From Ignavibacterium sp. (lineage in GTDB: Bacteria; Bacteroidota; Ignavibacteria; Ignavibacteriales; Ignavibacteriaceae), in contig JAVSMP010000001.1 in NCBI GenBank assembly GCA_032027145.1, positions 3,291,116-3,355,115 of the forward strand: a stretch of DNA of 64,000 nucleotides. Direction: 5' to 3'. The notes beneath the pieces are model-generated. The model ran no database searches, was not told where the DNA came from, and saw only the letters and a program-made list of their open reading frames with translations. Shown here piece by piece: positions 1-64,000 of the stretch. Both the position numbers and the translations under genes were made by a program. Within the stretch, counting starts at the first letter, position 1; each line of letters opens with the position of its first letter.

Positions 1-11
1 ATCCGGGTTTT

Positions 12-437
12 TTAATTCCCCCATTTTAATACTTCAATTTTTACTTCCTGAATACCATCTCTAATCATATTTATTTTTTCAGCAGCTTTTAGTGACAAAT
101 CGATTATTCTGTTTTTAAAGCTGGGCATCCTATCATTTATTCTTACCTTAACACTCTTGTTATTCTTTAGATTAGTAACAATAACAATTGTGTTGAATGG
201 ATAACTTGGATGTGCTGCAGTAAGTTCATTCATATTATAGATTTCTCCGCTTGCTGTCTTCTTTCCATTAAACTCATCTGCATAAAAAGATGCTGTTCCT
301 GTTTGGATTTCTAAATAGCCGTAGATTTCATTTCTATTATTATCTTCTGAAGATTTTGTATATCGTGATGTAGAACTGCAGGCAGCAAGGAACAATAAAA
401 GATTGAGTACTAAAATAAGTTTGATTTTCAATTTCAT
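12..437 (-). CDS. rlpA: RlpA-like septal ring lipoprotein (DPBB domain)
   Basis: This 141-residue lipoprotein has a hydrophobic leader ending in the lipobox LAAC, with the lipidated cysteine at residue 20. It then carries one double-psi beta-barrel domain at about residues 46-138. The RlpA signature is visible as GTASFYADEFNGKKTASG (47-64), TAAHPSYPF (73-81) and RINDRMP (99-105); the Asp of NDR matches the catalytic acid of RlpA lytic transglycosylases, which cut glycan strands lacking stem peptides. No SPOR domain is present, so this is a minimal form that probably does not bind septal denuded glycan by itself. Its start overlaps the end of the downstream-coordinate rsmE gene by 4 bases, so the two are co-transcribed. 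Confidence 0.85.
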   Translation of the reverse strand: MKLKIKLILVLNLLLFLAACSSTSRYTKSSEDNNRNEIYGYLEIQTGTASFYADEFNGKKTASGEIYNMNELTAAHPSYPFNTIVIVTNLKNNKSVKVRINDRMPSFKNRIIDLSLKAAEKINMIRDGIQEVKIEVLKWGN

Positions 438-1132
438 AAACTTAAAATAGATGCTGCCTTAATAATTGCAGTCTCAGATCTTAATCTGTTTTCAGATAAC
501 TTAACAATCTTGTCAGGCTTAAGAGTAATTATTTCTTCTTCAGTTAAACCGCCTTCAGGACCGAAGACAAACAAGTATTCTTTGTCTTTATTTATTGATA
601 AGCTATTTAACTGCATATCAGAATGCTGATCAAAAAGAATAACTATCTTATTAGAAGAATTAATACTTTTTATTTCCTCTGCAGAATTTATCTCAGGTAA
701 ATAAGTTCTAAGTGATTGCTTTATTGCTGTAAGAACAATCTTGTTTAGTCTAGAGATATTAATATTTTTATTAACCGACCGAGCCGAATTAAAAATAATC
801 ATCTTTGTGAAACCAAGTTCTGTACATTTTTCAAATGCAAATTTCAGTCGTTCCGGATTTCTGAGATTTGGAATACAAAATGTAATATTGCTATTAGAAT
901 TCTGATATGTAATAGTATTTAATATTTCTGCCTTTAATGTATTCTTATTTATTTCGGCAATTTCAGCTTTAAATAAATTCCCTGTTCCATCTGTTGCATA
1001 TATTTGCTGTGCTTTTTTATTACGCATTACTTTAATACAATGCTTAAATTCATCATCTTCTAAAAAGAAACAGTTTTGTTCCTTATTGACAATTTTACAA
1101 AAATACAACTCAATATTAGAAAGATATTCCAA
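434..1132 (-). CDS. rsmE: 16S rRNA (uracil1498-N3)-methyltransferase
   Basis: The 232-residue product matches the RsmE family, a SPOUT methyltransferase that methylates U1498 of 16S rRNA using SAM. The knotted SAM site is clear: FGPEGGLTEEE at about 190-200 and LRSETAIIKA at 217-226. The N-terminal PUA-like part contains HCIKVMRNK (31-39). Length is close to the family norm of about 240. The assigned start is TTG at 1132, with no good Shine-Dalgarno in front; another TTG eight codons in is possible. It overlaps the preceding bamA-like gene by 17 bases, which favours translational coupling and makes the exact start uncertain. Confidence 0.88.
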   Translation of the reverse strand: MEYLSNIELYFCKIVNKEQNCFFLEDDEFKHCIKVMRNKKAQQIYATDGTGNLFKAEIAEINKNTLKAEILNTITYQNSNSNITFCIPNLRNPERLKFAFEKCTELGFTKMIIFNSARSVNKNINISRLNKIVLTAIKQSLRTYLPEINSAEEIKSINSSNKIVILFDQHSDMQLNSLSINKDKEYLFVFGPEGGLTEEEIITLKPDKIVKLSENRLRSETAIIKAASILSL

Positions 1133-2462
1133 GGTCTAGAACCAATTGTGATTCAAATTTTTCATTAAATGCTATCTCAACTCTTAAGATTTGATAAGGT
1201 AAAACTAATAATGTTATTCCTAATCCATAGCCCGAATTAAATCTATTTAATGCAAAGGGCTGTTCCTTAAATCGTGTCAAAGCTGTTTCTGCAAAAATCT
1301 GTGCAAATAATCCTATTCTATAACTTAATAACTGGTTTGGAATAATCGGTAAAAAAGATAAATCCAGGTTTAATTCTTCAATTATCGGATAATACAATTC
1401 AACTGAACCAAAATAAAATTCCTTACCTTCAATTTTTTCAGAAAGATGACCTCTGACTTTTTCATCCAAACCAATAATTGAGTAATCATAATAAGGCACA
1501 TCATCTCCAAATGTAACTCTGGTAGAAAATCTCCATTTACTGATAAGATTAAAAAGAAGTTTCCGGTATTCGCGGAAATCAATTTTGCCAACGCTGTAAT
1601 TAATGCCATCTATGCCAAGTCCTCTGAAATTAAAACTTACACTTGAGAAAATTCCATTCTTTGGAAATTGCGCGAGGTCTCTTGTATCATGCTCGTATCC
1701 CAAACCTAGTTCAAATAAGTTATCAATTCTGTTATCAGAAGCATTTACACCGGGTATGAAGAATGGAGTTTCAATATAACTATAGCCAGTTAAAGCATAG
1801 ATACGATTAAACAAGCTCAGTCTTTTGCCAACTAAAAAACTTAAACCGATAGATTTTTGAGAAAAACTGCTCCCGTACAATTTTTCTGCTATAGGACTTT
1901 TATTTGAAATAGAAGCATATCTAAAAGAAGTCCTAAAAAAAATATTATTCTTGTATAGGAGATTAGGACTGTAATAGCTTAACGAAAAAGAAGGATCGTA
2001 ACCAAGCCCGATTGCAGCAATAAGATCTTCATTCCTACCTCTAAAATTCTTCAACCTTAAATAGATTCCATATGTTAATTTCTTTAAATCACCTTCATTC
2101 GCATCAATAAATGGTATGGGATATATATACCAGCTTTCCTCAACAATAATATTTAGAATATTAGTTGAATCAAAAATGGTTGGTTCAAAATAAACCTGAT
2201 TGAAGATTCCAAGACTATATACTCTTTCGCGGTTAAAAATTGCGTTTGATTGTGTTAATGTATCGCCCTTTGCAAAATTCAATTCTCTTAGAATAATAAA
2301 CGGTTCTGTAATTTCATTTCCGGTAATTATAATTGAATCAACTACGAATGGATAGAGACTAGAGGAAAATTGAGAGCCGGTTGTTTGTGCATTTGAAATA
2401 AGTGAAAATACAATAACAATAAATGACAAAAGATATTTTAGTTTTTGTGTAATTATTATCAC
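1116..2462 (-). CDS. BamA/TamA-family outer membrane protein
   Basis: This 448-residue protein has a signal peptide (hydrophobic 9-22, likely cleavage after NAQ near 26). One POTRA-like domain follows at about 37-115, containing DSIIITGNEIT and FNRERVYSLGIFNQVYF. The rest, from about 120 to 448, reads as alternating amphipathic strands typical of a 16-strand surface-antigen barrel. The loop-6 signature is present as VRGHLSEK (VRGxx), and the last residue is Phe, as expected for barrel insertion. With only one POTRA it is shorter than BamA (usually five) and is more likely a TamA-like or lipid/protein export accessory barrel than the essential BamA. It overlaps rsmE. Confidence 0.8.
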   Translation of the reverse strand: MIIITQKLKYLLSFIVIVFSLISNAQTTGSQFSSSLYPFVVDSIIITGNEITEPFIILRELNFAKGDTLTQSNAIFNRERVYSLGIFNQVYFEPTIFDSTNILNIIVEESWYIYPIPFIDANEGDLKKLTYGIYLRLKNFRGRNEDLIAAIGLGYDPSFSLSYYSPNLLYKNNIFFRTSFRYASISNKSPIAEKLYGSSFSQKSIGLSFLVGKRLSLFNRIYALTGYSYIETPFFIPGVNASDNRIDNLFELGLGYEHDTRDLAQFPKNGIFSSVSFNFRGLGIDGINYSVGKIDFREYRKLLFNLISKWRFSTRVTFGDDVPYYDYSIIGLDEKVRGHLSEKIEGKEFYFGSVELYYPIIEELNLDLSFLPIIPNQLLSYRIGLFAQIFAETALTRFKEQPFALNRFNSGYGLGITLLVLPYQILRVEIAFNEKFESQLVLDLGISF

Positions 2463-2508
2463 TAAGGTTATTGTATTTTCAAATAAAATATTAATCTGTT
2501 AATTAATT

Positions 2509-5391
2509 TTAGTCATTATATTCTTCAATTGGCGGACAACTGCATACTAAATTCCTGTCTCCATAAGCATTATCAACTCTGCTGACACTTGGCCAGAATT
2601 TATTAAGTCTTGTCCACTCTATCGGATAAGCTGCTTTTTCTCTTGAGTACTGATAATTCCAATTATCAGAAATTACAACACTGGCAGTATGTGGCGCATT
2701 CTTTAATGGATTACTCTTTTTGTCAGATATACCATTTTCTATATCCTTAATTTCCTGACGTATGCTGATCATTGCATCGCAAAACCTGTCAAGCTCAGCT
2801 TTTGATTCACTTTCAGTCGGCTCTACCATTAAGGTTCCTGCTACCGGAAAAGAAACAGTTGGTGCATGATATCCATAATCCATTAATCTCTTGGCAATAT
2901 CTTCAACTTCAATATGGGCAGATTGTTTAAATTCTCTCATATCAAAAATTAATTCGTGAGCCACTCTTCCTTTAATGCCTGAATAAAGCACTTTGTAGTA
3001 AGGTTCAAGTTTTGCTTTAATATAATTTGCATTAAGTATTGCAAATCTGGTTGCATTAGTTAATCCGGCTTCTCCCATCATTTTTATATAAGCATAAGAA
3101 ATAACAACAACACTTGCACTGCCAAAAGGTGCTGCTGATACAGAAGTAATTGATTTTGATTTATTAATATCAACCAAAGGATGTCCTGGTAAAAATGGAG
3201 TAAGATGTTTTGCCACTGCAATTGGACCCATTCCAGGACCGCCGCCTCCGTGAGGAATTGAAAATGTTTTGTGTAAGTTCAAATGACAAACATCTGCACC
3301 AATTTCCCCCGGACTTGTTAATCCAACTTGTGCATTCATATTTGCACCATCCATATAAACCTGACCGCCAAACTTATGCACTATGTTACAAATTTCTTTA
3401 ATTGATTCTTCAAAAACACCATGAGTTGATGGATAAGTAACCATCAATGTAGCCAAATCTTCTTTATGTGCTTCTGCCTTTTTATGCAAATCTGCTACAT
3501 CAATATTACCTTTATCATCACAATCAACAACAACTACTTTCATTCCAGCCATCACAGCGCTGGCGGGATTTGTTCCATGTGCTGAAGAAGGAATTAAAGC
3601 AATATTTCTTTGAGTTTGTCCGATATCATCCAGATAAGCTTTAATAACCGATAAACCAGCATATTCCCCCTGCGCTCCGGAATTAGGCTGTAGAGATACA
3701 GCATCAAACCCTGTAATTTCAGCAAGACTCTTTTCAAATTTCTGAAACATCTCAAGATATCCTTCTGTCTGATTAAGCGGTGCAAAAGGATGAATATTTG
3801 AAAATTGGGGTATCGTTACACCAAGCATCTCTGTAGTTGCATTTAACTTCATTGTGCAGGAACCAAGCGGTATCATTGAATGAACCAAAGAAAGATCTTT
3901 GTTTTCAAGATGCTTCATATATCTTAAAATATCAGTCTCGGATCTATAAGAATTAAAAACAGGATGTGTTAAATAATTTGTTCTACGCTTAAATTTATCT
4001 TCAAATGATTGCTTAGTAACCGACAAGGGTTCAATAGATTTTATCGGATTTGCTTTGCCAATTGCATTTGCAATTACATCTATTAATTCAACTACATCTT
4101 CTATTGTAGTGATTTCACTTAAAGAAATACTGATTGAATCTTTTAAGAAATAGTTAAGATTGATCTCTCGTTTTAAAGCTTCATTTTTGATTTTTCCTTT
4201 TGTTGTTTCATCTGAAGAGAACGTCAAAGTATCAAAATAATTTTTATTTACCTGATTTAATCCTAGTCTTATCAATGCTTCACTAAGAACAGAAGCTAAA
4301 GCATTAATTCTTTGCGCAATTGTTTTCAGATTTTTTGGTCCATGGTAAACAGCATACATACCTGCCATTACTGCTAACAGAACCTGAGCAGTACAAATGT
4401 TACTTGTTGCTCTTTCTCTTTTAATATGCTGCTCACGAGTTTGAAGTGCCATTCGCAAAGCACGTTTACCTTGTGCATCAACAGAAACACCAATTATCCT
4501 TCCGGGGATAACTCTTTTAAAATCCTCAGTTGTAGCAAAATATGCAGCATGAGGACCACCAAATCCCATTGGAATTCCAAAACGTTGTGTACTTCCGACA
4601 GCACAATCAGCACCAAACTCTCCAGGCGGCATAAGTAAAGTCAAGCTCAATATATCAGCAGCAACAACTTTTAGGATATTAAAAGATTTTGCAGTTTCAA
4701 AGAATGAAGAATAATCATACACTTCACCATTTAATGCAGGGTATTGAACAAGCAAACCAAAAAAATCATTATTTAATTTTACCTTAGTATGATCACCGAT
4801 AACAAGTTCAATTCCCAAAGGTTTTGATCTTGTCATTAAAATATCTATCGTTTGCGGAAAAACCTGATCTGAAACAAAAAACTTGTGAGAGTTAGATTTG
4901 TCTTTTTTTCTATTATTATAAAACATCGCCATTGCTTCAGCAGCTGCAGTTCCTTCATCAAGCAAAGAAGCATTTGCTATTGGCAAACTGGTAAGGTCAG
5001 ATACAACTGTTTGGAAATTAAGCAATGCTTCCAATCTGCCTTGAGCAATCTCAGCCTGATAAGGTGTATATTGTGTGTACCAGCCTGGATTTTCTAGGAT
5101 ATTTCTTTGAATAACCGGTGGTAAAATTACAGGGTAATACCCCAAACCAATATAACTTTTATAAATTTTGTTTTTTGAAGCGAGATAATTAAGATGTTTA
5201 ATAAATTCCTGTTCACTTAATGAAGCATCAAGATTTAATTTATTTTTCAATCTGATATCTTTTGGAATTGTTTCATCTATTAATCCCTCAAGTGAATTAA
5301 CTTTGCAAGTATTCAGCATTACTTTTAATTCATCTTGATTTGGTCCGATATGTCTTTGTTCGAAAATATCGGGGTGTTGAAAATTGTTCAT
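2509..5391 (-). CDS. gcvP: Glycine dehydrogenase (decarboxylating), P-protein
   Basis: The 960-residue product is the full-length single-chain P-protein of the glycine cleavage system. This PLP enzyme decarboxylates glycine and transfers the aminomethyl group to lipoyl-GcvH. Seen directly: an N-terminal half starting with EQRHIGPN, the segment [20 protein letters not shown], and a C-terminal half with [19 protein letters not shown]. The Lys in that last motif, near residue 707, is the PLP Schiff-base residue. Length matches one-chain P-proteins rather than the split GcvPA/GcvPB form. No gcvT or gcvH lies in the window, so those partners must be elsewhere. It follows rnc on the same strand after a 103-base gap without an obvious terminator. 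Confidence 0.97.
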
Positions 5392-5494
5392 ATTGTTACT
5401 CTTTATTAGGTTAGATTACAAAATTTTTGGTAAGCAAAATTAAGGAAAATCTTAATAATTTTGCCCGATTAAAAACAGAAATGGTCGTTTTATT

Positions 5495-6280
5495 TTATTG
5501 AGATAAGTGATTATTAATTTGTTGTAATGCTGATTGTGCCGCATTCTGTTCGGCAGTTTTTTTATTTTTGCCAGTCCCGATTCCCGAATGTTCTTTTCCA
5601 ATAGTTACTTTAATCGTAAAGACTCTGTCATGCTGGGGACCTTCTTCTTTAATTACAATATAATTAGGAGTTTCCAGTTTATTTGCCTGCGCGTATTCGA
5701 GCAGCTGACTTTTATAATTCTCGTCTTTTAGATATTCACCTTCTTTAATCAAAGGTTCAATTAATACATTACGAATAAATTTTCTGGCAACACATATATC
5801 ATTATCAAGATAAATAGCTCCAACAATAGCTTCAAAGGCATCGGATAATACTGTTTTAGATGCTTTTGAAAAACTATTTGAAAGATTTTGATTAATCAAG
5901 ATAAACTTAGCTAGCCCAATAGACTCAGCCGCATCTGAAAGTGCAGATCTGTTTACTAATTTTGCTCTGGTTTTAGTTAAGAAACCTTCGTCTTCGTTAG
6001 GAAAAGCTTCAAACAAATATTCTGCAGCAGTTAAGCTTAATACTGAATCACCAAGAAATTCCATTCTTTCATTTGAAATATCTCCGCTTTCGAGCTCCTC
6101 AAGAAAAGACCGATGCATTAAAGCCTGGATATAATATGATTTATTTTTAATAGGAAAGCCAATGATTTTTTCTAACTGAGAAAACTTATCCGCAGTTAAA
6201 ATTTTTTCTACAGGATTGTTGATTTTATTTTCTTTCCGAACACCAAAATATTTTAATAAGCGGGAAAAAAAAACAAACAA
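5495..6280 (-). CDS. rnc: Ribonuclease III
   Basis: This 261-residue double-strand-specific endoribonuclease processes rRNA precursors and structured mRNAs. The RNase III signature ERMEFLGDSVL lies at 71-81, with metal-binding Glu74 and Asp78; the second acidic pair is in SDAFEAIVGA (Asp147, Glu150). A double-stranded RNA-binding domain covers about 187-258 and includes GTGKNKKTAEQNAAQSAL. There is a roughly 30-residue N-terminal extension (MFVFFSRLLKYFGVRKENK) before the catalytic domain, which is common in the Bacteroidota. It begins 2 bases after fabF, so it is the tail of the fatty-acid operon, an order (acpP-fabF-rnc) conserved in many bacteria. Confidence 0.97.
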   Translation of the reverse strand: MFVFFSRLLKYFGVRKENKINNPVEKILTADKFSQLEKIIGFPIKNKSYYIQALMHRSFLEELESGDISNERMEFLGDSVLSLTAAEYLFEAFPNEDEGFLTKTRAKLVNRSALSDAAESIGLAKFILINQNLSNSFSKASKTVLSDAFEAIVGAIYLDNDICVARKFIRNVLIEPLIKEGEYLKDENYKSQLLEYAQANKLETPNYIVIKEEGPQHDRVFTIKVTIGKEHSGIGTGKNKKTAEQNAAQSALQQINNHLSQ

Positions 6281-6282
6281 GA

Positions 6283-7530
6283 CTATTCCTTAAACTTTTT
6301 AAACAATAAAGAGGCATTGTGTCCGCCAAATCCAAATGTATTACTTATAGCAGCTCTGATCTCTTTTTTTGTAACAACTTTTGCGCTGTAGTTCAGATCG
6401 CATTCAGGATCAGGATTATCAAGATTAATTGTAGGCGGAATTAAATTATTTTTTAGAGAAAAGATTGTAGCAATTGCTTCAACTACACCTGCAGCTCCAA
6501 GTAAATGTCCTGTCATTGATTTTGTCGAATTTACAATCAGCTTATATGCGTGATCTCCGAAGACAGTTTTAATAGCTTTAGTTTCATTAATATCATTATG
6601 CGGAGTAGATGTACCATGAGCGTTAATATAATCAATATCGAAAAGAGTCAAACCTGCATCTTCAATGGAAATCTTCATTGATCTGACAGCACCCTCACCG
6701 CCCGGCGCAGGTGCAGTAATATGATATGCATCAGCAGTTAAACCTATACCAGCAAGTTCAGCATAGATTTTAGCTCCTCTGTCAATAGCATGATTCATCT
6801 CTTCTAAAATTAATGAGCCAGCTCCCTCACCCATTACAAATCCATTTCTATCTTTATCAAATGGGCGTGAGGCTTGGAGATATTTGTCATTCCAGGTTGA
6901 AATTGCTCTCATTGCATTAAATCCACCGACTCCCATTTCTGTTATTGATGCTTCACTGCCTCCGCAAATCATTAAATCAGCAGAACCTCTCTGAATTAAC
7001 ATAAAAGCATCTGAAATTGCATGTGAAGATGTAGCACAAGCAGAAGTAGTTGCATAATTAGGACCTTTAAATCCAAAGCGGATTGAAATTTGACCAGCAG
7101 CAAGGTCTGAAATCATCATTGGAATAAAAAACGGACTTAATACACCAGGATTTTTCTCTTGAAAATATTTCCAGTGTTCATTTTGAAGCGTTTCTAAACC
7201 GCCAATACCGCTTCCAAAGACTACACCGCATCTTTCTCTGTTCAAATTCTCAAGCTTTAATTCAGCATCATCAATTGCCTGAACAGCAGAAGCAATAGCA
7301 AATTGTGAAAAGCGATCTAATCTTTTGACAGATTTTTTATCAAAATAATTATCTGGATTAAATTCTTTTACCTCTGCAGCAAACTTTGTATCAAACTTTG
7401 CTGTGTCGAAAAGAGTAATAGGTGCAACACCATTTTTTCCTGAAAGCAGAGCTTGCCAATAATCAGGGACACTAACTCCAATTGGTGTTATTGCTCCGAG
7501 TCCGGTAATTACAACTCTTTTTTTAGTCAT
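6283..7530 (-). CDS. fabF: Beta-ketoacyl-ACP synthase II
   Basis: This 415-residue condensing enzyme elongates acyl-ACP with malonyl-ACP in type II fatty acid synthesis. The Cys-His-His triad can be read: Cys165 in TTSACATSSHAI, His in NAHGTSTPHND near 305, and His in MTGHLLGAAG near 342. The C-terminal glycine-rich NTFGFGGHNASLLF completes the KAS fold. Length is typical for FabF. It lies 82 bases downstream of acpP, and a strong hairpin sits between the two genes, which may set a different mRNA level for acpP. rnc follows almost directly. Confidence 0.97.
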   Translation of the reverse strand: MTKKRVVITGLGAITPIGVSVPDYWQALLSGKNGVAPITLFDTAKFDTKFAAEVKEFNPDNYFDKKSVKRLDRFSQFAIASAVQAIDDAELKLENLNRERCGVVFGSGIGGLETLQNEHWKYFQEKNPGVLSPFFIPMMISDLAAGQISIRFGFKGPNYATTSACATSSHAISDAFMLIQRGSADLMICGGSEASITEMGVGGFNAMRAISTWNDKYLQASRPFDKDRNGFVMGEGAGSLILEEMNHAIDRGAKIYAELAGIGLTADAYHITAPAPGGEGAVRSMKISIEDAGLTLFDIDYINAHGTSTPHNDINETKAIKTVFGDHAYKLIVNSTKSMTGHLLGAAGVVEAIATIFSLKNNLIPPTINLDNPDPECDLNYSAKVVTKKEIRAAISNTFGFGGHNASLLFKKFKE

Positions 7531-7583
7531 TTAACCACTACAAAAGAATTGTTAATCTTTGATGGTAAAACATAGAAGGACAA

Positions 7584-7606
7584 AGTCGGGAGTTTTAATC
7601 CCGACT
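7584..7606 (-). terminator. Hairpin between acpP and fabF (attenuator or processing site)
   Basis: Arms AGTCGGGA and TCCCGACT form a perfect 8-bp, GC-rich stem around a 7-base loop, just after the acpP stop codon. On the minus strand no long run of U follows, so it is a weak terminator at best. It could act as a partial terminator or mRNA-stabilising 3' end that raises acpP relative to fabF. The hairpin is seen; the role is inferred. Confidence 0.5.
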
Positions 7607-7612
7607 AATAAA

Positions 7613-7846
7613 TTATGCTAATTTCTCGGAAAGATACTTTACGGCATCACCAACGGTACCGATTTTTTCAGCATCTTCATCAGGTATTGAAATCTGAAAA
7701 GCACTTTCAAATCCCATAACTAATTCGACAATATCCAAAGAATCAGCACCTAAGTCATTTGTAAAGGATGCCTCGGGTGTAATTTGAGATTCTTCCACTC
7801 CTAATTTATCAATGATAATCTCTTTAACTTTTGCAGCAACATCCAT
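7613..7846 (-). CDS. acpP: Acyl carrier protein
   Basis: The 77-residue acidic protein is the acyl carrier of fatty acid synthesis. The phosphopantetheine attachment serine is Ser36 in [13 protein letters not shown], the universal DSL motif. The four-helix ACP pattern and length match the family exactly. It sits between fabG (92 bases upstream) and fabF (after an 82-base gap carrying a hairpin). A Shine-Dalgarno-like GAGGAGAA lies just before the ATG on the minus strand, fitting the high expression expected of AcpP. Confidence 0.98.
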
Positions 7847-7938
7847 AATATTCTCCTCTTTTGATTTTTATTTGTATTTATAATTATTGGTTTAAATTTA
7901 ATAAAATTAAAAACTAAGAAACAACTTGAATTAGCAAA

Positions 7939-8715
7939 TTACATAGTCATTCCGCCATCAACAGAAATTACCTGCCCTGTAATATAATCAGCATCTTTAC
8001 TGCACAGAAATGATACAACTTTTGCAACATCTTCCGGCTTTCCTAAACGAGCCATTGGTACGTTTTGAATAAGTTTCTTTACCTGCTCTTCAGTCAATTT
8101 ATCTGTCATATCGGTCTGAATAAATCCAGGTGCCACCGCATTAACAGTTATTCCTCTCGAAGCTAACTCTCTTGCCATTGATTTGGTGAATCCAATTATA
8201 CCAGCTTTGGAAGCTGAATAATTTGATTGCCCGGCATTACCGATTAAACCAACAACAGATGAAATATTAATTATTCTGCCATATCTTTGTGTAATCATAG
8301 GTTTAACAACAGCTTTAGTATAATTAAACACACTTTTAAGATTCGCAGCAATAACTTCATCAAAATCTTTCTCAGCCATTCGTAAAAGCAAATTATCTCT
8401 GGTAATACCGGCATTATTTATCAGAATATCCACACCACCAAGTTTTTTCAAAATGTCATCAACCACCGCTTGAGTTTGCTCAAAAGATGAAACATCTGAT
8501 TTAAAGCTATATACTTTAACATCCGGATTATCAATTTCATTTATCAGTTGTTCTGCACATTCATCACAGCTATTGTAAACAAAAGCAATATCAGAGAATA
8601 AATTACTTCTGGAGTTTCCTGATGCCAGCTCTTTTACAATAGCTCTTCCGATACCACGAGTGCCGCCAGTTACAATTGCTCTTTTAGGATTAGTTTCAAT
8701 TGTTTTATTATCCAT
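7939..8715 (-). CDS. fabG: 3-oxoacyl-ACP reductase
   Basis: This 258-residue short-chain dehydrogenase reduces 3-oxoacyl-ACP with NADPH. It has the cofactor motif TGGTRGIGRA (16-25), NNAG at 100-103, and the catalytic set Ser153, Tyr166 and Lys170 in YSASK. The C-terminal DADYITGQVISVDGGM is typical of FabG. An N-terminal extension of about ten residues precedes the Rossmann fold. The start overlaps the preceding Cys-cluster gene by 8 bases, and acpP follows. Placement in the fab operon makes the FabG role secure among the many SDR enzymes. Confidence 0.95.
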   Translation of the reverse strand: MDNKTIETNPKRAIVTGGTRGIGRAIVKELASGNSRSNLFSDIAFVYNSCDECAEQLINEIDNPDVKVYSFKSDVSSFEQTQAVVDDILKKLGGVDILINNAGITRDNLLLRMAEKDFDEVIAANLKSVFNYTKAVVKPMITQRYGRIINISSVVGLIGNAGQSNYSASKAGIIGFTKSMARELASRGITVNAVAPGFIQTDMTDKLTEEQVKKLIQNVPMARLGKPEDVAKVVSFLCSKDADYITGQVISVDGGMTM

Positions 8716-9313
8716 TTTTTGCTACTCCAGAATAAAATGTTGAAAGATATTCATTCTTGTATTCCTCCAGTTCAGCAAAATATTTTTCACCAAAAAAATG
8801 TAATAATTCTTCATGACAGGCTTCGTAAATAGATGTAGTTTGAATAGGATTTTTATTACAGGTTTTTAACCTATCAATATGTTCATCATCAATTGTCAAA
8901 GCACCTTCAAAAATTGTGAGAGGAAAAAGAACACAAAATATCGGTTTATATTTCCATTTATGTTCGCCTTCTAAAATTGCAAGTTTTTGTAAAGTACATA
9001 ATCCATTTTTATCTAAGAATGTACATTTATTATTGATGATTTCAGTTCCTACCGCAATTCCACTCTCAAAGTCATCATCTTCTTCCGGTGGTTCAAACCA
9101 TTTCGCAACATTTTTTGATTGGGTTTCATCCATTAAAGGAATAACTTTATCTTTTATACTAAGAATATAATCATGTTCTTTTAAATCAGTATAAACCCCG
9201 TAGTTACAGCATTCACCGGCACAAGCGCACGAAAATGGAAAAGTGAATATCTGCGGATCAATAAAAACCCCTTTTATTTGCTTTGTAAATTTTGGGTGTG
9301 AAACTGATTTCAC
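8708..9313 (-). CDS. Cysteine-cluster protein (YkgJ/DUF3109-like) in the fab operon
   Basis: This 201-residue protein has no fatty-acid enzyme motif. It carries clustered cysteines: FSCACAGECCNYGVYTD at about 28-44, CTFLDKNGLCTLQ at about 96-108, then single cysteines in FCVLFPLTIF and LKTCNK. The arrangement CxCxxxCC...C...C...C resembles the YkgJ/DUF3109 group, thought to bind zinc or an iron-sulfur cluster; its biochemical role is not known. It is translationally linked on both sides (1-base overlap with fabD, 8-base overlap with fabG), so it is made with the fatty-acid enzymes. The family match is from motif pattern only. Confidence 0.7.
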   Translation of the reverse strand: MKSVSHPKFTKQIKGVFIDPQIFTFPFSCACAGECCNYGVYTDLKEHDYILSIKDKVIPLMDETQSKNVAKWFEPPEEDDDFESGIAVGTEIINNKCTFLDKNGLCTLQKLAILEGEHKWKYKPIFCVLFPLTIFEGALTIDDEHIDRLKTCNKNPIQTTSIYEACHEELLHFFGEKYFAELEEYKNEYLSTFYSGVAKNG

Positions 9314-10227
9314 TATAAATACTCCTCTACATCTTTAAATTTATCTATTCCAAATATCTTAACATCTGGATTAATTCTTTTAACCAATCCTTGCAAAACC
9401 TTTCCAGGTCCGATTTCATAAAACTCATCAAATCCATCAGCAATCATATTTACGATTGTTTCTTCCCATCTGACTGGTGATGTTACCTGTTCATACAACA
9501 GATTCCTTATTTCATCTTTTTTAGTAACTGGTTTTGCAGTAACATTAGCATAAACAGGAAATCTTGAATCGTAAAAAGGGGTTTCATTAATATCTTTTAA
9601 AATAGAATCTTTTGCAGATTGCATAAGTGGCGAATGAAATGCCCCGCTAACAACAAGTTCCTTAACAATTTTAGCTCCGCCGGATTTACAAAGCTCCATA
9701 GCTTTTTTAACACCAGTTAACGATCCTGATATAACAATTTGTCCTGGTGAATTAAAGTTAGCACATTGAACAACACCTACTGAAGATGCTTCTTTACAAA
9801 ACTCTTCAACTTTTGCTGCTTCTAATCCAACTATTGCTGCGAGGGTTCCGGGATTATCTAAACCAGCCTGCTGCATAGCTTTTCCTCTTGCTCTAACGAG
9901 TTTAATAGCATCATAAAATTGAATAGAATTTGCAGAAACCAAGGCGGAATATTCACCAAGTGAATGACCTGCAGCTGCATCTGGCTGTAGAGTTCTGATA
10001 AGACTTGATAATACAATACTATGAAGGAAGATTGCCGGTTGAGTAAATTCAGTTTGCTTTAACTGCTCTTCCGGTCCGTTAAACATTATGTATGATAGAT
10101 TAACACCGAGAGCATCATCTGCAGTTTTAATCATCTCAACAGCTTCTACTGAATTATCGTAAAGATCTTTTGCCATCCCAACATATTGGGAGCCCTGACC
10201 CGGAAATAAAAATGCTTTTTTTGACAT
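9313..10227 (-). CDS. fabD: Malonyl-CoA:ACP transacylase
   Basis: The 304-residue enzyme moves malonyl from CoA to AcpP. The N-terminal FPGQGSQYVGM and the nucleophile motif AAGHSLGEYSAL (Ser89) are diagnostic; the paired catalytic His198 lies in SGAFHSPLM. The C-terminal EIGPGKVLQGLVKR completes the family pattern. Length is normal. It follows fabH after 24 bases and touches the Cys-cluster gene by one base, so it is in the middle of the fab operon. Confidence 0.97.
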   Translation of the reverse strand: MSKKAFLFPGQGSQYVGMAKDLYDNSVEAVEMIKTADDALGVNLSYIMFNGPEEQLKQTEFTQPAIFLHSIVLSSLIRTLQPDAAAGHSLGEYSALVSANSIQFYDAIKLVRARGKAMQQAGLDNPGTLAAIVGLEAAKVEEFCKEASSVGVVQCANFNSPGQIVISGSLTGVKKAMELCKSGGAKIVKELVVSGAFHSPLMQSAKDSILKDINETPFYDSRFPVYANVTAKPVTKKDEIRNLLYEQVTSPVRWEETIVNMIADGFDEFYEIGPGKVLQGLVKRINPDVKIFGIDKFKDVEEYL

Positions 10228-10251
10228 CAGCTAAGTAAAAATTATTTGTTA

Positions 10252-11250
10252 TTAAATAGACCAAACAATATGCAAAGCACCCCAGGTATAACCGGCACCA
10301 AAAGCTGATAGTATCAGGTTATCACCTTTTTTAAGTTTTCCATCTCTGTAATATTCTGTTAAACAAAGTGGAATTGTTGCTGCAGTAGTGTTTCCATATT
10401 TATCAATGTTGATCATAACTTTGTCTTTACTTAATCCCATTCTTTCAGCTGTTGCATCAATTATTCTTAAATTTGCCTGATGTGGTACGAGATAAGCAAT
10501 ATCATCAGATTTTAAACCGCTTAATTCCATCAGTTCTGCTGAAACATCAGCCATTCCTTTAACAGCAACTTTAAATACTGCTTTACCATCCTGATAAATG
10601 TAATGCCATTTTTTATCAATTGTTTCATAAGAAGCGGGGTTTAAACTGCCGCCGCCAAGCATATTTAGTGCATCCTTTCCTGTTCCATCAACACGCAAAA
10701 TAGATTTTTGCAGTCCAATAGATTTATCCTCAGAAGGTTCCAACAAAACTGCAGAGCCTGCATCGCCAAAAAGGATACAGATATTTCTATCAGTATAATC
10801 AACTATTGAACTCATTTTATCTGCGCCGATAACTAAAACCTTTTTATATCTTCCGGTTTCGACCAATGACGCACCGGTTTGCAATGCAAATAAAAAACCT
10901 GAGCAAGCAGCCGAGAGATCAAATCCCCAAGCATTTTTAGCTCCAATCTTATCCTGAACAAGACATGCAGTTGCAGGGAAAAACATATCAGGTGTTACAG
11001 TAGCTACAATAATTGCATCAATATCTTCAGGATTAATGTTATGTTTATCAAAAAGATCAAGGGCAGCTTTTGCACCCAGATCGCTTGTAGCACCATGTTC
11101 AAGAATTCTTCTTTCCCTGATTCCTGTTCTAACTCTTATCCATTCGTCATTAGTTTCTACGATGGATTCAAAAAACTTGTTATCAAGTATTTTATCAGGA
11201 ACATACATTCCAACACCGGTTATTTTTGCATTATATTTTTTTTCAGTCAT
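10252..11250 (-). CDS. fabH: Beta-ketoacyl-ACP synthase III
   Basis: This 332-residue initiating condensing enzyme joins acetyl- or branched acyl-CoA with malonyl-ACP. The catalytic Cys116 lies in DLSAACSGFLFAL; His is in LVPHQANLRI near 257 and Asn in KYGNTTAA near 288. Early motifs WIRVRTGIRERR fit FabH. It follows plsX after 13 bases and precedes fabD after 24 bases. Primer preference (straight or branched chain) cannot be read from the sequence. Confidence 0.97.
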   Translation of the reverse strand: MTEKKYNAKITGVGMYVPDKILDNKFFESIVETNDEWIRVRTGIRERRILEHGATSDLGAKAALDLFDKHNINPEDIDAIIVATVTPDMFFPATACLVQDKIGAKNAWGFDLSAACSGFLFALQTGASLVETGRYKKVLVIGADKMSSIVDYTDRNICILFGDAGSAVLLEPSEDKSIGLQKSILRVDGTGKDALNMLGGGSLNPASYETIDKKWHYIYQDGKAVFKVAVKGMADVSAELMELSGLKSDDIAYLVPHQANLRIIDATAERMGLSKDKVMINIDKYGNTTAATIPLCLTEYYRDGKLKKGDNLILSAFGAGYTWGALHIVWSI

Positions 11251-11263
11251 TAGATATCTGTAA

Positions 11264-12292
11264 TTATTTTAAATTTTCTTTAATTGAGTTTTCTATTTTT
11301 TTCACTAAATCCGTTTGATACATCTCATAAGCTTTTAGTACCATATTTTTTATTGCTTTTGGTGAACTGGAACCATGTCCAATTATACATATTCCATTTA
11401 CTCCAAGCAAGGGTACACCACCATGTTCCTGATAATCCAGAGATTTTAATGCTTTCTTAAGAGTTCCCTTTGCAATACCGACTCTAATCTTATCTATCAA
11501 ATTAGTATTTGCAGTTTGGGTTAGTAGATGTTTTAATAACTTTGGAACAGATTCACCAAACTTTAAAATAATATTACCTACAAATCCATCACAAACAACA
11601 ACATCAACATTTTTTGTTAATATATCTCTTCCTTCAACATTACCAATAAAATTTAATTTAGATTCTTTAAGAAGTTTAAATGCAGCGGCAGATACTTCAT
11701 TACCTTTGCCCTCTTCTTCACCCATACTTAATATGCCAACAGTTGGATTTGAAATTCCTCCCATTTCTCTGGCATAAATAGTTCCCATAACAGCATATTC
11801 GAAAAGATGAGATGCTTTTGCATCTTTACCTGCACCGACATCATATAAATAACAAATTCCGTTTACATTAGGCATTTCAGCACCTATTGTAGGACGCCCA
11901 ACTCCTTGTATCCTGCCCATGATTAAAGTTGCAGCACTCATTACTGCGCCAGTATTACCAGCACTGACAAAAGCTTCTGCTTTGCCCTCTCTTACAAGTT
12001 GTGCTCCTTTAACAATTGATGAATTTGGTTTTGATTTTAATGCAGCAGTCGGAGTATCCTCCATTTCAATAACTTCAGGTGTATCAATAATATAACTTTC
12101 ATCAAAAGAAAGCTGACTTGCTTTGATCACAGAAATTATATCATTTTTTTTTCCGATAAGATAAAGTTGAAAATCTTTACTATGATTATATGCATCAATA
12201 GCACCGATAACTGTGTTTTGAGGGGCATAATCGCCCCCCATAGCATCAACAATAATTCTACATTTAGAATTTTTCAGATTTGAATCAGGCAT
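11264..12292 (-). CDS. plsX: Phosphate acyltransferase
   Basis: The 342-residue protein converts acyl-ACP to acyl-phosphate, the first step of PlsX/PlsY phospholipid synthesis. The family signature is clear: IIVDAMGGDYAPQNTVIGA at the N-terminus, SAGNTGAVMSAATLIMG near 108-124, GICYLYDVGAGKDAK, and VCDGFVGNIILKF. Length is typical. It stands between rpmF and fabH in the widely conserved yceD-rpmF-plsX-fab order. Confidence 0.97.
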   Translation of the reverse strand: MPDSNLKNSKCRIIVDAMGGDYAPQNTVIGAIDAYNHSKDFQLYLIGKKNDIISVIKASQLSFDESYIIDTPEVIEMEDTPTAALKSKPNSSIVKGAQLVREGKAEAFVSAGNTGAVMSAATLIMGRIQGVGRPTIGAEMPNVNGICYLYDVGAGKDAKASHLFEYAVMGTIYAREMGGISNPTVGILSMGEEEGKGNEVSAAAFKLLKESKLNFIGNVEGRDILTKNVDVVVCDGFVGNIILKFGESVPKLLKHLLTQTANTNLIDKIRVGIAKGTLKKALKSLDYQEHGGVPLLGVNGICIIGHGSSSPKAIKNMVLKAYEMYQTDLVKKIENSIKENLK

Positions 12293-12314
12293 TATCTTTA
12301 AAAGCTATCAAATA

Positions 12315-12494
12315 TCAGCTTTTGGGAATAAATACCGATCGTTCGTTGTAATATCCACAAGAAGGGCAAGCACGATGAGCTAATTTCATTTCACCACAAT
12401 TTGCACAGGTACCTAATGAAGGTGCAACAGCTTTGTAATGTGTTCTTCGCTTATCTCTGCGGGTCTTAGACATCTTACGTTTTGGATTTGGCAT
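12315..12494 (-). CDS. rpmF: 50S ribosomal protein L32
   Basis: This 59-residue basic protein begins [17 protein letters not shown], the classic L32 start. It has a zinc ribbon with CANC at 30-33 and CPSC at 43-46, and ends FIPKS. It was located by translating the minus strand between yceD and plsX; the ATG is at 12494 and the TGA at 12315. It lies 20 bases after yceD and 22 bases before plsX. L32 sits on the large ribosomal subunit, and its linkage to plsX is common in bacteria. Confidence 0.96.
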
Positions 12495-12514
12495 ATTATA
12501 GTTCCATTATATTT

Positions 12515-13021
12515 TTAATTTAAATTTAATTTATCTTTCAAATCAATCAGTGGTTTCCATCTTGAATCAATTTCGTCATTCTTGCAAGTACATTGCTCTT
12601 TGTTAAGATCTTTACCACAATTAGGACACAAGCCTTTACAGCTTTCCTTGCACAATTTCTTCATAGGAACTGAAAGTAAAGCATATTCTCTAACATCAGA
12701 TGAAATATCAATCTTAACAGTATCTCTGGAAAGATAGCTTATATTTATTGAATCAGTTTCAGCAGGTTGTTCATTCATTAAATAAACCATCTGATAATCG
12801 CTTTTAAGTGTTGTTTTATAAACCTTTCCGCACCTATCACATTCATACTTAACTTTAAATTCTGAAGATACATCAACAATTATCTGATCGTGATGTTTAT
12901 CTAATTTAACACTCGAATTAAAGCCATTATAGAAAGGCTCACTAAGTTCAATAGTGTCAATTTTCTCTTCAAAATCAAAATTATGCACCCCATCGTTTAA
13001 ATTTGATATTCTAATAATCAT
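12515..13021 (-). CDS. yceD: YceD/DUF177 family protein
   Basis: The 168-residue protein belongs by position and pattern to the YceD (DUF177) family, linked to 23S rRNA accumulation and large-subunit synthesis. Visible features are CDRCGKVY at about 60-67 and a C-terminal cysteine set ESCKGLCPNCGKDLNKEQC, which could hold a metal. The central stretch VDVSSEFKVKYECDRC fits the family. It is the first gene of the operon leading into rpmF and plsX, and the promoter should lie in the 319-base divergent gap beyond 13021. Confidence 0.85.
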   Translation of the reverse strand: MIIRISNLNDGVHNFDFEEKIDTIELSEPFYNGFNSSVKLDKHHDQIIVDVSSEFKVKYECDRCGKVYKTTLKSDYQMVYLMNEQPAETDSINISYLSRDTVKIDISSDVREYALLSVPMKKLCKESCKGLCPNCGKDLNKEQCTCKNDEIDSRWKPLIDLKDKLNLN

Positions 13022-13340
13022 ATAGCAAAATTGTGCAAAAAACGAGGCTTAATATAAAACTGTATGATATGATAATCAAACATTCAGATCTGTTAAATTA
13101 TTGGTTTTATGAAGAAAATATGCGGTCAATTTTAATCTTCATTCGTACTGAGGGTAAAGTAAGCTTTTTTAATTATTGTGTATTAACTAACAAAGACTTC
13201 TATAAATTGTTGATATTCACTTTCTGTAAACTGAAAAGCTTTTATTGCAAATTGATTATAACAAATGAAAATTCATTTGGTATTTTTAACTCTAAATCTA
13301 TAATTTGAATGAGTTATTTATTTACTCTAATTATAATTAA
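13022..13340. other. Divergent intergenic region between yceD and the PrsW-like gene
   Basis: These 319 bases separate the minus-strand fab operon from the plus-strand prsW-nadD-meaB group and must hold promoters for both. A 91-codon open frame runs on the plus strand, but its composition (Phe, Ile, Lys and Tyr rich, no Shine-Dalgarno, no recognisable motif) is what AT-rich non-coding DNA gives, so it is not called. No tRNA, hairpin terminator or repeat was recognised. Confidence 0.5.
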
Positions 13341-14294
13341 ATGCTAATATTTTTTTCTGCCATTGCAGCTATCATCCCAATGAGTTTTTATCTGTTTCTT
13401 ATTTGGAAATTTGACAGATATGATAGAGAGCCTTTTAAATTTGTACTTATTAATTATTTATGGGGCGCTTTAGGTGCAATTTTTTTAGCTCTGATCGGAA
13501 GTCTTATTTTAACAAGTTTTGCTTCAATTTTTATTTCAGATAAAGATAGCCTTTCTATATTCAGCTCAATTGCAGTTGCTCCTTTTATGGAAGAAATCAC
13601 AAAGGGAGTTTTTCTTTTAATTACCATTTCAAGTAAAAAATTTGATAACTTAACTGACGGCATTGTTTTTGGAGGAGCAATTGGTCTGGGATTCGGAATG
13701 ACAGAAAATTTTCTATACTTTGTTGCTTTTAGTGAATCCGTTTCTGATTGGATAATGTTAGTTATAATCAGAAGTTTATTCTCGGCAGTTATGCACTGTG
13801 TTTCAACTGCAACTTTAGGAGCTTTTCTTGCTATTGCTAAATTTAAATCAAACTTTCTGAAAATAATTTTAAGTTTTATCGGATTATTAATTGCTATGCT
13901 GATTCATTTTATTTGGAATTATAGTGTAAGCTTTGAAAAAACTGCTCTGTTAGGATTTGTATTTATGATATTTTCAATTATCATTTTTATAGTTATTTAT
14001 ATTATTTCGATAAGAAAGGAAAGATTGTTAATTTACAACGAGCTTAAAGAGGAATCTGAGTCAGGTCTTATTCCAGAATTGCATTTAAAAATTTTAAGCT
14101 CAGCTAACAGAGAGCGTAAAGGATGGCTGGATGAATCGAAAAGAAATATTTACATCAATGCTGCAACTTCATTAGCATTCAGAAAAATGCAATTTCGTAA
14201 TGCTAAAGGTGTAAGTAAAACATATTATCAAATGGATATTGATAATTACAGAAACTTTATCAGCACATTGCTTTCAAATTCTGAAAGAAGTTAA
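13341..14294 (+). CDS. PrsW-family intramembrane glutamic protease
   Basis: The 317-residue protein has about eight hydrophobic segments in its first 225 residues and a soluble tail of about 90. The PrsW motifs are present in order: FMEEITKGVFL (EExxK) near 81-91, DGIVFGGAIGLGFGMTENF near 107-125, HCVSTATLGAFLA near 150, and LIHFIWN near 191. The glutamates and histidines in these segments form the presumed active site. In Bacillus, PrsW cuts an anti-sigma factor; no anti-sigma gene is seen here, so the substrate is unknown. It begins a plus-strand gene run and is followed 3 bases later by the next gene. Confidence 0.85.
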   Translation: MLIFFSAIAAIIPMSFYLFLIWKFDRYDREPFKFVLINYLWGALGAIFLALIGSLILTSFASIFISDKDSLSIFSSIAVAPFMEEITKGVFLLITISSKKFDNLTDGIVFGGAIGLGFGMTENFLYFVAFSESVSDWIMLVIIRSLFSAVMHCVSTATLGAFLAIAKFKSNFLKIILSFIGLLIAMLIHFIWNYSVSFEKTALLGFVFMIFSIIIFIVIYIISIRKERLLIYNELKEESESGLIPELHLKILSSANRERKGWLDESKRNIYINAATSLAFRKMQFRNAKGVSKTYYQMDIDNYRNFISTLLSNSERS

Positions 14295-14297
14295 TAA

Positions 14298-14984
14298 GTG
14301 AATCAAAATGCTATATATATTTTTTCACCATTACTGTTTGCCTCCGGTGAAGAAAATCTGATTAAGAATTTTAGTGAAACTGATTCGAACTTCTTCAAAG
14401 CTACATTGTACCTTAACATAATGGATAATATTCTTAAGAGAAAAGATAAAACTGATTTGTTTGTAATTTTATCTAAGGATGAGATGTATTCCGAATTTGA
14501 AGCTGTAAATGATTTTAAGCTGATTACTGCAGAACAGAATTCAATTGAAGTCCTTCAATCAGAGCAGATAACCAAAGAGTTTAGTAATCATAAATACAAT
14601 ATCTTAGTGGCTGGTAATGTAGTAAATTTAAGTTCGTCTGATATCGACAAATTTTTTAACCTGCTTGGGATAGATGAAAAAACTATTCTGATATCCAAAT
14701 CTTCATCTAACAAAATATCTGCATTCGGATTGTGCGGATACACAGAAGAGTTAGTTAGATTTTTCATTGAATCTGAGTTATCAATTCAAAAATTTCTCGG
14801 TTTTAACAAATCCTGCGATTACTATATTACATTAGCCAAGGACCTTTTTGAAGTTACAGACACAAACGATTTTAAAAAATTATATATTGATTTATCACAA
14901 AAAGCCAGTCAGGAATATTGTTCACAAGATATTCATGAAAGGTTTACACATTTGTTTATAGAATATAAGGATTTACTTAAATGA
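14298..14984 (+). CDS. DUF2064-like GT-A fold protein (divergent)
   Basis: The 228-residue product starts at GTG, 3 bases after the PrsW-like gene, and overlaps nadD by 4 bases, so it is a real, coupled gene. Its plan recalls DUF2064/glycosyltransferase-like proteins: an N-terminal strand IYIFSPLLFASGE, a central YNILVAGNVVNLSSSDIDKF in place of the usual GsDcP loop, and a C-terminal LFEVTDTNDFKKLY like the D-x-DT-x-DL end of that family. The acidic GSD motif is missing, so activity is doubtful. Family assignment is weak; no substrate can be named. Confidence 0.5.
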   Translation: MNQNAIYIFSPLLFASGEENLIKNFSETDSNFFKATLYLNIMDNILKRKDKTDLFVILSKDEMYSEFEAVNDFKLITAEQNSIEVLQSEQITKEFSNHKYNILVAGNVVNLSSSDIDKFFNLLGIDEKTILISKSSSNKISAFGLCGYTEELVRFFIESELSIQKFLGFNKSCDYYITLAKDLFEVTDTNDFKKLYIDLSQKASQEYCSQDIHERFTHLFIEYKDLLK

Positions 14985-15562
14985 GCCGGATAGGGATATT
15001 TGGAGGAACTTTTGACCCAATCCATAATGGACATCTGATAACAGCACAGTCTGTTAGAGAACTTAGAAATCTTGATAAAGTTGTTTTTATTCCAACTTAT
15101 ATCTCACCGCATAAGCAGCAAAAAGCTGCATCAACCGCTGAGCATAGAATTAATATGCTCAGAATTGCTTTAAATGATGTTCCCTTTTTTGAATGCTCAG
15201 ATTTCGAAATTAAACAGCATACTATTTCATATACTATTGATACACTGCGCGAGTTTAAAAAGTATTATGATGAGATAGATTTAATAATCGGTTATGATAA
15301 CATTTTCCAGTTTCACACCTGGAAAGAACCAGATGAAATTTTAAAACTGGCAAACATAGTCGTCTTAAAAAGAAAATCTTCACATCCATTAGATTTTGTT
15401 GATAAGTATGTTGAAGCAGCAATATTTGTTCAGACTCGTGGAATCGAAATCAGTGCAACTGATATCAGAAACAGAGTTAACGCCGGTTTGCCAATTTATT
15501 ATCTTGTACCGGAAAAAGTTTTAGAATATATAAATAATAATAATCTTTATAAGGAAGACTGA
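14981..15562 (+). CDS. nadD: Nicotinate-nucleotide adenylyltransferase
   Basis: The 193-residue enzyme makes nicotinic acid adenine dinucleotide in NAD synthesis. The nucleotidyltransferase motif GIFGGTFDPIHNGHL is at 4-18, with the HxGH catalytic histidines. LIIGYDNIFQFHTW (about 100-113) matches the substrate loop, and the second signature appears as ISATDIRNRV near 159-168. Length is normal. The ATG overlaps the stop of the preceding gene by 4 bases, and the epimerase gene starts at the very next base after its stop. Confidence 0.95.
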   Translation: MSRIGIFGGTFDPIHNGHLITAQSVRELRNLDKVVFIPTYISPHKQQKAASTAEHRINMLRIALNDVPFFECSDFEIKQHTISYTIDTLREFKKYYDEIDLIIGYDNIFQFHTWKEPDEILKLANIVVLKRKSSHPLDFVDKYVEAAIFVQTRGIEISATDIRNRVNAGLPIYYLVPEKVLEYINNNNLYKED

Positions 15563-16483
15563 TTGAAAATTTTAGTTACCGGAGGAGCAGGATTTATTGC
15601 TTCTCAAGTTGCGGATGCCTTTATTAATGATGGACATCAGGTTGTGGTTTTAGATGACTTATCAACAGGTTTTGAAAAAAATATTAATCCAAAAGCCAAA
15701 TTTGTCAAAGCAAATATCTGTGATAAAGAATTAACAGAGTTGTTTGAAAAAGAAAAGTTTGATGTTGTAAATCATCACGCAGCTCAAATGGATGTCAGAA
15801 GATCTGTAAAAGATCCTGTTTTTGATGCTACAACAAATATATTAGGCACTATAAATCTGCTGCAAAACTGTATTAAATATAATGTAAAGAAATTTATGTT
15901 TGCCTCAACCGGCGGCGCTGTTTATGGAGAGCAGGATTACTTTCCTGCAGATGAAAAGCATAACACTCAGCCAAAATCACCTTACGGAATTTCTAAACTT
16001 GCTGTAGAAAAATATCTTTACTTCTATAATTCCGAGTATAACTTAAATTATACAATTCTGAGATATGCAAATATTTATGGACCAAGACAAAATCCATTTG
16101 GCGAAGCAGGTGTTGTTGCTATCTTTTCTACAAAATTATTGAAGGGTGAACAGCCAATTATTAATGGCAATGGTAAACAGACCCGCGATTATGTTTATGT
16201 CGGCGATGTTGTTAAAGCAAATGTTATAACAATTAATGACAGCAATTCCAGTATCTACAATATCGGAACAGGTATTGAAACTGATGTAAACCAATTATTT
16301 AATTATCTTAATGAAATTACAAAAGCTAATAAGGAAGAAAAACATGGACCTGCTGCGCCCGGAGAGCAGATGAGAAGCGTTATTACTTCAAATAAAATGT
16401 TTGCTAAGTTTGGCTGGTGTCCAAATACAAAACTTGAAGATGGACTAAAAGCAACGGTAGATTTCTTTAAATCCAATTTGTGA
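15563..16483 (+). CDS. NAD-dependent sugar-nucleotide epimerase (GalE-like)
   Basis: This 306-residue extended short-chain dehydrogenase has the NAD motif VTGGAGFIAS (5-14), acidic DDLSTG at about 31-36, the serine/threonine segment FASTGGAVYGEQ near 112-123 and the catalytic YGISK near 138-142. The later motifs NIYGPRQNP and TRDYVYVGDV are those of UDP-glucose 4-epimerase-like enzymes. The start is TTG at 15563, directly after the nadD stop. The exact sugar cannot be told from sequence; it could supply precursors for surface polysaccharide. Confidence 0.85.
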   Translation: MKILVTGGAGFIASQVADAFINDGHQVVVLDDLSTGFEKNINPKAKFVKANICDKELTELFEKEKFDVVNHHAAQMDVRRSVKDPVFDATTNILGTINLLQNCIKYNVKKFMFASTGGAVYGEQDYFPADEKHNTQPKSPYGISKLAVEKYLYFYNSEYNLNYTILRYANIYGPRQNPFGEAGVVAIFSTKLLKGEQPIINGNGKQTRDYVYVGDVVKANVITINDSNSSIYNIGTGIETDVNQLFNYLNEITKANKEEKHGPAAPGEQMRSVITSNKMFAKFGWCPNTKLEDGLKATVDFFKSNL

Positions 16484-16487
16484 AGTA

Positions 16488-17441
16488 ATGATCAACAAGA
16501 ATCTAATTGAAAATCTTTATAAAACTGACCGCAGGTCTGTAGCTCGTGTTATCTCAATCATTGAATCTGATAACTTGCTTACTTCCGAATACCTGAAAGA
16601 AATATACAGCAAAACCGGAAACGCATATCGGATTGGTATTACAGGACCACCCGGTGCAGGTAAAAGTACAATTACAAATCAGCTTACAAAATGTTTTTTG
16701 AATGACAATAAAAAAATCGGGATAATTGCTGTTGATCCGACATCTCCTTTTACCGGCGGTGCTTTATTGGGTGATAGAATTAGAATGACAGATATTGGTA
16801 TGAATGATAATGTGTTTATCAGAAGTATGGCAACAAGAGGCAGTTTGGGTGGTTTATCTAAAAAGGCGGTTGATGCAGCTGATGTTCTGGACGCCGCAGG
16901 ATTTGATATTATTATTTTAGAAACTGTTGGCGTAGGGCAGTCTGAACTTGATATTGCGAGTGCTGCAGATACTACAATTGTTGTTCTGGTTCCAGAAAGC
17001 GGTGATTCTGTTCAGGCAATGAAAGCAGGATTGATGGAAATAGCTGATTTTTTTGTTCTTAATAAAAGTGAAAGACCCGGCGCACATCAGGCATATACTG
17101 CTTTGCAGACAATATTGTTGATAAAAGACCGTGATGAAAATTCGTGGAAGCCGGATATCATTAAAACAATTGCTTCTGAAAATAAAGGCATAGATGAAAT
17201 AGTAAAAGAAATTGAACGGCATAAATTTTATATGAAAGATAAAGATCTTTTTTTTGCTAAAAGAGAAAATCAGGCAAAGATTAGAATTAAAGAAATTGTT
17301 GAACACAAACTTAAAGATGAACTTTGGAGTGAGACAGGAGAAAAATCATTGAACGCTTTTTTACAAAAAGTAATTCCAGGCAGCTTTTCACCTTATCATA
17401 TTGCAGAAAAAATAATACAGGAATTTAAAGACAGAATTTAA
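16488..17441 (+). CDS. meaB: Methylmalonyl-CoA mutase chaperone GTPase
   Basis: The 317-residue G3E GTPase protects and reloads B12-dependent methylmalonyl-CoA mutase. The P-loop is [14 protein letters not shown] near 54-67. [20 protein letters not shown] and [13 protein letters not shown] are family signatures, and [11 protein letters not shown] gives the guanine-specificity NKxD-like site. No mutase gene lies in the window. It is followed after 11 bases by an acyl-CoA dehydrogenase and then a carboxylase beta subunit, a setting of propionyl-CoA or branched-chain acid catabolism. Confidence 0.92.
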
Positions 17442-17452
17442 ATGGAGTTTTA

Positions 17453-18610
17453 GTGGAACAGATACCTTTTATACCGGAGTTAACAGAGAATCAGATTATT
17501 ATCAGAGATACTATAAAAGATTTTGCTGAAAATAATATTCGACCTGTTATTATGAAATACGATGAATCTCAGGAATTTCCGATGGAAATTATGAAACAAC
17601 TTGGAGAATTAGGATTCCTTGGCATACTTGTACCTGAAGAGTTTGGAGGAGCAGGTTTAGGTTATGTTGAATATGCTTTAATTATTGAAGAAATTTCTAA
17701 AGTAGATCCATCAATCGGACTTTCTGTTGCTGCACATAATGGATTGTGCACAAATCATATCAATCTTTTTGGTAATCCAGAACAAAAGAAAAAATATTTA
17801 CCTGATTTAGCAAGCGGCAAAAAAATCGGTGCCTGGGGTTTAACCGAAGCTGTTTCGGGCAGTGATGCAGCAGGATTAAAAAGCACGGCTGTTAAAGATG
17901 GAAACTATTGGATTCTAAATGGAACTAAACAATTTACCACTCATGGCAGTGTTGCTGAAACTTATGTTGTTATGGCAATTACAAATAAAGAAAATGGGAA
18001 AAAAGGAATCTCTGCTTTCATACTTGAAAAAGGAATGCAGGGATTAATTATTGGCAGGAAAGAAAATAAACTTGGAATGCGTGCAAGTGATACTACACAA
18101 TTAGCTTTTGAAAATTGTAAAGTTCCTGCAGAAAATTTGTTAGGTGAAGAAGGAATGGGATTTATAAATTCAATGATGGTATTGGAAGGCGGTAGAATTT
18201 CGATTGCTGCAAATAGTATGGGATTGGCTCAGGGTGCATTAGAAGCTGCTGTAAAATACTCAAAAGAGCGCAAACAGTTTGGAAAACATCTGGCAGATTT
18301 TCAAGCAATACAATTTAAACTTGCAGATATGCAGACAAATATAGATGCAGCAAGACTGCTGACATATCGTGCGGCATGGATGAAAGACAATGGAATTCCA
18401 AATACAAAAGAAGCTGCTACAGCAAAATTATTTGCAAGCGAAATTGCAGAAAAAGCAGCAAACGAAGCTGTTCAGATTTTAGGCGGTTATGGTTTTATAA
18501 AAGAATATCCAGTTGAAAAATTTTACAGAGACGTTAAACTTCTTACGATTGGAGAAGGAACATCCGAAATACAACGCATAGTTATTGCAAGAGATTTATT
18601 GAAGGATTAA
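17453..18610 (+). CDS. Acyl-CoA dehydrogenase
   Basis: This 385-residue FAD enzyme oxidises acyl-CoA to the 2-enoyl thioester. Seen: [18 protein letters not shown] (FAD/substrate loop, about 132-150), [22 protein letters not shown], and C-terminal [20 protein letters not shown]. The Glu in IGEGTSE is at the place of the catalytic base in short-chain and butyryl-CoA dehydrogenases. The start is GTG at 17453. Substrate could be isovaleryl-, isobutyryl- or butyryl-CoA. The neighbouring carboxylase beta subunit resembling the methylcrotonyl type favours, but does not prove, leucine breakdown. Confidence 0.9.
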
Positions 18611-18615
18611 AAATA

Positions 18616-20271
18616 ATGAGGCAAATCGGAAATAAATTATCTGAAGATAGCTCTTTTCTTAAACGCGAAGATTTTCAAAAAGAATTGTTACGAAAACTAA
18701 ACGCTGTAAAAGATAAGGTAAAAGAAGGCGGTGGTAAAAAAGCAATTGAGAAACATAAAGCAAAAGGTAAATTAACTGCGCGTGTAAGAATTGAAAAACT
18801 CATTGATAATCCAAAGGATTTTTTTGAATTAAGTACTCTTGCTGCCTATGGAATGTATGATGAGTTTGGAGATGCACCATCTTCCGGAACAATTTATGGA
18901 ATTGGAAAAATCCATAATAGACTTTGTGTAATTGTTGCAAATGATGCAACTGTGAAAGCCGGTGCCTGGTTTCCAATTACTGTAAAGAAAAATCTTCGTG
19001 CGCAGGAAATTGCAATGGAAAATTGTTTGCCGATTATCTATCTGGTTGATAGTGCCGGTGTTTTTCTACCAATGCAGGATGAAATTTTTCCTGATAAAGA
19101 ACACTTTGGAAGAGTATTTCGTAATAATGCAAAAATGTCTTCAATGGGGATTCCACAAATAGCTGCTATAATGGGACCTTGTGTTGCCGGTGGAGCTTAT
19201 CTGCCAATTATGAGTGATGAGGCATTGATAGTTGAAGGTGAGGGTTCAGTTTTTCTTGCCGGCTCTCATCTTGTTCGTGCTGCTATTGGAGAAGTAATTG
19301 ATAATGAAAAACTTGGAGGCGCATCAGTTCAGTCAAACATTTCAGGTGTTACCGATTATATAATGAAAAATGATGATGAGTGTATTCAACAAATCAGAAA
19401 CTTGATCGAAAAGTTTGCGAAAAGAAATTCTGCTGGTTTTGATAGAGTTAAAAATAAACTTCCTAAATATCCGACAAAAGAAATTTTAGGTATTTTACCC
19501 GAAGATACAATCAAACCTTATGATTCTTATGAATTACTTTCACGCATTGTTGATAACTCCGAAATTGATGAATACAAAGCTGGTTACGGAAAAACAATTA
19601 TTACTGCTTATGCAAGAATTGATGGCTGGGCTGTTGGAATAGTTGCTAATCAAAGGAGCGTTGTTAAAACAGAACAAGGAGAAATGCAGGTTGGCGGAGT
19701 TATCTATTCTGACTCAGCAGATAAAGCTGCAAGATTTATTATGAATTGTAATCAGAAAAAAATCCCTTTGATTTTTTTACAGGATGTTACAGGTTTTATG
19801 GTCGGCAGTAAAGCCGAGCATGGCGGTATAATTAAAGATGGAGCAAAAATGGTTAATGCTGTTGCAAATTCAGTTGTACCTAAAATTACTATTATTGTTG
19901 GAAACAGTTATGGTGCCGGTAATTATGCAATGTGCGGAAAAGCTTATGACCCCCGATTTATTTTTGCATATCCAAATGCAAGAATCTCTGTAATGGGCGG
20001 CAGTCAGGCTGGCAGTGTTTTACTGGATATAAAAATTAAACAAGAAGAAAAAAGCGGTAAAAAATTAAGCGATGCTGAAAAGAAAAAACTCCTTAACGAT
20101 ATAATCAAATCTTATGATGAAAAAAGCTATCCATCATACGCTGCAGCAAGATTATGGATTGATGAAATTATTGATCCTTCACAAACCCGTGAATGGATTT
20201 CTATGTGTCTGGAAACTGCTGATAATAATCCTGATATACCAAGATTTAATCCCGGAGTAATTCAGGTTTAA
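18616..20271 (+). CDS. Acyl-CoA carboxylase carboxyltransferase (beta) subunit
   Basis: The 551-residue product is a crotonase-fold carboxyltransferase that passes CO2 from biotin to an acyl-CoA. AIMGPCVAGGAYLPIMSDEA near 188-207 and KLGGASVQSNISGVTDY near 234-250 resemble methylcrotonyl-CoA carboxylase beta more than propionyl-CoA carboxylase. The C-terminal half has LQDVTGFMVGSKAEHGG and NSYGAGNYAMCGKAYDP. It lies 5 bases after the acyl-CoA dehydrogenase. The biotin-bearing alpha subunit is not in the window, so the holoenzyme is incomplete here. It converges with the response regulator gene 9 bases away. Confidence 0.88.
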   Translation: MRQIGNKLSEDSSFLKREDFQKELLRKLNAVKDKVKEGGGKKAIEKHKAKGKLTARVRIEKLIDNPKDFFELSTLAAYGMYDEFGDAPSSGTIYGIGKIHNRLCVIVANDATVKAGAWFPITVKKNLRAQEIAMENCLPIIYLVDSAGVFLPMQDEIFPDKEHFGRVFRNNAKMSSMGIPQIAAIMGPCVAGGAYLPIMSDEALIVEGEGSVFLAGSHLVRAAIGEVIDNEKLGGASVQSNISGVTDYIMKNDDECIQQIRNLIEKFAKRNSAGFDRVKNKLPKYPTKEILGILPEDTIKPYDSYELLSRIVDNSEIDEYKAGYGKTIITAYARIDGWAVGIVANQRSVVKTEQGEMQVGGVIYSDSADKAARFIMNCNQKKIPLIFLQDVTGFMVGSKAEHGGIIKDGAKMVNAVANSVVPKITIIVGNSYGAGNYAMCGKAYDPRFIFAYPNARISVMGGSQAGSVLLDIKIKQEEKSGKKLSDAEKKKLLNDIIKSYDEKSYPSYAAARLWIDEIIDPSQTREWISMCLETADNNPDIPRFNPGVIQV

Positions 20272-20280
20272 AAACGTAAT

Positions 20281-20934
20281 CTATATAATCCTGCTGGATG
20301 AAGCTTTTTGGACAGCCTGCATTTTATTATTTACCTGCAGTTTTTTGTAGATGTTTTCGATGTGTTTTCTAACTGTAAAAGGTGAGATAAATAATTTCTC
20401 AGCTATCTGGATATAATCAAATCCCTTTTTTAAAAACTCCAATACTTCAACTTCTCTTTTAGATAAGTTAAAATCCTCTTGAGGATCTTCTGAAATTATA
20501 TCTGAAGATTGTTTTAATAATTTAAGCGTTTTAGATGCAATTGCTGCAGACATCGGAGCGCCGCCATTTAAAACCATATCAATACTTTCAACTATTTTCT
20601 CAACTGATTCATCTTTTAACAAATATCCGCTTGCACCTGATTTGATTGCCTTTAATATTTTGTCTTCATCATCAAATACAGTAAGCATTACAATTTTTAT
20701 TTCAGGAAATTTTTCATTGATTTTAGCTGTTGCAACAATACCACTCATTACCGGCATTTCAATATCCATAAGTATAACATCAGGTAAATCTGATACATTT
20801 AAATAATCAACTATTTCCAAACCATTTTTTGCTCGGAACACCATTGAATATTTATTGGGGAATAAAGCAAGTTTTTCTATCAAAGATTTTGCTAGAAAAT
20901 CATTATCCTCGGCTATAGCAATTTTAACTTTCAT
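20281..20934 (-). CDS. NarL/FixJ-family response regulator
   Basis: The 217-residue regulator has a receiver domain (about 1-125) with the acidic pair EDND and phospho-acceptor Asp in VILMDIEMPVMSG near residue 56. The conserved Lys is in LKDESVEK. A LuxR-type helix-turn-helix follows at about 150-212 (LSKREVEVLEFL, QIAEKLFISPFTVRKH). It lies 42 bases downstream of a HisKA_3-type kinase on the same strand and is almost certainly its partner. Target genes cannot be deduced. It converges with the carboxylase gene. Confidence 0.92.
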   Translation of the reverse strand: MKVKIAIAEDNDFLAKSLIEKLALFPNKYSMVFRAKNGLEIVDYLNVSDLPDVILMDIEMPVMSGIVATAKINEKFPEIKIVMLTVFDDEDKILKAIKSGASGYLLKDESVEKIVESIDMVLNGGAPMSAAIASKTLKLLKQSSDIISEDPQEDFNLSKREVEVLEFLKKGFDYIQIAEKLFISPFTVRKHIENIYKKLQVNNKMQAVQKASSSRII

Positions 20935-20976
20935 ATTATCTATTATTCTTGTTAAAAAGTTAAATTACAAATCCTG

Positions 20977-22776
20977 TTAGTTCAATAAGGCAGATGTAGT
21001 AATTATTTTTGATTGATCCTGAAAGAATTTTAATCTGCAAATTATTGTAGTGCCTGTTTCATTACTTAACAGATTTAATTCCGCACCAGCCTTTTCGCAT
21101 CTTGATTTCATATTATTAAGTCCATTGCCTTCCATGTTTTGTTTAGGATCAAATCCTTTTCCATTATCCTTAATAATTATTTCCAAACCATTTTCGTAAT
21201 TATTAAATACTATTTCAATCTTACTTCCGCCGGAGTATTTTAGTGCATTCTGAATTGCTTCCTGAACTATTCTAAACAAATTAAGTATTTGGATAGATGA
21301 CAATTTAAGATATCCATTAAAATTATTCTGGAAAGAAATCTTGACACTACCTAAACTTGAATTCAATTTTTGAATCATCTCATTTAATTTTATTGTCAAT
21401 TTTTCACTATCCCCTTCTTCCTGTTTCATAGCCCAAATAGTATTTCTTAAATCATAGAGTGCATCTTTACTAAAACTTTTCAAAACACTTAGTCTTTGAT
21501 AAACATCTTCCTGAGGGTGAGAATATGTCAGATTATCCAGTGAGCTGATAATAAATGTCAACTGAGAGCCGATGTTATCATGCAATTCCCTTGAAATGTT
21601 TAATTTTTCTTCAGCTATTTCTTTTTCAAGTTCTGTATTCTTCAACTGACTTTTAAATTCAACTTCTTTAACAATCTTAATCCGCTTTAATTGCTGATAT
21701 CTGTATATTCCAATTAACAGCAGCACCAAAAGAATAACTACTACAAGAGCAAATATCAGCAACTGATTTCTGCTTTCAAGTTTATACTGACTTTCTTTTA
21801 TTTGTAAATTTTTTTGTTCTGTTTCATAAGCAATCTCCAGCTGTGCTACTTTTTCATTTGTCTCTATATTAAAAATACTGTCTTTATAGGCAGAGTATTT
21901 TTGATATGTATCTAAAGCTTTATATAGGTTGTTTTTTTGTTTATACAGCTCAGTAAGATTTTGGTAACAATACAAAACCATATAATTATAATCTAAAGAA
22001 TCAGCCATCTTCTGACACTTTTCATAGCTATCAATTGCTTCATCAATCCTGCCTTGCATTTTCAGAAAATCTGCATGTATGGATAAGTTTTCTACCCGAC
22101 CAAAATTACCTGATTCTTTACTGCGATATTCATCGGATACTGCCAAATATTTATTCGCTTCTTTAAATTTTCCCTGAGCGGCTTTTAAGACAGCAATTTT
22201 ATTCAGACTATAAGGTATTCCAATATTATCTTTGTTTCTCTTTTTTATTTCAAGTGCCTTTGTGTAATAAAGTAAGGCACTATCTGCATCTGATTCCATC
22301 TCTTTCAATACACCGTAATTATCAAACAGTTTACCCAATCTACTTTCAGGAATTTGGTGCTCATTGGCAATATTTAAAGCTTCCTGCATATATGCAACGG
22401 CTTTATTTAAATCGCGCCTTTTTAACTGATAACCATACTCACCATAGGCATTACTTAATTCATCATACATTTGCTGACTTAAGAATATTTTAAAAGACTC
22501 AATATGATATTGAGTTGATTTATCATAATCGCCTCTTAGATAATAAACCAGAGCAAGATTACTTAAAGCTATTCCTTCACCGCGCGGATATGATATTGAT
22601 CGAGCTTTTATAAAATTTTCTGTAAATATTTTTGCTGATCTACCAAGATTTGAAACTACAACTTCGTAACTGATTGAATTTATTGAATCAATACTGCGTT
22701 TAACATCCTGGCTAAAAGAAATACAATTAAAAGCCAGAAATGCAATTATTACTCTGACACAACAATAATTTTTCAT
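20977..22776 (-). CDS. TPR sensor histidine kinase (HisKA_3 family)
   Basis: This 599-residue protein has a signal sequence (about 6-22, ending FSQDV) and a periplasmic region of tandem TPR repeats (about 50-310, such as ALLYYTKALEIKKRNKD). One membrane span (about 335-356, rich in Leu/Val/Ile) is followed by a short coiled coil. The dimerisation domain has ISRELHDNIGSQLTFI, His near 400, and the ATPase domain has VQEAIQNALKYSGG (N box), IIIKDNGKGFDP (G1) and NGLNNMKSR (G2). The TPR sensor plan is common in Bacteroidota kinases. It is paired with the NarL-type regulator just downstream. The ligand or protein sensed is unknown. Confidence 0.9.
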   Translation of the reverse strand: MKNYCCVRVIIAFLAFNCISFSQDVKRSIDSINSISYEVVVSNLGRSAKIFTENFIKARSISYPRGEGIALSNLALVYYLRGDYDKSTQYHIESFKIFLSQQMYDELSNAYGEYGYQLKRRDLNKAVAYMQEALNIANEHQIPESRLGKLFDNYGVLKEMESDADSALLYYTKALEIKKRNKDNIGIPYSLNKIAVLKAAQGKFKEANKYLAVSDEYRSKESGNFGRVENLSIHADFLKMQGRIDEAIDSYEKCQKMADSLDYNYMVLYCYQNLTELYKQKNNLYKALDTYQKYSAYKDSIFNIETNEKVAQLEIAYETEQKNLQIKESQYKLESRNQLLIFALVVVILLVLLLIGIYRYQQLKRIKIVKEVEFKSQLKNTELEKEIAEEKLNISRELHDNIGSQLTFIISSLDNLTYSHPQEDVYQRLSVLKSFSKDALYDLRNTIWAMKQEEGDSEKLTIKLNEMIQKLNSSLGSVKISFQNNFNGYLKLSSIQILNLFRIVQEAIQNALKYSGGSKIEIVFNNYENGLEIIIKDNGKGFDPKQNMEGNGLNNMKSRCEKAGAELNLLSNETGTTIICRLKFFQDQSKIITTSALLN

Positions 22777-22834
22777 CAGTAAATTTAAATAATTTGTAAT
22801 CTGTTATTAGATTTCTAAAGCAAATATAATATAC

Positions 22835-23515
22835 TTGTATAAATCTAATTATATCTTGAACAATAAATTTTCAATATTGCTTTTAATTATTCTTTCGGTT
22901 CTGTTCACTTCAATTATTTATCCTCAGCAAAGCCAAATATCCAGAACAGTAAATCATATTTCAGAATATATTGCATCTGAAAAATTTATATCAATCAGAA
23001 ATCAATTCGGGGATCTGGCTGCTAGCGATTCAATTTACTCTGAAGCTGTAAGGTATTGTGCAGGTGATATTGGAGATGCGTTACTATGTTTAATGTTGGC
23101 AACAGTGCCTTATCGCGAAGTTCCGATCTCCATACCTTTAATTAATTCAGTAATATACTATCCATTAACATCTGCAGATGAGGAAACATTTCATAAAAAA
23201 AACGAAAACCTTCCAAGATATTTGTTCATTGATTCTCCTGATAATGATTATGGTGATAAAGATAAACTAGCTCATTTTTTTGGAAGCGCATTCTTATCAT
23301 ACGAGTCATGTATCTTTGATTTGGGAAGGCTAATTGGTTATTTTGTGGAAGTGTTTGAAGAAAATTTCAAAGTTCAGTCTAAAGTCGATTATCGCGATTT
23401 AGATGTTAATGATTATGGAAGATTATTTGGCAATCTGCTAAAAAAAGATAACACAATTTTACCGTCAAAAATATTTTTATTAAGATCATTTAGTTTTTTA
23501 AGAGTTACATTATGA
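22835..23515 (+). CDS. Unknown exported protein upstream of an NtrC-type regulator
   Basis: I do not recognise this 226-residue protein with confidence. The first about 30 residues are hydrophobic (FSILLLIILSVLFTSIIYPQ) and look like a signal peptide or anchor. The middle holds DYGDKDKLAHFFGSAFLSY, near residue 145, and later DVNDYGRLFGNLL near 190. This H-F-G-S then N-x-x-G-x-x-x-G spacing faintly recalls YfiM/DUF2279 or VanZ-like proteins. The start is a TTG at 22835 or the TTG at 22856. The stop overlaps the next gene by 4 bases, so it is coupled to the sigma-54 activator and may feed its signal. Confidence 0.6.
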   Translation: MYKSNYILNNKFSILLLIILSVLFTSIIYPQQSQISRTVNHISEYIASEKFISIRNQFGDLAASDSIYSEAVRYCAGDIGDALLCLMLATVPYREVPISIPLINSVIYYPLTSADEETFHKKNENLPRYLFIDSPDNDYGDKDKLAHFFGSAFLSYESCIFDLGRLIGYFVEVFEENFKVQSKVDYRDLDVNDYGRLFGNLLKKDNTILPSKIFLLRSFSFLRVTL

Positions 23516-24867
23516 AATCTGTACTAATTATAGATGATGAACTTCTGATTTGTGAAAGCATCAATATGATTCTTGAATATGAAGGATATGATGTTGAATT
23601 TACAACTAGTGCAATTGAAGGATTAGAAAAATTTTCATCGAAAGATTTTGCTGCTGTTTTTCTCGATATTCAAATGCCGGAGTTAAATGGATTTGAAGTA
23701 CTAAAAAAAATAAAAGAACAAAAACAATCTGCTTCAGTAATAATTATTTCTGCTCATGGAAGTGTTGAAAACGCAATTAAAGCCACCCGATTAGGTGCGT
23801 TTGATTTTCTTGAGAAACCTATTGATAGAGATAAACTTTTAATAAGTGTCCGTAATGCAACTGAAAGCGCTTCTTTAAAAGAAGAATACGAAGAAATAAA
23901 AAAAGTATGGGTAGGTGATGGTGAGATTCTGGGAAAGAGCAAAGCTATCAGGAACATTCTGCAAATGATTGATAAAGTTGCACCGCTTGATACCCGTGTT
24001 TTGATTACTGGCGAAAACGGAACCGGGAAAGAACTTGTTGCAAGAGCTATTCATAATAATAGCGAAAGAAAAGATAAATCTTTTGTGGAGGTAAATTGTG
24101 CAGCTATCCCAAATGAATTAATCGAATCTGAATTATTCGGACACGAAAAAGGTTCTTTCACTGGCGCTGTTCAGCAACGAATTGGCAGATTTGAACTTGC
24201 AAATAAAGGTACATTATTTTTAGATGAAGTAGGCGATATGTCTTTGCAGGCACAGGCAAAAGTATTAAGGGCAATTGAAGATGGTAAGATTGAAAGAGTT
24301 GGCGGCGGCAAAAAAATTGATGTTGATGTTCGTTTAATTGCTGCTACAAATAAAAATCTAAAGGATGAAATTTCAAAAGGAACTTTCAGAGAAGATTTAT
24401 TCCACAGATTAAATGTAATCCCAATAAATGTACCTCCTCTTCGCGAGAGATTAGAAGATATTCCAATTTTAGTTAATCACTTTGCAAATGATATTTCTTT
24501 AAAGCATAAAAAACCTTTAACCAGGTTTTCTGATGATGCAATACAGGTTCTGAAAAATCAATCCTGGACGGGTAATGTGCGTGAGTTAAGAAATATTGTT
24601 GAGCGGATAATAATTATCGTTGATAAAAGAGAAATCAGTCAAAAAGATATTGATTTTATGTTTGCAAGTAATCAACAATCAGTTGATGATCTTGTTGATA
24701 CAAGCAATTCATTTCAGGAATTTAAAGAAAAAGCTGAGCGTGTTTTTATTCTTAAGCAGCTAATTGCAAATAATTGGAACATAAGCAAAACTGCAGAAAT
24801 TCTTGATATTCAAAGAAGCCATCTTTATAATAAAATGAAAAAATATGGAATTGAGAAGGAGGAATAA
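23512..24867 (+). CDS. NtrC-family sigma-54 response regulator
   Basis: The 451-residue activator has a receiver domain (about 1-120; acidic DDE near 7-9, phospho-acceptor Asp in VFLDIQMPELNG near 53, Lys in EKPIDRDK) and a sigma-54 AAA+ domain at about 145-375. In the latter the Walker A is GENGTGKELVARAIH, the sigma-54 contact loop is GSFTGA (the usual form is GAFTGA), and the Walker B is GTLFLDEVGDM. A Fis-type helix-turn-helix lies at the C-terminus (NISKTAEILDIQRSHLYNKMKK). No partner kinase is adjacent. The G-S-F variant loop occurs in some active members. Its targets are unknown. Confidence 0.94.
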   Translation: MKSVLIIDDELLICESINMILEYEGYDVEFTTSAIEGLEKFSSKDFAAVFLDIQMPELNGFEVLKKIKEQKQSASVIIISAHGSVENAIKATRLGAFDFLEKPIDRDKLLISVRNATESASLKEEYEEIKKVWVGDGEILGKSKAIRNILQMIDKVAPLDTRVLITGENGTGKELVARAIHNNSERKDKSFVEVNCAAIPNELIESELFGHEKGSFTGAVQQRIGRFELANKGTLFLDEVGDMSLQAQAKVLRAIEDGKIERVGGGKKIDVDVRLIAATNKNLKDEISKGTFREDLFHRLNVIPINVPPLRERLEDIPILVNHFANDISLKHKKPLTRFSDDAIQVLKNQSWTGNVRELRNIVERIIIIVDKREISQKDIDFMFASNQQSVDDLVDTSNSFQEFKEKAERVFILKQLIANNWNISKTAEILDIQRSHLYNKMKKYGIEKEE

Positions 24868-25211
24868 TGCCGACAATTTTCTCTAAAATTATCAGCAAAG
24901 AAATACCAGCTGATATTGTTTATGAATCTGAAAATGTTCTTGCATTTAAAGATATCAAACCTCAGGCACCGGTTCACATTCTTATTATCCCAAAAATTGA
25001 AATACCTAAAGTAACTGAGATTAAAGGAAGTGAGCATTCAGCCCTTCTTGGTGAAATGATAGATGCAGCTAATAAAATTGCAAAGGATTTAGATATAGCA
25101 GATGATGGATTCAGATTAGTTTTTAATTGCGGTAATAACGGCGGTCAGGAAGTTTATCATTTGCATTTGCATCTGCTTGGCGGCAGAAAAATGAACTGGC
25201 CTCCGGGATGA
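24867..25211 (+). CDS. HIT-family nucleotide-binding protein
   Basis: The 114-residue protein is a histidine-triad hydrolase of the HinT/PKCI type. These enzymes cleave phosphoramidate bonds such as AMP-lysine. The signature HLHLHLLGGR at about 98-107 holds the catalytic His triad, and FSKIISKEIPADIVYE begins the family fold. Its ATG overlaps the TAA of the sigma-54 regulator gene by one base (TAATG), so the two are co-translated. It converges with dinB. Confidence 0.94.
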   Translation: MPTIFSKIISKEIPADIVYESENVLAFKDIKPQAPVHILIIPKIEIPKVTEIKGSEHSALLGEMIDAANKIAKDLDIADDGFRLVFNCGNNGGQEVYHLHLHLLGGRKMNWPPG

Positions 25212-25234
25212 TAGAGAGAATATCAGGCAGCCCA

Positions 25235-26425
25235 TCAAATCTGAAAATAATTTTCCATCCCTTTTAATTTTTTATCTTCTTGTGTTCTTCCGAACAATAA
25301 AGATTCATATCCAAACTTATCTCTTACCTTTGTAACTGCCCTTAACATTTGTTTTCTTTTTATTTCATAATCTTCAAACAAATATTCCTGTTCATTTAAA
25401 GGAGAAAAATTTGTAACACCAACACCTATTAACCTTACACCAACTCTTCTGGTTCTTGCTTTCTTCATTAAATCCCATGCAGTCTCAAAAATAATTTTAT
25501 CATCATCTGTTGGTTTTATTGTTTTTGAGCGAGTTAAAGTTTGGAAATCTGTATAGCGGAGTTTTATATCGATTGTTGATGCTTCCCAGCCTCTTTTTCT
25601 TAATGATTGTGCAACTTTTCCGGTTAGATAGAATAAAGTACTTCCAAGTTCTTCTTCATTTGTTACATCATTATTAAAAGTAGTTTCGCGCGAAATACTT
25701 TTTCTTTTCCTTTGAATTGTTAAATATTCTATTCCTTCACCGTTTGCTTTACGCCAAAGCTCAATTCCGTATTTACCAAATGCAGTTCCAAAATAATCTG
25801 AAGGTAATTTTGTTATATCAGCTATCTGAAATATTCCGCGATTATTTAAGCTTTGTTTCATAACTTTTCCAACACCTGGAATTGTTTCAACAGGCATTGG
25901 AGCTAAGAATTCTCTTTCCATTCCCGGAATTATATATGTTATGCCTTTTGGTTTCATACAATCTGAACCGATCTTTGCAATAGTTTTGTTGCTGCCAATT
26001 CCAATTGATATCGGCAAACCAATTTTATCCCATATTTCTTTTTGTAATCTTGTAGCAAATCCAAACATTGAGCCGTACATTTTTTGTGTTCCGCTCATAT
26101 CAAGATAAAACTCATCAATTGATGCCTGTTCAATCAAAGGGGCATATTGTTCTAAAATATTTTTTACAACTTGCGAAAATCTTGTGTACTCATCACCATG
26201 TCCATGTAAGTAAACACCGTGTGGACAAAGTTTGTATGCGGTTCTGATTGGCATTGCAGAATGTAATCCAAATGCCCGTGCTTCATAAGAACAAGCAGCA
26301 ACAACTCCCCTTCCGTATTTTGGATCGCCTCCGACAATTACAGGTTTGCCATTAAGCTTTGGGTCGAGAATTCTCTCTACAGAAACAAAAAATGCATCAA
26401 GATCAAGATGAAAAATTGTTCTCAT
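25235..26425 (-). CDS. dinB: DNA polymerase IV (Y family)
   Basis: This 396-residue error-prone polymerase copies damaged DNA. Catalytic acids are in HLDLDAFFVSVE (Asp6/Asp8 area) and ASIDEFYLDMSG (Asp-Glu pair near 103-104). YEARAFGLHSAMP is the steric-gate and finger region, and PVETIPGVGKVMKQSL is the helix-hairpin-helix. The little-finger domain covers about 235-345. Downstream of it would be the tail for a beta-clamp motif; the ending GMENYFQI is only loosely like one. It is the third gene after lexA and a DUF72 gene on the same strand, which supports SOS control. Confidence 0.95.
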   Translation of the reverse strand: MRTIFHLDLDAFFVSVERILDPKLNGKPVIVGGDPKYGRGVVAACSYEARAFGLHSAMPIRTAYKLCPHGVYLHGHGDEYTRFSQVVKNILEQYAPLIEQASIDEFYLDMSGTQKMYGSMFGFATRLQKEIWDKIGLPISIGIGSNKTIAKIGSDCMKPKGITYIIPGMEREFLAPMPVETIPGVGKVMKQSLNNRGIFQIADITKLPSDYFGTAFGKYGIELWRKANGEGIEYLTIQRKRKSISRETTFNNDVTNEEELGSTLFYLTGKVAQSLRKRGWEASTIDIKLRYTDFQTLTRSKTIKPTDDDKIIFETAWDLMKKARTRRVGVRLIGVGVTNFSPLNEQEYLFEDYEIKRKQMLRAVTKVRDKFGYESLLFGRTQEDKKLKGMENYFQI

Positions 26426-26449
26426 AAATAGTTATTCAATTCGTAGTAT

Positions 26450-26509
26450 CATCCTTTAACTCAGCCCGGGGTAACAAAGCTGATGTAATACTGAGCAGTG
26501 TTGAAGTAT
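26450..26509. repeat. REP-like palindrome pair upstream of dinB
   Basis: At 26488-26509 arms ATACT and AGTAT enclose the core GAGCAGTGTTGA. At 26450-26474 lies a worn copy of a related unit in the other orientation, beginning ATCCTT and ending GGGGTAAC. The same core, CTGAGC then GTCGAAG, recurs at 54028-54104 with different but still complementary arms. This marks a dispersed palindromic repeat, here placed between the DUF72 gene and dinB. Confidence 0.6.
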
Positions 26510-26520
26510 GCTCACATAAT

Positions 26521-27402
26521 TCATTGAATCTCCTTCAGCCTCTGATAAGCCTTAACAATTGTCGGCGGCATATTAACTTTTCTCTTTTCTTCAAGTAAAT
26601 GAATCAACTCAAAAGCATTTGCTATCGCATCGCCTTGCGGATGATTATTCATTATCACATTTACTTCTTTCACTTTATGCAGTACAGATTTTATCTTTTG
26701 TTCAATTTCCACAAGTTCGCCAGGTGAATAGAGATAATTGTACCGGGAACTTTGCTCCTCATAAGTTTGCGCTTTTCCGAAGTTAGATAAAGATTTTTTC
26801 CAGGCTTCAACATTTCTTCCGTGAAATCTGATATAAGCTTTGTCGTTAGTAACTACAGGATTAAACCCAATTGCCTTTCCAATTTGCGGTTGATCAATAG
26901 TGCAAAAGGTCAAGTCATTTTCTTTAAAGAAATCCAGTGCACGATTATTATTCCAGCTTTGATGACGAACTTCAACAAAACAACTAACATCAGAAAAAAT
27001 ATTTTTAAGCTTTTGTATATACTGAATAGAATTTCCATCAAAAGAATATGAATAAGGAAACTGAATTAACAATCCTCCAAGTCTCTCAGATTTTTTTAAC
27101 CGCTCCAGATTATAACGAACATCTTTTATATTTTGCTCATCATACTTTCTCTTATGTGTAAAATCCTGATGAAGCTTAATATGAAAAACAAAGTCATCTG
27201 TATTTTCAACTTTTCTTATCCATCCATCAACTACTTTATGGCTTATATAACTATAGTAAGTGGAATTAACTTCAACACAATTAAAATAATGTGCATAAAA
27301 CTGCAGCCAGTCAAATCCGGCAGATTGATTTTTTGGATAAAAATTCGGCACCCAATCTTTATATGACCAGCCTGCAGTGCCAATGTTAAATTTCGGGTTC
27401 AT
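26521..27402 (-). CDS. DUF72 (YecE-like) family protein
   Basis: The 293-residue protein is a DUF72 member with a TIM-barrel-like plan. Typical motifs are present: IGTAGWSYKDWVPNFYP at the N-terminus, NCVEVNSTYYSY near 38-49, LLIQFPYSYSF near 105, CFVEVRHQSW near 135 and YIRFHGRNVEAW near 190. The function of the family is not firmly known; it has been tied to nucleic-acid or metal-dependent processes only by context. It lies 70 bases after lexA and 95 bases before dinB on the same strand, so a DNA-damage role is suggested by neighbourhood. Confidence 0.88.
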   Translation of the reverse strand: MNPKFNIGTAGWSYKDWVPNFYPKNQSAGFDWLQFYAHYFNCVEVNSTYYSYISHKVVDGWIRKVENTDDFVFHIKLHQDFTHKRKYDEQNIKDVRYNLERLKKSERLGGLLIQFPYSYSFDGNSIQYIQKLKNIFSDVSCFVEVRHQSWNNNRALDFFKENDLTFCTIDQPQIGKAIGFNPVVTNDKAYIRFHGRNVEAWKKSLSNFGKAQTYEEQSSRYNYLYSPGELVEIEQKIKSVLHKVKEVNVIMNNHPQGDAIANAFELIHLLEEKRKVNMPPTIVKAYQRLKEIQ

Positions 27403-27432
27403 TACTTTATTTTAATTTTAAATACATATAAT

Positions 27433-27448
27433 AAACACATTTGTTAAC
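27433..27448 (-). promoter_or_regulatory. Possible second LexA box before the DUF72 gene
   Basis: The 12-base near-palindrome AACACATTTGTT (27435-27446) shares the 8-base core ACATTTGT with the perfect palindrome in front of lexA. It lies about 30-45 bases upstream of the DUF72 start. Its outer arms match the lexA operator only partly, so it would be a weaker site. Confidence 0.4.
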
Positions 27449-27472
27449 CTTCTAAGCTTAGTAAAGAAGCAG

Positions 27473-28096
27473 TTATACTTCTTTTTTTTCCATACTTCTG
27501 TATATGCCTACAACTATTCCAACAACTTGAAATAATGTATATTTTTTATCAATAACAATTGGTTTGTATTCAGGATTCTCAGAAATCAGTTCTATCTCAT
27601 TTTTCTTCTTATAAAATCTTTTTACTACAGCAGCATCATCAAGTATTGCAACAACTATTTGTCCGTTCTTCGGTTCAAGATTTGGATTAACAATTACTAT
27701 ATCGCCGCTGAAAATATAAGCATCTTTTAAGCTGTCACCTTTTACACGAAGTAAAAATGAATCCTGAGGCATTTTAGCTATTGTAGGAAGTTTAACTGTA
27801 TCAATAGCATCTGGATAGATAGTCAGTGGATTACCTGCGGCAACTTCTCCAAGTATTGGTTTAGGAACAAAATACTTATCGTCAAGAGTTAACTCTATTC
27901 CACGGGAAAGTTTTGGGTTCTTCTTTATATATCCTTTTTTTTCGATTGCATGCAGATGCTGCTGAACAGTTGCTCTGTTTGAGTAGCCGAAATAATTTGC
28001 AATATCAGCAAGGGTTGGCGGAATCCCCTTGCCTTTTATCTGATCAATTAAATAATCCAGAATATTCTTTTGGATCTCTGTTAATTCTTTTTTCAT
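27473..28096 (-). CDS. lexA: LexA repressor
   Basis: The 207-residue SOS repressor has an N-terminal winged helix (about 1-68; TLADIANYFGYSNRATVQQH is the recognition part). The cleavage site Ala-Gly is in GEVAAGNP near 88-91, the catalytic Ser lies in VKGDSLKDAYI near 128, and the Lys in AAVVKRFYK near 166. All residues needed for RecA-stimulated self-cleavage are present. A perfect palindrome overlapping its own promoter marks autoregulation. It heads a lexA-DUF72-dinB set. Confidence 0.96.
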   Translation of the reverse strand: MKKELTEIQKNILDYLIDQIKGKGIPPTLADIANYFGYSNRATVQQHLHAIEKKGYIKKNPKLSRGIELTLDDKYFVPKPILGEVAAGNPLTIYPDAIDTVKLPTIAKMPQDSFLLRVKGDSLKDAYIFSGDIVIVNPNLEPKNGQIVVAILDDAAVVKRFYKKKNEIELISENPEYKPIVIDKKYTLFQVVGIVVGIYRSMEKKEV

Positions 28097-28118
28097 AAAC
28101 TATATCTATAACAAAATA

Positions 28119-28134
28119 CCATACATTTGTATGG
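28119..28134 (-). promoter_or_regulatory. lexA: LexA operator (SOS box) of lexA
   Basis: CCATACATTTGTATGG is a perfect inverted repeat (arms CCATACA and TGTATGG, 2-base centre), 22 bases upstream of the lexA start and one base downstream of the -10 element. Placement across the transcription start fits repression by LexA of its own gene. It is not the E. coli CTGT-N8-ACAG box, so it gives a lineage-specific consensus. Confidence 0.75.
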
Positions 28135-28135
28135 C

Positions 28136-28164
28136 AACATAAATTGATATAGTATAAATGTCAA
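28136..28164 (-). promoter_or_regulatory. lexA: Sigma70-type promoter of lexA
   Basis: On the minus strand a perfect -35 TTGACA (28159-28164) is followed after exactly 17 bases by TATGTT (28136-28141), a good -10. The LexA palindrome begins one base further on. Promoter and operator thus overlap the start region of the lexA transcript. Confidence 0.7.
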
Positions 28165-28171
28165 GTACAGA

Positions 28172-28209
28172 TAAAAAAAATCCTCTTAGTTGTAAAAACC
28201 AAGAGGATT
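28172..28209 (-). terminator. Rho-independent terminator of the polysaccharide operon
   Basis: Arms AATCCTCTT (28179-28187) and AAGAGGATT (28201-28209) make a 9-bp stem. On the minus strand a run of eight T follows directly. It lies 21 bases past the stop of the hybrid kinase gene and upstream of the lexA promoter, separating the two transcription units. Confidence 0.8.
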
Positions 28210-28230
28210 AAAAACTTTATTAAAGATTTT

Positions 28231-31200
28231 TCATCTAGAAAGGAATATCTTTTCAAGAGAGGCTATCATTTTTTCTCTAAAAATGGGTTTAGAAATAAAA
28301 TCATCAAATCCAGCAGCTATAAATTTTTCCTTATCACCAGGAAGTACATAAGCAGTAACAGCAATAACTGGAATTGAGCTGAATGCGGGCATCGTTTTAA
28401 TTATCTTAAGTGCATCAAGTCCATTATACTCACCCTGTAAATTTATATCCATAACTATAAAATCAAACTGATGATCGAACAAAAGCAATTGTGCTTCTTC
28501 AAAACTAACTGCAAATTTTACATCTCGCAATTCTTTTAACTGAACTTTAAACAAAAGCTGAGAATCTATCTGATCTTCAATGTATAAACAATTCAGTTTA
28601 GACAGGTCTAATGATTTTACAGGAACAACTTCAGGAGTCTCCTCTTTAACTTCCTGCTGGGGTATTAAACTTTCTTGTTCAGGTAATTGATCGCCTTTAT
28701 TAGCAGTCTCTGCTTGTACATCAAGAGTTTCATCCTGCTCAAAACTGGTTACTACTTCTTCATCAGCTGCATTTTCATCTAAAATATTTTCAGAAAGTTT
28801 ACTCAATATCTCCTGTGATACTGGCGGTACAGGTTTAAAAATATCATCATCTGCTGCAGGTATTTCCTGCCCAGTAGTTAAATCAACATCTTCTGACTTC
28901 TCAATTTCCTCTGAAACTTGTTTCTGATCAGCAACTGCATTTTTATAAATTATAACATCAGGTTGAGTCCGGGCAGTTTCAAATCTGCTTTTTGAAGACA
29001 ATGTCAAATTGAAAACAAATCCTGTTTCAGGTCTTAAAGTCTGAGCTGATGAACGATAAAATCTTCCGCCAAGATATTCAAGCAGTACTCTTGACAAATA
29101 TGTAGTTAGCTTTGGTAAACCGAAATCTTTAGGATCGCGGTTATTTTCATAAACCTGCTCAAGTACATTTGCAACATATTCTGAAGGATTTCCATATTGG
29201 TCGCTTAAGCCAATTAAAAATGTATCATTATCAAGCGGAAATGCAGAGAAATATACTTTTTTGTCCTTACTTAATCTTGAAACAACTTTAATTACTGTAA
29301 GAACGAAACTTTCAAACTTATGCAGATCACTTTTAAATTTTAAAGATGAAGAAATTTTTCCATACAAAAACTGTATGTCATTAATACCCGAAATATTCTG
29401 AATATTTTCATCAAGCTTTTCGATAATATCTGTAATGCTAATATCATCAACTTTTAATGGTGCCCTATTTTGAAGTATATCTGAATACTCAACAACGGAA
29501 TTCATTGTATCCATCATCTTTATACGATTTTGATTGATGATTTCTGCCGCTTCCTTTTGTTCTTCAGTTGGACTTTCAGTACTGCTTATCAGCTCCTGAG
29601 AAAAACCAATTATAACATTTATCGGAGTCAGAATTTCATGGAACATTCCTGAGAGGAAGTTCGAATCAAATATTACAGTTCTTTTATCTTCTTCAACAGG
29701 TTTTTCAACTGCAATTTCTCTTACAATTTCTTTAATGATTTCTTTTGGTTCAGATAGAACTGTCTTTGGTTTTAATATTAAAGTAAATGAATCGGTCTCA
29801 CCTTCAAAATCCATAATCGGGTAGGCTGATAGATAACATTCTATAACTCTTCCATCAGATGATTTGATTGTTGTTTCAAGCTCAATAGCATCTTTTATAT
29901 GATATTGAAAAATTGAAGTATTAATCAATGCTCTTTCGTCATCAATAACAAGACTTGCAAATGAAGAGCGTAATAATTCATCCGCATTATAACCGAATGT
30001 TTTAACAGAATTCTGGTTAACATAAGTTATAAACCCGGCTGCATCTGTGGTTAATATCATCAAATCCGATTGTGCAAAAATTGCACGAAGCATTTGATTC
30101 TGTTTATCTTTCTCTATGCTATCGGTAATATCATTTACAATATTAAAATGAGCTTCTCTATCATTAAAGATAAATGATGTTTTACTAATCTTAACTAAAA
30201 TGATAGTTCCGTCTTTTTTCCTATGTCTGAAAGGTTTACTGAAACTAGCTGTTGAAGTTTCATCACCAGAAGAATCGAGAAGAGTTTGAATATCTTCAGG
30301 CGAATACAGATCAGTTAAATCCATCTGAAGAAATTCATCTCGGGTGTAACCGTACAGATTTACAGCAGCTTCATTAACTTCAAGAAACTTTAAGTTTTCT
30401 TTATCGTATATTAAAACCGGTTCTGGATTCTTTTGAATTAAAACGTCAAACATTTCTCCTCTATTAGTTAAAATGAATTCTATTTCATCTTCATAAATCT
30501 TTTCATCAATAATCAATTCAAGAGTAATGAGTACTGCTTTTTCTGAGTTGAATTCTGAAACCTGCTTACAAAAATACAGTTTATATTTGTATTCAACATT
30601 CTTTTTATCATCAAAAAATAAAGTATCAGTTGTAAGATCAGTTAATTCACTTTCAATAAACGAAATAAATTTTTCAACTAAGTCCTCAGAAAATAAATCA
30701 CTTAATTTTTTATTTAATATTTCTTCGGAATTTTCATTTGTAATTTCAAGAAATTTCTGATTACATAACTTAAAATTTCCCTTAAAGTCTGCTATCGCTA
30801 ATGGATCTTTAAAACTTTCTAAGATTTCCCTAAAAAAACCCGTTAATTTGCCTGTCCCGCCGTATTCTGTCTTATTATCAACTATCAGACCAAGTATATA
30901 ATTTACTTGTCCATTATGATCAAGAATTGGTATCTGTAAAAGATCTTGCGAAACCTTAAAATTTACATTTTTTTTAATAAACCCTTCTAAAATTACAGGT
31001 TTTTTGTTCTGACATACAAACTGATTTACAAGTTGTATTGATAATTGCTTATGAAGCGGTAAAAACATCTCATGTTTTTTACCTGATGCAAAACTTTTTT
31101 CAACATCCAGATTATTAGCAAATGCATCATTTACACATATAAGTTTATCATCTGAAGTTTTAATCCATATCGGCTCTGAAAAATCATCAATTATTTTTTG

Positions 31201-31713
31201 AACATTTTTTAATGACAGAATAGTAAAAGGAAAATTAGAACTGACTGCATCAAACAATTCCTTAATTGCAGGATAAACTAATTTTAATTTTTCAATTGAA
31301 ACAGAAGAATTAATAATGCCGGTCAGATTATCACTGATTTCATTTTTCCTGGAAAAAAAGAGAATTGTATTTATGCCGTACTCTGATGATATTGTTTCGA
31401 GAACTAACTCATAATCTTCTGTCGTTCCCGTTTTTAATTTCAGTGATATATTTCGTTCTATCAGTTTAGTAGATGTATTTATAGACAATCCGATTAAGTC
31501 ACTTAATTCGATAACCGTATCAGGTTCAAAAACCTGATCAAGATTAACATTATGATCATCAATCAGAAAATTTGAAATTGCGTTTTGATTGGTAAAAACA
31601 ATTTCTTGTGATTCATCCAGAATGATAAGTGGATTACCAAGCTTATCAGCAGTTTTACTAAAAAACTCTAACCATTCTTTATTTAAGGTTAACACATTTA
31701 AGCCAATAATCAA
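28231..31713 (-). CDS. Multi-PAS hybrid histidine kinase/response regulator
   Basis: The 1160-residue cytosolic protein has about five PAS-like domains (roughly 15-110, 165-285, 290-400, 430-545 and 550-665; the fourth, with LFLEVNEAAVNLYGYTRDEF-like text, is the clearest). Next comes a HisKA-like segment with FHEILTPINVIIGFSQEL (His near 692). The ATPase region at about 770-915 lacks clear N and G boxes. After an acidic, Glu/Gln-rich linker (about 925-1030) a receiver follows, with Asp near 1089 in FIVMDINLQGEYNG and Lys in FISKPIFREK. The weak ATPase domain suggests a scaffold or phosphatase rather than a normal kinase. It is the last gene of the polysaccharide operon (4-base overlap with the gene before) and likely regulates that system. 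Confidence 0.82.
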   Translation of the reverse strand: MIIGLNVLTLNKEWLEFFSKTADKLGNPLIILDESQEIVFTNQNAISNFLIDDHNVNLDQVFEPDTVIELSDLIGLSINTSTKLIERNISLKLKTGTTEDYELVLETISSEYGINTILFFSRKNEISDNLTGIINSSVSIEKLKLVYPAIKELFDAVSSNFPFTILSLKNVQKIIDDFSEPIWIKTSDDKLICVNDAFANNLDVEKSFASGKKHEMFLPLHKQLSIQLVNQFVCQNKKPVILEGFIKKNVNFKVSQDLLQIPILDHNGQVNYILGLIVDNKTEYGGTGKLTGFFREILESFKDPLAIADFKGNFKLCNQKFLEITNENSEEILNKKLSDLFSEDLVEKFISFIESELTDLTTDTLFFDDKKNVEYKYKLYFCKQVSEFNSEKAVLITLELIIDEKIYEDEIEFILTNRGEMFDVLIQKNPEPVLIYDKENLKFLEVNEAAVNLYGYTRDEFLQMDLTDLYSPEDIQTLLDSSGDETSTASFSKPFRHRKKDGTIILVKISKTSFIFNDREAHFNIVNDITDSIEKDKQNQMLRAIFAQSDLMILTTDAAGFITYVNQNSVKTFGYNADELLRSSFASLVIDDERALINTSIFQYHIKDAIELETTIKSSDGRVIECYLSAYPIMDFEGETDSFTLILKPKTVLSEPKEIIKEIVREIAVEKPVEEDKRTVIFDSNFLSGMFHEILTPINVIIGFSQELISSTESPTEEQKEAAEIINQNRIKMMDTMNSVVEYSDILQNRAPLKVDDISITDIIEKLDENIQNISGINDIQFLYGKISSSLKFKSDLHKFESFVLTVIKVVSRLSKDKKVYFSAFPLDNDTFLIGLSDQYGNPSEYVANVLEQVYENNRDPKDFGLPKLTTYLSRVLLEYLGGRFYRSSAQTLRPETGFVFNLTLSSKSRFETARTQPDVIIYKNAVADQKQVSEEIEKSEDVDLTTGQEIPAADDDIFKPVPPVSQEILSKLSENILDENAADEEVVTSFEQDETLDVQAETANKGDQLPEQESLIPQQEVKEETPEVVPVKSLDLSKLNCLYIEDQIDSQLLFKVQLKELRDVKFAVSFEEAQLLLFDHQFDFIVMDINLQGEYNGLDALKIIKTMPAFSSIPVIAVTAYVLPGDKEKFIAAGFDDFISKPIFREKMIASLEKIFLSR

Positions 31714-32996
31714 TAGGTTGATACTACTACTTCATTTGAATAATCTGAATATCTTACTGAATCAAATCCTCTTACCCGATAAGCATAATTCTGTTGCAAT
31801 TGAATATTAAAATCAAGATACAAATTATTTCCTGCATTCACTCTTTTTAATAATGCAAAATTACCATTTTCTGTTTTTCTTTCTATATCAAAAAACAAGA
31901 TTCTATTATCATTATTTATCCACCTAAGTTCCACAACCGGTACAGTACTATCATAATTTGCAGATAAATTCGTTGGAGGATTAAGTATTGTAGAATTTAA
32001 TACAATGCTTGCCACCTGACTAACTGCTGAATCCGAATTGCTAAAGTTTTTTATTCTGTAAAAATAAGTTAATCCTAATGTCAGTCCACTCTTGGGATCT
32101 ACATATTGAGTGGTATTTGGCGGCAAATATGCTACTGAACTAAATAAAATGTTATCAGTGCTTTTTTCAACAGAAAAATAATTTTCATTATCACTATTAT
32201 CAGTCCAGTTAATCCGAATCGAATAATCTTCAAGAATCTGAAGAGTAAGATTAGTTGCAGGTAATAAATCGCCTGAACTGATAACTCCAGAAGTATTTAC
32301 TTCAGAGCTAAACTCAGATACACCAGATAATTTTACTCCTCTTATTTTGTAATAATAAGTTTTACTTGAATCCAGCCCGTTATCATTTGTATTAAAAGAT
32401 GCTCCGGATAATTTCTGATGCAAAAGATATTCACCATCAAGTCCTGTTTTTCTCCACAGTTCGTACTGCTCTATATATTTTGAAGAATCCATCCAGCTAA
32501 TGTTACAAGTGCCATTTTTAAAATTAATAAGTCTTACATTGTACGGTTTGAACGGAAGGCGTTCATCTTTAATAATCGTTATATCCGAAATAATATTGCT
32601 TTTGTATGACTTCCCTTCATTGTCATAAAATATAATATATAAGTTGTAAATTTTATTTACTTGGCTTGAATCAAAAAAGTAGTTTACTGGCGGAAGTGTG
32701 CCATCAGAATTGGGAGGAATATTTTTTATAAAATTTCCATTTATATACAATTCCAGAAATTTTACCGAATAAGGCTGATTAACATTATAATAAATATTAA
32801 CTAATCCTTCGGAAATTTCATCTCCGCTTTGGGGATAAGTAATCTGAATTTTCTTTCCATCATTCAGATAATTTTCAGGTTCAGAACTCCACTCAGCGCA
32901 AGAAACATAAAAAAACGCCAGCAAGAAAAATATCTTAATATAAAGGTAAGAGAAGTAATTATTAAAAAAATTATTTCGAACAATTTTAATCATCAC
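31710..32996 (-). CDS. Fibronectin type III-repeat lipoprotein
   Basis: This 428-residue lipoprotein has an N-terminal hydrophobic leader ending FFYVSC, with lipidated Cys near 33. The Ig-like first domain (about 48-145) holds ITYPQSGDEISEG and is followed by three Fn3-like domains (about 150-240, 245-335, 340-428). These show repeated phrases such as KTYYYKIRGVKLSGVSEFS and LTYFYRIKNFSNSDS. It has no enzyme motif. It overlaps both neighbours by 4 bases, so it is an integral operon member. A surface or periplasmic carbohydrate- or protein-binding role in the export system is plausible but inferred. Confidence 0.75.
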   Translation of the reverse strand: MMIKIVRNNFFNNYFSYLYIKIFFLLAFFYVSCAEWSSEPENYLNDGKKIQITYPQSGDEISEGLVNIYYNVNQPYSVKFLELYINGNFIKNIPPNSDGTLPPVNYFFDSSQVNKIYNLYIIFYDNEGKSYKSNIISDITIIKDERLPFKPYNVRLINFKNGTCNISWMDSSKYIEQYELWRKTGLDGEYLLHQKLSGASFNTNDNGLDSSKTYYYKIRGVKLSGVSEFSSEVNTSGVISSGDLLPATNLTLQILEDYSIRINWTDNSDNENYFSVEKSTDNILFSSVAYLPPNTTQYVDPKSGLTLGLTYFYRIKNFSNSDSAVSQVASIVLNSTILNPPTNLSANYDSTVPVVELRWINNDNRILFFDIERKTENGNFALLKRVNAGNNLYLDFNIQLQQNYAYRVRGFDSVRYSDYSNEVVVSTY

Positions 32997-34573
32997 CTGC
33001 CTGAATTGAAAATAATTTTTTCTTCTGATCTTGGCAGGATTTCATTTATAAATATCTTTTTCATACCGTTTCCTGAATCGACAGAATAATTTAAAAAAGA
33101 TTTTCTCTTATCAGATACAACATTAAAATCATTAATATTTACATATAAAATAATGTCTTTAAGTTCAACCGGATTATCGTTTCTTACAGTAATTTCAATA
33201 CTCTGATTATTCTGAACACTTACTTTTATTTCTCTTTCAAGATTCAATTTATTTCTTAGTACAGTAAGGTTGGTAAATACAGTACGATCATTTACTTTGT
33301 TTTTGAGATCTTTCAGAAAATTATTTTCGACATCAGTATTGCAATCAATCTTGGGTATATAATAAACTACTTCCACAGGTTCATTAAAATAAGTTCTAGA
33401 AGCTGAGCCAACAGTTAAAAACAAACTCCCATCATTTGTTAATTGTGTCCCAGAAACCTTTTCATTAAAAAGTATAAAATTTTTTATTCCATATTCTTTT
33501 AATTGAGTAATCTGTGAGGGATCAAAATCAGAGGAAATAAATACCGACTGCACAGTTATATTATTCAAAGATTCAAAGCTTCTTAAGTAATCAATAATAT
33601 TACTATTATTTTTATTATACTGGATTGTTGATCTTAAATCTAAAATAATCTGTTCCTCAGGAACCTTATTCAGCAAACTCTTATCAAGCTGTGATATTTC
33701 GCTAATTACAATATGCGGATTAAAACTATTTAGTATTAAAACATCAGCAAAATCTTTGTTAAAGGCATTATTATACTGCATAAGGAGAAGCTTTATTTGC
33801 TCTTTTTTATTAATAGTTAAATATGGGAATGCAGAAACTTCAATATCTAACCATTTTATGGAATCCAGTAAGAACTGTTCAAAGTTGTGATACTCTTCAG
33901 AGCCGCCAATCAGATCTGTTAATCCAAATCCGATAAAAACAAATTTGCCAGAATTATTTTTTCCATAAACTATTGAACTAATTTCAGAATTATTATCCGC
34001 ATTCAAAATATAACCAGCAGTGGAATAATTATATCTTCCTAAATCAACACACTGATTTTCGCTTTTTACAGCAACTAAAAAATCCGAATAATTTTTGAAC
34101 GAATTTATTGGACTTTGAAATATTGTCTGAGTGAAACCAAGCCTTTTATTTAGCACCTGATTTTTTAACATTATACCAAACAAATCTTTTAACTCGTTTG
34201 TATTACTGTTCATCAAAGCTGAGTTAAAAGCATTTGCTGATAGAATAGATTTACCTGCCAGTAAAAAATTTTTAATTACTAAATACTTTTCAATTGATTG
34301 AACATTATACCGCGGTAATACCAAAATATCGAAATCATCCTCTAAACCAGTAACCAGATCTTCATCATAAATAACTTTGTAATTAATTTTATACTGCATT
34401 AAAAAGATTTCCCATGCAGTAAACTCATCTAAATAAGAATTGGTATTTGTGAAAAATGTTTTTTGAGAATAATCTGAATATAAAACAGCAATCCGGTTAT
34501 GCGCATTTAACTCAATTGAAGTAAATAAAATAAGAGTGATGATTAAAGCAGATATTTTAGTTTGAGTATTCAA
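32993..34573 (-). CDS. Secreted paralogue of the deacetylase-like protein
   Basis: The 526-residue protein has a signal peptide (about 7-25). It is a full-length relative of the next gene upstream: IAVLYSDYSQKT matches VAILYSKYTENT, DDFDILVLPRYN matches KYKLIVLPGTKS, FVFIGFGLTDLIGGSEEY matches FMWMGFELNSIIGVQEDY, and both end with a beta-sandwich tail. The first 230 residues form a glutamine-amidotransferase-like Rossmann domain. The middle (about 255-440) would be the deacetylase-like barrel but shows no D-x-D or HxxxH metal motif. Activity is unlikely; a structural or binding role is inferred. I know no named family for it. Confidence 0.65.
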   Translation of the reverse strand: MNTQTKISALIITLILFTSIELNAHNRIAVLYSDYSQKTFFTNTNSYLDEFTAWEIFLMQYKINYKVIYDEDLVTGLEDDFDILVLPRYNVQSIEKYLVIKNFLLAGKSILSANAFNSALMNSNTNELKDLFGIMLKNQVLNKRLGFTQTIFQSPINSFKNYSDFLVAVKSENQCVDLGRYNYSTAGYILNADNNSEISSIVYGKNNSGKFVFIGFGLTDLIGGSEEYHNFEQFLLDSIKWLDIEVSAFPYLTINKKEQIKLLLMQYNNAFNKDFADVLILNSFNPHIVISEISQLDKSLLNKVPEEQIILDLRSTIQYNKNNSNIIDYLRSFESLNNITVQSVFISSDFDPSQITQLKEYGIKNFILFNEKVSGTQLTNDGSLFLTVGSASRTYFNEPVEVVYYIPKIDCNTDVENNFLKDLKNKVNDRTVFTNLTVLRNKLNLEREIKVSVQNNQSIEITVRNDNPVELKDIILYVNINDFNVVSDKRKSFLNYSVDSGNGMKKIFINEILPRSEEKIIFNSGR

Positions 34574-34587
34574 TTTGTCTGTGGTAA

Positions 34588-36483
34588 TTATTTTATTTGA
34601 TCATAATCTATATAATACTGTCTTGATTCACCTGGTTTAAGATCGTCTATAAAAAGATAAACCATTTGAGAACCATTACTGTGTTTTACACTAGCCGGTT
34701 TCGTTCCGATTAACTCAGATCCAATTGTAACATTATTTGCAAAATCATTTAAATCGATATCTATAACAAGATTATTAATATTTTCCACACCTGGATTTGA
34801 AACTTTAACCGCTACTCTTGATTTGCCTCTTCTATCGGATCTGATTTCAATATAGTCCCTTTTTTCATACCATTTCTGAATTTCAGAAGCTGTGGTAATC
34901 CAGAACTTTTTTCGTTTTAAGTCTTTAACTATATCTCTTACAACTCCGATATTTTCACTCCTGCACTGATAATCTGTATGGACTTTGAATATGTACATTC
35001 CACCCTCAAATAGAGTACGGTCTAAATCCTCCTGATAAGTATAAAACTGAAAATCAGGAATCGTCAAACCAAAATCTCTAATTACTTCATAATCATCACG
35101 TGCTGTTTTTGTCATTGTAACAATGCGTTTATCACCGCGTATAATAGTTTTTGGAACAGAGCGGTCTGTAAGAGAATCAGTTAATACATATTTATAATCA
35201 GCATACACTACTGCATTTAGAGTGTTATTATCAAACAATCCGTACAATGGAAGCAAACCAGTTACACTTTTAGATACAATGTTTTCAAGAACACCTTTAG
35301 CCTTTGAAATTTTCTGAAGCTGTAAATCATAATTATTAAGCTTATTATCTTTATCATTAATTGAATTTAAAAAACCGATATCTACTAATGCACCTACTTC
35401 ACCGTAATTAGAAATATTTTTCAATATACTTTTATTAATTTCTGCAGTTAGCGGGTCAACAAAAAAAGTAGCAGTTAGACCTTCATCTCTTAAAACAGGC
35501 AGCAGATTATTTATATTTTCTACTTTTTCTGAAAGAACCGGAATAATAACAGCAGCAGCTTCATAACCTGTAGGCCAATCTCTTACATAAGCAATTGGTG
35601 CATATAAAAGCCATTTGATTGAGTTATTAAACAATCTTTCGAAGTATATGTAGTCTTCCTGAACACCAATTATAGAATTAAGTTCAAAACCCATCCACAT
35701 AAATCTGCCTTTACCATAATTTCCAAAAGCAATACCAGCAGATTTTTTTATTTCTTCGCGTACCAATCCATCATCGAGCCGGTAATTATACCAAAAGCTA
35801 ACTTGCGTAGTCCTTGGATCTAATACTTCCACAGCCATAGGTCTATCCCATGTAGCAACTTTTAGTGGAAATCCTGTAGGAATATTAGCAGTTATTGGTA
35901 AACTGCCACAGACAGTATGAATTTTTGAAAACTCGTTTGGTTTTAATTCGTATGAGAATTGGATTCCAAAAACCTGATTGAGAAACTCCCAACCCCGCCA
36001 TTTACCATCATCAGAATAGGTACCAATTCCACCAGTAGCAAAAACACTGCCTCCTTGTTCCAGATATTTTTTTAATTGTAAAGCTTCTTCGCTGCTTATC
36101 GATTTTGTACCTGGAAGAACAATTAATTTATATTTGAAATGCTTACCGGTTTCAACAGTATTATCCGAAATTACATCGTATTTAATATTCAGGTTATCAA
36201 GAAATTTTTTCCAGGTTGATAAATTATCATTTAACCAGGTGCTTCCAATTGGTAATGTGTTTTCTGTGTATTTGGAATAAAGAATTGCAACTTCAGGTGA
36301 TTTTCCAAACAGGAAGTCTTCTATAACAGATTGATTTGGAATCACATCATCAATATCAAATCGTCCATATATGCCGCGTAATATAAAATAATATATAAGA
36401 AAGGCTGAAATAAGTATTACTATTCCAGATAAAATAATAAAGAATTGATTAACCCTTACCCCGAAGATTTTATTTACCGCCAC
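34588..36483 (-). CDS. Membrane-anchored polysaccharide deacetylase-like protein, metal motifs lost
   Basis: This 631-residue protein has one N-terminal membrane span (about 13-35) and an extracytoplasmic Rossmann domain (about 60-290; SVFATGGIGTYSDDGKW). A NodB-like barrel follows (about 305-540; LLPVLRDEGLTATFFVDP and YIFKVHTDYQC), then a C-terminal beta-sandwich. In active deacetylases the first motif is TFDDG or THDxE and the second HSxxH. Here the corresponding stretches read IIPVLSEK and VGALVDIGFL, so the metal-binding residues are missing. By position it is the PgaB-like member of the operon. It overlaps the small membrane protein gene by 10 bases. Possibly DUF2194-related, not verified. 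Confidence 0.65.
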   Translation of the reverse strand: MAVNKIFGVRVNQFFIILSGIVILISAFLIYYFILRGIYGRFDIDDVIPNQSVIEDFLFGKSPEVAILYSKYTENTLPIGSTWLNDNLSTWKKFLDNLNIKYDVISDNTVETGKHFKYKLIVLPGTKSISSEEALQLKKYLEQGGSVFATGGIGTYSDDGKWRGWEFLNQVFGIQFSYELKPNEFSKIHTVCGSLPITANIPTGFPLKVATWDRPMAVEVLDPRTTQVSFWYNYRLDDGLVREEIKKSAGIAFGNYGKGRFMWMGFELNSIIGVQEDYIYFERLFNNSIKWLLYAPIAYVRDWPTGYEAAAVIIPVLSEKVENINNLLPVLRDEGLTATFFVDPLTAEINKSILKNISNYGEVGALVDIGFLNSINDKDNKLNNYDLQLQKISKAKGVLENIVSKSVTGLLPLYGLFDNNTLNAVVYADYKYVLTDSLTDRSVPKTIIRGDKRIVTMTKTARDDYEVIRDFGLTIPDFQFYTYQEDLDRTLFEGGMYIFKVHTDYQCRSENIGVVRDIVKDLKRKKFWITTASEIQKWYEKRDYIEIRSDRRGKSRVAVKVSNPGVENINNLVIDIDLNDFANNVTIGSELIGTKPASVKHSNGSQMVYLFIDDLKPGESRQYYIDYDQIK

Positions 36484-36926
36484 TTCAGTTCCCCTGAACT
36501 TCTATCTTCCTGAGTCGGGATGTACCCTTCAGAAGTATATTTCAGGAATTTATTTTCATCACTACGTCCAGAGTTTACACGCATTCTAACTTTTTGTTTT
36601 TCAACTTTAGATTCCTCAGCTTTATATTCTTTTGGCTCAGGAGTAAATTTGGATTGAGCGGGCTGTTGTTGTTTTGTGTATTCCTCTCTTGTTATACCAG
36701 GTTCTACAGGCAGTGTTCTCCTTTGCTCGGGTTGAATTGAAACTTTACCAATTGCTGCTTCACTTGGAATAACTAACTCAGCTTTTACAGTAGAAGGTTT
36801 TGTTTGAAAGGCATATTGTTGTTTACCTTCTCTAATCTTATAGAGTATATAGGCTCCAACTGCCAGAATAAATGTGCATATAGTGGCAACAAGAATAATA
36901 GTGGACAATATCGGTATAAGTTCCAT
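36474..36926 (-). CDS. Small single-span membrane protein of the polysaccharide operon
   Basis: The 150-residue protein has one N-terminal membrane helix (about 5-30, PILSTIILVATICTFILAVG) followed by a charged Lys/Glu/Pro/Gln-rich tail that is probably disordered and cytosolic. No known domain is visible. It starts one base after the glycosyltransferase stop and overlaps the deacetylase-like gene by 10 bases. By size and place it could serve like PgaD, the small partner that stabilises the PgaC synthase, but there is no sequence likeness I can point to. Confidence 0.6.
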   Translation of the reverse strand: MELIPILSTIILVATICTFILAVGAYILYKIREGKQQYAFQTKPSTVKAELVIPSEAAIGKVSIQPEQRRTLPVEPGITREEYTKQQQPAQSKFTPEPKEYKAEESKVEKQKVRMRVNSGRSDENKFLKYTSEGYIPTQEDRSSGELKWR

Positions 36927-38357
36927 TTAATTTCCTACAGTATTAACGACAATCTTACCTGATTTACCAGATGTACTTCTTTCCAGTTTACCCCATGTCA
37001 TTCTAATCCCTAAAAATTCTTCAATTGTTGACATGGTTTTACAAATATCGATGATTAAAATAAAAAACATTCTGTAAATAATCGCATACCATACAAGTCT
37101 GAATTCTTCTTTCTCTACAGCTACACAATATAGTGCAGTTACAAGATCCAAGATCGCCAATCCCGCCCACCAGAAAAAAATCAGGTGAGAAAACCCAAAC
37201 AGTAATGCTGCAAAAATAAAAAAAGCATTAGCAGCAATATTCATTGTTGGCCATATCAGCGCTTCATAAGACATCACCCAAAGAATAAAAGCTTGACCAA
37301 AATGTGTAGCCGGACTAAGCATAATTTTTTTGTGTTTTCTGATCGATTGCAATATTCCTCTTGTCCATCTGTATCTTTGTTTTAATAACTGCTGCAAAGT
37401 AACCGGTGCTTCAGTGTATGATATCGACTTCGGCTCATAATAAATTTTCCAACCTTTTGACAGAAGTTTTAATGTTAAATCAGCATCTTCTGCATAAGTA
37501 TCACTCGAATAAAATCCTGCCTGTTCAATGGCAGCTTTTCTAAATACTCCAATTGGTCCCGGGATTATATTAACATATCTGAAGTAACTTTGAGCACTTC
37601 TTGCCATATTTAATCCCTCAATATATTCAAGAGCCTGCAGATCTGTAAAGAATCTTTTTCTGTTTTGAACTTTAACATTTCCTGCGACAGCACCTATCTT
37701 AGGATCTTTAAAGTGTCTTACTGCAACTTTTATTGATTCAGGAGATAACTGAGAATCACCATCCATACAAAGGACATAATCTGCTTTTGAATAAAATATT
37801 CCTGCATTCAATGCTCTTGCCTTACCAAGATTAGGCTGATTGATTAAAGAAACTAAAACCTTTCCATAAAGAGCATCCTGAAACCCTACCATTGATTCTG
37901 CAATTTGTTTTGTATCATCTGTAGAACCGTCATTGACGATAATAATTTCGTAATTGAAATAATCCAGTTTCAATAATGAAGAAATTGAATCACGAATAAT
38001 CTTTCCTTCGTTATACACCGGAACTATAATTGAAACAAAAGGCGCAAATCCATTTACAGACGAAAATGTATATTCGTTTATATACAAATACGCTGAGATA
38101 AGAATTGCAAAATATCTTACCAGAAGGATAAAGAGAAAAATTACCAGAGCAACAATTATCGAGTATTCAAATAGTGAACTATATGATAGTATAGTGTATG
38201 GTAAAGAATAAATGATAATCAGAATAAGCAGTAAAGACATAATTCCGCTTATAAGAATCCTTCGTAAATACTTCTGCTCTAGATTTTCTCCTTTTTTTTC
38301 TTCCTCACGGTTTGAAATAGTTATTACAGCACGCTCTACGATTTGGTTAAACTTCAT
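36927..38357 (-). CDS. Processive family-2 glycosyltransferase (PgaC/cellulose synthase-like)
   Basis: The 476-residue membrane enzyme has two spans near 33-95, a GT-A domain (about 105-340), and three or more spans near 355-450. Motifs of processive synthases are all present in order: SIIVPVYNEGKIIRDSI, VNDGSTDDT, MDGDSQLSP (DxD), YAEDADLTLKL (the TED-type base) and QRYRWTRG (QxxRW). These are known from PgaC, hyaluronan and cellulose synthases, which build and thread a beta-linked polymer across the inner membrane. No PilZ domain is present. A GGAG Shine-Dalgarno precedes the ATG, and a sigma-54-like promoter lies about 30 bases upstream. The sugar made is unknown. Confidence 0.9.
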   Translation of the reverse strand: MKFNQIVERAVITISNREEEKKGENLEQKYLRRILISGIMSLLLILIIIYSLPYTILSYSSLFEYSIIVALVIFLFILLVRYFAILISAYLYINEYTFSSVNGFAPFVSIIVPVYNEGKIIRDSISSLLKLDYFNYEIIIVNDGSTDDTKQIAESMVGFQDALYGKVLVSLINQPNLGKARALNAGIFYSKADYVLCMDGDSQLSPESIKVAVRHFKDPKIGAVAGNVKVQNRKRFFTDLQALEYIEGLNMARSAQSYFRYVNIIPGPIGVFRKAAIEQAGFYSSDTYAEDADLTLKLLSKGWKIYYEPKSISYTEAPVTLQQLLKQRYRWTRGILQSIRKHKKIMLSPATHFGQAFILWVMSYEALIWPTMNIAANAFFIFAALLFGFSHLIFFWWAGLAILDLVTALYCVAVEKEEFRLVWYAIIYRMFFILIIDICKTMSTIEEFLGIRMTWGKLERSTSGKSGKIVVNTVGN

Positions 38358-38387
38358 TTCTCCGAAAGATGGTTTTGCAAAAATTTT

Positions 38388-38402
38388 TCAATAACAATGC
38401 CA
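38388..38402 (-). promoter_or_regulatory. Sigma-54-like promoter before the glycosyltransferase gene
   Basis: On the minus strand TGGCATTGTTATTGA shows the -24 GG and a -12 TTGA with the correct 10-base spacing between the GG and GA pairs. The consensus is TGGCAC-N5-TTGC, so the last base differs. It sits in the only long gap of the operon (177 bases) and would place a start site about 20 bases before the ATG. Confidence 0.4.
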
Positions 38403-38534
38403 TTAAACCGATTTTTTACAGTTTTTTTTCACACAGAATTTCTACCAAAATATTACCAATTTTAGATTTTGATTTGAATTGTATCATTATCAAACAGCGA
38501 CAAAAATTGCAGCACTATTAATTTTTTAATGAGA

Positions 38535-41381
38535 TTACAGACTCCAAATTAAACTTCCAGAAATGGAATTAGAGCGATAACCTGTTCCAGATCTGAATGA
38601 ACTACCCGTCAAAAATCTTGCTTGAAACATCAGTGATTTAATAATCAAATAATCAAACTCTGCATAAAATTCGGATAATAGATAATTATTTTCAGGAATT
38701 ATTCCGCCCTTTCCGCCAATTGTAAATCGCACTTCTTCATCTTTATACAAACTCCAATCAGCCCAAAGAGAATGGGATTCGAAGTTTTTCGGACTCCAGT
38801 ATAATGAAACAGTGTTATCAAAATCAAAATAGAAATATTCATAACCGGCACTAAGATCACTTTCAAACTCTTTCCCTAATCTTAACTGTAGTTGGTTACC
38901 TGAATTTTTATCAGAAAGATCAAAGTATTGAAACTTACCAGAGATAATTAATTTATTTCTGAATTTATATGAACCTATTACACCAAGATGATTTACACTT
39001 ATCCGATTGTTGACCAGAAAAGGAGAGTAGAGAATAAATACTGCATCTGAATAATTTGCAAATGCTGTAAAATCAAATATATCTTTTTTACTGGCTGATA
39101 ATTTGATTTCATATAAATCAGAGTTCTTATCATCAATAAATCTATTCTGTCCAATTGAAGCTGAACCTGAAATAAATCTATTGACTTTGAAGTACGCAAT
39201 ACCCTTAAACTGATTGAATCTTACATTAAAATCTTTAGAAGAAAGCGTACCTGCAGAACCCGAAAGACCAAGGCTTAAGAAGTTTGTAACTCCCAAATCG
39301 AAACCAAGACCAATATTTGAATATTTGAAGTTTGTATTATCATTGAAATATGCTGCTCTAGGAATTAATTGTATATAAGTAGGAAATTGAGCAAAAGAAA
39401 ATTCTCCTGTACCATCAATCCAACCTAACCTGGTTCTTATAATATGAGAGTTTGGTGATTCTTTCAGCAGATCTTCATAAATAATTTTTGCTGTTTCTGT
39501 CTGGTGATTCTGCAAATAAGCATCACCCAGCAGCATTTTGGTTTCTACATCTCCAGGATTATTGGTATGTAGATCTATAAATTCCTTTAATGCTAAGCTT
39601 GAATCGCCTGACCATAAATACAACTTTGCAAGCTTTTTTCTGATTTCATAATCAGGCTTATTTTTTAAAAGCTCTTTATAAATCGATATTGCTTTGTCCT
39701 TCTGATTATTAAGGATATAAATATCTGCAAGTTCCATTTTAACATTTGAATTTGAATCAACAGAAGATAAGTAATCATTAAAAAGTTTAATTGCAGAATT
39801 ATAATTTTTATCAGCAGCCAAAAATCTTGCTTCATCAAGTTTTGCAAATAATTTTTTCTCTTCAACATTCATTTGAATGATATAATAATCCTGCAGTAAT
39901 TTTTTATACTCTCTTGAAGTGCTGTCAATTTTTGAAATTTCGTTAACAATCTCACTAAAACTATTAAAATCAGAATTTGTTAAATACACATTTGCCAATC
40001 CAATCATAGCCTCATAATTAAGCGGATCAACCATAAGTACTTTTTCATAAAGAGATTTTATTTTAATCGGGTCAGCATTTAACCAGTAATTTAACTTAGC
40101 TGCTAATAACAAGTACTCAACTTTGTTCTTTCCCTGTTTAATAAGAGATTCAACTTCGTCCAGTGCTTCACATAGATTATTCTGCCACATTAAAACCTGA
40201 GCTACATTAAACCTAACTTCATTATCTGAAGGATCAAGATTCAAATATCTTTTATATAATTTAATTGAATTATCATATTCTTGTTTATAAGAATAATATT
40301 TTGCAAGCTCTAATAATGCTGTTTTATTATCAGGATTCTTACTTAAAATATCCTCGTAGTATTTAACCTTATCCGAATAGTAAGAATTGCTCAGCATTAA
40401 AATTCTTTCAGACAGTTCAACATTCCTTTGCAGATTATTTGTATTTAAGGCTAAAACTTTAAACTGATCTTTAGCTTCTTCAAACCGATTTGCTTTAAGC
40501 AATTCTTCAGTCAGTTTATATCTTGTATCATAATCTTCAGGATTGCTTTTCAACAATCTATAATACTTATCTATTATATACTCTTTAGATTCCGGTGCAA
40601 TACCATAATTATAACGTACAGTGGTATCGTTAATTGAATAGACATAAGCTTTGCCCTTAGCCATATCGAGCCCGTCAATAGCTTCTTTAAAGAAGGGCCT
40701 GATTTCAAGCGATTTGGTAAATGCATCAACAGCAGATTTATTTTTTCCTAACCACAATAAAAAATATCCATATCTAGAAAGTAACCTATGATCATCTTGA
40801 TATTTTTCTGTGTAAATTTTGAGGATTTTTTCACCCTTAACTAATTGATTATTTTTTGCCAGAATCTCACTATACCTAATAATTTCATCTGCTGAAGCTG
40901 ATTCTTTTTCCAGATACAGATCATACCAAACCTCAGCTTCACTCCAATTACCTAAATGTTTAAAACACTTTCCTATCTCAAGATAATTCTTTGCAGAGTT
41001 TGGGTCTATAGCTATTTCTCTTTTATGTCCCTCAATTTTATTATAAAGGATTTTATACCAATTGGAGATTGCCCTGTTAAGATTGGAATTAACTTCTTTA
41101 TCATGAGGTTTTAGTTTTTTGGCAGTTCTAAAATCATAAACTGCATATTCAAAATTTCCTCGCTTTTCGTAACACACACCTCTGAGATTAAAACCTTCAG
41201 CAGAAGTGGGTACAGCTGAAACATACTTATTTAACTGATCAATAGCCTCACCGTAACGGCCATAATCCATTAATTGCAAAGCTTCAGATTTGAATTTTTC
41301 AGGATCCTGCGATTGAGGAAAGATAAAAGGACTAATTAAGAAAATTATTAAGAAAAACTGTGGAGAGTAAAATGATTTCAT
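38535..41381 (-). CDS. TPR plus outer-membrane beta-barrel exporter (PgaA/BcsC/YaiO-like)
   Basis: The 948-residue protein has a signal peptide (about 5-22). A long array of about 17 TPR-like units runs from 27 to 650, with phrases such as YGRYGEAIDQLNKYVSAVP and GNWSEAEVWYDLYLEKES. A C-terminal barrel of about 300 residues follows, made of alternating strands (LGFDLGVTNFLSLGLSGSAG) and ending ISGSLIWSL. This plan is that of PgaA and BcsC, in which TPRs guide the polymer and the barrel lets it out. It follows the KaiC-like gene by 15 bases and precedes the synthase gene, fitting an export role. The barrel also resembles YaiO. Confidence 0.8.
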   Translation of the reverse strand: MKSFYSPQFFLIIFLISPFIFPQSQDPEKFKSEALQLMDYGRYGEAIDQLNKYVSAVPTSAEGFNLRGVCYEKRGNFEYAVYDFRTAKKLKPHDKEVNSNLNRAISNWYKILYNKIEGHKREIAIDPNSAKNYLEIGKCFKHLGNWSEAEVWYDLYLEKESASADEIIRYSEILAKNNQLVKGEKILKIYTEKYQDDHRLLSRYGYFLLWLGKNKSAVDAFTKSLEIRPFFKEAIDGLDMAKGKAYVYSINDTTVRYNYGIAPESKEYIIDKYYRLLKSNPEDYDTRYKLTEELLKANRFEEAKDQFKVLALNTNNLQRNVELSERILMLSNSYYSDKVKYYEDILSKNPDNKTALLELAKYYSYKQEYDNSIKLYKRYLNLDPSDNEVRFNVAQVLMWQNNLCEALDEVESLIKQGKNKVEYLLLAAKLNYWLNADPIKIKSLYEKVLMVDPLNYEAMIGLANVYLTNSDFNSFSEIVNEISKIDSTSREYKKLLQDYYIIQMNVEEKKLFAKLDEARFLAADKNYNSAIKLFNDYLSSVDSNSNVKMELADIYILNNQKDKAISIYKELLKNKPDYEIRKKLAKLYLWSGDSSLALKEFIDLHTNNPGDVETKMLLGDAYLQNHQTETAKIIYEDLLKESPNSHIIRTRLGWIDGTGEFSFAQFPTYIQLIPRAAYFNDNTNFKYSNIGLGFDLGVTNFLSLGLSGSAGTLSSKDFNVRFNQFKGIAYFKVNRFISGSASIGQNRFIDDKNSDLYEIKLSASKKDIFDFTAFANYSDAVFILYSPFLVNNRISVNHLGVIGSYKFRNKLIISGKFQYFDLSDKNSGNQLQLRLGKEFESDLSAGYEYFYFDFDNTVSLYWSPKNFESHSLWADWSLYKDEEVRFTIGGKGGIIPENNYLLSEFYAEFDYLIIKSLMFQARFLTGSSFRSGTGYRSNSISGSLIWSL

Positions 41382-41396
41382 AACAGACTATCACTT

Positions 41397-42602
41397 TTAT
41401 CCCTGGTTTAATTGAGTTCTGGCTGCCTCAAGATCAAATTCGTTAAAAATGTCCTCAACACTATTCATAAACTGGTTAATCTTCAAAACAAGATAAGATA
41501 CATTTACGCTTGTTTCAACTTTTAGTGAACTGTGTACTTTATTAATAAACTCTTCAACAATACCGTTTTCGGATTTTGTTAACAGAATAAATATTTTTTC
41601 ACCGATAACACATATCTTATTTTTTTTATCTGCGGTTATTTTAACAGCATTAAACAATTGTTCAAAATTGATTTTTACTTCTGCATTACTATACTGGTTT
41701 AATCTTAATGAAACAATCGTAAAAGGCTGACCGGTAGTTTTGTAAAGTGCAATCTGATTATTGACAATTAATTTGAAATCATTAACGGAATAAATATTAG
41801 GAATCAACAAATCCGAAATAGCATTTAATGAAGTTTTTGAAGGCTGAAGCTCAGTAATATCTAACAAGTTGTTTTCTTTTGTAGATTTTTTGGCAGATTT
41901 AAAATCTGTTGTTATTCCTTTATAAGGTTCGATAAAATAATTTGCTTTAAAGTAGCCTTCTGTATGTCCTATATTTGGAATGATTTCAATTATACCCGGT
42001 TGTTCTTCACCAGATTCTTTTGCTTTGTGAAGATGGATAATGCCGGTTGAATATGAATTAAGAATATCAAATATCATCTTGGAAGTTTGAGCAGCAGGTT
42101 CGCGTAAAATCAACAGACTTGTAATGCCTGCTTCTTCGATTGATTCAATTAAAGAGCCAAATGCTTCTTGCAAATTGTTAAGATTCTCAAACTCTACATA
42201 CGGAGTTATCTCATCAAAAATAATCTTTTCGGGTTTATACTGATTTATAACTGATAACAAATCACTTAAATAATCATTCAGTAATTCATCTCTGGTTTTA
42301 AATTCTTCGGAATCTGATGGGTGAGCAACTCTTACAACTATTATGAGGTTTTGATTTATATAGTTTTCAAGATCAACATCAATTGAAGCAGCATGAATGA
42401 TCAAATCTTTTGGACGTGAACTTGTAAAAAACAGACAAACTTCATTACTTTTTGCTGCTTCGATAGCGTATTGTAAACTTAATAGAGTCTTACCAGTTTT
42501 ACGCTCCCCAACAAGCAAATAAGTCCCCCCATGATAAAATCCCCCCCATGCGTTATCGACAATAGGAATCCCCGAACGAAATAGTTGAACGCTTTTTTTC
42601 AT
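41397..42602 (-). CDS. KaiC/RadA-like ATPase with degenerate GGDEF-like tail
   Basis: The 401-residue protein has a RecA-superfamily ATPase domain (about 1-230): GGTYLLVGERKTGKTLLSLQ (Walker A GERKTGKT) near 25-44, VCLFFTSSRPKDLI, and PEKIIFDEITPYVEF as Walker B. The C-terminal about 145 residues have the strand-helix order of a GGDEF domain (FTIVSLRLNQY, then ICVIGEKIFILLTKSENG). The GGDEF loop reads IGEKIF, so it cannot make c-di-GMP. It is the first gene of the operon; 176 bases lie between it and the GH9 gene. A regulatory or nucleotide-sensing role for export is inferred. Confidence 0.7.
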   Translation of the reverse strand: MKKSVQLFRSGIPIVDNAWGGFYHGGTYLLVGERKTGKTLLSLQYAIEAAKSNEVCLFFTSSRPKDLIIHAASIDVDLENYINQNLIIVVRVAHPSDSEEFKTRDELLNDYLSDLLSVINQYKPEKIIFDEITPYVEFENLNNLQEAFGSLIESIEEAGITSLLILREPAAQTSKMIFDILNSYSTGIIHLHKAKESGEEQPGIIEIIPNIGHTEGYFKANYFIEPYKGITTDFKSAKKSTKENNLLDITELQPSKTSLNAISDLLIPNIYSVNDFKLIVNNQIALYKTTGQPFTIVSLRLNQYSNAEVKINFEQLFNAVKITADKKNKICVIGEKIFILLTKSENGIVEEFINKVHSSLKVETSVNVSYLVLKINQFMNSVEDIFNEFDLEAARTQLNQG

Positions 42603-42778
42603 GAATTAATTTTTTTTTTGTTGATTTTACCAATAATTATACCGTAAAAGCTTTTATTTAAGCTATAAATCAATAAAAACATTATTATTTTTTGGATTAA
42701 ACAGAGACAAAAGTTTATTATGTATTATTATGCAACAACCTGATTTTTCAAAAATTTATTTGCATTTAGAATTATTTT

Positions 42779-44470
42779 TTATTCTGCTATACTAAAACAT
42801 CCAAAAACAAATAGTGCAGTAGCATTACCTGCTATTGTTGGTTCATTAGTTACAAAATCTTTATAATCATCAAAATATTTAATCTGTTCAGAATTAAAAA
42901 AATTATAATCAGAGTTTCCTCTAAATATTTCTTTGGTTTTTAATACTGAATCTGGAGCTGGTCCAGCAGCTAACCCGCCAGGCAGGTATCCATTATTATA
43001 GAATGCAACTTGTGAATGAAGATGTTTTGAAAATTTTTTTCCAATGTTATATATAAATGAAACTCCCCACGCATTCCTACCAAGCACAAAATCCCGTTGA
43101 TAAATATTTAATAAATCGAATTCTGTTGAATGAGTTAACTCTTTATATAAAATTGATTGAAGACTTATCCCTAACAGACAATTAGTAGTGCCCCAAGAAA
43201 AATCCAACCCAATATGAAAAGGATCTTTATCGGAGTTTTCTTTTGCCATCTTCAAGTTCTGATAAATATAATTTGCAAATTCTGGTTTATACTTTGCTAT
43301 TTTGTAATGAGCCAAAGAATTAATCTGACTGACACTCCACCAAAAATCGGAGCCGGCAGATGTACCATATTTTACAGCATCATCAAGATAGTTTTTATCA
43401 CCCGTCGTAATAAACAACTCAACAGCAGCTAAAGCAAGCTTACCATTAAAATCTATATCCGGATAATGATTGGAAAATAAAGAATCAAAATCAGGTACAT
43501 TGTTTTTTAATTCATAAAATTTTCTTGCCAAATCCAAACATTTGGCTGAAAATTCCTGATCATAAAATTTTTCTTTCCAAATCCTGGCGGCAATAGCAAG
43601 TACAGCAGAATAATACCCAATTGAATTTTTACTTATGCTTACGAATGCAGGTCTGTTAAACTGTAATGAGTCGTTTTCAGGTAACCGCCAACCCACCGAA
43701 TGATCTTTTTCGTCCTGCACCTGAATAACCAGTTTTTGATTATCTACATTAGCCCTGATTAACCAATCTAATCCAACTCTTGCTTCCTCAAGTATATCTG
43801 GAACGTTATTATTATCAAGATCAAAACCAAATTTTGTGTTATCAAATTCATAACTGAACAATAAAATGTATGATGTATAAGCAGTGGTTTTCAGAAATTT
43901 TATATAATCACCGGCATCATGCCATCCTCCAGTAAGATCTTTACCCACAGAATCTTTATATCCTATTAAATATGCTGCATCAGATAAATGACAAGGTTCA
44001 TGTAGAATCGGATTTGTTGGTCCGCATCTTTGAACTTTAAAGAACAAGCTGAGTGAATCTCTAACATGATTAAATATTTTTTTATCTATTCTAAAATCAA
44101 TTGATTCAATATTATTGATTTTAATTTTATATCTGCCGGGTTTTTTGATATCAGAAAAATTTATTTCAAAACAGTATTCAAAATTACCGAATGAATAAGT
44201 TGAAGAATCAATCATTCTTTTTAGAATTGTTTCCCCTGATGAAGTATCAAGAATAGAAAAATCCTTTTCAGTAAGATCAGTATTGGATAGAATCAAAGCG
44301 GTCTTAATATCCTCAGGTAAAAAACCTGTTTGACTTGTGTGTATGTAAATATCTTCTGTTTTAACTGTACCGCAGCTAGCAGTAATCAAAAGAGTAAAGA
44401 CTAATTGAATAACACCTTTAATAAAATGACATATAAAATCTTTACTCTCTTTACAACAACAGATAAGCAA
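42779..44470 (-). CDS. GH9-family cellulase-like lipoprotein
   Basis: This 563-residue protein has a leader ending in LLITASC (lipidated Cys near 33). An N-terminal Ig-like CelD_N domain (about 45-140) is followed by the GH9 catalytic alpha-barrel (about 150-560). Catalytic residues can be read: LTGGWHDAGDYIKF with the paired Asp (base), and VTNEPTIAGNA with the Glu acid near the C-terminus. LGRNAWGVSF and GYLPGGLAAGPAP are typical GH9 motifs. The start appears to be TTG at 44470. It probably cuts beta-1,4-glucan at the cell surface. Its place just before the polymer-synthesis operon recalls the endoglucanase of cellulose synthase clusters. Confidence 0.88.
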   Translation of the reverse strand: MLICCCKESKDFICHFIKGVIQLVFTLLITASCGTVKTEDIYIHTSQTGFLPEDIKTALILSNTDLTEKDFSILDTSSGETILKRMIDSSTYSFGNFEYCFEINFSDIKKPGRYKIKINNIESIDFRIDKKIFNHVRDSLSLFFKVQRCGPTNPILHEPCHLSDAAYLIGYKDSVGKDLTGGWHDAGDYIKFLKTTAYTSYILLFSYEFDNTKFGFDLDNNNVPDILEEARVGLDWLIRANVDNQKLVIQVQDEKDHSVGWRLPENDSLQFNRPAFVSISKNSIGYYSAVLAIAARIWKEKFYDQEFSAKCLDLARKFYELKNNVPDFDSLFSNHYPDIDFNGKLALAAVELFITTGDKNYLDDAVKYGTSAGSDFWWSVSQINSLAHYKIAKYKPEFANYIYQNLKMAKENSDKDPFHIGLDFSWGTTNCLLGISLQSILYKELTHSTEFDLLNIYQRDFVLGRNAWGVSFIYNIGKKFSKHLHSQVAFYNNGYLPGGLAAGPAPDSVLKTKEIFRGNSDYNFFNSEQIKYFDDYKDFVTNEPTIAGNATALFVFGCFSIAE

Positions 44471-44472
44471 GA

Positions 44473-45102
44473 TTATTTTTCTTCTTTTTCTTTAAAAGTT
44501 GTACCAAAAACTTTATCCCAAAATGGAGAACTTACACCATAACCTTTAGCAGGGTCCTGAAAATGATGCTTGATATGATGATGCTTTATTGCAAGCCAAA
44601 ACTTATTATGCATATTAAAATGATGGACAGCATAATGAGTTAAATCATAAAAAAGATATCCTGTTAAAAATCCAGCAAAAAAAGGATGAACCGAAATGCT
44701 TCCTATTAAATAAAAAAACAAGAAGTAGAAAATAACAGCAAGCGGAATGCTGACAGATGGAGGCATCACTAATCTTTTAGAATCACTTGGATAGTCATGA
44801 TGAACGCCGTGAAAAATAAAATGAATCCTTTCGCCAAGCTCGCCTTTTAGTTTGAGATGAAAAACAAATCTGTGCAGTAAGTATTCAGTTAAAGTCCAGA
44901 CAACTATACCGAAGATGAAAATCCCTATAATATTACCAGCCGAAATACTATACTGAAAGATTGATAAATAAAGCATGTAAAGTATAACGGGTAAATATAT
45001 TATAACCGGAACTGAAGGATGAACTTTTGACAGAGCTTCCATAAAATCACTTTTAAACATCCTTACAGTTTCATCTTTATTTGATACAAAATTTTTTGTC
45101 AT
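44473..45102 (-). CDS. Fatty acid 2-hydroxylase/sterol desaturase-family membrane protein
   Basis: The 209-residue di-iron membrane enzyme has the histidine clusters of the family: HRFVFH, FHGVHHDYPSD, HYAVHHF and HHHIKHHF, with four membrane spans between them. The layout is like fatty acid 2-hydroxylase (Scs7/FA2H), which makes 2-hydroxy acyl chains for sphingolipids or lipid A-type lipids. I take the ATG at 45102 as start because GGAAGAGG stands 5 bases before it; an in-frame TTG lies 15 bases upstream. The gene ends 2 bases before the GH9 gene. Its substrate is not known. Confidence 0.85.
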   Translation of the reverse strand: MTKNFVSNKDETVRMFKSDFMEALSKVHPSVPVIIYLPVILYMLYLSIFQYSISAGNIIGIFIFGIVVWTLTEYLLHRFVFHLKLKGELGERIHFIFHGVHHDYPSDSKRLVMPPSVSIPLAVIFYFLFFYLIGSISVHPFFAGFLTGYLFYDLTHYAVHHFNMHNKFWLAIKHHHIKHHFQDPAKGYGVSSPFWDKVFGTTFKEKEEK

Positions 45103-45292
45103 AAAAACCTCTTCCAAAATTTCTTCTGCACAAATTTAATAATTCATAATAAAATTGAAAATCCATCTAATTTATTTATAACGATCATTGACTTATCTCA
45201 CTAAAAACAATCTGCCGTTTCAGTTGTAAATAATATTCAAAGTCATAATATTCAATATTAAAATTTATAATTCCTTGATATCAGGAGGTAAA

Positions 45293-46852
45293 ATGACCCA
45301 AGTTACTGAGCGTGAACAATGGGGTACAAAAATAGGATTGATTCTTGCAGTTGCCGGAAATGCAGTTGGTTTAGGTAACTTTTTAAGATTTCCTGTTCAA
45401 GCAGCTCAAAATGGCGGTGGTGCTTTTATGATTCCGTATTTTATATTTTTCATTCTGCTTGGCATTCCGTTAATGTGGATTGAATGGGGAATCGGTAGAT
45501 ATGGCGGGTCATACAAGCATGGCAGTGCACCCGGTATGTTTGATGTTTTATGGAAAAATAAACTTGCTAAATATTTTGGTGCTATTGGTCTTTTTATTTC
45601 AATTACCATTCTTATTTACTATACTTACATCGAATCATGGACGCTTGGTTTTAGCTTATTTTCAATATTAGGAATGTATTCCAACGAAACCAAGGAAACA
45701 ATGGCAGGATTTTTATCAAGCTATCAGGGGATAACAACTTCAGAAACATTCAGTTCAATGTGGACAGCATATCTTTTAATGCTTTTAACTTTTTTCATAA
45801 ATTTTTTCGTTTTATATAGAGGGATATCTAAAGGAATTGAAAAACTTGCCAAGATAGCTATGCCACTGCTTTTCATATTTGCAATTGTACTTGCGATTCG
45901 AATTATAACATTAGGTGCTCCTGATCCTGCTCATCCTGAAAATTCAGTGGCAAACGGATTCGGTTTTATATGGAATCCTGATTTTTCTGCGTTAGGAAAT
46001 CCTAACATCTGGCTGGCGGCGGCTGGTCAGATATTTTTTACTTTATCGGTTGGGATGGGTACCATTCAAGCTTATGCAAGCTACTTAAAGAAAGATGATG
46101 ATATTGTTTTATCCGGATTAACAACTTCTTCTACAAATGAATTTGCAGAAGTGATTCTTGGTGCCTCAATTGCAATTCCAGTTGCAGTAGCTTTTTTTGG
46201 ACTTGATGCTACAAAAGAAATCGCTAAAGGCGGAGCATTTAACCTCGGGTTTGTTTCTATGCCCACAATTTTTGGAAGCAGTGCATTTCCACAAGGTAGC
46301 ATTTTTGGATTTATGTGGTTTCTGCTTTTATTCTTTGCAGGAATAACATCTTCAGTTGCAATGGGTCAGCCGGTTGTTGCTTTTCTCGAAGAAGAACTTG
46401 GGATGAACAGAAAAAAAGCTGTAGTGTTTTTAGCAATCGGTGTTTTAATTGCTGTTCAGTTTGTAGTGTTCTTTCTTAAATATGGTTTTTTAGATGAAAT
46501 GGATTACTGGGCAGGCACTTTTGGACTTGTTGTTTTTGCTTTGGTTGAAACTATACTTTTTATGTGGGTATTTGGTGCAGATAAAGCCTGGAAAGAAATG
46601 AATTATGGCGGTGATATTAAAATACCATTTTTCTTTTATTACATTATGAAATATATAACCCCTGTTATATTAATGATATTAATGATTTGGTGGTTTATCG
46701 AAAGTGCTTTACCCACACTTTTACTTAAAAATGTCAAACCTGAAAATATTCCTTATATCTGGGGTTCAAGATTGTTAATGGTGTCGATCGCCTTGATATT
46801 CTTATGGATGGTTAAAAAAGCCTGGGATAATAATCATAAGGAGGTAAAATAA
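45293..46852 (+). CDS. Sodium-dependent transporter (NSS/SNF family)
   Basis: This 519-residue membrane protein has about 12 spans. It begins with the sodium-site motif AVGLGNFLRFPVQAAQNGGG near 23-42. AAGQIFFTLSVGMGTIQAYASY near 242-263 and FAGITSSVAMGQP near 350 are the second sodium/substrate regions. The ATG at 45293 is chosen because a perfect AGGAGG lies 5-10 bases before it. It is a bacterial amino-acid:sodium symporter of the LeuT fold; substrate is not readable. A small membrane-protein gene overlaps its stop codon by one base. Confidence 0.93.
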   Translation: MTQVTEREQWGTKIGLILAVAGNAVGLGNFLRFPVQAAQNGGGAFMIPYFIFFILLGIPLMWIEWGIGRYGGSYKHGSAPGMFDVLWKNKLAKYFGAIGLFISITILIYYTYIESWTLGFSLFSILGMYSNETKETMAGFLSSYQGITTSETFSSMWTAYLLMLLTFFINFFVLYRGISKGIEKLAKIAMPLLFIFAIVLAIRIITLGAPDPAHPENSVANGFGFIWNPDFSALGNPNIWLAAAGQIFFTLSVGMGTIQAYASYLKKDDDIVLSGLTTSSTNEFAEVILGASIAIPVAVAFFGLDATKEIAKGGAFNLGFVSMPTIFGSSAFPQGSIFGFMWFLLLFFAGITSSVAMGQPVVAFLEEELGMNRKKAVVFLAIGVLIAVQFVVFFLKYGFLDEMDYWAGTFGLVVFALVETILFMWVFGADKAWKEMNYGGDIKIPFFFYYIMKYITPVILMILMIWWFIESALPTLLLKNVKPENIPYIWGSRLLMVSIALIFLWMVKKAWDNNHKEVK

Positions 46853-46965
46853 TGGGTTTAACAACTGCCGGTTACATTTTCTTAATAACAGCCTGGTTAA
46901 TAATAATTACTTTAGTTACATATACTTTTTATAAAGTATTTAAAGGTCAAAAGAAAAAACAGTGA
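46852..46965 (+). CDS. Small membrane subunit of the NSS transporter (MetS-like)
   Basis: This 37-residue protein has one membrane span (YIFLITAWLIIITLVTYTF) and a Lys-rich end (KGQKKKQ). It starts in a TAATG overlap with the transporter stop, and a strong AAGGAGG lies just ahead inside the transporter's last codons. Such tiny partners are known for some NSS transporters, such as MetS for the MetP methionine/alanine importer. The match here is by size, span and gene order only. It was found by translating the bases after the transporter. Confidence 0.72.
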   Translation: MGLTTAGYIFLITAWLIIITLVTYTFYKVFKGQKKKQ

Positions 46966-46984
46966 ACTTGTTTTAAATAAAATA

Positions 46985-47017
46985 TCCGGATTGTTAGTCC
47001 AATTACTACAATCCGGA
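46985..47017. terminator. Bidirectional hairpin between convergent genes
   Basis: Arms TCCGGATTGT and ACAATCCGGA form a perfect 10-bp stem. An outer pair, CAGTGAAC at 46960-46967 and GTTCACTG at 47035-47042, could extend the structure. It lies between the plus-strand transporter pair and the minus-strand deiminase gene, so it can end transcription from either side. There is no long U run. Confidence 0.6.
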
Positions 47018-47050
47018 CAAATATCACTAGTATTGTTCACTGATATTATA

Positions 47051-49108
47051 TTATCTGATTAATACCATTTTCTTTGTTTGAATAAAAGCTCCGTCATTGT
47101 TATTTGCGGAGTAAATCTTAAGCTGATAAAAGTAAACCCCGCTGACCAAATTATTTGCATTAAATTCAACTTCATAATTCCCTGCTGGTTTTTCTTCATT
47201 AACCAGTGTTGAAATCTCATTCCCCAGAATATCATATACTTTTAATGTTACCAAACACTTTTCTATTTTGCTCTGAATGACTTCGGGAATTGAGTATTTT
47301 ATTTTAGTGGATGGATTGAATGGATTTGGATAATTCTGTTCAAGTGAAAATACATTTGGTACATTTACATCTATTTTTATTTCTTGTGAATATGCAAATG
47401 AACCATCGTAATCAATCTGTTTCAATCTGTAATCAAGAGTAAAACTTGGATTGTTTATATGCGATAGATCATCTTTAAATGAATAGAATTTTGGTTCAGT
47501 AGTAGTTCCGGACCCGGGAACGAATCCTACTTTCTTCCAATCATTCATTTTTTCAATATTGCCATGCTGCAATCTTTCAATCTCATAGCCTTTGTTATTT
47601 AATTCAGTAGCAGTTCTCCAGTTAAGAGTCACCACTGAATTATTTATATCTGCTGAAAAAGAAATCAATTCTACCGGCACGTTATTAGAAATTTCAAAAC
47701 TATAAAAACCCGCCGGTGCAGTTAATGGTTTGGTTACAGTTCTTCCACTAAATGAAGAAGCTGAGATGTAATAATAAACTTCAATTCCATCTATCTGAGC
47801 AGGAATATAAGCTTTAAATGTATCACTATTTGTTTCGTTCATTGATAATTGAGTAAAACCAGAAGTTGTATCAGTCGTCCAGTAAACAAAAGCATCTTCT
47901 ATTCCAGATTTGGTTTTGATGTATGCCTTTATTTCTATTGAATCAGATGAAACTATAATACCACTTAACTTTGGATGTGAAATATAAACTGGTTCTGTTA
48001 CTCCGATCTCTTTTGTAATGCAATGAATTGTTCCGAGTGCAGGAATAATAGAATTAGAATTTATTCCAACTATTCTATAACCAGGCATTGCCTCTCTATA
48101 TATTCTTAATGCTGTTGTATCATACTGTAACTCATAAGTTGGAACAATTACTGTTTTGTTTATAATTAGTGAATTTGTATAAGTTCTGTAATTTGCAGAA
48201 GGTGGATATTGACCGTTTTCGGGAGGCATTGGAATACGGACAACTTTAAAGGGTCTTCCATAGCAGGTTAAAAAATTATTTAACACATACTGAAGATTTG
48301 CCTCTATCTGCGGACCATCTGCAACACCGGGTGGATACTGACCAACAAGTAATGTTTCTTCATCAAGTAATTTCATATGCATATCTATATGATGGATCTG
48401 ATCATAAGGAAGTGTTTCCATTTTAATATATCTGTCCAGCCCCATAAACTTATTCATTATAAGATTGATTTGTGCTTCGGTTTTCCCAGAGTTTTCATTT
48501 AAAATAAGTTTTGAAGAAAAACCAGTACCATGTCCATCAGTCATAAAATTTCCGCCAGAAGCAATCAGATCATAAGGAGGTGTTGTTGTTTGATAGATCG
48601 GAAGTCCAGTATAGTTAGCAAAGAATACCGGAATTACATCATCGAGAGGTCGTGGTCTGTTATAAATCCAATCAATAATTTTTAATGTATCAGAAACTCC
48701 TGAATATACACTCCATGGACCATAATCTCTGACCCAAATGGAATTGAATGAAGTGATAAGAAATTTAAGATTAACTAAAGGTACCCCTCCGGCAGAAAGA
48801 TAATTTTTAACACTATTGGAATCACTGCAAACTATATATACTAATCCTTCTTCTTGAGCATAATCCACTATCTGCCTTAGTATCGAAGTATAAGATGTCC
48901 AGGTAATTAATATACCCTGCAGTTCTTCCCATTCAGCCATAGTTCTTACAGGTGTTGGCGGCGGTTCAGAAAATTCCGGAAATAATAAAGGCTGGTAATT
49001 TTGCCATAACTGTTTTTCTTCTTCTGTCATCTGATGAGGAAGATCCTGTGCAAAATAAATTTGCGTTACAAGGATAAAGAAAAACAGGATTCTATAAATA
49101 GTTTTCAA
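47051..49108 (-). CDS. Secreted peptidylarginine/agmatine deiminase-family protein with T9SS sorting domain
   Basis: The 685-residue protein has a signal peptide (1-20), a deiminase fold (about 40-370), an Ig-like domain (about 380-470), a linker and Fn3-like part, and a C-terminal T9SS sorting domain (NYPNPFNPSTKIKYSIP near 600, GVYFYQL, KKMVLIR end). Catalytic residues line up with the secreted deiminase of Porphyromonas: Asp128 in WVRDYGPW, His240 and Asp242 in HHIDMHM, Asn312 and Cys363 in GTIHCIT. RPR at 151-153 matches the pair of arginines (Arg152/Arg154 in that enzyme) that hold the carboxylate of C-terminal arginine. It probably acts at or outside the cell surface on arginine residues. 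A free-agmatine role is the alternative. Confidence 0.82.
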   Translation of the reverse strand: MKTIYRILFFFILVTQIYFAQDLPHQMTEEEKQLWQNYQPLLFPEFSEPPPTPVRTMAEWEELQGILITWTSYTSILRQIVDYAQEEGLVYIVCSDSNSVKNYLSAGGVPLVNLKFLITSFNSIWVRDYGPWSVYSGVSDTLKIIDWIYNRPRPLDDVIPVFFANYTGLPIYQTTTPPYDLIASGGNFMTDGHGTGFSSKLILNENSGKTEAQINLIMNKFMGLDRYIKMETLPYDQIHHIDMHMKLLDEETLLVGQYPPGVADGPQIEANLQYVLNNFLTCYGRPFKVVRIPMPPENGQYPPSANYRTYTNSLIINKTVIVPTYELQYDTTALRIYREAMPGYRIVGINSNSIIPALGTIHCITKEIGVTEPVYISHPKLSGIIVSSDSIEIKAYIKTKSGIEDAFVYWTTDTTSGFTQLSMNETNSDTFKAYIPAQIDGIEVYYYISASSFSGRTVTKPLTAPAGFYSFEISNNVPVELISFSADINNSVVTLNWRTATELNNKGYEIERLQHGNIEKMNDWKKVGFVPGSGTTTEPKFYSFKDDLSHINNPSFTLDYRLKQIDYDGSFAYSQEIKIDVNVPNVFSLEQNYPNPFNPSTKIKYSIPEVIQSKIEKCLVTLKVYDILGNEISTLVNEEKPAGNYEVEFNANNLVSGVYFYQLKIYSANNNDGAFIQTKKMVLIR

Positions 49109-49160
49109 AATTCATCCTATTTCTGATTGAAAAATATTTGATTATATCTTTTCTTTTTAA

Positions 49161-49250
49161 AGTGAACTCATCCTAAGTCAAACTCTTAAAAAGAGAAAGG
49201 ATTTCTCTCCTTCTCTTCTTACGGGAAGTGGCAGGGAGATGAATCCTGTA
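49161..49250. repeat. Degenerate hairpin module, possible relative of the 62-63 kb repeat
   Basis: The run CTCTTAAAAAGAG followed by CCTTCTCTTCTTACGGGAAG has the same order as the hairpin module at 62-63 kb (first a CTCTT-AAA-AAGAG hairpin, then CCTTCTCTT). Many bases have changed. It lies in the 221-base gap between two T9SS cargo genes, where no gene is seen. Confidence 0.35.
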
Positions 49251-49329
49251 TTTAATGAATCTCTTTATATGGCTAAAGCCAATCTCTGATTATTTTTCAT
49301 TTCCAAGTTGCAAGGTAAGGGATAATATT

Positions 49330-51441
49330 TTATCTCAGCAAAATCATTTTGCGCACTTGAACTAATTCACCTGCATTTAATTGATAAAAATAAACTCCAC
49401 TTGAGAGATTAGTTGGAGACCACTCAACTTCATAAGTACCTGCGGATTTGTATTCATCAACCAATGCTGCAATTTCATTTCCTAGAACATCATACACTTT
49501 AAGTGTAACGTATTGAGTACTGTTTATTGCATACTGTATTCTGGTTGATGGATTAAATGGATTTGGATAGTTTTGAAAAAGCTGAAATGATTCAGGTATC
49601 GAAGTTAATTTATCAGAGACACTTACGGGTGATTCAAAAAAAGAAATTACCTTGCTTAAAAACAAATCTCGTTTAGCTTCGGGATAAATAGTTTCAAAAG
49701 GGAAACCCATAAAAACTACTTTAGCATTTTCAGAACCACCGGGGAATATACCTGCGAAGTTAACAGCAGCGAATTGACTTGTTAGATTAGAATATTGCAG
49801 ACAGTTTACTCCGCCATTTACTCCTTTAACTACATCAGGATACTGAACATTTATAGTTCCCTGTGTTCCGTTATCAAAATTAATCACACCAATGCCATCA
49901 AATATTCCGGATGATACAGGTTCTGCTTGATAATATGTTCCGGAAATATTATTTGGTGCATCATATACATACTGGCTTTTTAAATAATTGTGAATAAAAT
50001 CTTTATCGCTTGAAGAACCTTTATTATCCAAATCCCATGCAATCTCTGCTCCTGATACAAAAAGGTTGCCTCCGTTTTTCAGAAAATTTTTTACAATCTG
50101 CTGTTCAGTATTGCTAAATGTTTCATCTGCAGTGCTTTCATCACCAAGAATATAATCTACAATTGAATAATCCTGAAGCGATACTAACCCTTGAATAACT
50201 GCATCATTTGTTGCAGAACAAAATGAATAACCATTTTGTTTAAAAGATTTTCCATGCTGACGAATAAAATTGTAAGTGTTTCCTGAAGAAGCGCGATCAA
50301 AACCATTGATAATTAGAACCTGAGAATTAGATTCTGAAGTAATACCCCCTAAAACTTCAGATGGAATAGAATAACCGTCAGAATTCTGAGCCCTTAATCG
50401 GAAAAAGAATATGCTATCCATTGACAAACCGCTTACAATTATACTGTCAGTAAATGCAGAAGTAGAATCATTAAAAGTTAATCCATCATTTCCATAGAAT
50501 GCTTTGTAAGTTATACCCGGAGTTGGTAAAACAAAAATCTTTAAGCTTGAAGGTGAGTTCCAAATTATTCCAAATGTTTTAGGCGGAGGCGGAGCATTAC
50601 CGGAAAGAGTATAATATGGTTTTAAAATTGTTCCTTCATCACTGACAAGACTGCACAAATTAGCATTAGCTAAAAGCTGTGCAAAAGTAGTGGGGCTGCC
50701 ATCAACAATAACTGAATCCAAAACTAAACGGATACCATGGCTATAATCAGCATAAGTTTCACTATGTCCGTTGTAAACAGGCTGGATTGGAGAACCATTC
50801 AACTGATGCCAGCCATAAATTACAACAGGCTTTGGGACGTTTGGTCTTAAATTTTGGTAAATGCTGTTCGATATTATTACATCTTTCTTTGTTCCACCCA
50901 CTAAGCTTCCAAGCGGATATTGCGGGATAACAGGAAATCTTATTGATTTAACAGAATCATTATGCTGTGAAAAAACCGGAACAGTTGTCATTGCACCGGT
51001 TGGAGGAATTGGCTGCGGTCTCAATTTTAATGTTGATGAAGTATAAATCTGATCAACCATTTTTTTTGTCGGAAGTGTACAATTAAGATAATTGCATATC
51101 CTTTGAGCAAGCAGCGGCGTCATCGGACATAAAAAATAATCTGAGTCAGATCCAACTGCAAGATACTCGGGAATAGCAAAATATTTTACTGAATGATTAT
51201 TGCCGCCAATATTTACATTAGCTGTGATTGAATTTAATTGTCTCATAAACTCAGGAATGTTTCCGGTTGTAATTTGAGAGTATATCTGTTCTTCTCTATC
51301 CTCTAAAGACATACTCCAGATTAAATTTACAAAGGAAGAGCCAGACATCGCATTTGGTGATCTTGGGGGAACCGGTAATGTTTGAGTAAATGAATTAAAT
51401 GAGACTAATACAGAAAACGTTATACAATAAATTATCTTCAT
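49330..51441 (-). CDS. T9SS-secreted protein with amidotransferase-like domain
   Basis: This 703-residue secreted protein has a signal peptide (1-19). The N-terminal domain (about 30-270) shows YGWHQLNGSPIQP and YADYSHGIRLV near 220-255, seen in Bacteroidota proteins often labelled xanthan lyase-like, though without proof of activity. An Fn3-like domain (about 285-365) and a glutamine amidotransferase-like Rossmann domain (about 372-610; VLIINGFDRAS, FLKNGGNLFVSG, VVFMGFPFE) follow. The end is a T9SS sorting domain (NYPNPFNPSTRIQY and VRKMILLR). It is separated from the deiminase by 221 bases with no clear operon link. Substrate unknown. Confidence 0.7.
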   Translation of the reverse strand: MKIIYCITFSVLVSFNSFTQTLPVPPRSPNAMSGSSFVNLIWSMSLEDREEQIYSQITTGNIPEFMRQLNSITANVNIGGNNHSVKYFAIPEYLAVGSDSDYFLCPMTPLLAQRICNYLNCTLPTKKMVDQIYTSSTLKLRPQPIPPTGAMTTVPVFSQHNDSVKSIRFPVIPQYPLGSLVGGTKKDVIISNSIYQNLRPNVPKPVVIYGWHQLNGSPIQPVYNGHSETYADYSHGIRLVLDSVIVDGSPTTFAQLLANANLCSLVSDEGTILKPYYTLSGNAPPPPKTFGIIWNSPSSLKIFVLPTPGITYKAFYGNDGLTFNDSTSAFTDSIIVSGLSMDSIFFFRLRAQNSDGYSIPSEVLGGITSESNSQVLIINGFDRASSGNTYNFIRQHGKSFKQNGYSFCSATNDAVIQGLVSLQDYSIVDYILGDESTADETFSNTEQQIVKNFLKNGGNLFVSGAEIAWDLDNKGSSSDKDFIHNYLKSQYVYDAPNNISGTYYQAEPVSSGIFDGIGVINFDNGTQGTINVQYPDVVKGVNGGVNCLQYSNLTSQFAAVNFAGIFPGGSENAKVVFMGFPFETIYPEAKRDLFLSKVISFFESPVSVSDKLTSIPESFQLFQNYPNPFNPSTRIQYAINSTQYVTLKVYDVLGNEIAALVDEYKSAGTYEVEWSPTNLSSGVYFYQLNAGELVQVRKMILLR

Positions 51442-51910
51442 TTCATCCCTTAAATTTGTTTGAGAAAATTTATCTTTTGTTTTGATAAAATTACCAATTA
51501 TAATCCTTTAAACCGAGTCTCACTCTGTAAACCTTGTCTGTAGCTAAATATGTTACTTAAATAAATTTCGGATCATAACTACAGGAATTTCTACATTCGT
51601 TTTCCAAGCCTGCAACTTCATTTGATTAAACTCAAAAAGTTTTTAAAGTAATATCTGGTAGAATAAATCAATATTCTGTCCAACTGTGAATTGATAATAA
51701 TACATAAAAAGATACAGGTGTTTGAGTGGAAAATGTTTTTGTAACGCTCAAAACATCAAATGAAAAGTAATTGTAAGTTTTGTTTGTCCGTTTGAATTTG
51801 GAATTGTTGTGATAATGAAAAGTTAACAACTGTTGGAGATAACATTAAATATTTTATTCTGTTTTCTTAAAAATAATATTCATGCTTACTAAGCAAAAAC
51901 ATAAAGTAAG
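51442..51910. other. 469-base gap without an intact gene, possible decayed coding DNA
   Basis: No intact gene, tRNA or repeat is recognised here. On the minus strand two short open pieces lie close together in different frames (reading IPNSNGQTKLTIT and SVTKTFSTQTPVSFYVLLS) at about 51660-51830. They look like fragments of an exported protein gene broken by frameshifts. This is a weak impression from composition only. The rest should hold the promoter of the T9SS cargo gene's neighbour and the end of rlmB. Confidence 0.3.
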
Positions 51911-52648
51911 TTAACTGCTAAGATTTCTTTGTCTGATTATTTCAAAAAGCAATATTCCCGCTGCAACTGAAACATTTAATGACTGAATTTTCCCCTTCAT
52001 CGGGATACGGACAAGATGATCACAGTTATCGGCAGTAAGCTTTCTGATTCCCTTTTCTTCATTACCCACTATCAATGCAATCGGAGTTTTGTAATCAACT
52101 GTTGTATAATCTTTAGCACCTTCGAGATATGAGCCAACAATCCAGAAACCATTTTTTTTGAGTTCGGTAATTGCCTGAGATAAGTTATTAACCTGAGCTA
52201 TTTTAATATACTCACTTGCACCGGCAGATGTTTTTGCAACTGTTTCATTAATAGGTGCTGAATTGTGTTTGGTAACAATAACTCCATCAACGCCGCTGCA
52301 TTCCGCACTGCGTAAAATTGCGCCAACATTATGTGTATCCTGAATTGAATCAAGTATTAGAAGAAGAGCTTCACTTTCTTTCGATTTTGAAATTTTGATA
52401 ATTTCATCAAGTGAATAAAACTTAAACGAGGATTTAACAGCAGCAACACCCTGAGCGATTTTATCTTTGGTAATAAGTTTAAACTTATCAGAAGGAATCT
52501 GATTTATTTTTATTCCTTTTTTTTTAGCAGCAATACGAATTGCATCAATTATTCCCCCCTGCTGACCAAACAGAATATAAACCTGAGAAATATCTTCATC
52601 AGAATTTAATGCTTCTAGAACAGGTTTTCTTCCGATTATTATGTTCAT
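51911..52648 (-). CDS. rlmB: 23S rRNA (guanosine-2'-O)-methyltransferase, RlmB type
   Basis: The 245-residue SpoU-family enzyme methylates a guanosine 2'-OH in 23S rRNA (G2251 in E. coli). The N-terminal part (about 1-75) is the L30e-like RNA-binding domain. The SpoU motifs follow: DTHNVGAILRSAECSGVDGV near 104-123, IVGNEEKGIRKL near 190 and IPMKGKIQSLNVSVAAGILL near 212-231. Length is normal for RlmB. It lies downstream of hisS by 103 bases. Annotation as RlmB rather than TrmH-type rests on the N-terminal domain and size. Confidence 0.92.
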   Translation of the reverse strand: MNIIIGRKPVLEALNSDEDISQVYILFGQQGGIIDAIRIAAKKKGIKINQIPSDKFKLITKDKIAQGVAAVKSSFKFYSLDEIIKISKSKESEALLLILDSIQDTHNVGAILRSAECSGVDGVIVTKHNSAPINETVAKTSAGASEYIKIAQVNNLSQAITELKKNGFWIVGSYLEGAKDYTTVDYKTPIALIVGNEEKGIRKLTADNCDHLVRIPMKGKIQSLNVSVAAGILLFEIIRQRNLSS

Positions 52649-52751
52649 AAAATATTCAGGAATTCTTAATTATAGCGTTAAGCAAAACTGAGGTACTGTA
52701 TATCAAACTATTAATTTTAATTTCTCTACACTACTAATACTAAACAGTTCT

Positions 52752-54008
52752 TCACTTAAGTTTTGCATAAAGTGTATTGAATTCGCTTAGAGCAATTATC
52801 TCTTCAACACCAGATGACATATCCTTAAGCTTCAGTAATTCTTTTTTATATTCATCGCCGCCGACAAATAATACATACTTTGTATTCATTTTATTTGCTT
52901 CACGCATTTGTGCTTTTACGCTTCGATTCAGATAATCATAATCGCAGCTAATATTCTGTGTTCTCAAAACAGAAGCAAATTCAGCGATCTTATCTTCCAG
53001 TCCAGAATCAACTCTTATCAAATATACATCAATTGATTGATCGGGAATATTAAGTGATTTTTCATTTTCACAAGCAAGAAGAATTCTTTCTATCCCGGCA
53101 GCAAATCCAGTTGCCGGAGCTGCTTTACCTCCAAGTGTTTCAATCAGCAGATCATATCTTCCACCGCCGCATAATGCTGTTTGTGCTCCAACACTTCCGC
53201 TGTCAATTTCAAAAGTCAGTTTTGTATAATAATCCAACCCTCTGACAAGTGCGGTATCAATCTGAAAAGGAATTCCGGCTTTTGATAACTGGTTTTTTAC
53301 CACTTCAAAATCTTGCTTACTCTCATCATCAAGATGTTCAATTAACTTAGGTGCATCTTTTATAATATTTTGATCTGATTCGATTTTACTATCAAATATC
53401 CTTAAGATATTAGTATCAAATCTTCTTCTGCTGTCTTCGGATAGCAAACTCTTTTTATCTTCAAGATAATTTTTAAGCAGCTTTTTATAAGTTTCTCTTG
53501 TTTCAGGTGTGCCTAAAGAATTTATTTTAACAGTAAGATTATTTAATCCGAGTGATTTAAGAATTCCATACGCTAATTGAATCATTTCAGTATCCAGCAA
53601 AGGAGACCTGCTGCCGATTGCTTCTGCACCAAACTGATTAAATTGTCTTAGTCTGCCTGCCTGCGGTCTTTCCTGTCTGAACATCGGTGAGATGTAAAAC
53701 AATTTTGTGAGCGGCTGTTGTGCCCCAAGTGAATGCTCAATATAAGAGCGTACAACTGGTGCTGTCATTTCAGGTTTTAATGTTAAGCTTGTTTCACTTC
53801 TATCTTTAAAAGTGTACATCTCTTTTCCTACAATATCAGTCTCCTCACCTATTCCACGAATAAACAAAGCTGTTTCTTCAAAGACCGGAGTACGAATTTC
53901 CTTGTAATTAAAAAGACGAAAAGTTTCTCTTAATAGTTCTTCAAGATACTGCCATTTTGCAATATCAGCCGGCAGAATATCTTTTGTCCCTGTTATTGAT
54001 TTAATCAT
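52752..54008 (-). CDS. hisS: Histidyl-tRNA synthetase
   Basis: This 418-residue class II synthetase charges tRNA-His. Motif 1 region is near 45-80, motif 2 is FRQERPQAGRLRQFNQFG near 112-129, and the histidine-binding LVRGLDYYTKLTFEI is near 258-272. Motif 3 is TGFAAGIERILLACE near 298. The C-terminal anticodon domain covers about 325-418. Length is typical. It follows a REP-like palindrome pair that separates it from the ptsN-like gene. Confidence 0.97.
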   Translation of the reverse strand: MIKSITGTKDILPADIAKWQYLEELLRETFRLFNYKEIRTPVFEETALFIRGIGEETDIVGKEMYTFKDRSETSLTLKPEMTAPVVRSYIEHSLGAQQPLTKLFYISPMFRQERPQAGRLRQFNQFGAEAIGSRSPLLDTEMIQLAYGILKSLGLNNLTVKINSLGTPETRETYKKLLKNYLEDKKSLLSEDSRRRFDTNILRIFDSKIESDQNIIKDAPKLIEHLDDESKQDFEVVKNQLSKAGIPFQIDTALVRGLDYYTKLTFEIDSGSVGAQTALCGGGRYDLLIETLGGKAAPATGFAAGIERILLACENEKSLNIPDQSIDVYLIRVDSGLEDKIAEFASVLRTQNISCDYDYLNRSVKAQMREANKMNTKYVLFVGGDEYKKELLKLKDMSSGVEEIIALSEFNTLYAKLK

Positions 54009-54027
54009 TTATCAGTTGGATTTATTT

Positions 54028-54053
54028 TCACACTGAGCAATGTCGAAGTGTGA
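54028..54053. repeat. REP-like palindrome, first unit
   Basis: Arms TCACACT and AGTGTGA enclose the core GAGCAATGTCGA, 19 bases upstream of hisS. With the second unit at 54078-54104 (opposite orientation) it forms a pair. Compared with the copy before dinB (arms ATACT and AGTAT), core bases are kept while arm bases change together, which points to selection for the fold. Confidence 0.65.
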
Positions 54054-54077
54054 CAGAGTAATAATTAATTAAGGCAG

Positions 54078-54104
54078 GTTATCCTTCGACCGGCTCAGGA
54101 TAAC
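54078..54104. repeat. REP-like palindrome, second unit (inverted)
   Basis: Arms GTTATCCT and AGGATAAC form an 8-bp stem around the core TCGACCGGCTC. Read on the minus strand the core is GAGCCGGTCGA, the same as the first unit apart from the centre. It begins just past the ptsN-like stop codon and could serve as its 3' hairpin. Confidence 0.65.
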
Positions 54105-54109
54105 AATTA

Positions 54110-54580
54110 TTAAAGTTCAAGAAAATGTTCTTCTTCTTCAGAAAACAATTTAATTATATCTTCCTTAGTATCTGCTTCAAGCAATCGGTGTCTGAAATCA
54201 TCTTTATTCATTAATCTGGATATTCTGCTCAGAAGCTTAATATGCGTGCTTATCAAATTATCCTTGCCTACTAATAAAAAAATTAATTGTACCGGATTTC
54301 CATCAAGGGAATCATAATCAATTCCTTCATTAATTTTTCCAAAGGCACCTATTATATCTTTTACTGCATTTGTTTTCCCATGCGGAATCGCGAATCCTTT
54401 TCCAACCCCGGTGGACATAATTTTTTCACGATCCAGAACTGCAGCTCTTACTTTCTCAATATCTTCAACTTTACTATCATTTTTAAACAGATCAATCAAT
54501 TCATTAATCACATCTTCTTTTGATACGCCTTTTACATCAGGAACAACAAACTCCGGTTTTAGCAGATCACTTACTTTCAT
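54110..54580 (-). CDS. PTS EIIA-like (PtsN/fructose-type) protein
   Basis: The 156-residue protein is a type-2 EIIA domain. The phosphorylated His is in GFAIPHGKTNAVKD near 65-78, and LSRISRLMNKDDFRHRLL near 117-134 is the usual C-terminal helix. It has no membrane part, so it is more likely a regulatory PtsN-like protein than a sugar transporter subunit. No EI, HPr or IIBC gene is near. It precedes hisS on the same strand, with two palindromic units between. Confidence 0.85.
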   Translation of the reverse strand: MKVSDLLKPEFVVPDVKGVSKEDVINELIDLFKNDSKVEDIEKVRAAVLDREKIMSTGVGKGFAIPHGKTNAVKDIIGAFGKINEGIDYDSLDGNPVQLIFLLVGKDNLISTHIKLLSRISRLMNKDDFRHRLLEADTKEDIIKLFSEEEEHFLEL

Positions 54581-54679
54581 ATTAGCTCAAATAAGAAATT
54601 AAAAATTATATGAATTTACTTGAGTAAATTTAACGATGGATGGATAGTTTTACAATTAACAGTTTAAGTAATTGTAACA

Positions 54680-55165
54680 TTAATTCAGGATTGAAGTTAA
54701 TCTGAAAAATGCGTCTTTTGCTAATTGATAATCAGCTTTGATTTTCAGAGCTTCAGAATAATAACTGAGAGCAGTAAACCAGGCTCCTTTCTTTTCGTAA
54801 ATTTTTCCCAGATTATAAAAGGAGAAGTGTTTTGATTGATAATCAGATGCTTCAATTGCCTTTTCAAGCCAGTATATTGCTTCATCATGTTTTTCAAGAT
54901 TAATCAAATAAGAGCCGATATCATTGTATGGATTTCCATATTCCGGGTCCAAATCAATTGCAATTTTACATTCCTCAATCGCCTCTTCAAATTTTCCATT
55001 AAGACTGAATGCCCAGCCTAAATAAGTATGTGCTTTAGGGGTTGGATAATAACCGATAGATTTTTTATATGCTTCAATTGCTTCGTTTATATTTCCATCC
55101 AAATGAAATTTAAAAGCTTTATCAAAGTATTCGACTGCTAATAATATTTTATCTTTTTCTACCAT
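54680..55165 (-). CDS. TPR-repeat protein
   Basis: This 161-residue soluble protein is made of about four tandem TPR units, such as NINEAIEAYKKSIGYYPTPK, KFEEAIEECKIAIDLDPEYG and KHDEAIYWLEKAIEASDYQ. It has no signal peptide and no other domain. It lies 99 bases before the PTS IIA-like gene on the same strand. A protein-scaffold role is all that can be inferred. Confidence 0.8.
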   Translation of the reverse strand: MVEKDKILLAVEYFDKAFKFHLDGNINEAIEAYKKSIGYYPTPKAHTYLGWAFSLNGKFEEAIEECKIAIDLDPEYGNPYNDIGSYLINLEKHDEAIYWLEKAIEASDYQSKHFSFYNLGKIYEKKGAWFTALSYYSEALKIKADYQLAKDAFFRLTSILN

Positions 55166-55295
55166 TATAAAAAAATCTTTTGAATCAATTCTGATACATA
55201 TATAATGAAAAGGAATTAAGAATACAACCTTTTGATCCTGGTATTGTTATTTGTCGCAACGCTGCTTCTTTAATAATTTTTTATTGTTTAATTGA

Positions 55296-55318
55296 AGCAC
55301 AGACTATCAATCTGTGCT
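55296..55318 (-). terminator. Hairpin after the RND efflux pump gene
   Basis: Arms AGCACAGA and TCTGTGCT give an 8-bp stem with a 7-base loop, 25 bases past the stop of the RND pump gene. On the minus strand the following bases are AT-rich with a few T, so it is a fair terminator of the efflux operon. Confidence 0.55.
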
Positions 55319-55342
55319 AAAAAATTTCTGTTCATGATTTAC

Positions 55343-58300
55343 TTACGATTCATCATCTTCAGTTTTAACTGCAAACCATTTATATAATGCCGGCAGTACC
55401 AACAAAGTTACAACAGTTGATGTAAGAAGTCCTCCGGCAACTACAGTTGCAAGTGGTCTTTGTACTTCACTACCTGTACCAGTAGCAAAAAGTAAAGGTA
55501 TTAAGGCAATTGCTGTTGTTAAAGCAGTCATTAAAACCGGTCTGACTCTTAAACAAGCTCCCTGTATTGAAGCATCATCAATATTCAATCCTTGCATCCG
55601 CAATTGATTTAAATATGTTATCAAAACAATTCCGTTAAGCAGTGCAATTCCAAACAAAGCAATAAATCCTACCGAAGCAGGTACGGAAAGATTTTGTTCA
55701 GAGATCCACAAAGAGGCAATACCGCCAACCAATGCCAGTGGTATATTAAGAAAAATCAGCAGCGAGTTTTTTAAAGAATTAAAACTGGAAAAAAGCATTA
55801 TAAAAATTATAAATAATGTAATAGGCACAACAACCATCAATCTTGCATTTGCTTCCTGCTGAAGTCTGAACTGCCCGCCCCAGGTTACAAAATATCCAGC
55901 AGGCAGTTTTATTTTCCCATCAATAATTTTTTGTCCTTCTTCTGCAAACGAACCAATATCCCTTCCTACAACATTACACTGAATTGTAATAAATCTCTGA
56001 TTGCGTTCACGTGTAATCTGCCTTGGTCCAACTACTTCTTTAATTTCAGCGAGTTGAATTAATGGTACCTGAATACCTTTCGGTGATTCAACTAATAATT
56101 TACTGATTGAGTTGATATCTTTTCTAAATTCTTCATCAAACCGTACATAAATATTAAATCGCTTTACGCCTTCAAATATTTGTCCGGCAGTTTCTCCGCC
56201 GATTGCAGTTCTTATTGTATTCTGAACATCTTCAACATTAATTCCGTAGCGGGCAATCTGATTTCGGTTAATTACAATTCTCAATTGAGGAGCACCTGAA
56301 ACCTGATCGACCTGAACATCGGCAGCACCTTTTACTTTTCTGATTTGATCAGCAATCTCACCGGCTTTGTTTTTAAGTACGTCAAGGTCATCACCAAAGA
56401 GTTTAATTGCAAGCTCAGCCCTTACCCCTTCAAGCAGTTCATCAACAGACATTTGAATAGGCTGGGTAAAATTTATTAGTGCTCCCGGCATATCACCAAA
56501 ATCTTTTCTTATCATTTCCTCAAGTTCTTGTTGTGATGCATTATCTCTCCACTGACTGTTTGGTTTAAGAAGGATAAGCATTTCAGCATTATTAACCGGA
56601 TCTGCATGAGCACCAACTTCGCCCCTTCCAATCCTTGTTACCACTCCTGAGACTTCCGGAATTTTCATTAATCTTTTTTCAGCGATCAGTGTCAGTCGTG
56701 TGCTTTCGGTTAAAGATATTGAAGGCGCCATAGTCATTCTTAAAACCAAGGTACCTTCCTGCAGAGTTGGAGTAAACTCGGAACCAAGACGGGGAAAGAT
56801 TATCACACCGGTAATTATTAAAATAACAGCGAGCACTATTGCAGCTATTCTTTTCTTTACAAAGAAGGTTACAATTGGTTTGTAAACTTTTATTAAAGTT
56901 TTAAGAATCCATATCTGCTCACTATCTTCACTTTCAGAATTTTTAGTTTTATCAATATCTTCAGTTTTCTTTTCATTTAGATTTTTCTTTAAGGGAGTTT
57001 TCATAAAGAATGAAGAGAGAACAGGTGCAGCTAAAATCCCAAACAAAAGCGAGCCGAACATAGCAAGTGCGATTGTATAAGCAAGTGGTTTGAAAGTTTT
57101 TCCTTCAACTCCATGAAGTGTAAAGAGAGGAAGAAAGACAATTATTATAATTATTACGGCAAAAGTTATCGGTTTGATTACTTCTTTAGAAGCTTTAGCA
57201 ATCACATTAAGTTTTGATTCGCCTGAATAATTTGAACGCAGCAGACGATCCGTATTTTCAACTATAACAACAGCCCCATCCACTATCATTCCTATTGCAA
57301 TTGCCAATCCGCCAAAAGACATCAGATTAGCTGAGATACCGAAATAATACATCCCGATCATTGTAAACAGAACCGAGAAGGGTATAGCAAATGCAACAAC
57401 TATACTAGGTCTAACTGCACCAAGAAACACAAACAAAATAATTACCACCAGAACAATTCCTTCAAGCAAAGCTTTAGTAACAGTTTTTACTGCGGCTTCT
57501 ACAAGTGTCTTCTGCTGATAATAAGGAATGATTTTAATACCTTCAGGAAGTGATTTATTGATTTCTGCCAGTTTATCCTCTACTGCCTGAATTACCGCAG
57601 ATGAATTAGTTCCAAATAATTTTACAACCATGCCGGAAACAACCTCGCCAATACCATTAGCAGTTTGCACTCCTCTTCTAATTGCACCGCCGATTCTTAT
57701 ATCTGCAATCTGATTTAAATAAACAGGAATTCCGTTTTCAGATTTAAGAACAATGTTTTCGAGGTCTTCAATATTGGAAATAAGTCCTGTAGAACGCACA
57801 ATAAATTCTTCTGCATTCTTTTCAATGAACTGAGCACCTACATTAAGATTATTAGATTTAATTTTTTCTACAACACTGTTGATTGTTAAGTTGTACCGAA
57901 GTAACGAGTTTGGATCAACAACAACCTGATATTGTTTTTCCCAGCCGCCGATACCAAGAATCTCAGTTACTCCCGGAACAGTTTGAAGTTGATATTTTAT
58001 CAGCCAATCCTGTATTGTTCTTAATTCTTCAAGTGAATACTTTCCGCTTTCATCTTCGAGATAATAAAAAAGTATTATTCCCATACCGGTAGAAATTGGA
58101 CCCATTTCCGGATCACCAAAACCTTCCGGAATTTGTTCACGAGCTTCAATCAGTCTTTCATTAACTAACTGTCTTGCAAAATAAATATCAGTTCCATCTT
58201 CGAAATAAATATTCACTACAGATAAACCGAAGTTTGAGACTGACCTGATAAGTTCAAGATTCGGTAAACCATTCATTGCAGTTTCAACAGGATACGTAAC

Positions 58301-58489
58301 ATACTTTTCAATTTCTTCCGGTGCTAACCCTTCGGTAATTGTAAACACCTGAACAAGTGTTGGAGAAACATCTGGGAAAGCATCAATTGGAAGCTGCTTA
58401 TAACTCAAGTAACCTGCTGCCATAATAATAACTGCAAGCACTGTTATTAACAGACGGTTATGCAAAACAAAATCAATAATTCTATCCAT
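55343..58489 (-). CDS. Heavy-metal efflux RND permease (CusA/CzcA type)
   Basis: The 1048-residue inner-membrane pump has 12 spans in the RND pattern with two large periplasmic loops. It starts MDRIIDFVLHNRLLITVLA; I take the ATG at 58489 because GAGG lies just before it, rather than the longer frame that would overlap the adaptor gene. PIDAFPDVSPTLVQVFT and GLAPEEIEKYVTYPVE are metal-RND signatures. The proton-relay region in span 4 reads MIVDGAVVIVENTDRLLR, with Asp present. Whether it moves copper/silver or divalent cations cannot be settled by eye. It is the last gene after the TolC-like and adaptor genes. Confidence 0.92.
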   Translation of the reverse strand: MDRIIDFVLHNRLLITVLAVIIMAAGYLSYKQLPIDAFPDVSPTLVQVFTITEGLAPEEIEKYVTYPVETAMNGLPNLELIRSVSNFGLSVVNIYFEDGTDIYFARQLVNERLIEAREQIPEGFGDPEMGPISTGMGIILFYYLEDESGKYSLEELRTIQDWLIKYQLQTVPGVTEILGIGGWEKQYQVVVDPNSLLRYNLTINSVVEKIKSNNLNVGAQFIEKNAEEFIVRSTGLISNIEDLENIVLKSENGIPVYLNQIADIRIGGAIRRGVQTANGIGEVVSGMVVKLFGTNSSAVIQAVEDKLAEINKSLPEGIKIIPYYQQKTLVEAAVKTVTKALLEGIVLVVIILFVFLGAVRPSIVVAFAIPFSVLFTMIGMYYFGISANLMSFGGLAIAIGMIVDGAVVIVENTDRLLRSNYSGESKLNVIAKASKEVIKPITFAVIIIIIVFLPLFTLHGVEGKTFKPLAYTIALAMFGSLLFGILAAPVLSSFFMKTPLKKNLNEKKTEDIDKTKNSESEDSEQIWILKTLIKVYKPIVTFFVKKRIAAIVLAVILIITGVIIFPRLGSEFTPTLQEGTLVLRMTMAPSISLTESTRLTLIAEKRLMKIPEVSGVVTRIGRGEVGAHADPVNNAEMLILLKPNSQWRDNASQQELEEMIRKDFGDMPGALINFTQPIQMSVDELLEGVRAELAIKLFGDDLDVLKNKAGEIADQIRKVKGAADVQVDQVSGAPQLRIVINRNQIARYGINVEDVQNTIRTAIGGETAGQIFEGVKRFNIYVRFDEEFRKDINSISKLLVESPKGIQVPLIQLAEIKEVVGPRQITRERNQRFITIQCNVVGRDIGSFAEEGQKIIDGKIKLPAGYFVTWGGQFRLQQEANARLMVVVPITLFIIFIMLFSSFNSLKNSLLIFLNIPLALVGGIASLWISEQNLSVPASVGFIALFGIALLNGIVLITYLNQLRMQGLNIDDASIQGACLRVRPVLMTALTTAIALIPLLFATGTGSEVQRPLATVVAGGLLTSTVVTLLVLPALYKWFAVKTEDDES

Positions 58490-58499
58490 ATTATACCTC

Positions 58500-59477
58500 T
58501 TAATGCACGTGCCCGCCGCCAAAAGATTCTTTCTGAATCTCTGACTTAAGTATGAATGAATTTTTTGATACATATTTATCTCCTGCTTTTAAGCCTGAGA
58601 TAATTTCAATCGTATCATCATTTTCGCCGCCGGTTTTTACATCACTTGGATGGAAACCGCCATCCTCATCTTTAATAAATACAACTAACTTATCATCTAA
58701 AGTCTGTAATGCAGTTTTCTCAATAACCAACGCATATTTTTTTTCACTTACATGGACCTTTGCTGTTACAAACATTCCCGGCATCCACCTGCCTGATTGA
58801 TTATTTAATATAACTCTTCCTGAAGCTGTTCTGGTTTTTTCATTTACAACGGGACTAACATAAGAAATAGTTCCTGTTTCTTGAGAGTCATTTGCTCCAA
58901 TAGATACAATAGCTTTCTGTCCTGCTTTTATTTTACCAAGATCTTTTTGATAGATATTAAAAATAGCCCAGACTTTGTTCAGGTCTGCAATAACAAATGC
59001 GTGCAATTCATTGCCAATAAGTTCACCTTGAGTCATATGCATTTCGATAATAGTCCCATCAATCAACGACTGAACTTCGTAAGTTGCTAAACTTTCATTG
59101 CTTTCAATCAAAGCAAGCACCTCGCCTTTTTTTACTTTATCACCTACTGTTTTGAATACTTCTTTAACAATACCTTCAAACCGCGGAATTACGTGAGAGA
59201 TTCTGGAAGGTTCGGCAATTATTTCACCTGTAAGTTCGATATAATTTTTAATTACACCAGAACCAGCCTCTTTAACTTCAATACCTAATTCTTTCATTGT
59301 TTCTTCGGTCATAAATATTTCATCAGAATGTTCTTCTGATTCATTATGTACTTCAGCTTTATTTGTATCTTCGTTTGTATTGCTATCACTGCATCTGATT
59401 GATAGGAATAGCAATAACGATGCAGCTATTATCCCAAATAATTTGTATGAATTTACGTTGCTTATTTTATTTATCAT
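58500..59477 (-). CDS. RND efflux periplasmic adaptor (CusB-like)
   Basis: This 325-residue membrane-fusion protein links the RND pump to its outer-membrane channel. The leader ends LLLFLSIRC, so it is probably lipidated at Cys29. Its lipoyl-like halves and barrel can be read: GIVKEVFKTVGDKVKKGEVL near 98-117, IDGTIIEMHMTQGELI near 137, and the beta-barrel motifs WAIFNIYQKDLGKIK and SGRWMPGMFVTAKV. It ends with a His-containing tail (GGGHVH). The gene ends 10 bases before the permease start. The missing outer-membrane partner gene just upstream is frameshifted. Confidence 0.9.
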   Translation of the reverse strand: MINKISNVNSYKLFGIIAASLLLFLSIRCSDSNTNEDTNKAEVHNESEEHSDEIFMTEETMKELGIEVKEAGSGVIKNYIELTGEIIAEPSRISHVIPRFEGIVKEVFKTVGDKVKKGEVLALIESNESLATYEVQSLIDGTIIEMHMTQGELIGNELHAFVIADLNKVWAIFNIYQKDLGKIKAGQKAIVSIGANDSQETGTISYVSPVVNEKTRTASGRVILNNQSGRWMPGMFVTAKVHVSEKKYALVIEKTALQTLDDKLVVFIKDEDGGFHPSDVKTGGENDDTIEIISGLKAGDKYVSKNSFILKSEIQKESFGGGHVH

Positions 59478-59589
59478 TTTATTTTCTCTCTTTTTTACAT
59501 TGCTGATTTTCTTAACCGCAAAATTTAATTCTCTTCATATAAATCAAGAATATATTAATAGAATTTTTAGACTGAGAATCATATAGATT

Positions 59590-60842
59590 TTAATTAATCA
59601 TTAAAAAATTCTTTCCGGTTAGATTTTCAATTTCAATTATTGAATTATAATATTCAGAAAGTTCAAGCAGATATTGTGCTTGTGTATCGAACAGAGTTCT
59701 TTGAGCATCGAGCATATCAATAAACGCAAATCTGCCTTGTAAATATCCTTTACTTGTAATCTCGTATGCATTCTCAGATTCTGACAAAATATTTTCATTA
59801 AACTGAACCGCATTGTTGTAAGCAATTACTAAATTATTAAAAGAAGCAGTCAGCGATTCAATAATGGAAAGTTTCTGTGCGTTTATCAGCTCTTCCATCT
59901 GCCGCACTTTTATCTCTGCAGACTGAATATTTCCCTGGTTTCTGTTAAAGAACGGCAGCGGCATCGATAACCCCGCGACAAAGGAATTTGTCTTAAGTTC
60001 ATTTAAATACCTTATCCCTAAGCTTGCAGTTAAATCCGGTACCGAGTTTGATTCTTCTAATTCAAGCTGTGCTTTCCTAATATTAGTTTCATTGTTAAGA
60101 TATTTTATTGAAGGAATATTTTCTATCTCATGAAATATTTCTCTTTATTAGGCGGAGAAATAAGTGCATCAAACAAATCGGATGAAGGAACAAAGTTTTT
60201 GCCTGAAGTTCCGCATAATGAATTTATTTTAGTTTGAGTAGATAAATAATCTCTTTGAAAACGCTGTAACTCAAGTCGGCTATTCATTAAAGCAAACTTT
60301 TCTTTTGATTCTTCTGCAGGAGAGGTTTTGCCGGCTTTAACACGCTCAGAAATTATTTTTAATATCTCTTCATTCAAATTCACAAACTTATGCTGCAATT
60401 TTATCTGATGCTGAATTTTAACAAGCTCAATAAATGCTTTCTTAACCTGTGAAATAACATCAAGTTTTAATAATTCATAATTACTTTTAGCTGAATTAAT
60501 TTCTTCATTAACAAGGTTAACACGATTATTCCTTTTGCCTCCAAGTTCAAAAAGATAACTTGCTGATAGAGTATATTCTGCTCCTGTAAATCCATTTAAT
60601 TCCTTACCACCAAGAATATTTTCTATCTCCAGATCTGCTTCTGGATTTGGGAGCAGACCCGCTTGTCTTTTAATGCCCTCCAATGAATTAATATCATAAT
60701 AATATGCTCTGAGATTAGGATTATTCTTCAACGCCATATCAACAGCATCTATTAAGGATATTTTAATTGTATCATTATTTTCCTGTGCATATCCTGTGAA
60801 ATAAAAACAAACAGATACGAACAAGACTAAAAGTTTGTTCAT
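59590..60842 (-). pseudogene. TolC/CusC-like outer-membrane efflux protein, frameshifted
   Basis: Two adjacent open pieces are one gene in different frames. The upstream piece (60123-60842) has a signal peptide, then the TolC repeat start (SLIDAVDMALKNNPNLRAYY) and ends SPPNKEKYFMR-stop. The other frame stays open from about 60144 through 59590, reading EIFHEIENIPSIKYL onward into MPLPFFNRNQGNI and the coiled-coil second half. The shift must lie between 60123 and 60150, since one frame has a TAATAA before it and the other a TAG after it. Joined, the protein is about 417 residues, a normal length. Cause could be a real inactivating mutation or an assembly error. Confidence 0.8.
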
Positions 60843-60916
60843 AGAAAAACTCCGGTTTTACCAAAAATAATTACTTGAGAAAAAGTATCACTTGAAATTG
60901 AACTGAGATAAAAAAA

Positions 60917-61249
60917 TCAGATCAGCAGTGATTTATTGATTAGATAAGTTGGTAGAATATTTAAATGATGAAATGAAGAGTTTTGTAAGTGATCCAACAA
61001 TGGATTTCTGGTGATATAGTTCGCCAGATTATCCTGAAAAACTGATTCAGAGAAATTAATTTGTTTAGGAACACTTTTAAAACCATTATGGCGTACTAAC
61101 GATGCGGCTTCAACGAGTTTGCAGTAATCGTTTACAATCTTACAATTAAAATTACCTTCAAGCTGATCAATTATTTCAGAATGGATAAAGTTGAAAGCAA
61201 AAATAACTATAATTAAAACAGATAAATTTTTAATGTAGTTAATTAACAT
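60917..61249 (-). CDS. Small exported protein of unknown function in the metal efflux region
   Basis: The 110-residue protein has a clear signal peptide (NLSVLIIVIFAFNFIHSE near 8-25) and a short mature part with two cysteines (NCKIVNDYC) and several Lys/His residues but no known domain. It lies 74 bases before the TolC-like gene, and similar small exported genes precede CusC-type genes in relatives. I do not recognise the family. Coding status is supported by the signal peptide and position but is not certain. Confidence 0.5.
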   Translation of the reverse strand: MLINYIKNLSVLIIVIFAFNFIHSEIIDQLEGNFNCKIVNDYCKLVEAASLVRHNGFKSVPKQINFSESVFQDNLANYITRNPLLDHLQNSSFHHLNILPTYLINKSLLI

Positions 61250-61385
61250 AATTATCGTGCTTCAAATATAGATACTGAATTATTTATATGAAAACGTTTG
61301 ATAAGTTTTGTTAATTATCAAATAAACCAGAATAAAATCTAACCGAATATCACAAACAAGTTTAATTTGGAATTGCAAATAAATA

Positions 61386-61409
61386 AGGGATGCAGATAAC
61401 TGCATCCCT
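61386..61409 (-). terminator. Rho-independent terminator after the YHS protein gene
   Basis: A perfect 10-bp stem (AGGGATGCAG with CTGCATCCCT, 4-base loop) lies 11 bases past the stop of the YHS-domain gene. On the minus strand TATTTATTTG follows. It separates the metal-binding protein operon from the efflux operon. Confidence 0.75.
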
Positions 61410-61419
61410 ATTTGAAATA

Positions 61420-61791
61420 CTAGCTGCCAATGAACTCAGAACCATCTTTATTCAGATTTTTCATATACTTCTCAGGATCTTTTTCAAATTTTGAAACGCA
61501 TTTTTTGCAGCAGAGCCCGATAGTCTTGCCGTTATATTCAACAGTTCTTGCATCACTATCCAATTCTTCACCTGTTACTGGACATACTTTATTCCAGATT
61601 TTAGGATCAGAAGTGTTCAAACTCTGTTGTATCTGCATTTCGTTATTGGATTTATCAGTTGAACAGCAGCTCTTAGAATCTTTTGTTTGTTCCATCTTTT
61701 CTTTTTTAACTGTCGTTGTATGATCTTGGGCGGATGTAAAAACACCAGTCAACGAAACGACAACAGCAATAAGAATGAGTTGTTTTAACAT
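61420..61791 (-). CDS. Periplasmic YHS/TRASH-like metal-binding protein
   Basis: The 123-residue protein has a signal peptide (about 1-21, ending TSAQD) and a polar linker with a CC pair (SKSCCSTDKS). A YHS-like domain at about 66-115 contains KVCPVTGEELDSDARTVEY and LCCKKCVSKFEKDPEKY. The paired cysteines CPV...CCKKC are the usual soft-metal ligands of such domains. It belongs to the same strand run as the HMBD protein and is 133 bases downstream of the small Cys peptide gene. A copper or mercury capture role is likely but inferred. Confidence 0.75.
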   Translation of the reverse strand: MLKQLILIAVVVSLTGVFTSAQDHTTTVKKEKMEQTKDSKSCCSTDKSNNEMQIQQSLNTSDPKIWNKVCPVTGEELDSDARTVEYNGKTIGLCCKKCVSKFEKDPEKYMKNLNKDGSEFIGS

Positions 61792-61924
61792 TTAGTTACT
61801 CCTTTTTGTTTTAAGACATTTAGTTAGTTAGTTTTTTTTCAGCTACAAGCAATTTCAGTATTGGTCTTTATTATATCGGCTTAATATAAAATCAGAGAAT
61901 TTGGATCTTTTGATGATTAGGTAA

Positions 61925-62026
61925 TTATTTTTTACAACAATCTTTTCCACTACTTACGCGCCTGAATCTCATAAATCCAATAAAAGCCACAAATACAATA
62001 AATACAATTCCTACAATTACTTCCAT
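61925..62026 (-). CDS. 33-residue membrane peptide with Cys-Cys tail
   Basis: This small frame encodes MEVIVGIVFIVFVAFIGFMR then RRVSSGKDCCKK. It has one membrane span followed by a basic stretch and a terminal cysteine pair. It recalls the FeoB-associated Cys-rich membrane proteins, though here no feoB is near. It starts one base after the HMBD protein stop, supporting co-translation. It was found by translating the gap; short length keeps confidence moderate. Confidence 0.6.
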   Translation of the reverse strand: MEVIVGIVFIVFVAFIGFMRFRRVSSGKDCCKK

Positions 62027-62027
62027 T

Positions 62028-62426
62028 TTATTTATCCTCTTTCACTTTAAAATCATGTTTTAAAAGATTTTCCTTTGCTTTTTCAAGCGATACTTCCTTG
62101 AGTATCATTCCGCATTGGGGACATTCACCCGGTTCATCCGAAATCACATTCCAGCACATCTGATCCTGATAAACTTTTCCATCTTTGTTAACATCAATTA
62201 AAGCAAGGTTAATTTCTCCTTCACGAATTATTGAACTTTCATCTTTGGATTCTGAATGATTATCGTGATTCATATCGTGATGCATTTTCTGCATAGTAGA
62301 ATCGTGCTTCATATGCTCCATTTTATGATGTTCGTCTTTTTTGTCTGTCTTAGGTTTTTCCTGTGCAAATATAAAAGCACTGAAAAAAGAAACAAATACG
62401 AAAGCGATTACAAATTGTTTTAACAT
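62028..62426 (-). CDS. His-rich exported heavy-metal-binding-domain (HMBD-like) protein
   Basis: The 132-residue protein has a signal peptide (about 1-21, ending IFAQE), then a stretch rich in His, Met and Lys (KMEHMKHDSTMQKMHHDMN near 34-53). A C-terminal HMBD-like motif follows (DQMCWNVISDEPGECPQCGM near 88-107); the usual form is CPMHPE...PGxCPxCGM, and here the first CPM is replaced by MCW. Such proteins bind copper, zinc or silver in the periplasm and often sit next to CusCBA-type pumps, as here. The intergenic repeat array begins about 100 bases upstream of its start. Confidence 0.78.
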   Translation of the reverse strand: MLKQFVIAFVFVSFFSAFIFAQEKPKTDKKDEHHKMEHMKHDSTMQKMHHDMNHDNHSESKDESSIIREGEINLALIDVNKDGKVYQDQMCWNVISDEPGECPQCGMILKEVSLEKAKENLLKHDFKVKEDK

Positions 62427-62526
62427 TATGTTACTCCTTTATTGATTGTTAATATTAAGTGTTATTTATTATCACATTAAGTACATCATCATTGAATTAA
62501 ATAGTTCGTGAAAATTATTTCAGAAT

Positions 62527-63137
62527 CAACTCACAGTTATCTAATGCATTATCCTTCAATTATTTTACTATAACAAAAAAAATATCATTATAAAAAAGAT
62601 CTAACTTATATTTTGAACAATTAACTTCTTCCTTTGTCAATACCAACTCACCCTTCTTCCCTCTCTTAAAAAGAGAGGGACTGCTTCCCCTTCTCTTCCT
62701 AAGAGAAGGGGCGAGGGGTTGAGTTAAGTAAACAACTCACAGTTATCTAATGCATTATCCTTCAATTATTTTACTATAACAAAAAAAATATCATTATAAA
62801 AAAGATCTAACTTATATTTTGAACAATTAACTTCTTCCTTTGTCAATACCAACTCACCCTTCTTCCCTCTCTTAAAAAGAGAGGGACTGCTTCCCCTTCT
62901 CTTCCTAAGAGAAGGGGCGAGGGGTTGAGTTAAGTAAACAACTCACAGTTATCTAATGCATTATCCTTCAATTATTTTACTATAACAAAAAAAATATCAT
63001 TATAAAAAAGATCTAACTTATATTTTGAACAATTAACTTCTTCCTTTGTCAATACCAACTCACCCTTCTTCCCTCTCTTAAAAAGAGAGGGACTGCTTCC
63101 CCTTCTCTTCCTAAGAGAAGGGGCGAGGGGTTGAGTT
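62527..63137. repeat. Three tandem copies of a 206-bp repeat (spacer S plus hairpin module H)
   Basis: Copies start at 62527, 62733 and 62939. Each has a 117-bp AT-rich spacer (S, starting CAACTCACAG), an 82-bp hairpin module (H, starting CAACTCACCC and ending GGTTGAGTT) and a 7-base link. H at 62644-62725, 62850-62931 and 63056-63137 holds two hairpins: arms CCCTCTCTT/AAGAGAGGG with loop AAA, and arms CCCCTTCTCTT/AAGAGAAGGGG with loop CCT. Copies look identical by eye, so the amplification is recent. The 684 bases from 62427 to 63110 contain no gene apart from this. Confidence 0.92.
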
Positions 63138-63521
63138 AAATAATAAATTATTCTTTATCTCTTTTATTACGTTGGATAAATCATTCAGAACTTCTTCATT
63201 CTTAAATCTGATAACTCTAATCCCAAGATTGTTTATAATATTACTTCTTATAATATCCTCAGTTATTCTGTATTTATGATACTCACCATCAAGTTCAATA
63301 ATTAATCTTTCTTCGTGGCAGTAAAAATCTGCTACAAAAAAAGAATCCTTCCCGGTTAAATCATAAAACAGTGGATGTTGTCTCAAAAATTTTCTTCCTT
63401 CCATATTTCTATTACGAAGAAATTTCCACATTATTTGTTCAGCTTCAGTAGATTTTTTTCTTAACTCTCTGCAAACAAATTTTGCTACTTCTCTAAGTTG
63501 TCCTTTTTTGTTAAGACTCAT
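63111..63521 (-). CDS. DUF559-family endonuclease-like protein embedded in the repeat array
   Basis: The 136-residue protein matches the DUF559/Vsr-like PD-(D/E)xK fold: RKKSTEAEQIMWKFLRNRN near 21-39, RKFLRQHPLFYDL, then FVADFYCHEERLIIELDG near 62-79 (catalytic D...ExD) and GIRVIRFKNEEVLNDL near 98-113. Its last nine codons (FNSTPRPFS) and its TAG stop lie inside hairpin module H at 63056-63137; the stop sits in the loop of the second hairpin. Module H also lies just beyond its start (63541). Base composition is like its neighbours. It may be a mobile gene or a homing-type nuclease tied to the repeat. Confidence 0.85.
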   Translation of the reverse strand: MSLNKKGQLREVAKFVCRELRKKSTEAEQIMWKFLRNRNMEGRKFLRQHPLFYDLTGKDSFFVADFYCHEERLIIELDGEYHKYRITEDIIRSNIINNLGIRVIRFKNEEVLNDLSNVIKEIKNNLLFNSTPRPFS

Positions 63522-63540
63522 TTAATTTATCCTAAATTAT

Positions 63541-63622
63541 CAACTCACCCTTCCTCCCTCTCTTAAAAAGAGAGGGACTGCTTCCCCTTCTCTTCCTAAG
63601 AGAAGGGGCGAGGGGTTGAGTT
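63541..63622. repeat. Hairpin module H upstream of the DUF559 gene
   Basis: This is one 82-bp H module on its own, without spacer S on its gene side, beginning 20 bases upstream of the DUF559 start codon. It has the same two hairpins as the array copies, with one changed base near the left end (TTCCTCCC in place of TTCTTCCC). The nuclease gene therefore lies between two H modules in the place where the array has S. Confidence 0.9.
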
Positions 63623-63629
63623 AAGTAAA

Positions 63630-63828
63630 CAACTCACAGTTATCTAATGCATTATCCTTCAATTATTTTACTATAACAAAAAAAATATCATTATAAAAAA
63701 GATCTAACTTATATTTTGAACAATTAACTTCTTCCTTTGTCAATACCAACTCACCCTTCTTCCCTCTCTTAAAAAGAGAGGGACTGCTTCCCCTTCTCTT
63801 AGGAAGAGAAGGGGCGAGGGGTTGAGTT
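63630..63828. repeat. Fourth S-H unit, with the second hairpin loop inverted
   Basis: Spacer S at 63630-63746 is followed by H at 63747-63828. It matches the array except that the loop of the second hairpin reads AGG instead of CCT, which is its reverse complement. This is what inversion of that 25-bp hairpin would produce. The unit ends a few bases before the stop codon of the next gene. Confidence 0.9.
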
Positions 63829-63831
63829 CAT

Positions 63832-64000
63832 TTAGTTATTCTCCAAATTCATTCTTCTCAACTCTCTCTTCTTTATTGTATAAAATATTGCAGGATAAAC
63901 AGTCAACTCCATTATCATACTTGTTAAAATCCCTCCAACCATAGGTGCAGCGATTCTTTTCATCACATCTGAACCAGTTCCTAGCCCGATTACAATTGGA
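63832..64000 (-). CDS. C-terminal end of a second heavy-metal efflux RND permease (partial)
   Basis: The frame is open at the window edge. It encodes the last about 56 residues of an RND pump: VIGLGTGSDVMKRIAAPM, then GGILTSMIMELTVYPAIF, and ends with a basic tail before a TAA. GTGSDVMKRIAAPMVGG is the CusA-type ending of span 11-12. This is distinct from the pump gene at 55-58 kb, so the region has two RND permeases. The rest of the gene lies beyond 64000. Confidence 0.9.
   Translation of the reverse strand, partial: PIVIGLGTGSDVMKRIAAPMVGGILTSMIMELTVYPAIFYTIKKRELRRMNLENN

Follow-up and report, generated by a model that had tools for sequence, protein, structure and literature searches.

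Gene content and layout of the locus

The window, i.e. the whole stretch of 64,000 nucleotides that was analysed, holds eight ORFs between positions 28231 and 42602 (here P1 to P8), all of them on the minus strand. The coordinates confirm the tight spacing that the first-pass annotation had described for this one-strand run: two overlaps of 4 bases each (31710-31713 and 32993-32996), then a gap of 14 bases, an overlap of 10, an abutting junction at 36926/36927, one gap of 177 bases (38358-38534) and a last one of 15 bases. The terminator reported at the end of the run is also present, as a hairpin followed by TTTTTT at 28209-28179, in a class of sites whose enrichment is not clear (10 found versus 6.5 ± 2.9 in shuffles). 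The domain set was likewise recovered: TPR repeats, GT2, Fn3, KaiC, PAS/HisKA/receiver, and CE4-like plus GH42M-like domains. Because the gene order is conserved in 80 loci, the run is more than a chance arrangement. The eight genes are real, but the boundaries of the operon had been drawn too narrowly, as the neighbouring GH9 gene (P9) belongs inside; the system probably begins with that gene at 44470 and ends with the kinase-like one at 28231. The features are:

28179..28209, minus strand: terminator-like hairpin after P1 (13 pairs, then TTTTTT)
28231..31713, minus strand: P1, protein resembling a hybrid histidine kinase with several PAS domains; HisKA and receiver are intact, the ATPase domain is degenerate
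31710..32996, minus strand: P2, Fn3 protein (fn3, E 4.8e-7), putative lipoprotein by eye (...FYVSCAEW)
32993..34573, minus strand: P3, diverged paralogue of P4 (second match to P4 in its own genome, E 1.4e-13)
34588..36483, minus strand: P4, pseudo-deacetylase with a membrane anchor, probably periplasmic (helix, GATase1/GH42M-like domain, CE4-fold barrel, beta sandwich)
34855..35583, minus strand: P4 residues 301-543, barrel of CE4 fold that lacks the metal triad (3rxz, Z 28.3, 241 aligned, rmsd 2.8)
35599..36303, minus strand: P4 residues 61-295, GATase1/GH42 domain-B-like (5xb7, Z 20.1, 208 aligned, rmsd 2.9)
36474..36926, minus strand: P5, protein of 150 aa with a single putative membrane helix (from the alignment)
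36927..38357, minus strand: P6, membrane GT2 synthase of the PgaC/HAS/NodC kind (domain search, motifs, match to E. coli PgaC)
38535..41381, minus strand: P7, TPR protein (TPR_19, E 1e-43), putative outer-membrane exporter; signal-peptide-like N-terminus by eye, beta-rich-looking C-terminal region
38538..39419, minus strand: P7 C-terminal putative barrel region (weak profile match to the E. coli BcsC C-terminus, E 0.0034)
41397..42602, minus strand: P8, KaiC-like NTPase (Pfam KaiC, E 6.4e-29) with a second, C-terminal alpha/beta domain
41406..41801, minus strand: P8 residues 268-399, alpha/beta domain of apparently GGDEF-like topology (DSSP H-E-H-E-E-H-E-H)
41892..42602, minus strand: P8 residues 1-237, KaiC/RecA-like domain (Walker A GxxKxG[KR]T, Walker B FDE)
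42779..44470, minus strand: P9, GH9 endoglucanase-like protein with a CelD_N Ig-like domain (Pfam GH9, E 1.7e-70; start codon uncertain)
44473..45117, minus strand: P10, fatty-acid-hydroxylase-like protein, loosely associated (Pfam, E 5.4e-19)

Conservation and distribution of the gene set

Of 117 relatives, 80 were retained in the related-locus scan, and these 80 named loci, mostly from Ignavibacteria or unclassified Bacteroidetes MAGs, have the gene order conserved; gene set and order are thus kept in the lineage, a point on which the first-pass annotation had suggested a comparison. For the order counts, ORFs of less than 100 aa without a family match were ignored, and genes were labelled by their best phmmer match (E 1e-3) to the window proteins. 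Within the 80-locus set P5 adjoins P4 in 78 of the 79 testable loci and P6 adjoins P5 in all 78. Neighbouring P7 and P6 genes were found in 64 of 70 loci, 18 of them with one extra gene in between, and the other 6 have something else than P7 upstream of the GT2 gene. We read the extra gene as SGNH-like from its GDS motif; the one copy that was scanned (L068) matched no Pfam family. P8 adjoins P7 in 57/57 loci, and the GH9 gene lies directly upstream of P8 in 50/53, which is why we include it in the system. P10 directly precedes the GH9 gene in 19/35 loci and is separated from it by one gene in 2 more, and P1 lies within three genes downstream of P4 in 69/72. A second P4-like gene was detected in 14/79 loci, so that P3 was not detected in 65/79.

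At the genome level, P4 was recovered in 55 of 59 genomes, P5 in 54 (own genome included) and a clear P8 in 56, a 57th genome (G023) having only a distant KaiC (E 1.4e-9). The three are absent together from G006 (one contig), G023 and G029. In the three fetched genomes with a true split of the operon (G031, G040 and G042; P4 and P8 are on different contigs also in G010, G015, G028 and G044, which are outside this count), GH9, P8 and P7 stay together in 3/3, away from GT2-P5-P4, in line with the linkage of the GH9 gene to the set that had been proposed from its position next door. An apparent split in G017 (L202) was rejected as a contig break: one contig ends inside P7 and the GT2 contig starts near the GT2 gene. 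G019 retains P8 near P1 and P4 is absent from the genome; the fetched 14 kb around this P8 contain no GT2, TPR or P4 match, so that P8 may be active in the absence of the synthase as well. A P5-like stretch in G019 (24% identity, E 6.8e-7 against a small database with the low-complexity filter off) was negative in the genome search and may be spurious.

Outside the class Ignavibacteria, GT2-P5-P4 was found by tblastn in 8/8 fetched loci and P8-P7 upstream of it in 5/8; one of these loci (L083) has GT2-P5-P4 and no P7 or P8 match in 7.7 kb upstream. GH9 was not found by tblastn in the 8 fetched loci and hence is not universal to the core. The core that recurs outside the class is a reduced one, lacking GH9, the kinase and the Fn3 protein. 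Among the 39 matches from a set of 296, three weak partial ones (G284, G302, G325) were not taken to represent the system.

Synthase, small membrane protein and exporter

P6 resembles E. coli PgaC (30% identity over 346 aa, E 8e-46) more closely than BcsA (22% identity, E 1e-13). The DxD and QxxRW motifs that had been noted in this GT2 are invariant in the 13 aligned sequences, window included, as DGD (D199, D201) and QRYRW (Q327-W331), with a mean column identity of 68%, and the enzyme is presumably processive. The small protein P5 has a conserved N-terminal helix and, in most alignment rows, a C-terminal motif like xkyTsEGY..LKWR. In P7 the TPRs match those of E. coli BcsC in profile comparison (E 6.7e-8). 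Its C-terminal region may form a beta-barrel, judging from sequence; the profile of that region gave one meaningless match and none of use against PDB sequences.

A deacetylase fold without its metal site

P4 (AlphaFold model with pLDDT 87.4 and pTM 0.85) had been annotated as deacetylase-like. The CE4 fold is indeed there, but the metal-binding HxxxH is missing from the motif-2 region in all 58 rows of the alignment (the window and 57 of 78 copies), and an HxxxH occurs somewhere in the protein in 2/58. In the motif-1 region 1/58 rows matches a loose pattern and 5 rows have DD or DxD; the window copy has no DD or DxD there. On these motifs the reading of P4 as an active deacetylase was rejected. 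A search of a viral structure library with P4 gave no informative match.

From model and motifs we regard P4 as probably a polymer-guiding scaffold. That it is instead an enzyme using other conserved residues is unlikely in our judgement, even if the CE4-fold barrel is dense in polar residues invariant within the order (D436, S437, R441, R462, D464, E485, D486 and H502 in the 58 aligned copies) and D436 and S437 stay nearly invariant when distant copies are added; the other six then drop from both the invariant and the 90% lists, and no known catalytic arrangement was recognised.

The KaiC-like ATPase and c-di-GMP

P8 (AlphaFold model with pLDDT 80.7 and pTM 0.58) belongs to the KaiC family by the Pfam cut-off (101.4 versus 26.6 bits) and matches the KaiC fold with Z 26.6 and rmsd 2.4 over 216 aligned residues; KaiC chains filled the matches of the fold search. 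G32, K35, G37, T39, D130 and E131 are present in 56/56 aligned copies (the window and 55 of 56 usable copies). At residue 38 lysine is found in 13 copies, that of the window included, and arginine in 43. Like the KaiC family in its N-terminal domain, P8 differs from it in having a single KaiC domain followed by a C-terminal domain and in this replacement of the Walker A lysine.

The model shows one alpha/beta domain at the C-terminus, where BcsE has a REC*-GGDEF* tandem with an RxxD site for c-di-GMP. For this domain, Pfam GGDEF_2 matched in 3/22 members (best E 7.4e-4). In profile comparisons against a set of degenerate GGDEF domains and one canonical GGDEF domain the E values were 0.22 and 0.98 for the 56 copies of the order, 0.98 and 0.008 for 4 distant copies, and 0.14 and 0.29 for the pooled copies; the value of 0.008 is unconvincing because a PAS profile used as control reached 0.018 against these distant copies. 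The positive controls were recovered at 4.7e-8 (order versus distant copies) and 6.8e-11 (degenerate versus canonical GGDEF).

A BcsE family membership of P8 was considered and dropped, and BcsE is kept as an analogy: PF10995 (BcsE) scored 12.9 bits against a gathering threshold of 25 (E 0.043 and 0.034), below-cut-off matches occurred also in the control genomes of Synechococcus elongatus (a KaiC organism) and Deinobacterium, so that the similarity is not specific, and there was no significant profile similarity to E. coli BcsE. A role as c-di-GMP receptor was considered as well and is judged improbable. An RxxD at the aligned place of the I-site was seen by eye in 3 of the 4 distant copies (L080, L084, L085), but the window copy lacks the arginine, and 9/10 distant genomes are without a GGDEF match and 9/10 without an EAL match, G222 being the exception in both. 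Since the own genome has no EAL, no PilZ and a single GGDEF match that lacks the GGDEF motif, c-di-GMP control of the system looks unlikely.

The GH9 protein and the kinase-like protein

The GH9 motifs DAGD and NE..I..N are each kept in 45 of 47 copies. The N-terminus of P9 looks by eye like a lipobox (...LLITASCG), a strict form of which occurs in 10/47 copies, and a lipoprotein status is therefore not general for these proteins. In the genome that we take to be that of Melioribacter roseus, the operon GH9 has a mass of 58.0 kDa, in agreement with Mros2241, which excerpts of PMC3534657 give as a candidate for the cell-bound CMC-degrading activity of that organism.

P1 had been called a hybrid kinase. 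Its phospho-acceptor histidine and receiver are conserved (HisKA and Response_reg in 29/29 aligned copies, i.e. the window and 28 of 61 usable ones), but a recognisable ATPase domain (HATPase_c) was found in only 4/29, and Pfam detected none in the window copy.

Comparison with known systems

The combination of a GT2 and a TPR protein in one operon, with a putative barrel and presumed processivity, would be of the general synthase-dependent kind. We consider it likely that the locus encodes an exopolysaccharide synthesis and export system of this kind that is neither Pga nor Bcs nor Pel; its synthase is PgaC-like, and GH9 would take the role of BcsZ. That the system is a distinct one had been proposed before, and the Pga and Bcs models that match it indeed stay below their curated cut-offs: PgaC (TIGR03937) gives P6 204 of 422.3 bits, its best NCBIfam match, PgaA (TIGR03939) gives P7 63.3 of 366.65 bits and BcsA (TIGR03030) gives P6 57 of 699.1 bits. 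Among the NCBIfam matches listed there was no Alg model. Like PelA (9cgy), P4 has the first part and the deacetylase-fold part, to which it aligns with Z 18.5 over 364 residues, and the rmsd of 14.0 suggests a different arrangement of the domains. Unlike PelA (CE21), P4 has no hydrolase domain that was detected and no metal triad, nor the catalytic Asp/His set described for PelA in excerpts of PMC12022489, and the synthase here is a GT2.

A strongly diverged Pga system, in which P6, P7, P4 and P5 would stand for PgaC, PgaA, PgaB and PgaD and the product would be poly-beta-1,6-GlcNAc, is suggested by the closeness of P6 to PgaC and by the layout shared with PgaABCD: a PgaC-like GT2, a TPR exporter, a CE4-fold protein and a small membrane protein beside the synthase. 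This reading we find very unlikely, as both Pga models remain below cut-off, P4 has no profile similarity to E. coli PgaB and lacks the deacetylase motifs, whereas Pga requires an active CE4 deacetylase with its metal triad, the similarity of the one-helix P5 to PgaD is unconvincing (BLAST E 0.053), a GH9 is conserved instead of the glycosidase domain of PgaB, and a KaiC-like ATPase is present; the genome also gave no EAL or PilZ match. A cellulose system of the Bcs type in which GH9 stands in for BcsZ, P8 for BcsE and P4 for BcsB, making beta-1,4-glucan, appears quite unlikely. It would account for the conserved place of GH9 next to the genes of the KaiC-like protein and the exporter, for the BcsC-like TPRs and for further features shared with the E. 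coli type that has BcsE, BcsF and BcsZ: an endoglucanase-type gene in the operon, a small one-helix protein, and a regulator of KaiC/RecA fold that carries another alpha/beta domain, BcsE being described in excerpts of PMC7439463 as having a KaiC/RecA-like N-terminal domain and then REC*-GGDEF*. The synthase, however, is nearer to PgaC than to BcsA, the endoglucanase is a GH9 and not a GH8, the genome is without PilZ, and BcsB showed no significant profile similarity to P1, P4, P6, P7 or P8 (P2, P3 and P5 were compared as single sequences only). P8 moreover keeps most of Walker A and B, unlike BcsE. The product could be beta-1,4-glucan even without membership in Bcs.

That the genes encode a surface apparatus that binds and degrades plant beta-glucan, with GH9 as the main enzyme and no export, we hold to be highly improbable. 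M. roseus degrades cellulose, for which excerpts of PMC3534657 propose a cell-surface mechanism, and the operon GH9 corresponds by mass to Mros2241; yet the GT2 synthase is strongly conserved, and no GH9 was detected in the core loci outside the class.

Proposed mechanism

For the likely reading, a synthase-dependent export system of its own, we infer topology, polymer, chain handover and gating as follows. P6, together with P5, would use a nucleotide sugar to build a beta-linked glycan and extrude the chain across the inner membrane. P4, joined by P3 in loci that have it, would be anchored in this membrane and face the periplasm; no longer a deacetylase, it would bind the nascent chain and hand it to the TPR scaffold of P7, the C-terminal barrel of which would export it. 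GH9 may trim the polymer or clear away strayed chain, in the way that the GH8 enzyme BcsZ acts on cellulose. For P8, which would be cytoplasmic, the probable task is to assemble or gate the synthase through ATP-dependent oligomerisation, a BcsE-like role without c-di-GMP, and P1 and the Fn3 protein P2 would add sensing and surface functions in the Ignavibacteriales.

A bolder version, doubtful though possible, is that the system represents a separate class of polymer export machine, in which a KaiC-type ATPase switches the synthase instead of c-di-GMP and a former deacetylase serves as structural chain guide. If so, BcsE would be a relict of the same design of KaiC plus degenerate cyclase, and ATP-driven KaiC-like control would be an old theme in polymer secretion.

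Implications

The Ignavibacteriales, a little-studied order, are common members of anaerobic and wastewater communities. Our searches of the open-access PMC literature brought up no account of such a system, and a polymer machine conserved throughout the order would give a handle on the matrix of these bacteria. As the usual enzymes of c-di-GMP were not found, the system would also be a natural case for testing what controls synthase-dependent export in their place. For M. roseus, the findings suggest that a GH9 counted among the cellulose-degrading enzymes may instead serve the synthesis of a polymer.

Gene run and conserved gene order

Eight open reading frames overlap or follow one another at short gaps on the minus strand of the window, apart from a single 177-base gap, and the run ends in a hairpin-T terminator; the first-pass annotation thus described its layout correctly. 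The labels are numbered against the direction of transcription:

28231-42602, minus strand: P1 (kinase-like), P2 (Fn3 protein), P3 (paralogue of P4), P4 (deacetylase-like), P5 (small membrane protein), P6 (GT2 synthase), P7 (TPR protein), P8 (KaiC-like ATPase)
28209-28179: hairpin-T terminator
upstream of P8: P9 (GH9) and P10 (fatty-acid-hydroxylase-like), from domain calls
25235-28096, downstream of the run: LexA-like, DUF72-like and DinB-like genes, named by reading their sequences, which suggest a putative SOS cassette

Gene order was counted in the best 80 of 117 relatives from a scan with one genome per species (Stygiobacter electus is one of them; most are labelled Ignavibacteria, Ignavibacteriales, Melioribacter or unclassified Bacteroidetes MAGs), and only in loci where the neighbour falls on the contig. 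The order is kept in these relatives: P6-P5 adjoin in 78/78 loci, P5-P4 in 78/79, P8-P7 in 57/57 and GH9-P8 in 50/53, while P1 lies at most three genes downstream of P4 in 69/72. P7 and P6 are direct neighbours in 46 of 70 loci and have one gene intervening in 18. P10 stands immediately upstream of GH9 in just 19/35 loci (one gene intervening in 2 more) and LexA follows P1 in 27/62, and both are therefore regarded as loose neighbours.

Several local variants were seen. Between P7 and P6, where the window has its 177-base gap, some loci carry an additional GDS-motif gene some 400-450 aa long (L068:8254-9489, L078:9956-11191, L060:8139-9425), and the single copy scanned matched no Pfam family; a GDS-motif gene also lies upstream of the GT2 gene at L164:6429-7754, where P7 is missing. 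At L122 and L123, P7 is missing between P8 and the GT2 gene, and a gene of about 800 aa and one of about 720 aa (adenylate-cyclase-like by reading of the L122 copy) lie upstream of GH9. Tandem second KaiC-like copies, some shorter, stand beside P8 (L055, L115; genomes G021, G025, G032), with a third in G021, and a lone short receiver-domain-like gene adjoins P10 in some loci (L055:1251-1769, L114, L133).

Distribution and core of the system

P4 was detected in 55 of the 59 genomes of the order, own genome included, and in 39 of 296 genomes sampled across the phylum. Of these 39, 26 belong to the same order and 13 carry labels from outside the class, 3 of the latter with weak and partial matches. 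No match was found in 19 listed same-class genomes of other families, nor in 237 further genomes of the phylum. In the order, genome searches found neither P4 nor P5 in G006, G019, G023 and G029, and P5 was also absent from G010, a 76% complete genome. P8 is absent from G006 and G029, G023 has only a distant KaiC, and G019 retains P8 although P4 and P5 are absent. In G019, a fatty-acid-hydroxylase-like gene, P8 and a kinase-like gene lie close together (L203, 5307-11056) with a doubtful P5-like stretch, and GT2 and TPR were unmatched within the 14 kb; we read this as a leftover or a separate regulatory set.

Three genomes (G031, G040, G042) have a split operon, with other genes upstream of the GT2 gene and P8 on a different contig. 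GH9-P8-P7 are still joined in all three, which ties GH9, proposed earlier as a possible trimming enzyme, to both P7 and P8; the same trio occurs in G017, where the separation is a contig break only. In the eight fetched outside-class loci GT2-P5-P4 always adjoin (the L081 contig holds only the GT2 end), a P3-like gene follows P4 in six, and P8-P7 lie upstream of GT2 in five; of the others, the L086 contig ends after P7, that of L081 earlier, and L083 has neither P7 nor P8 in the 7.7 kb upstream. These loci define the core as P8-P7-P6-P5-P4, often with P3. In the eight stretches covered, GH9, P1 and P2 were all without a match, and the GH9, Fn3 and kinase-like proteins look like additions of this order.

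Synthase, exporter and accessory proteins

Among ten E. coli Pga and Bcs proteins, P6 is nearest to PgaC (30%, E 8e-46), with BcsA second (22%, E 1e-13), and the GT2 catalytic motifs reported for it are invariant in the alignment. P5 has a conserved helix, and a C-terminal motif in most alignment rows. The TPRs of P7 resemble those of BcsC (E 6.7e-8), and its C-terminal region, which matches the BcsC C-terminus weakly (E 0.0034), is likely a barrel. The proposed hybrid kinase P1 carries HisKA and receiver domains in 29/29 aligned copies (window copy included, as in the P4 and P8 alignments below), with H692 and D1089 invariant; HATPase_c was detected in only 4 of them.

The GH9 motifs are each kept in 45/47 copies. 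The operon GH9 of G056, a genome taken as M. roseus by inference, has a mass of 58.0 kDa, equal to Mros2241, and from where it lies a number close to 2262 would be expected; it may be Mros2241. Mros0757 and Mros2241 have been named likely candidates for cell-bound CMC-degrading bands (PMC3534657).

P4, a deacetylase fold without the metal motif

In the AlphaFold model of P4, built from 58 sequences (pLDDT 87.4, pTM 0.85), a helix at the N-terminus is followed by a GATase1/GH42 domain-B-like domain, then by a CE4-fold barrel and a beta sandwich. The model matches CE4-fold proteins (3rxz, Z 28.3, rmsd 2.8, 241 aligned) and GH42 domain B (5xb7, Z 20.1, rmsd 2.9, 208 aligned) best; PelA (9cgy) can be aligned across the two parts (Z 18.5, 364 aligned, rmsd 14.0), and Foldseek also lists NDST1. 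In CE4, CE18 and PelA enzymes the metal is held by an Asp and an HxxxH pair (PMC7229062, PMC12022489). HxxxH occurs in the motif-2 region in 0/58 aligned copies of P4, which also fail to conserve the Asp pair of motif 1, so that an active deacetylase is not supported, the CE4 fold notwithstanding. We read P4 as a pseudoenzyme, and infer that it would guide the polymer chain as a scaffold.

P8 and cyclic di-GMP

The N-terminal domain of P8 matches KaiC (Z 26.6, rmsd 2.4, 216 aligned); G32, K35, G37, T39, D130 and E131 are invariant in 56/56 aligned copies, and the Walker A lysine, present in the window copy, is arginine in 43/56. The model (pLDDT 80.7, pTM 0.58) has a second alpha/beta domain ordered helix-strand-helix-strand-strand-helix-strand-helix, which would fit a GGDEF fold minus one helix, a form known from BcsE and PelD (PMC7439463). 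GGDEF_2 (Pfam) matched 3 of 22 P8 members, and a profile comparison of the C-terminal domain with GGDEF was unconvincing. At the place expected for the I-site, residues 326-329 form a well-conserved stretch that reads K-K-D-K in most copies and K-K-N-K in the window. That P8 reads c-di-GMP in this genome is unlikely, because the only GGDEF match lacks the GGDEF motif and genome searches found no EAL and no PilZ; 20 further order members also have one GGDEF match each (21/21).

The lone match (G000:C1:3547010-3547471, L185) lies in a 626-aa frame that is GAF-like by reading. RxxD stands at the I-site place in 3/4 distant P8 copies (L080, L084, L085), yet GGDEF searches came up empty in two of the genomes concerned (G132, G089).

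Place among known systems

No operon protein reached the cut-off of the curated PgaC, PgaA, BcsA or BcsE model, in agreement with the distinctness claimed at first pass: the operon appears to work like Pga and Bcs, yet by the features tested is a member of neither. The main text of a survey of synthase-dependent operons (PMC7112194) does not contain 'Ignavibacteri', 'Chlorobi' or 'Bacteroidetes'. The polymer may be a beta-1,4-glucan or related glycan, a guess from GH9 that we hold at somewhat under even chances. Of the synthase-dependent secretion system first proposed, the gene set is real and conserved order-wide; its most plausible function is the export of a polysaccharide by the mechanistic steps proposed, with the KaiC-like ATPase and the pseudo-deacetylase as core parts.
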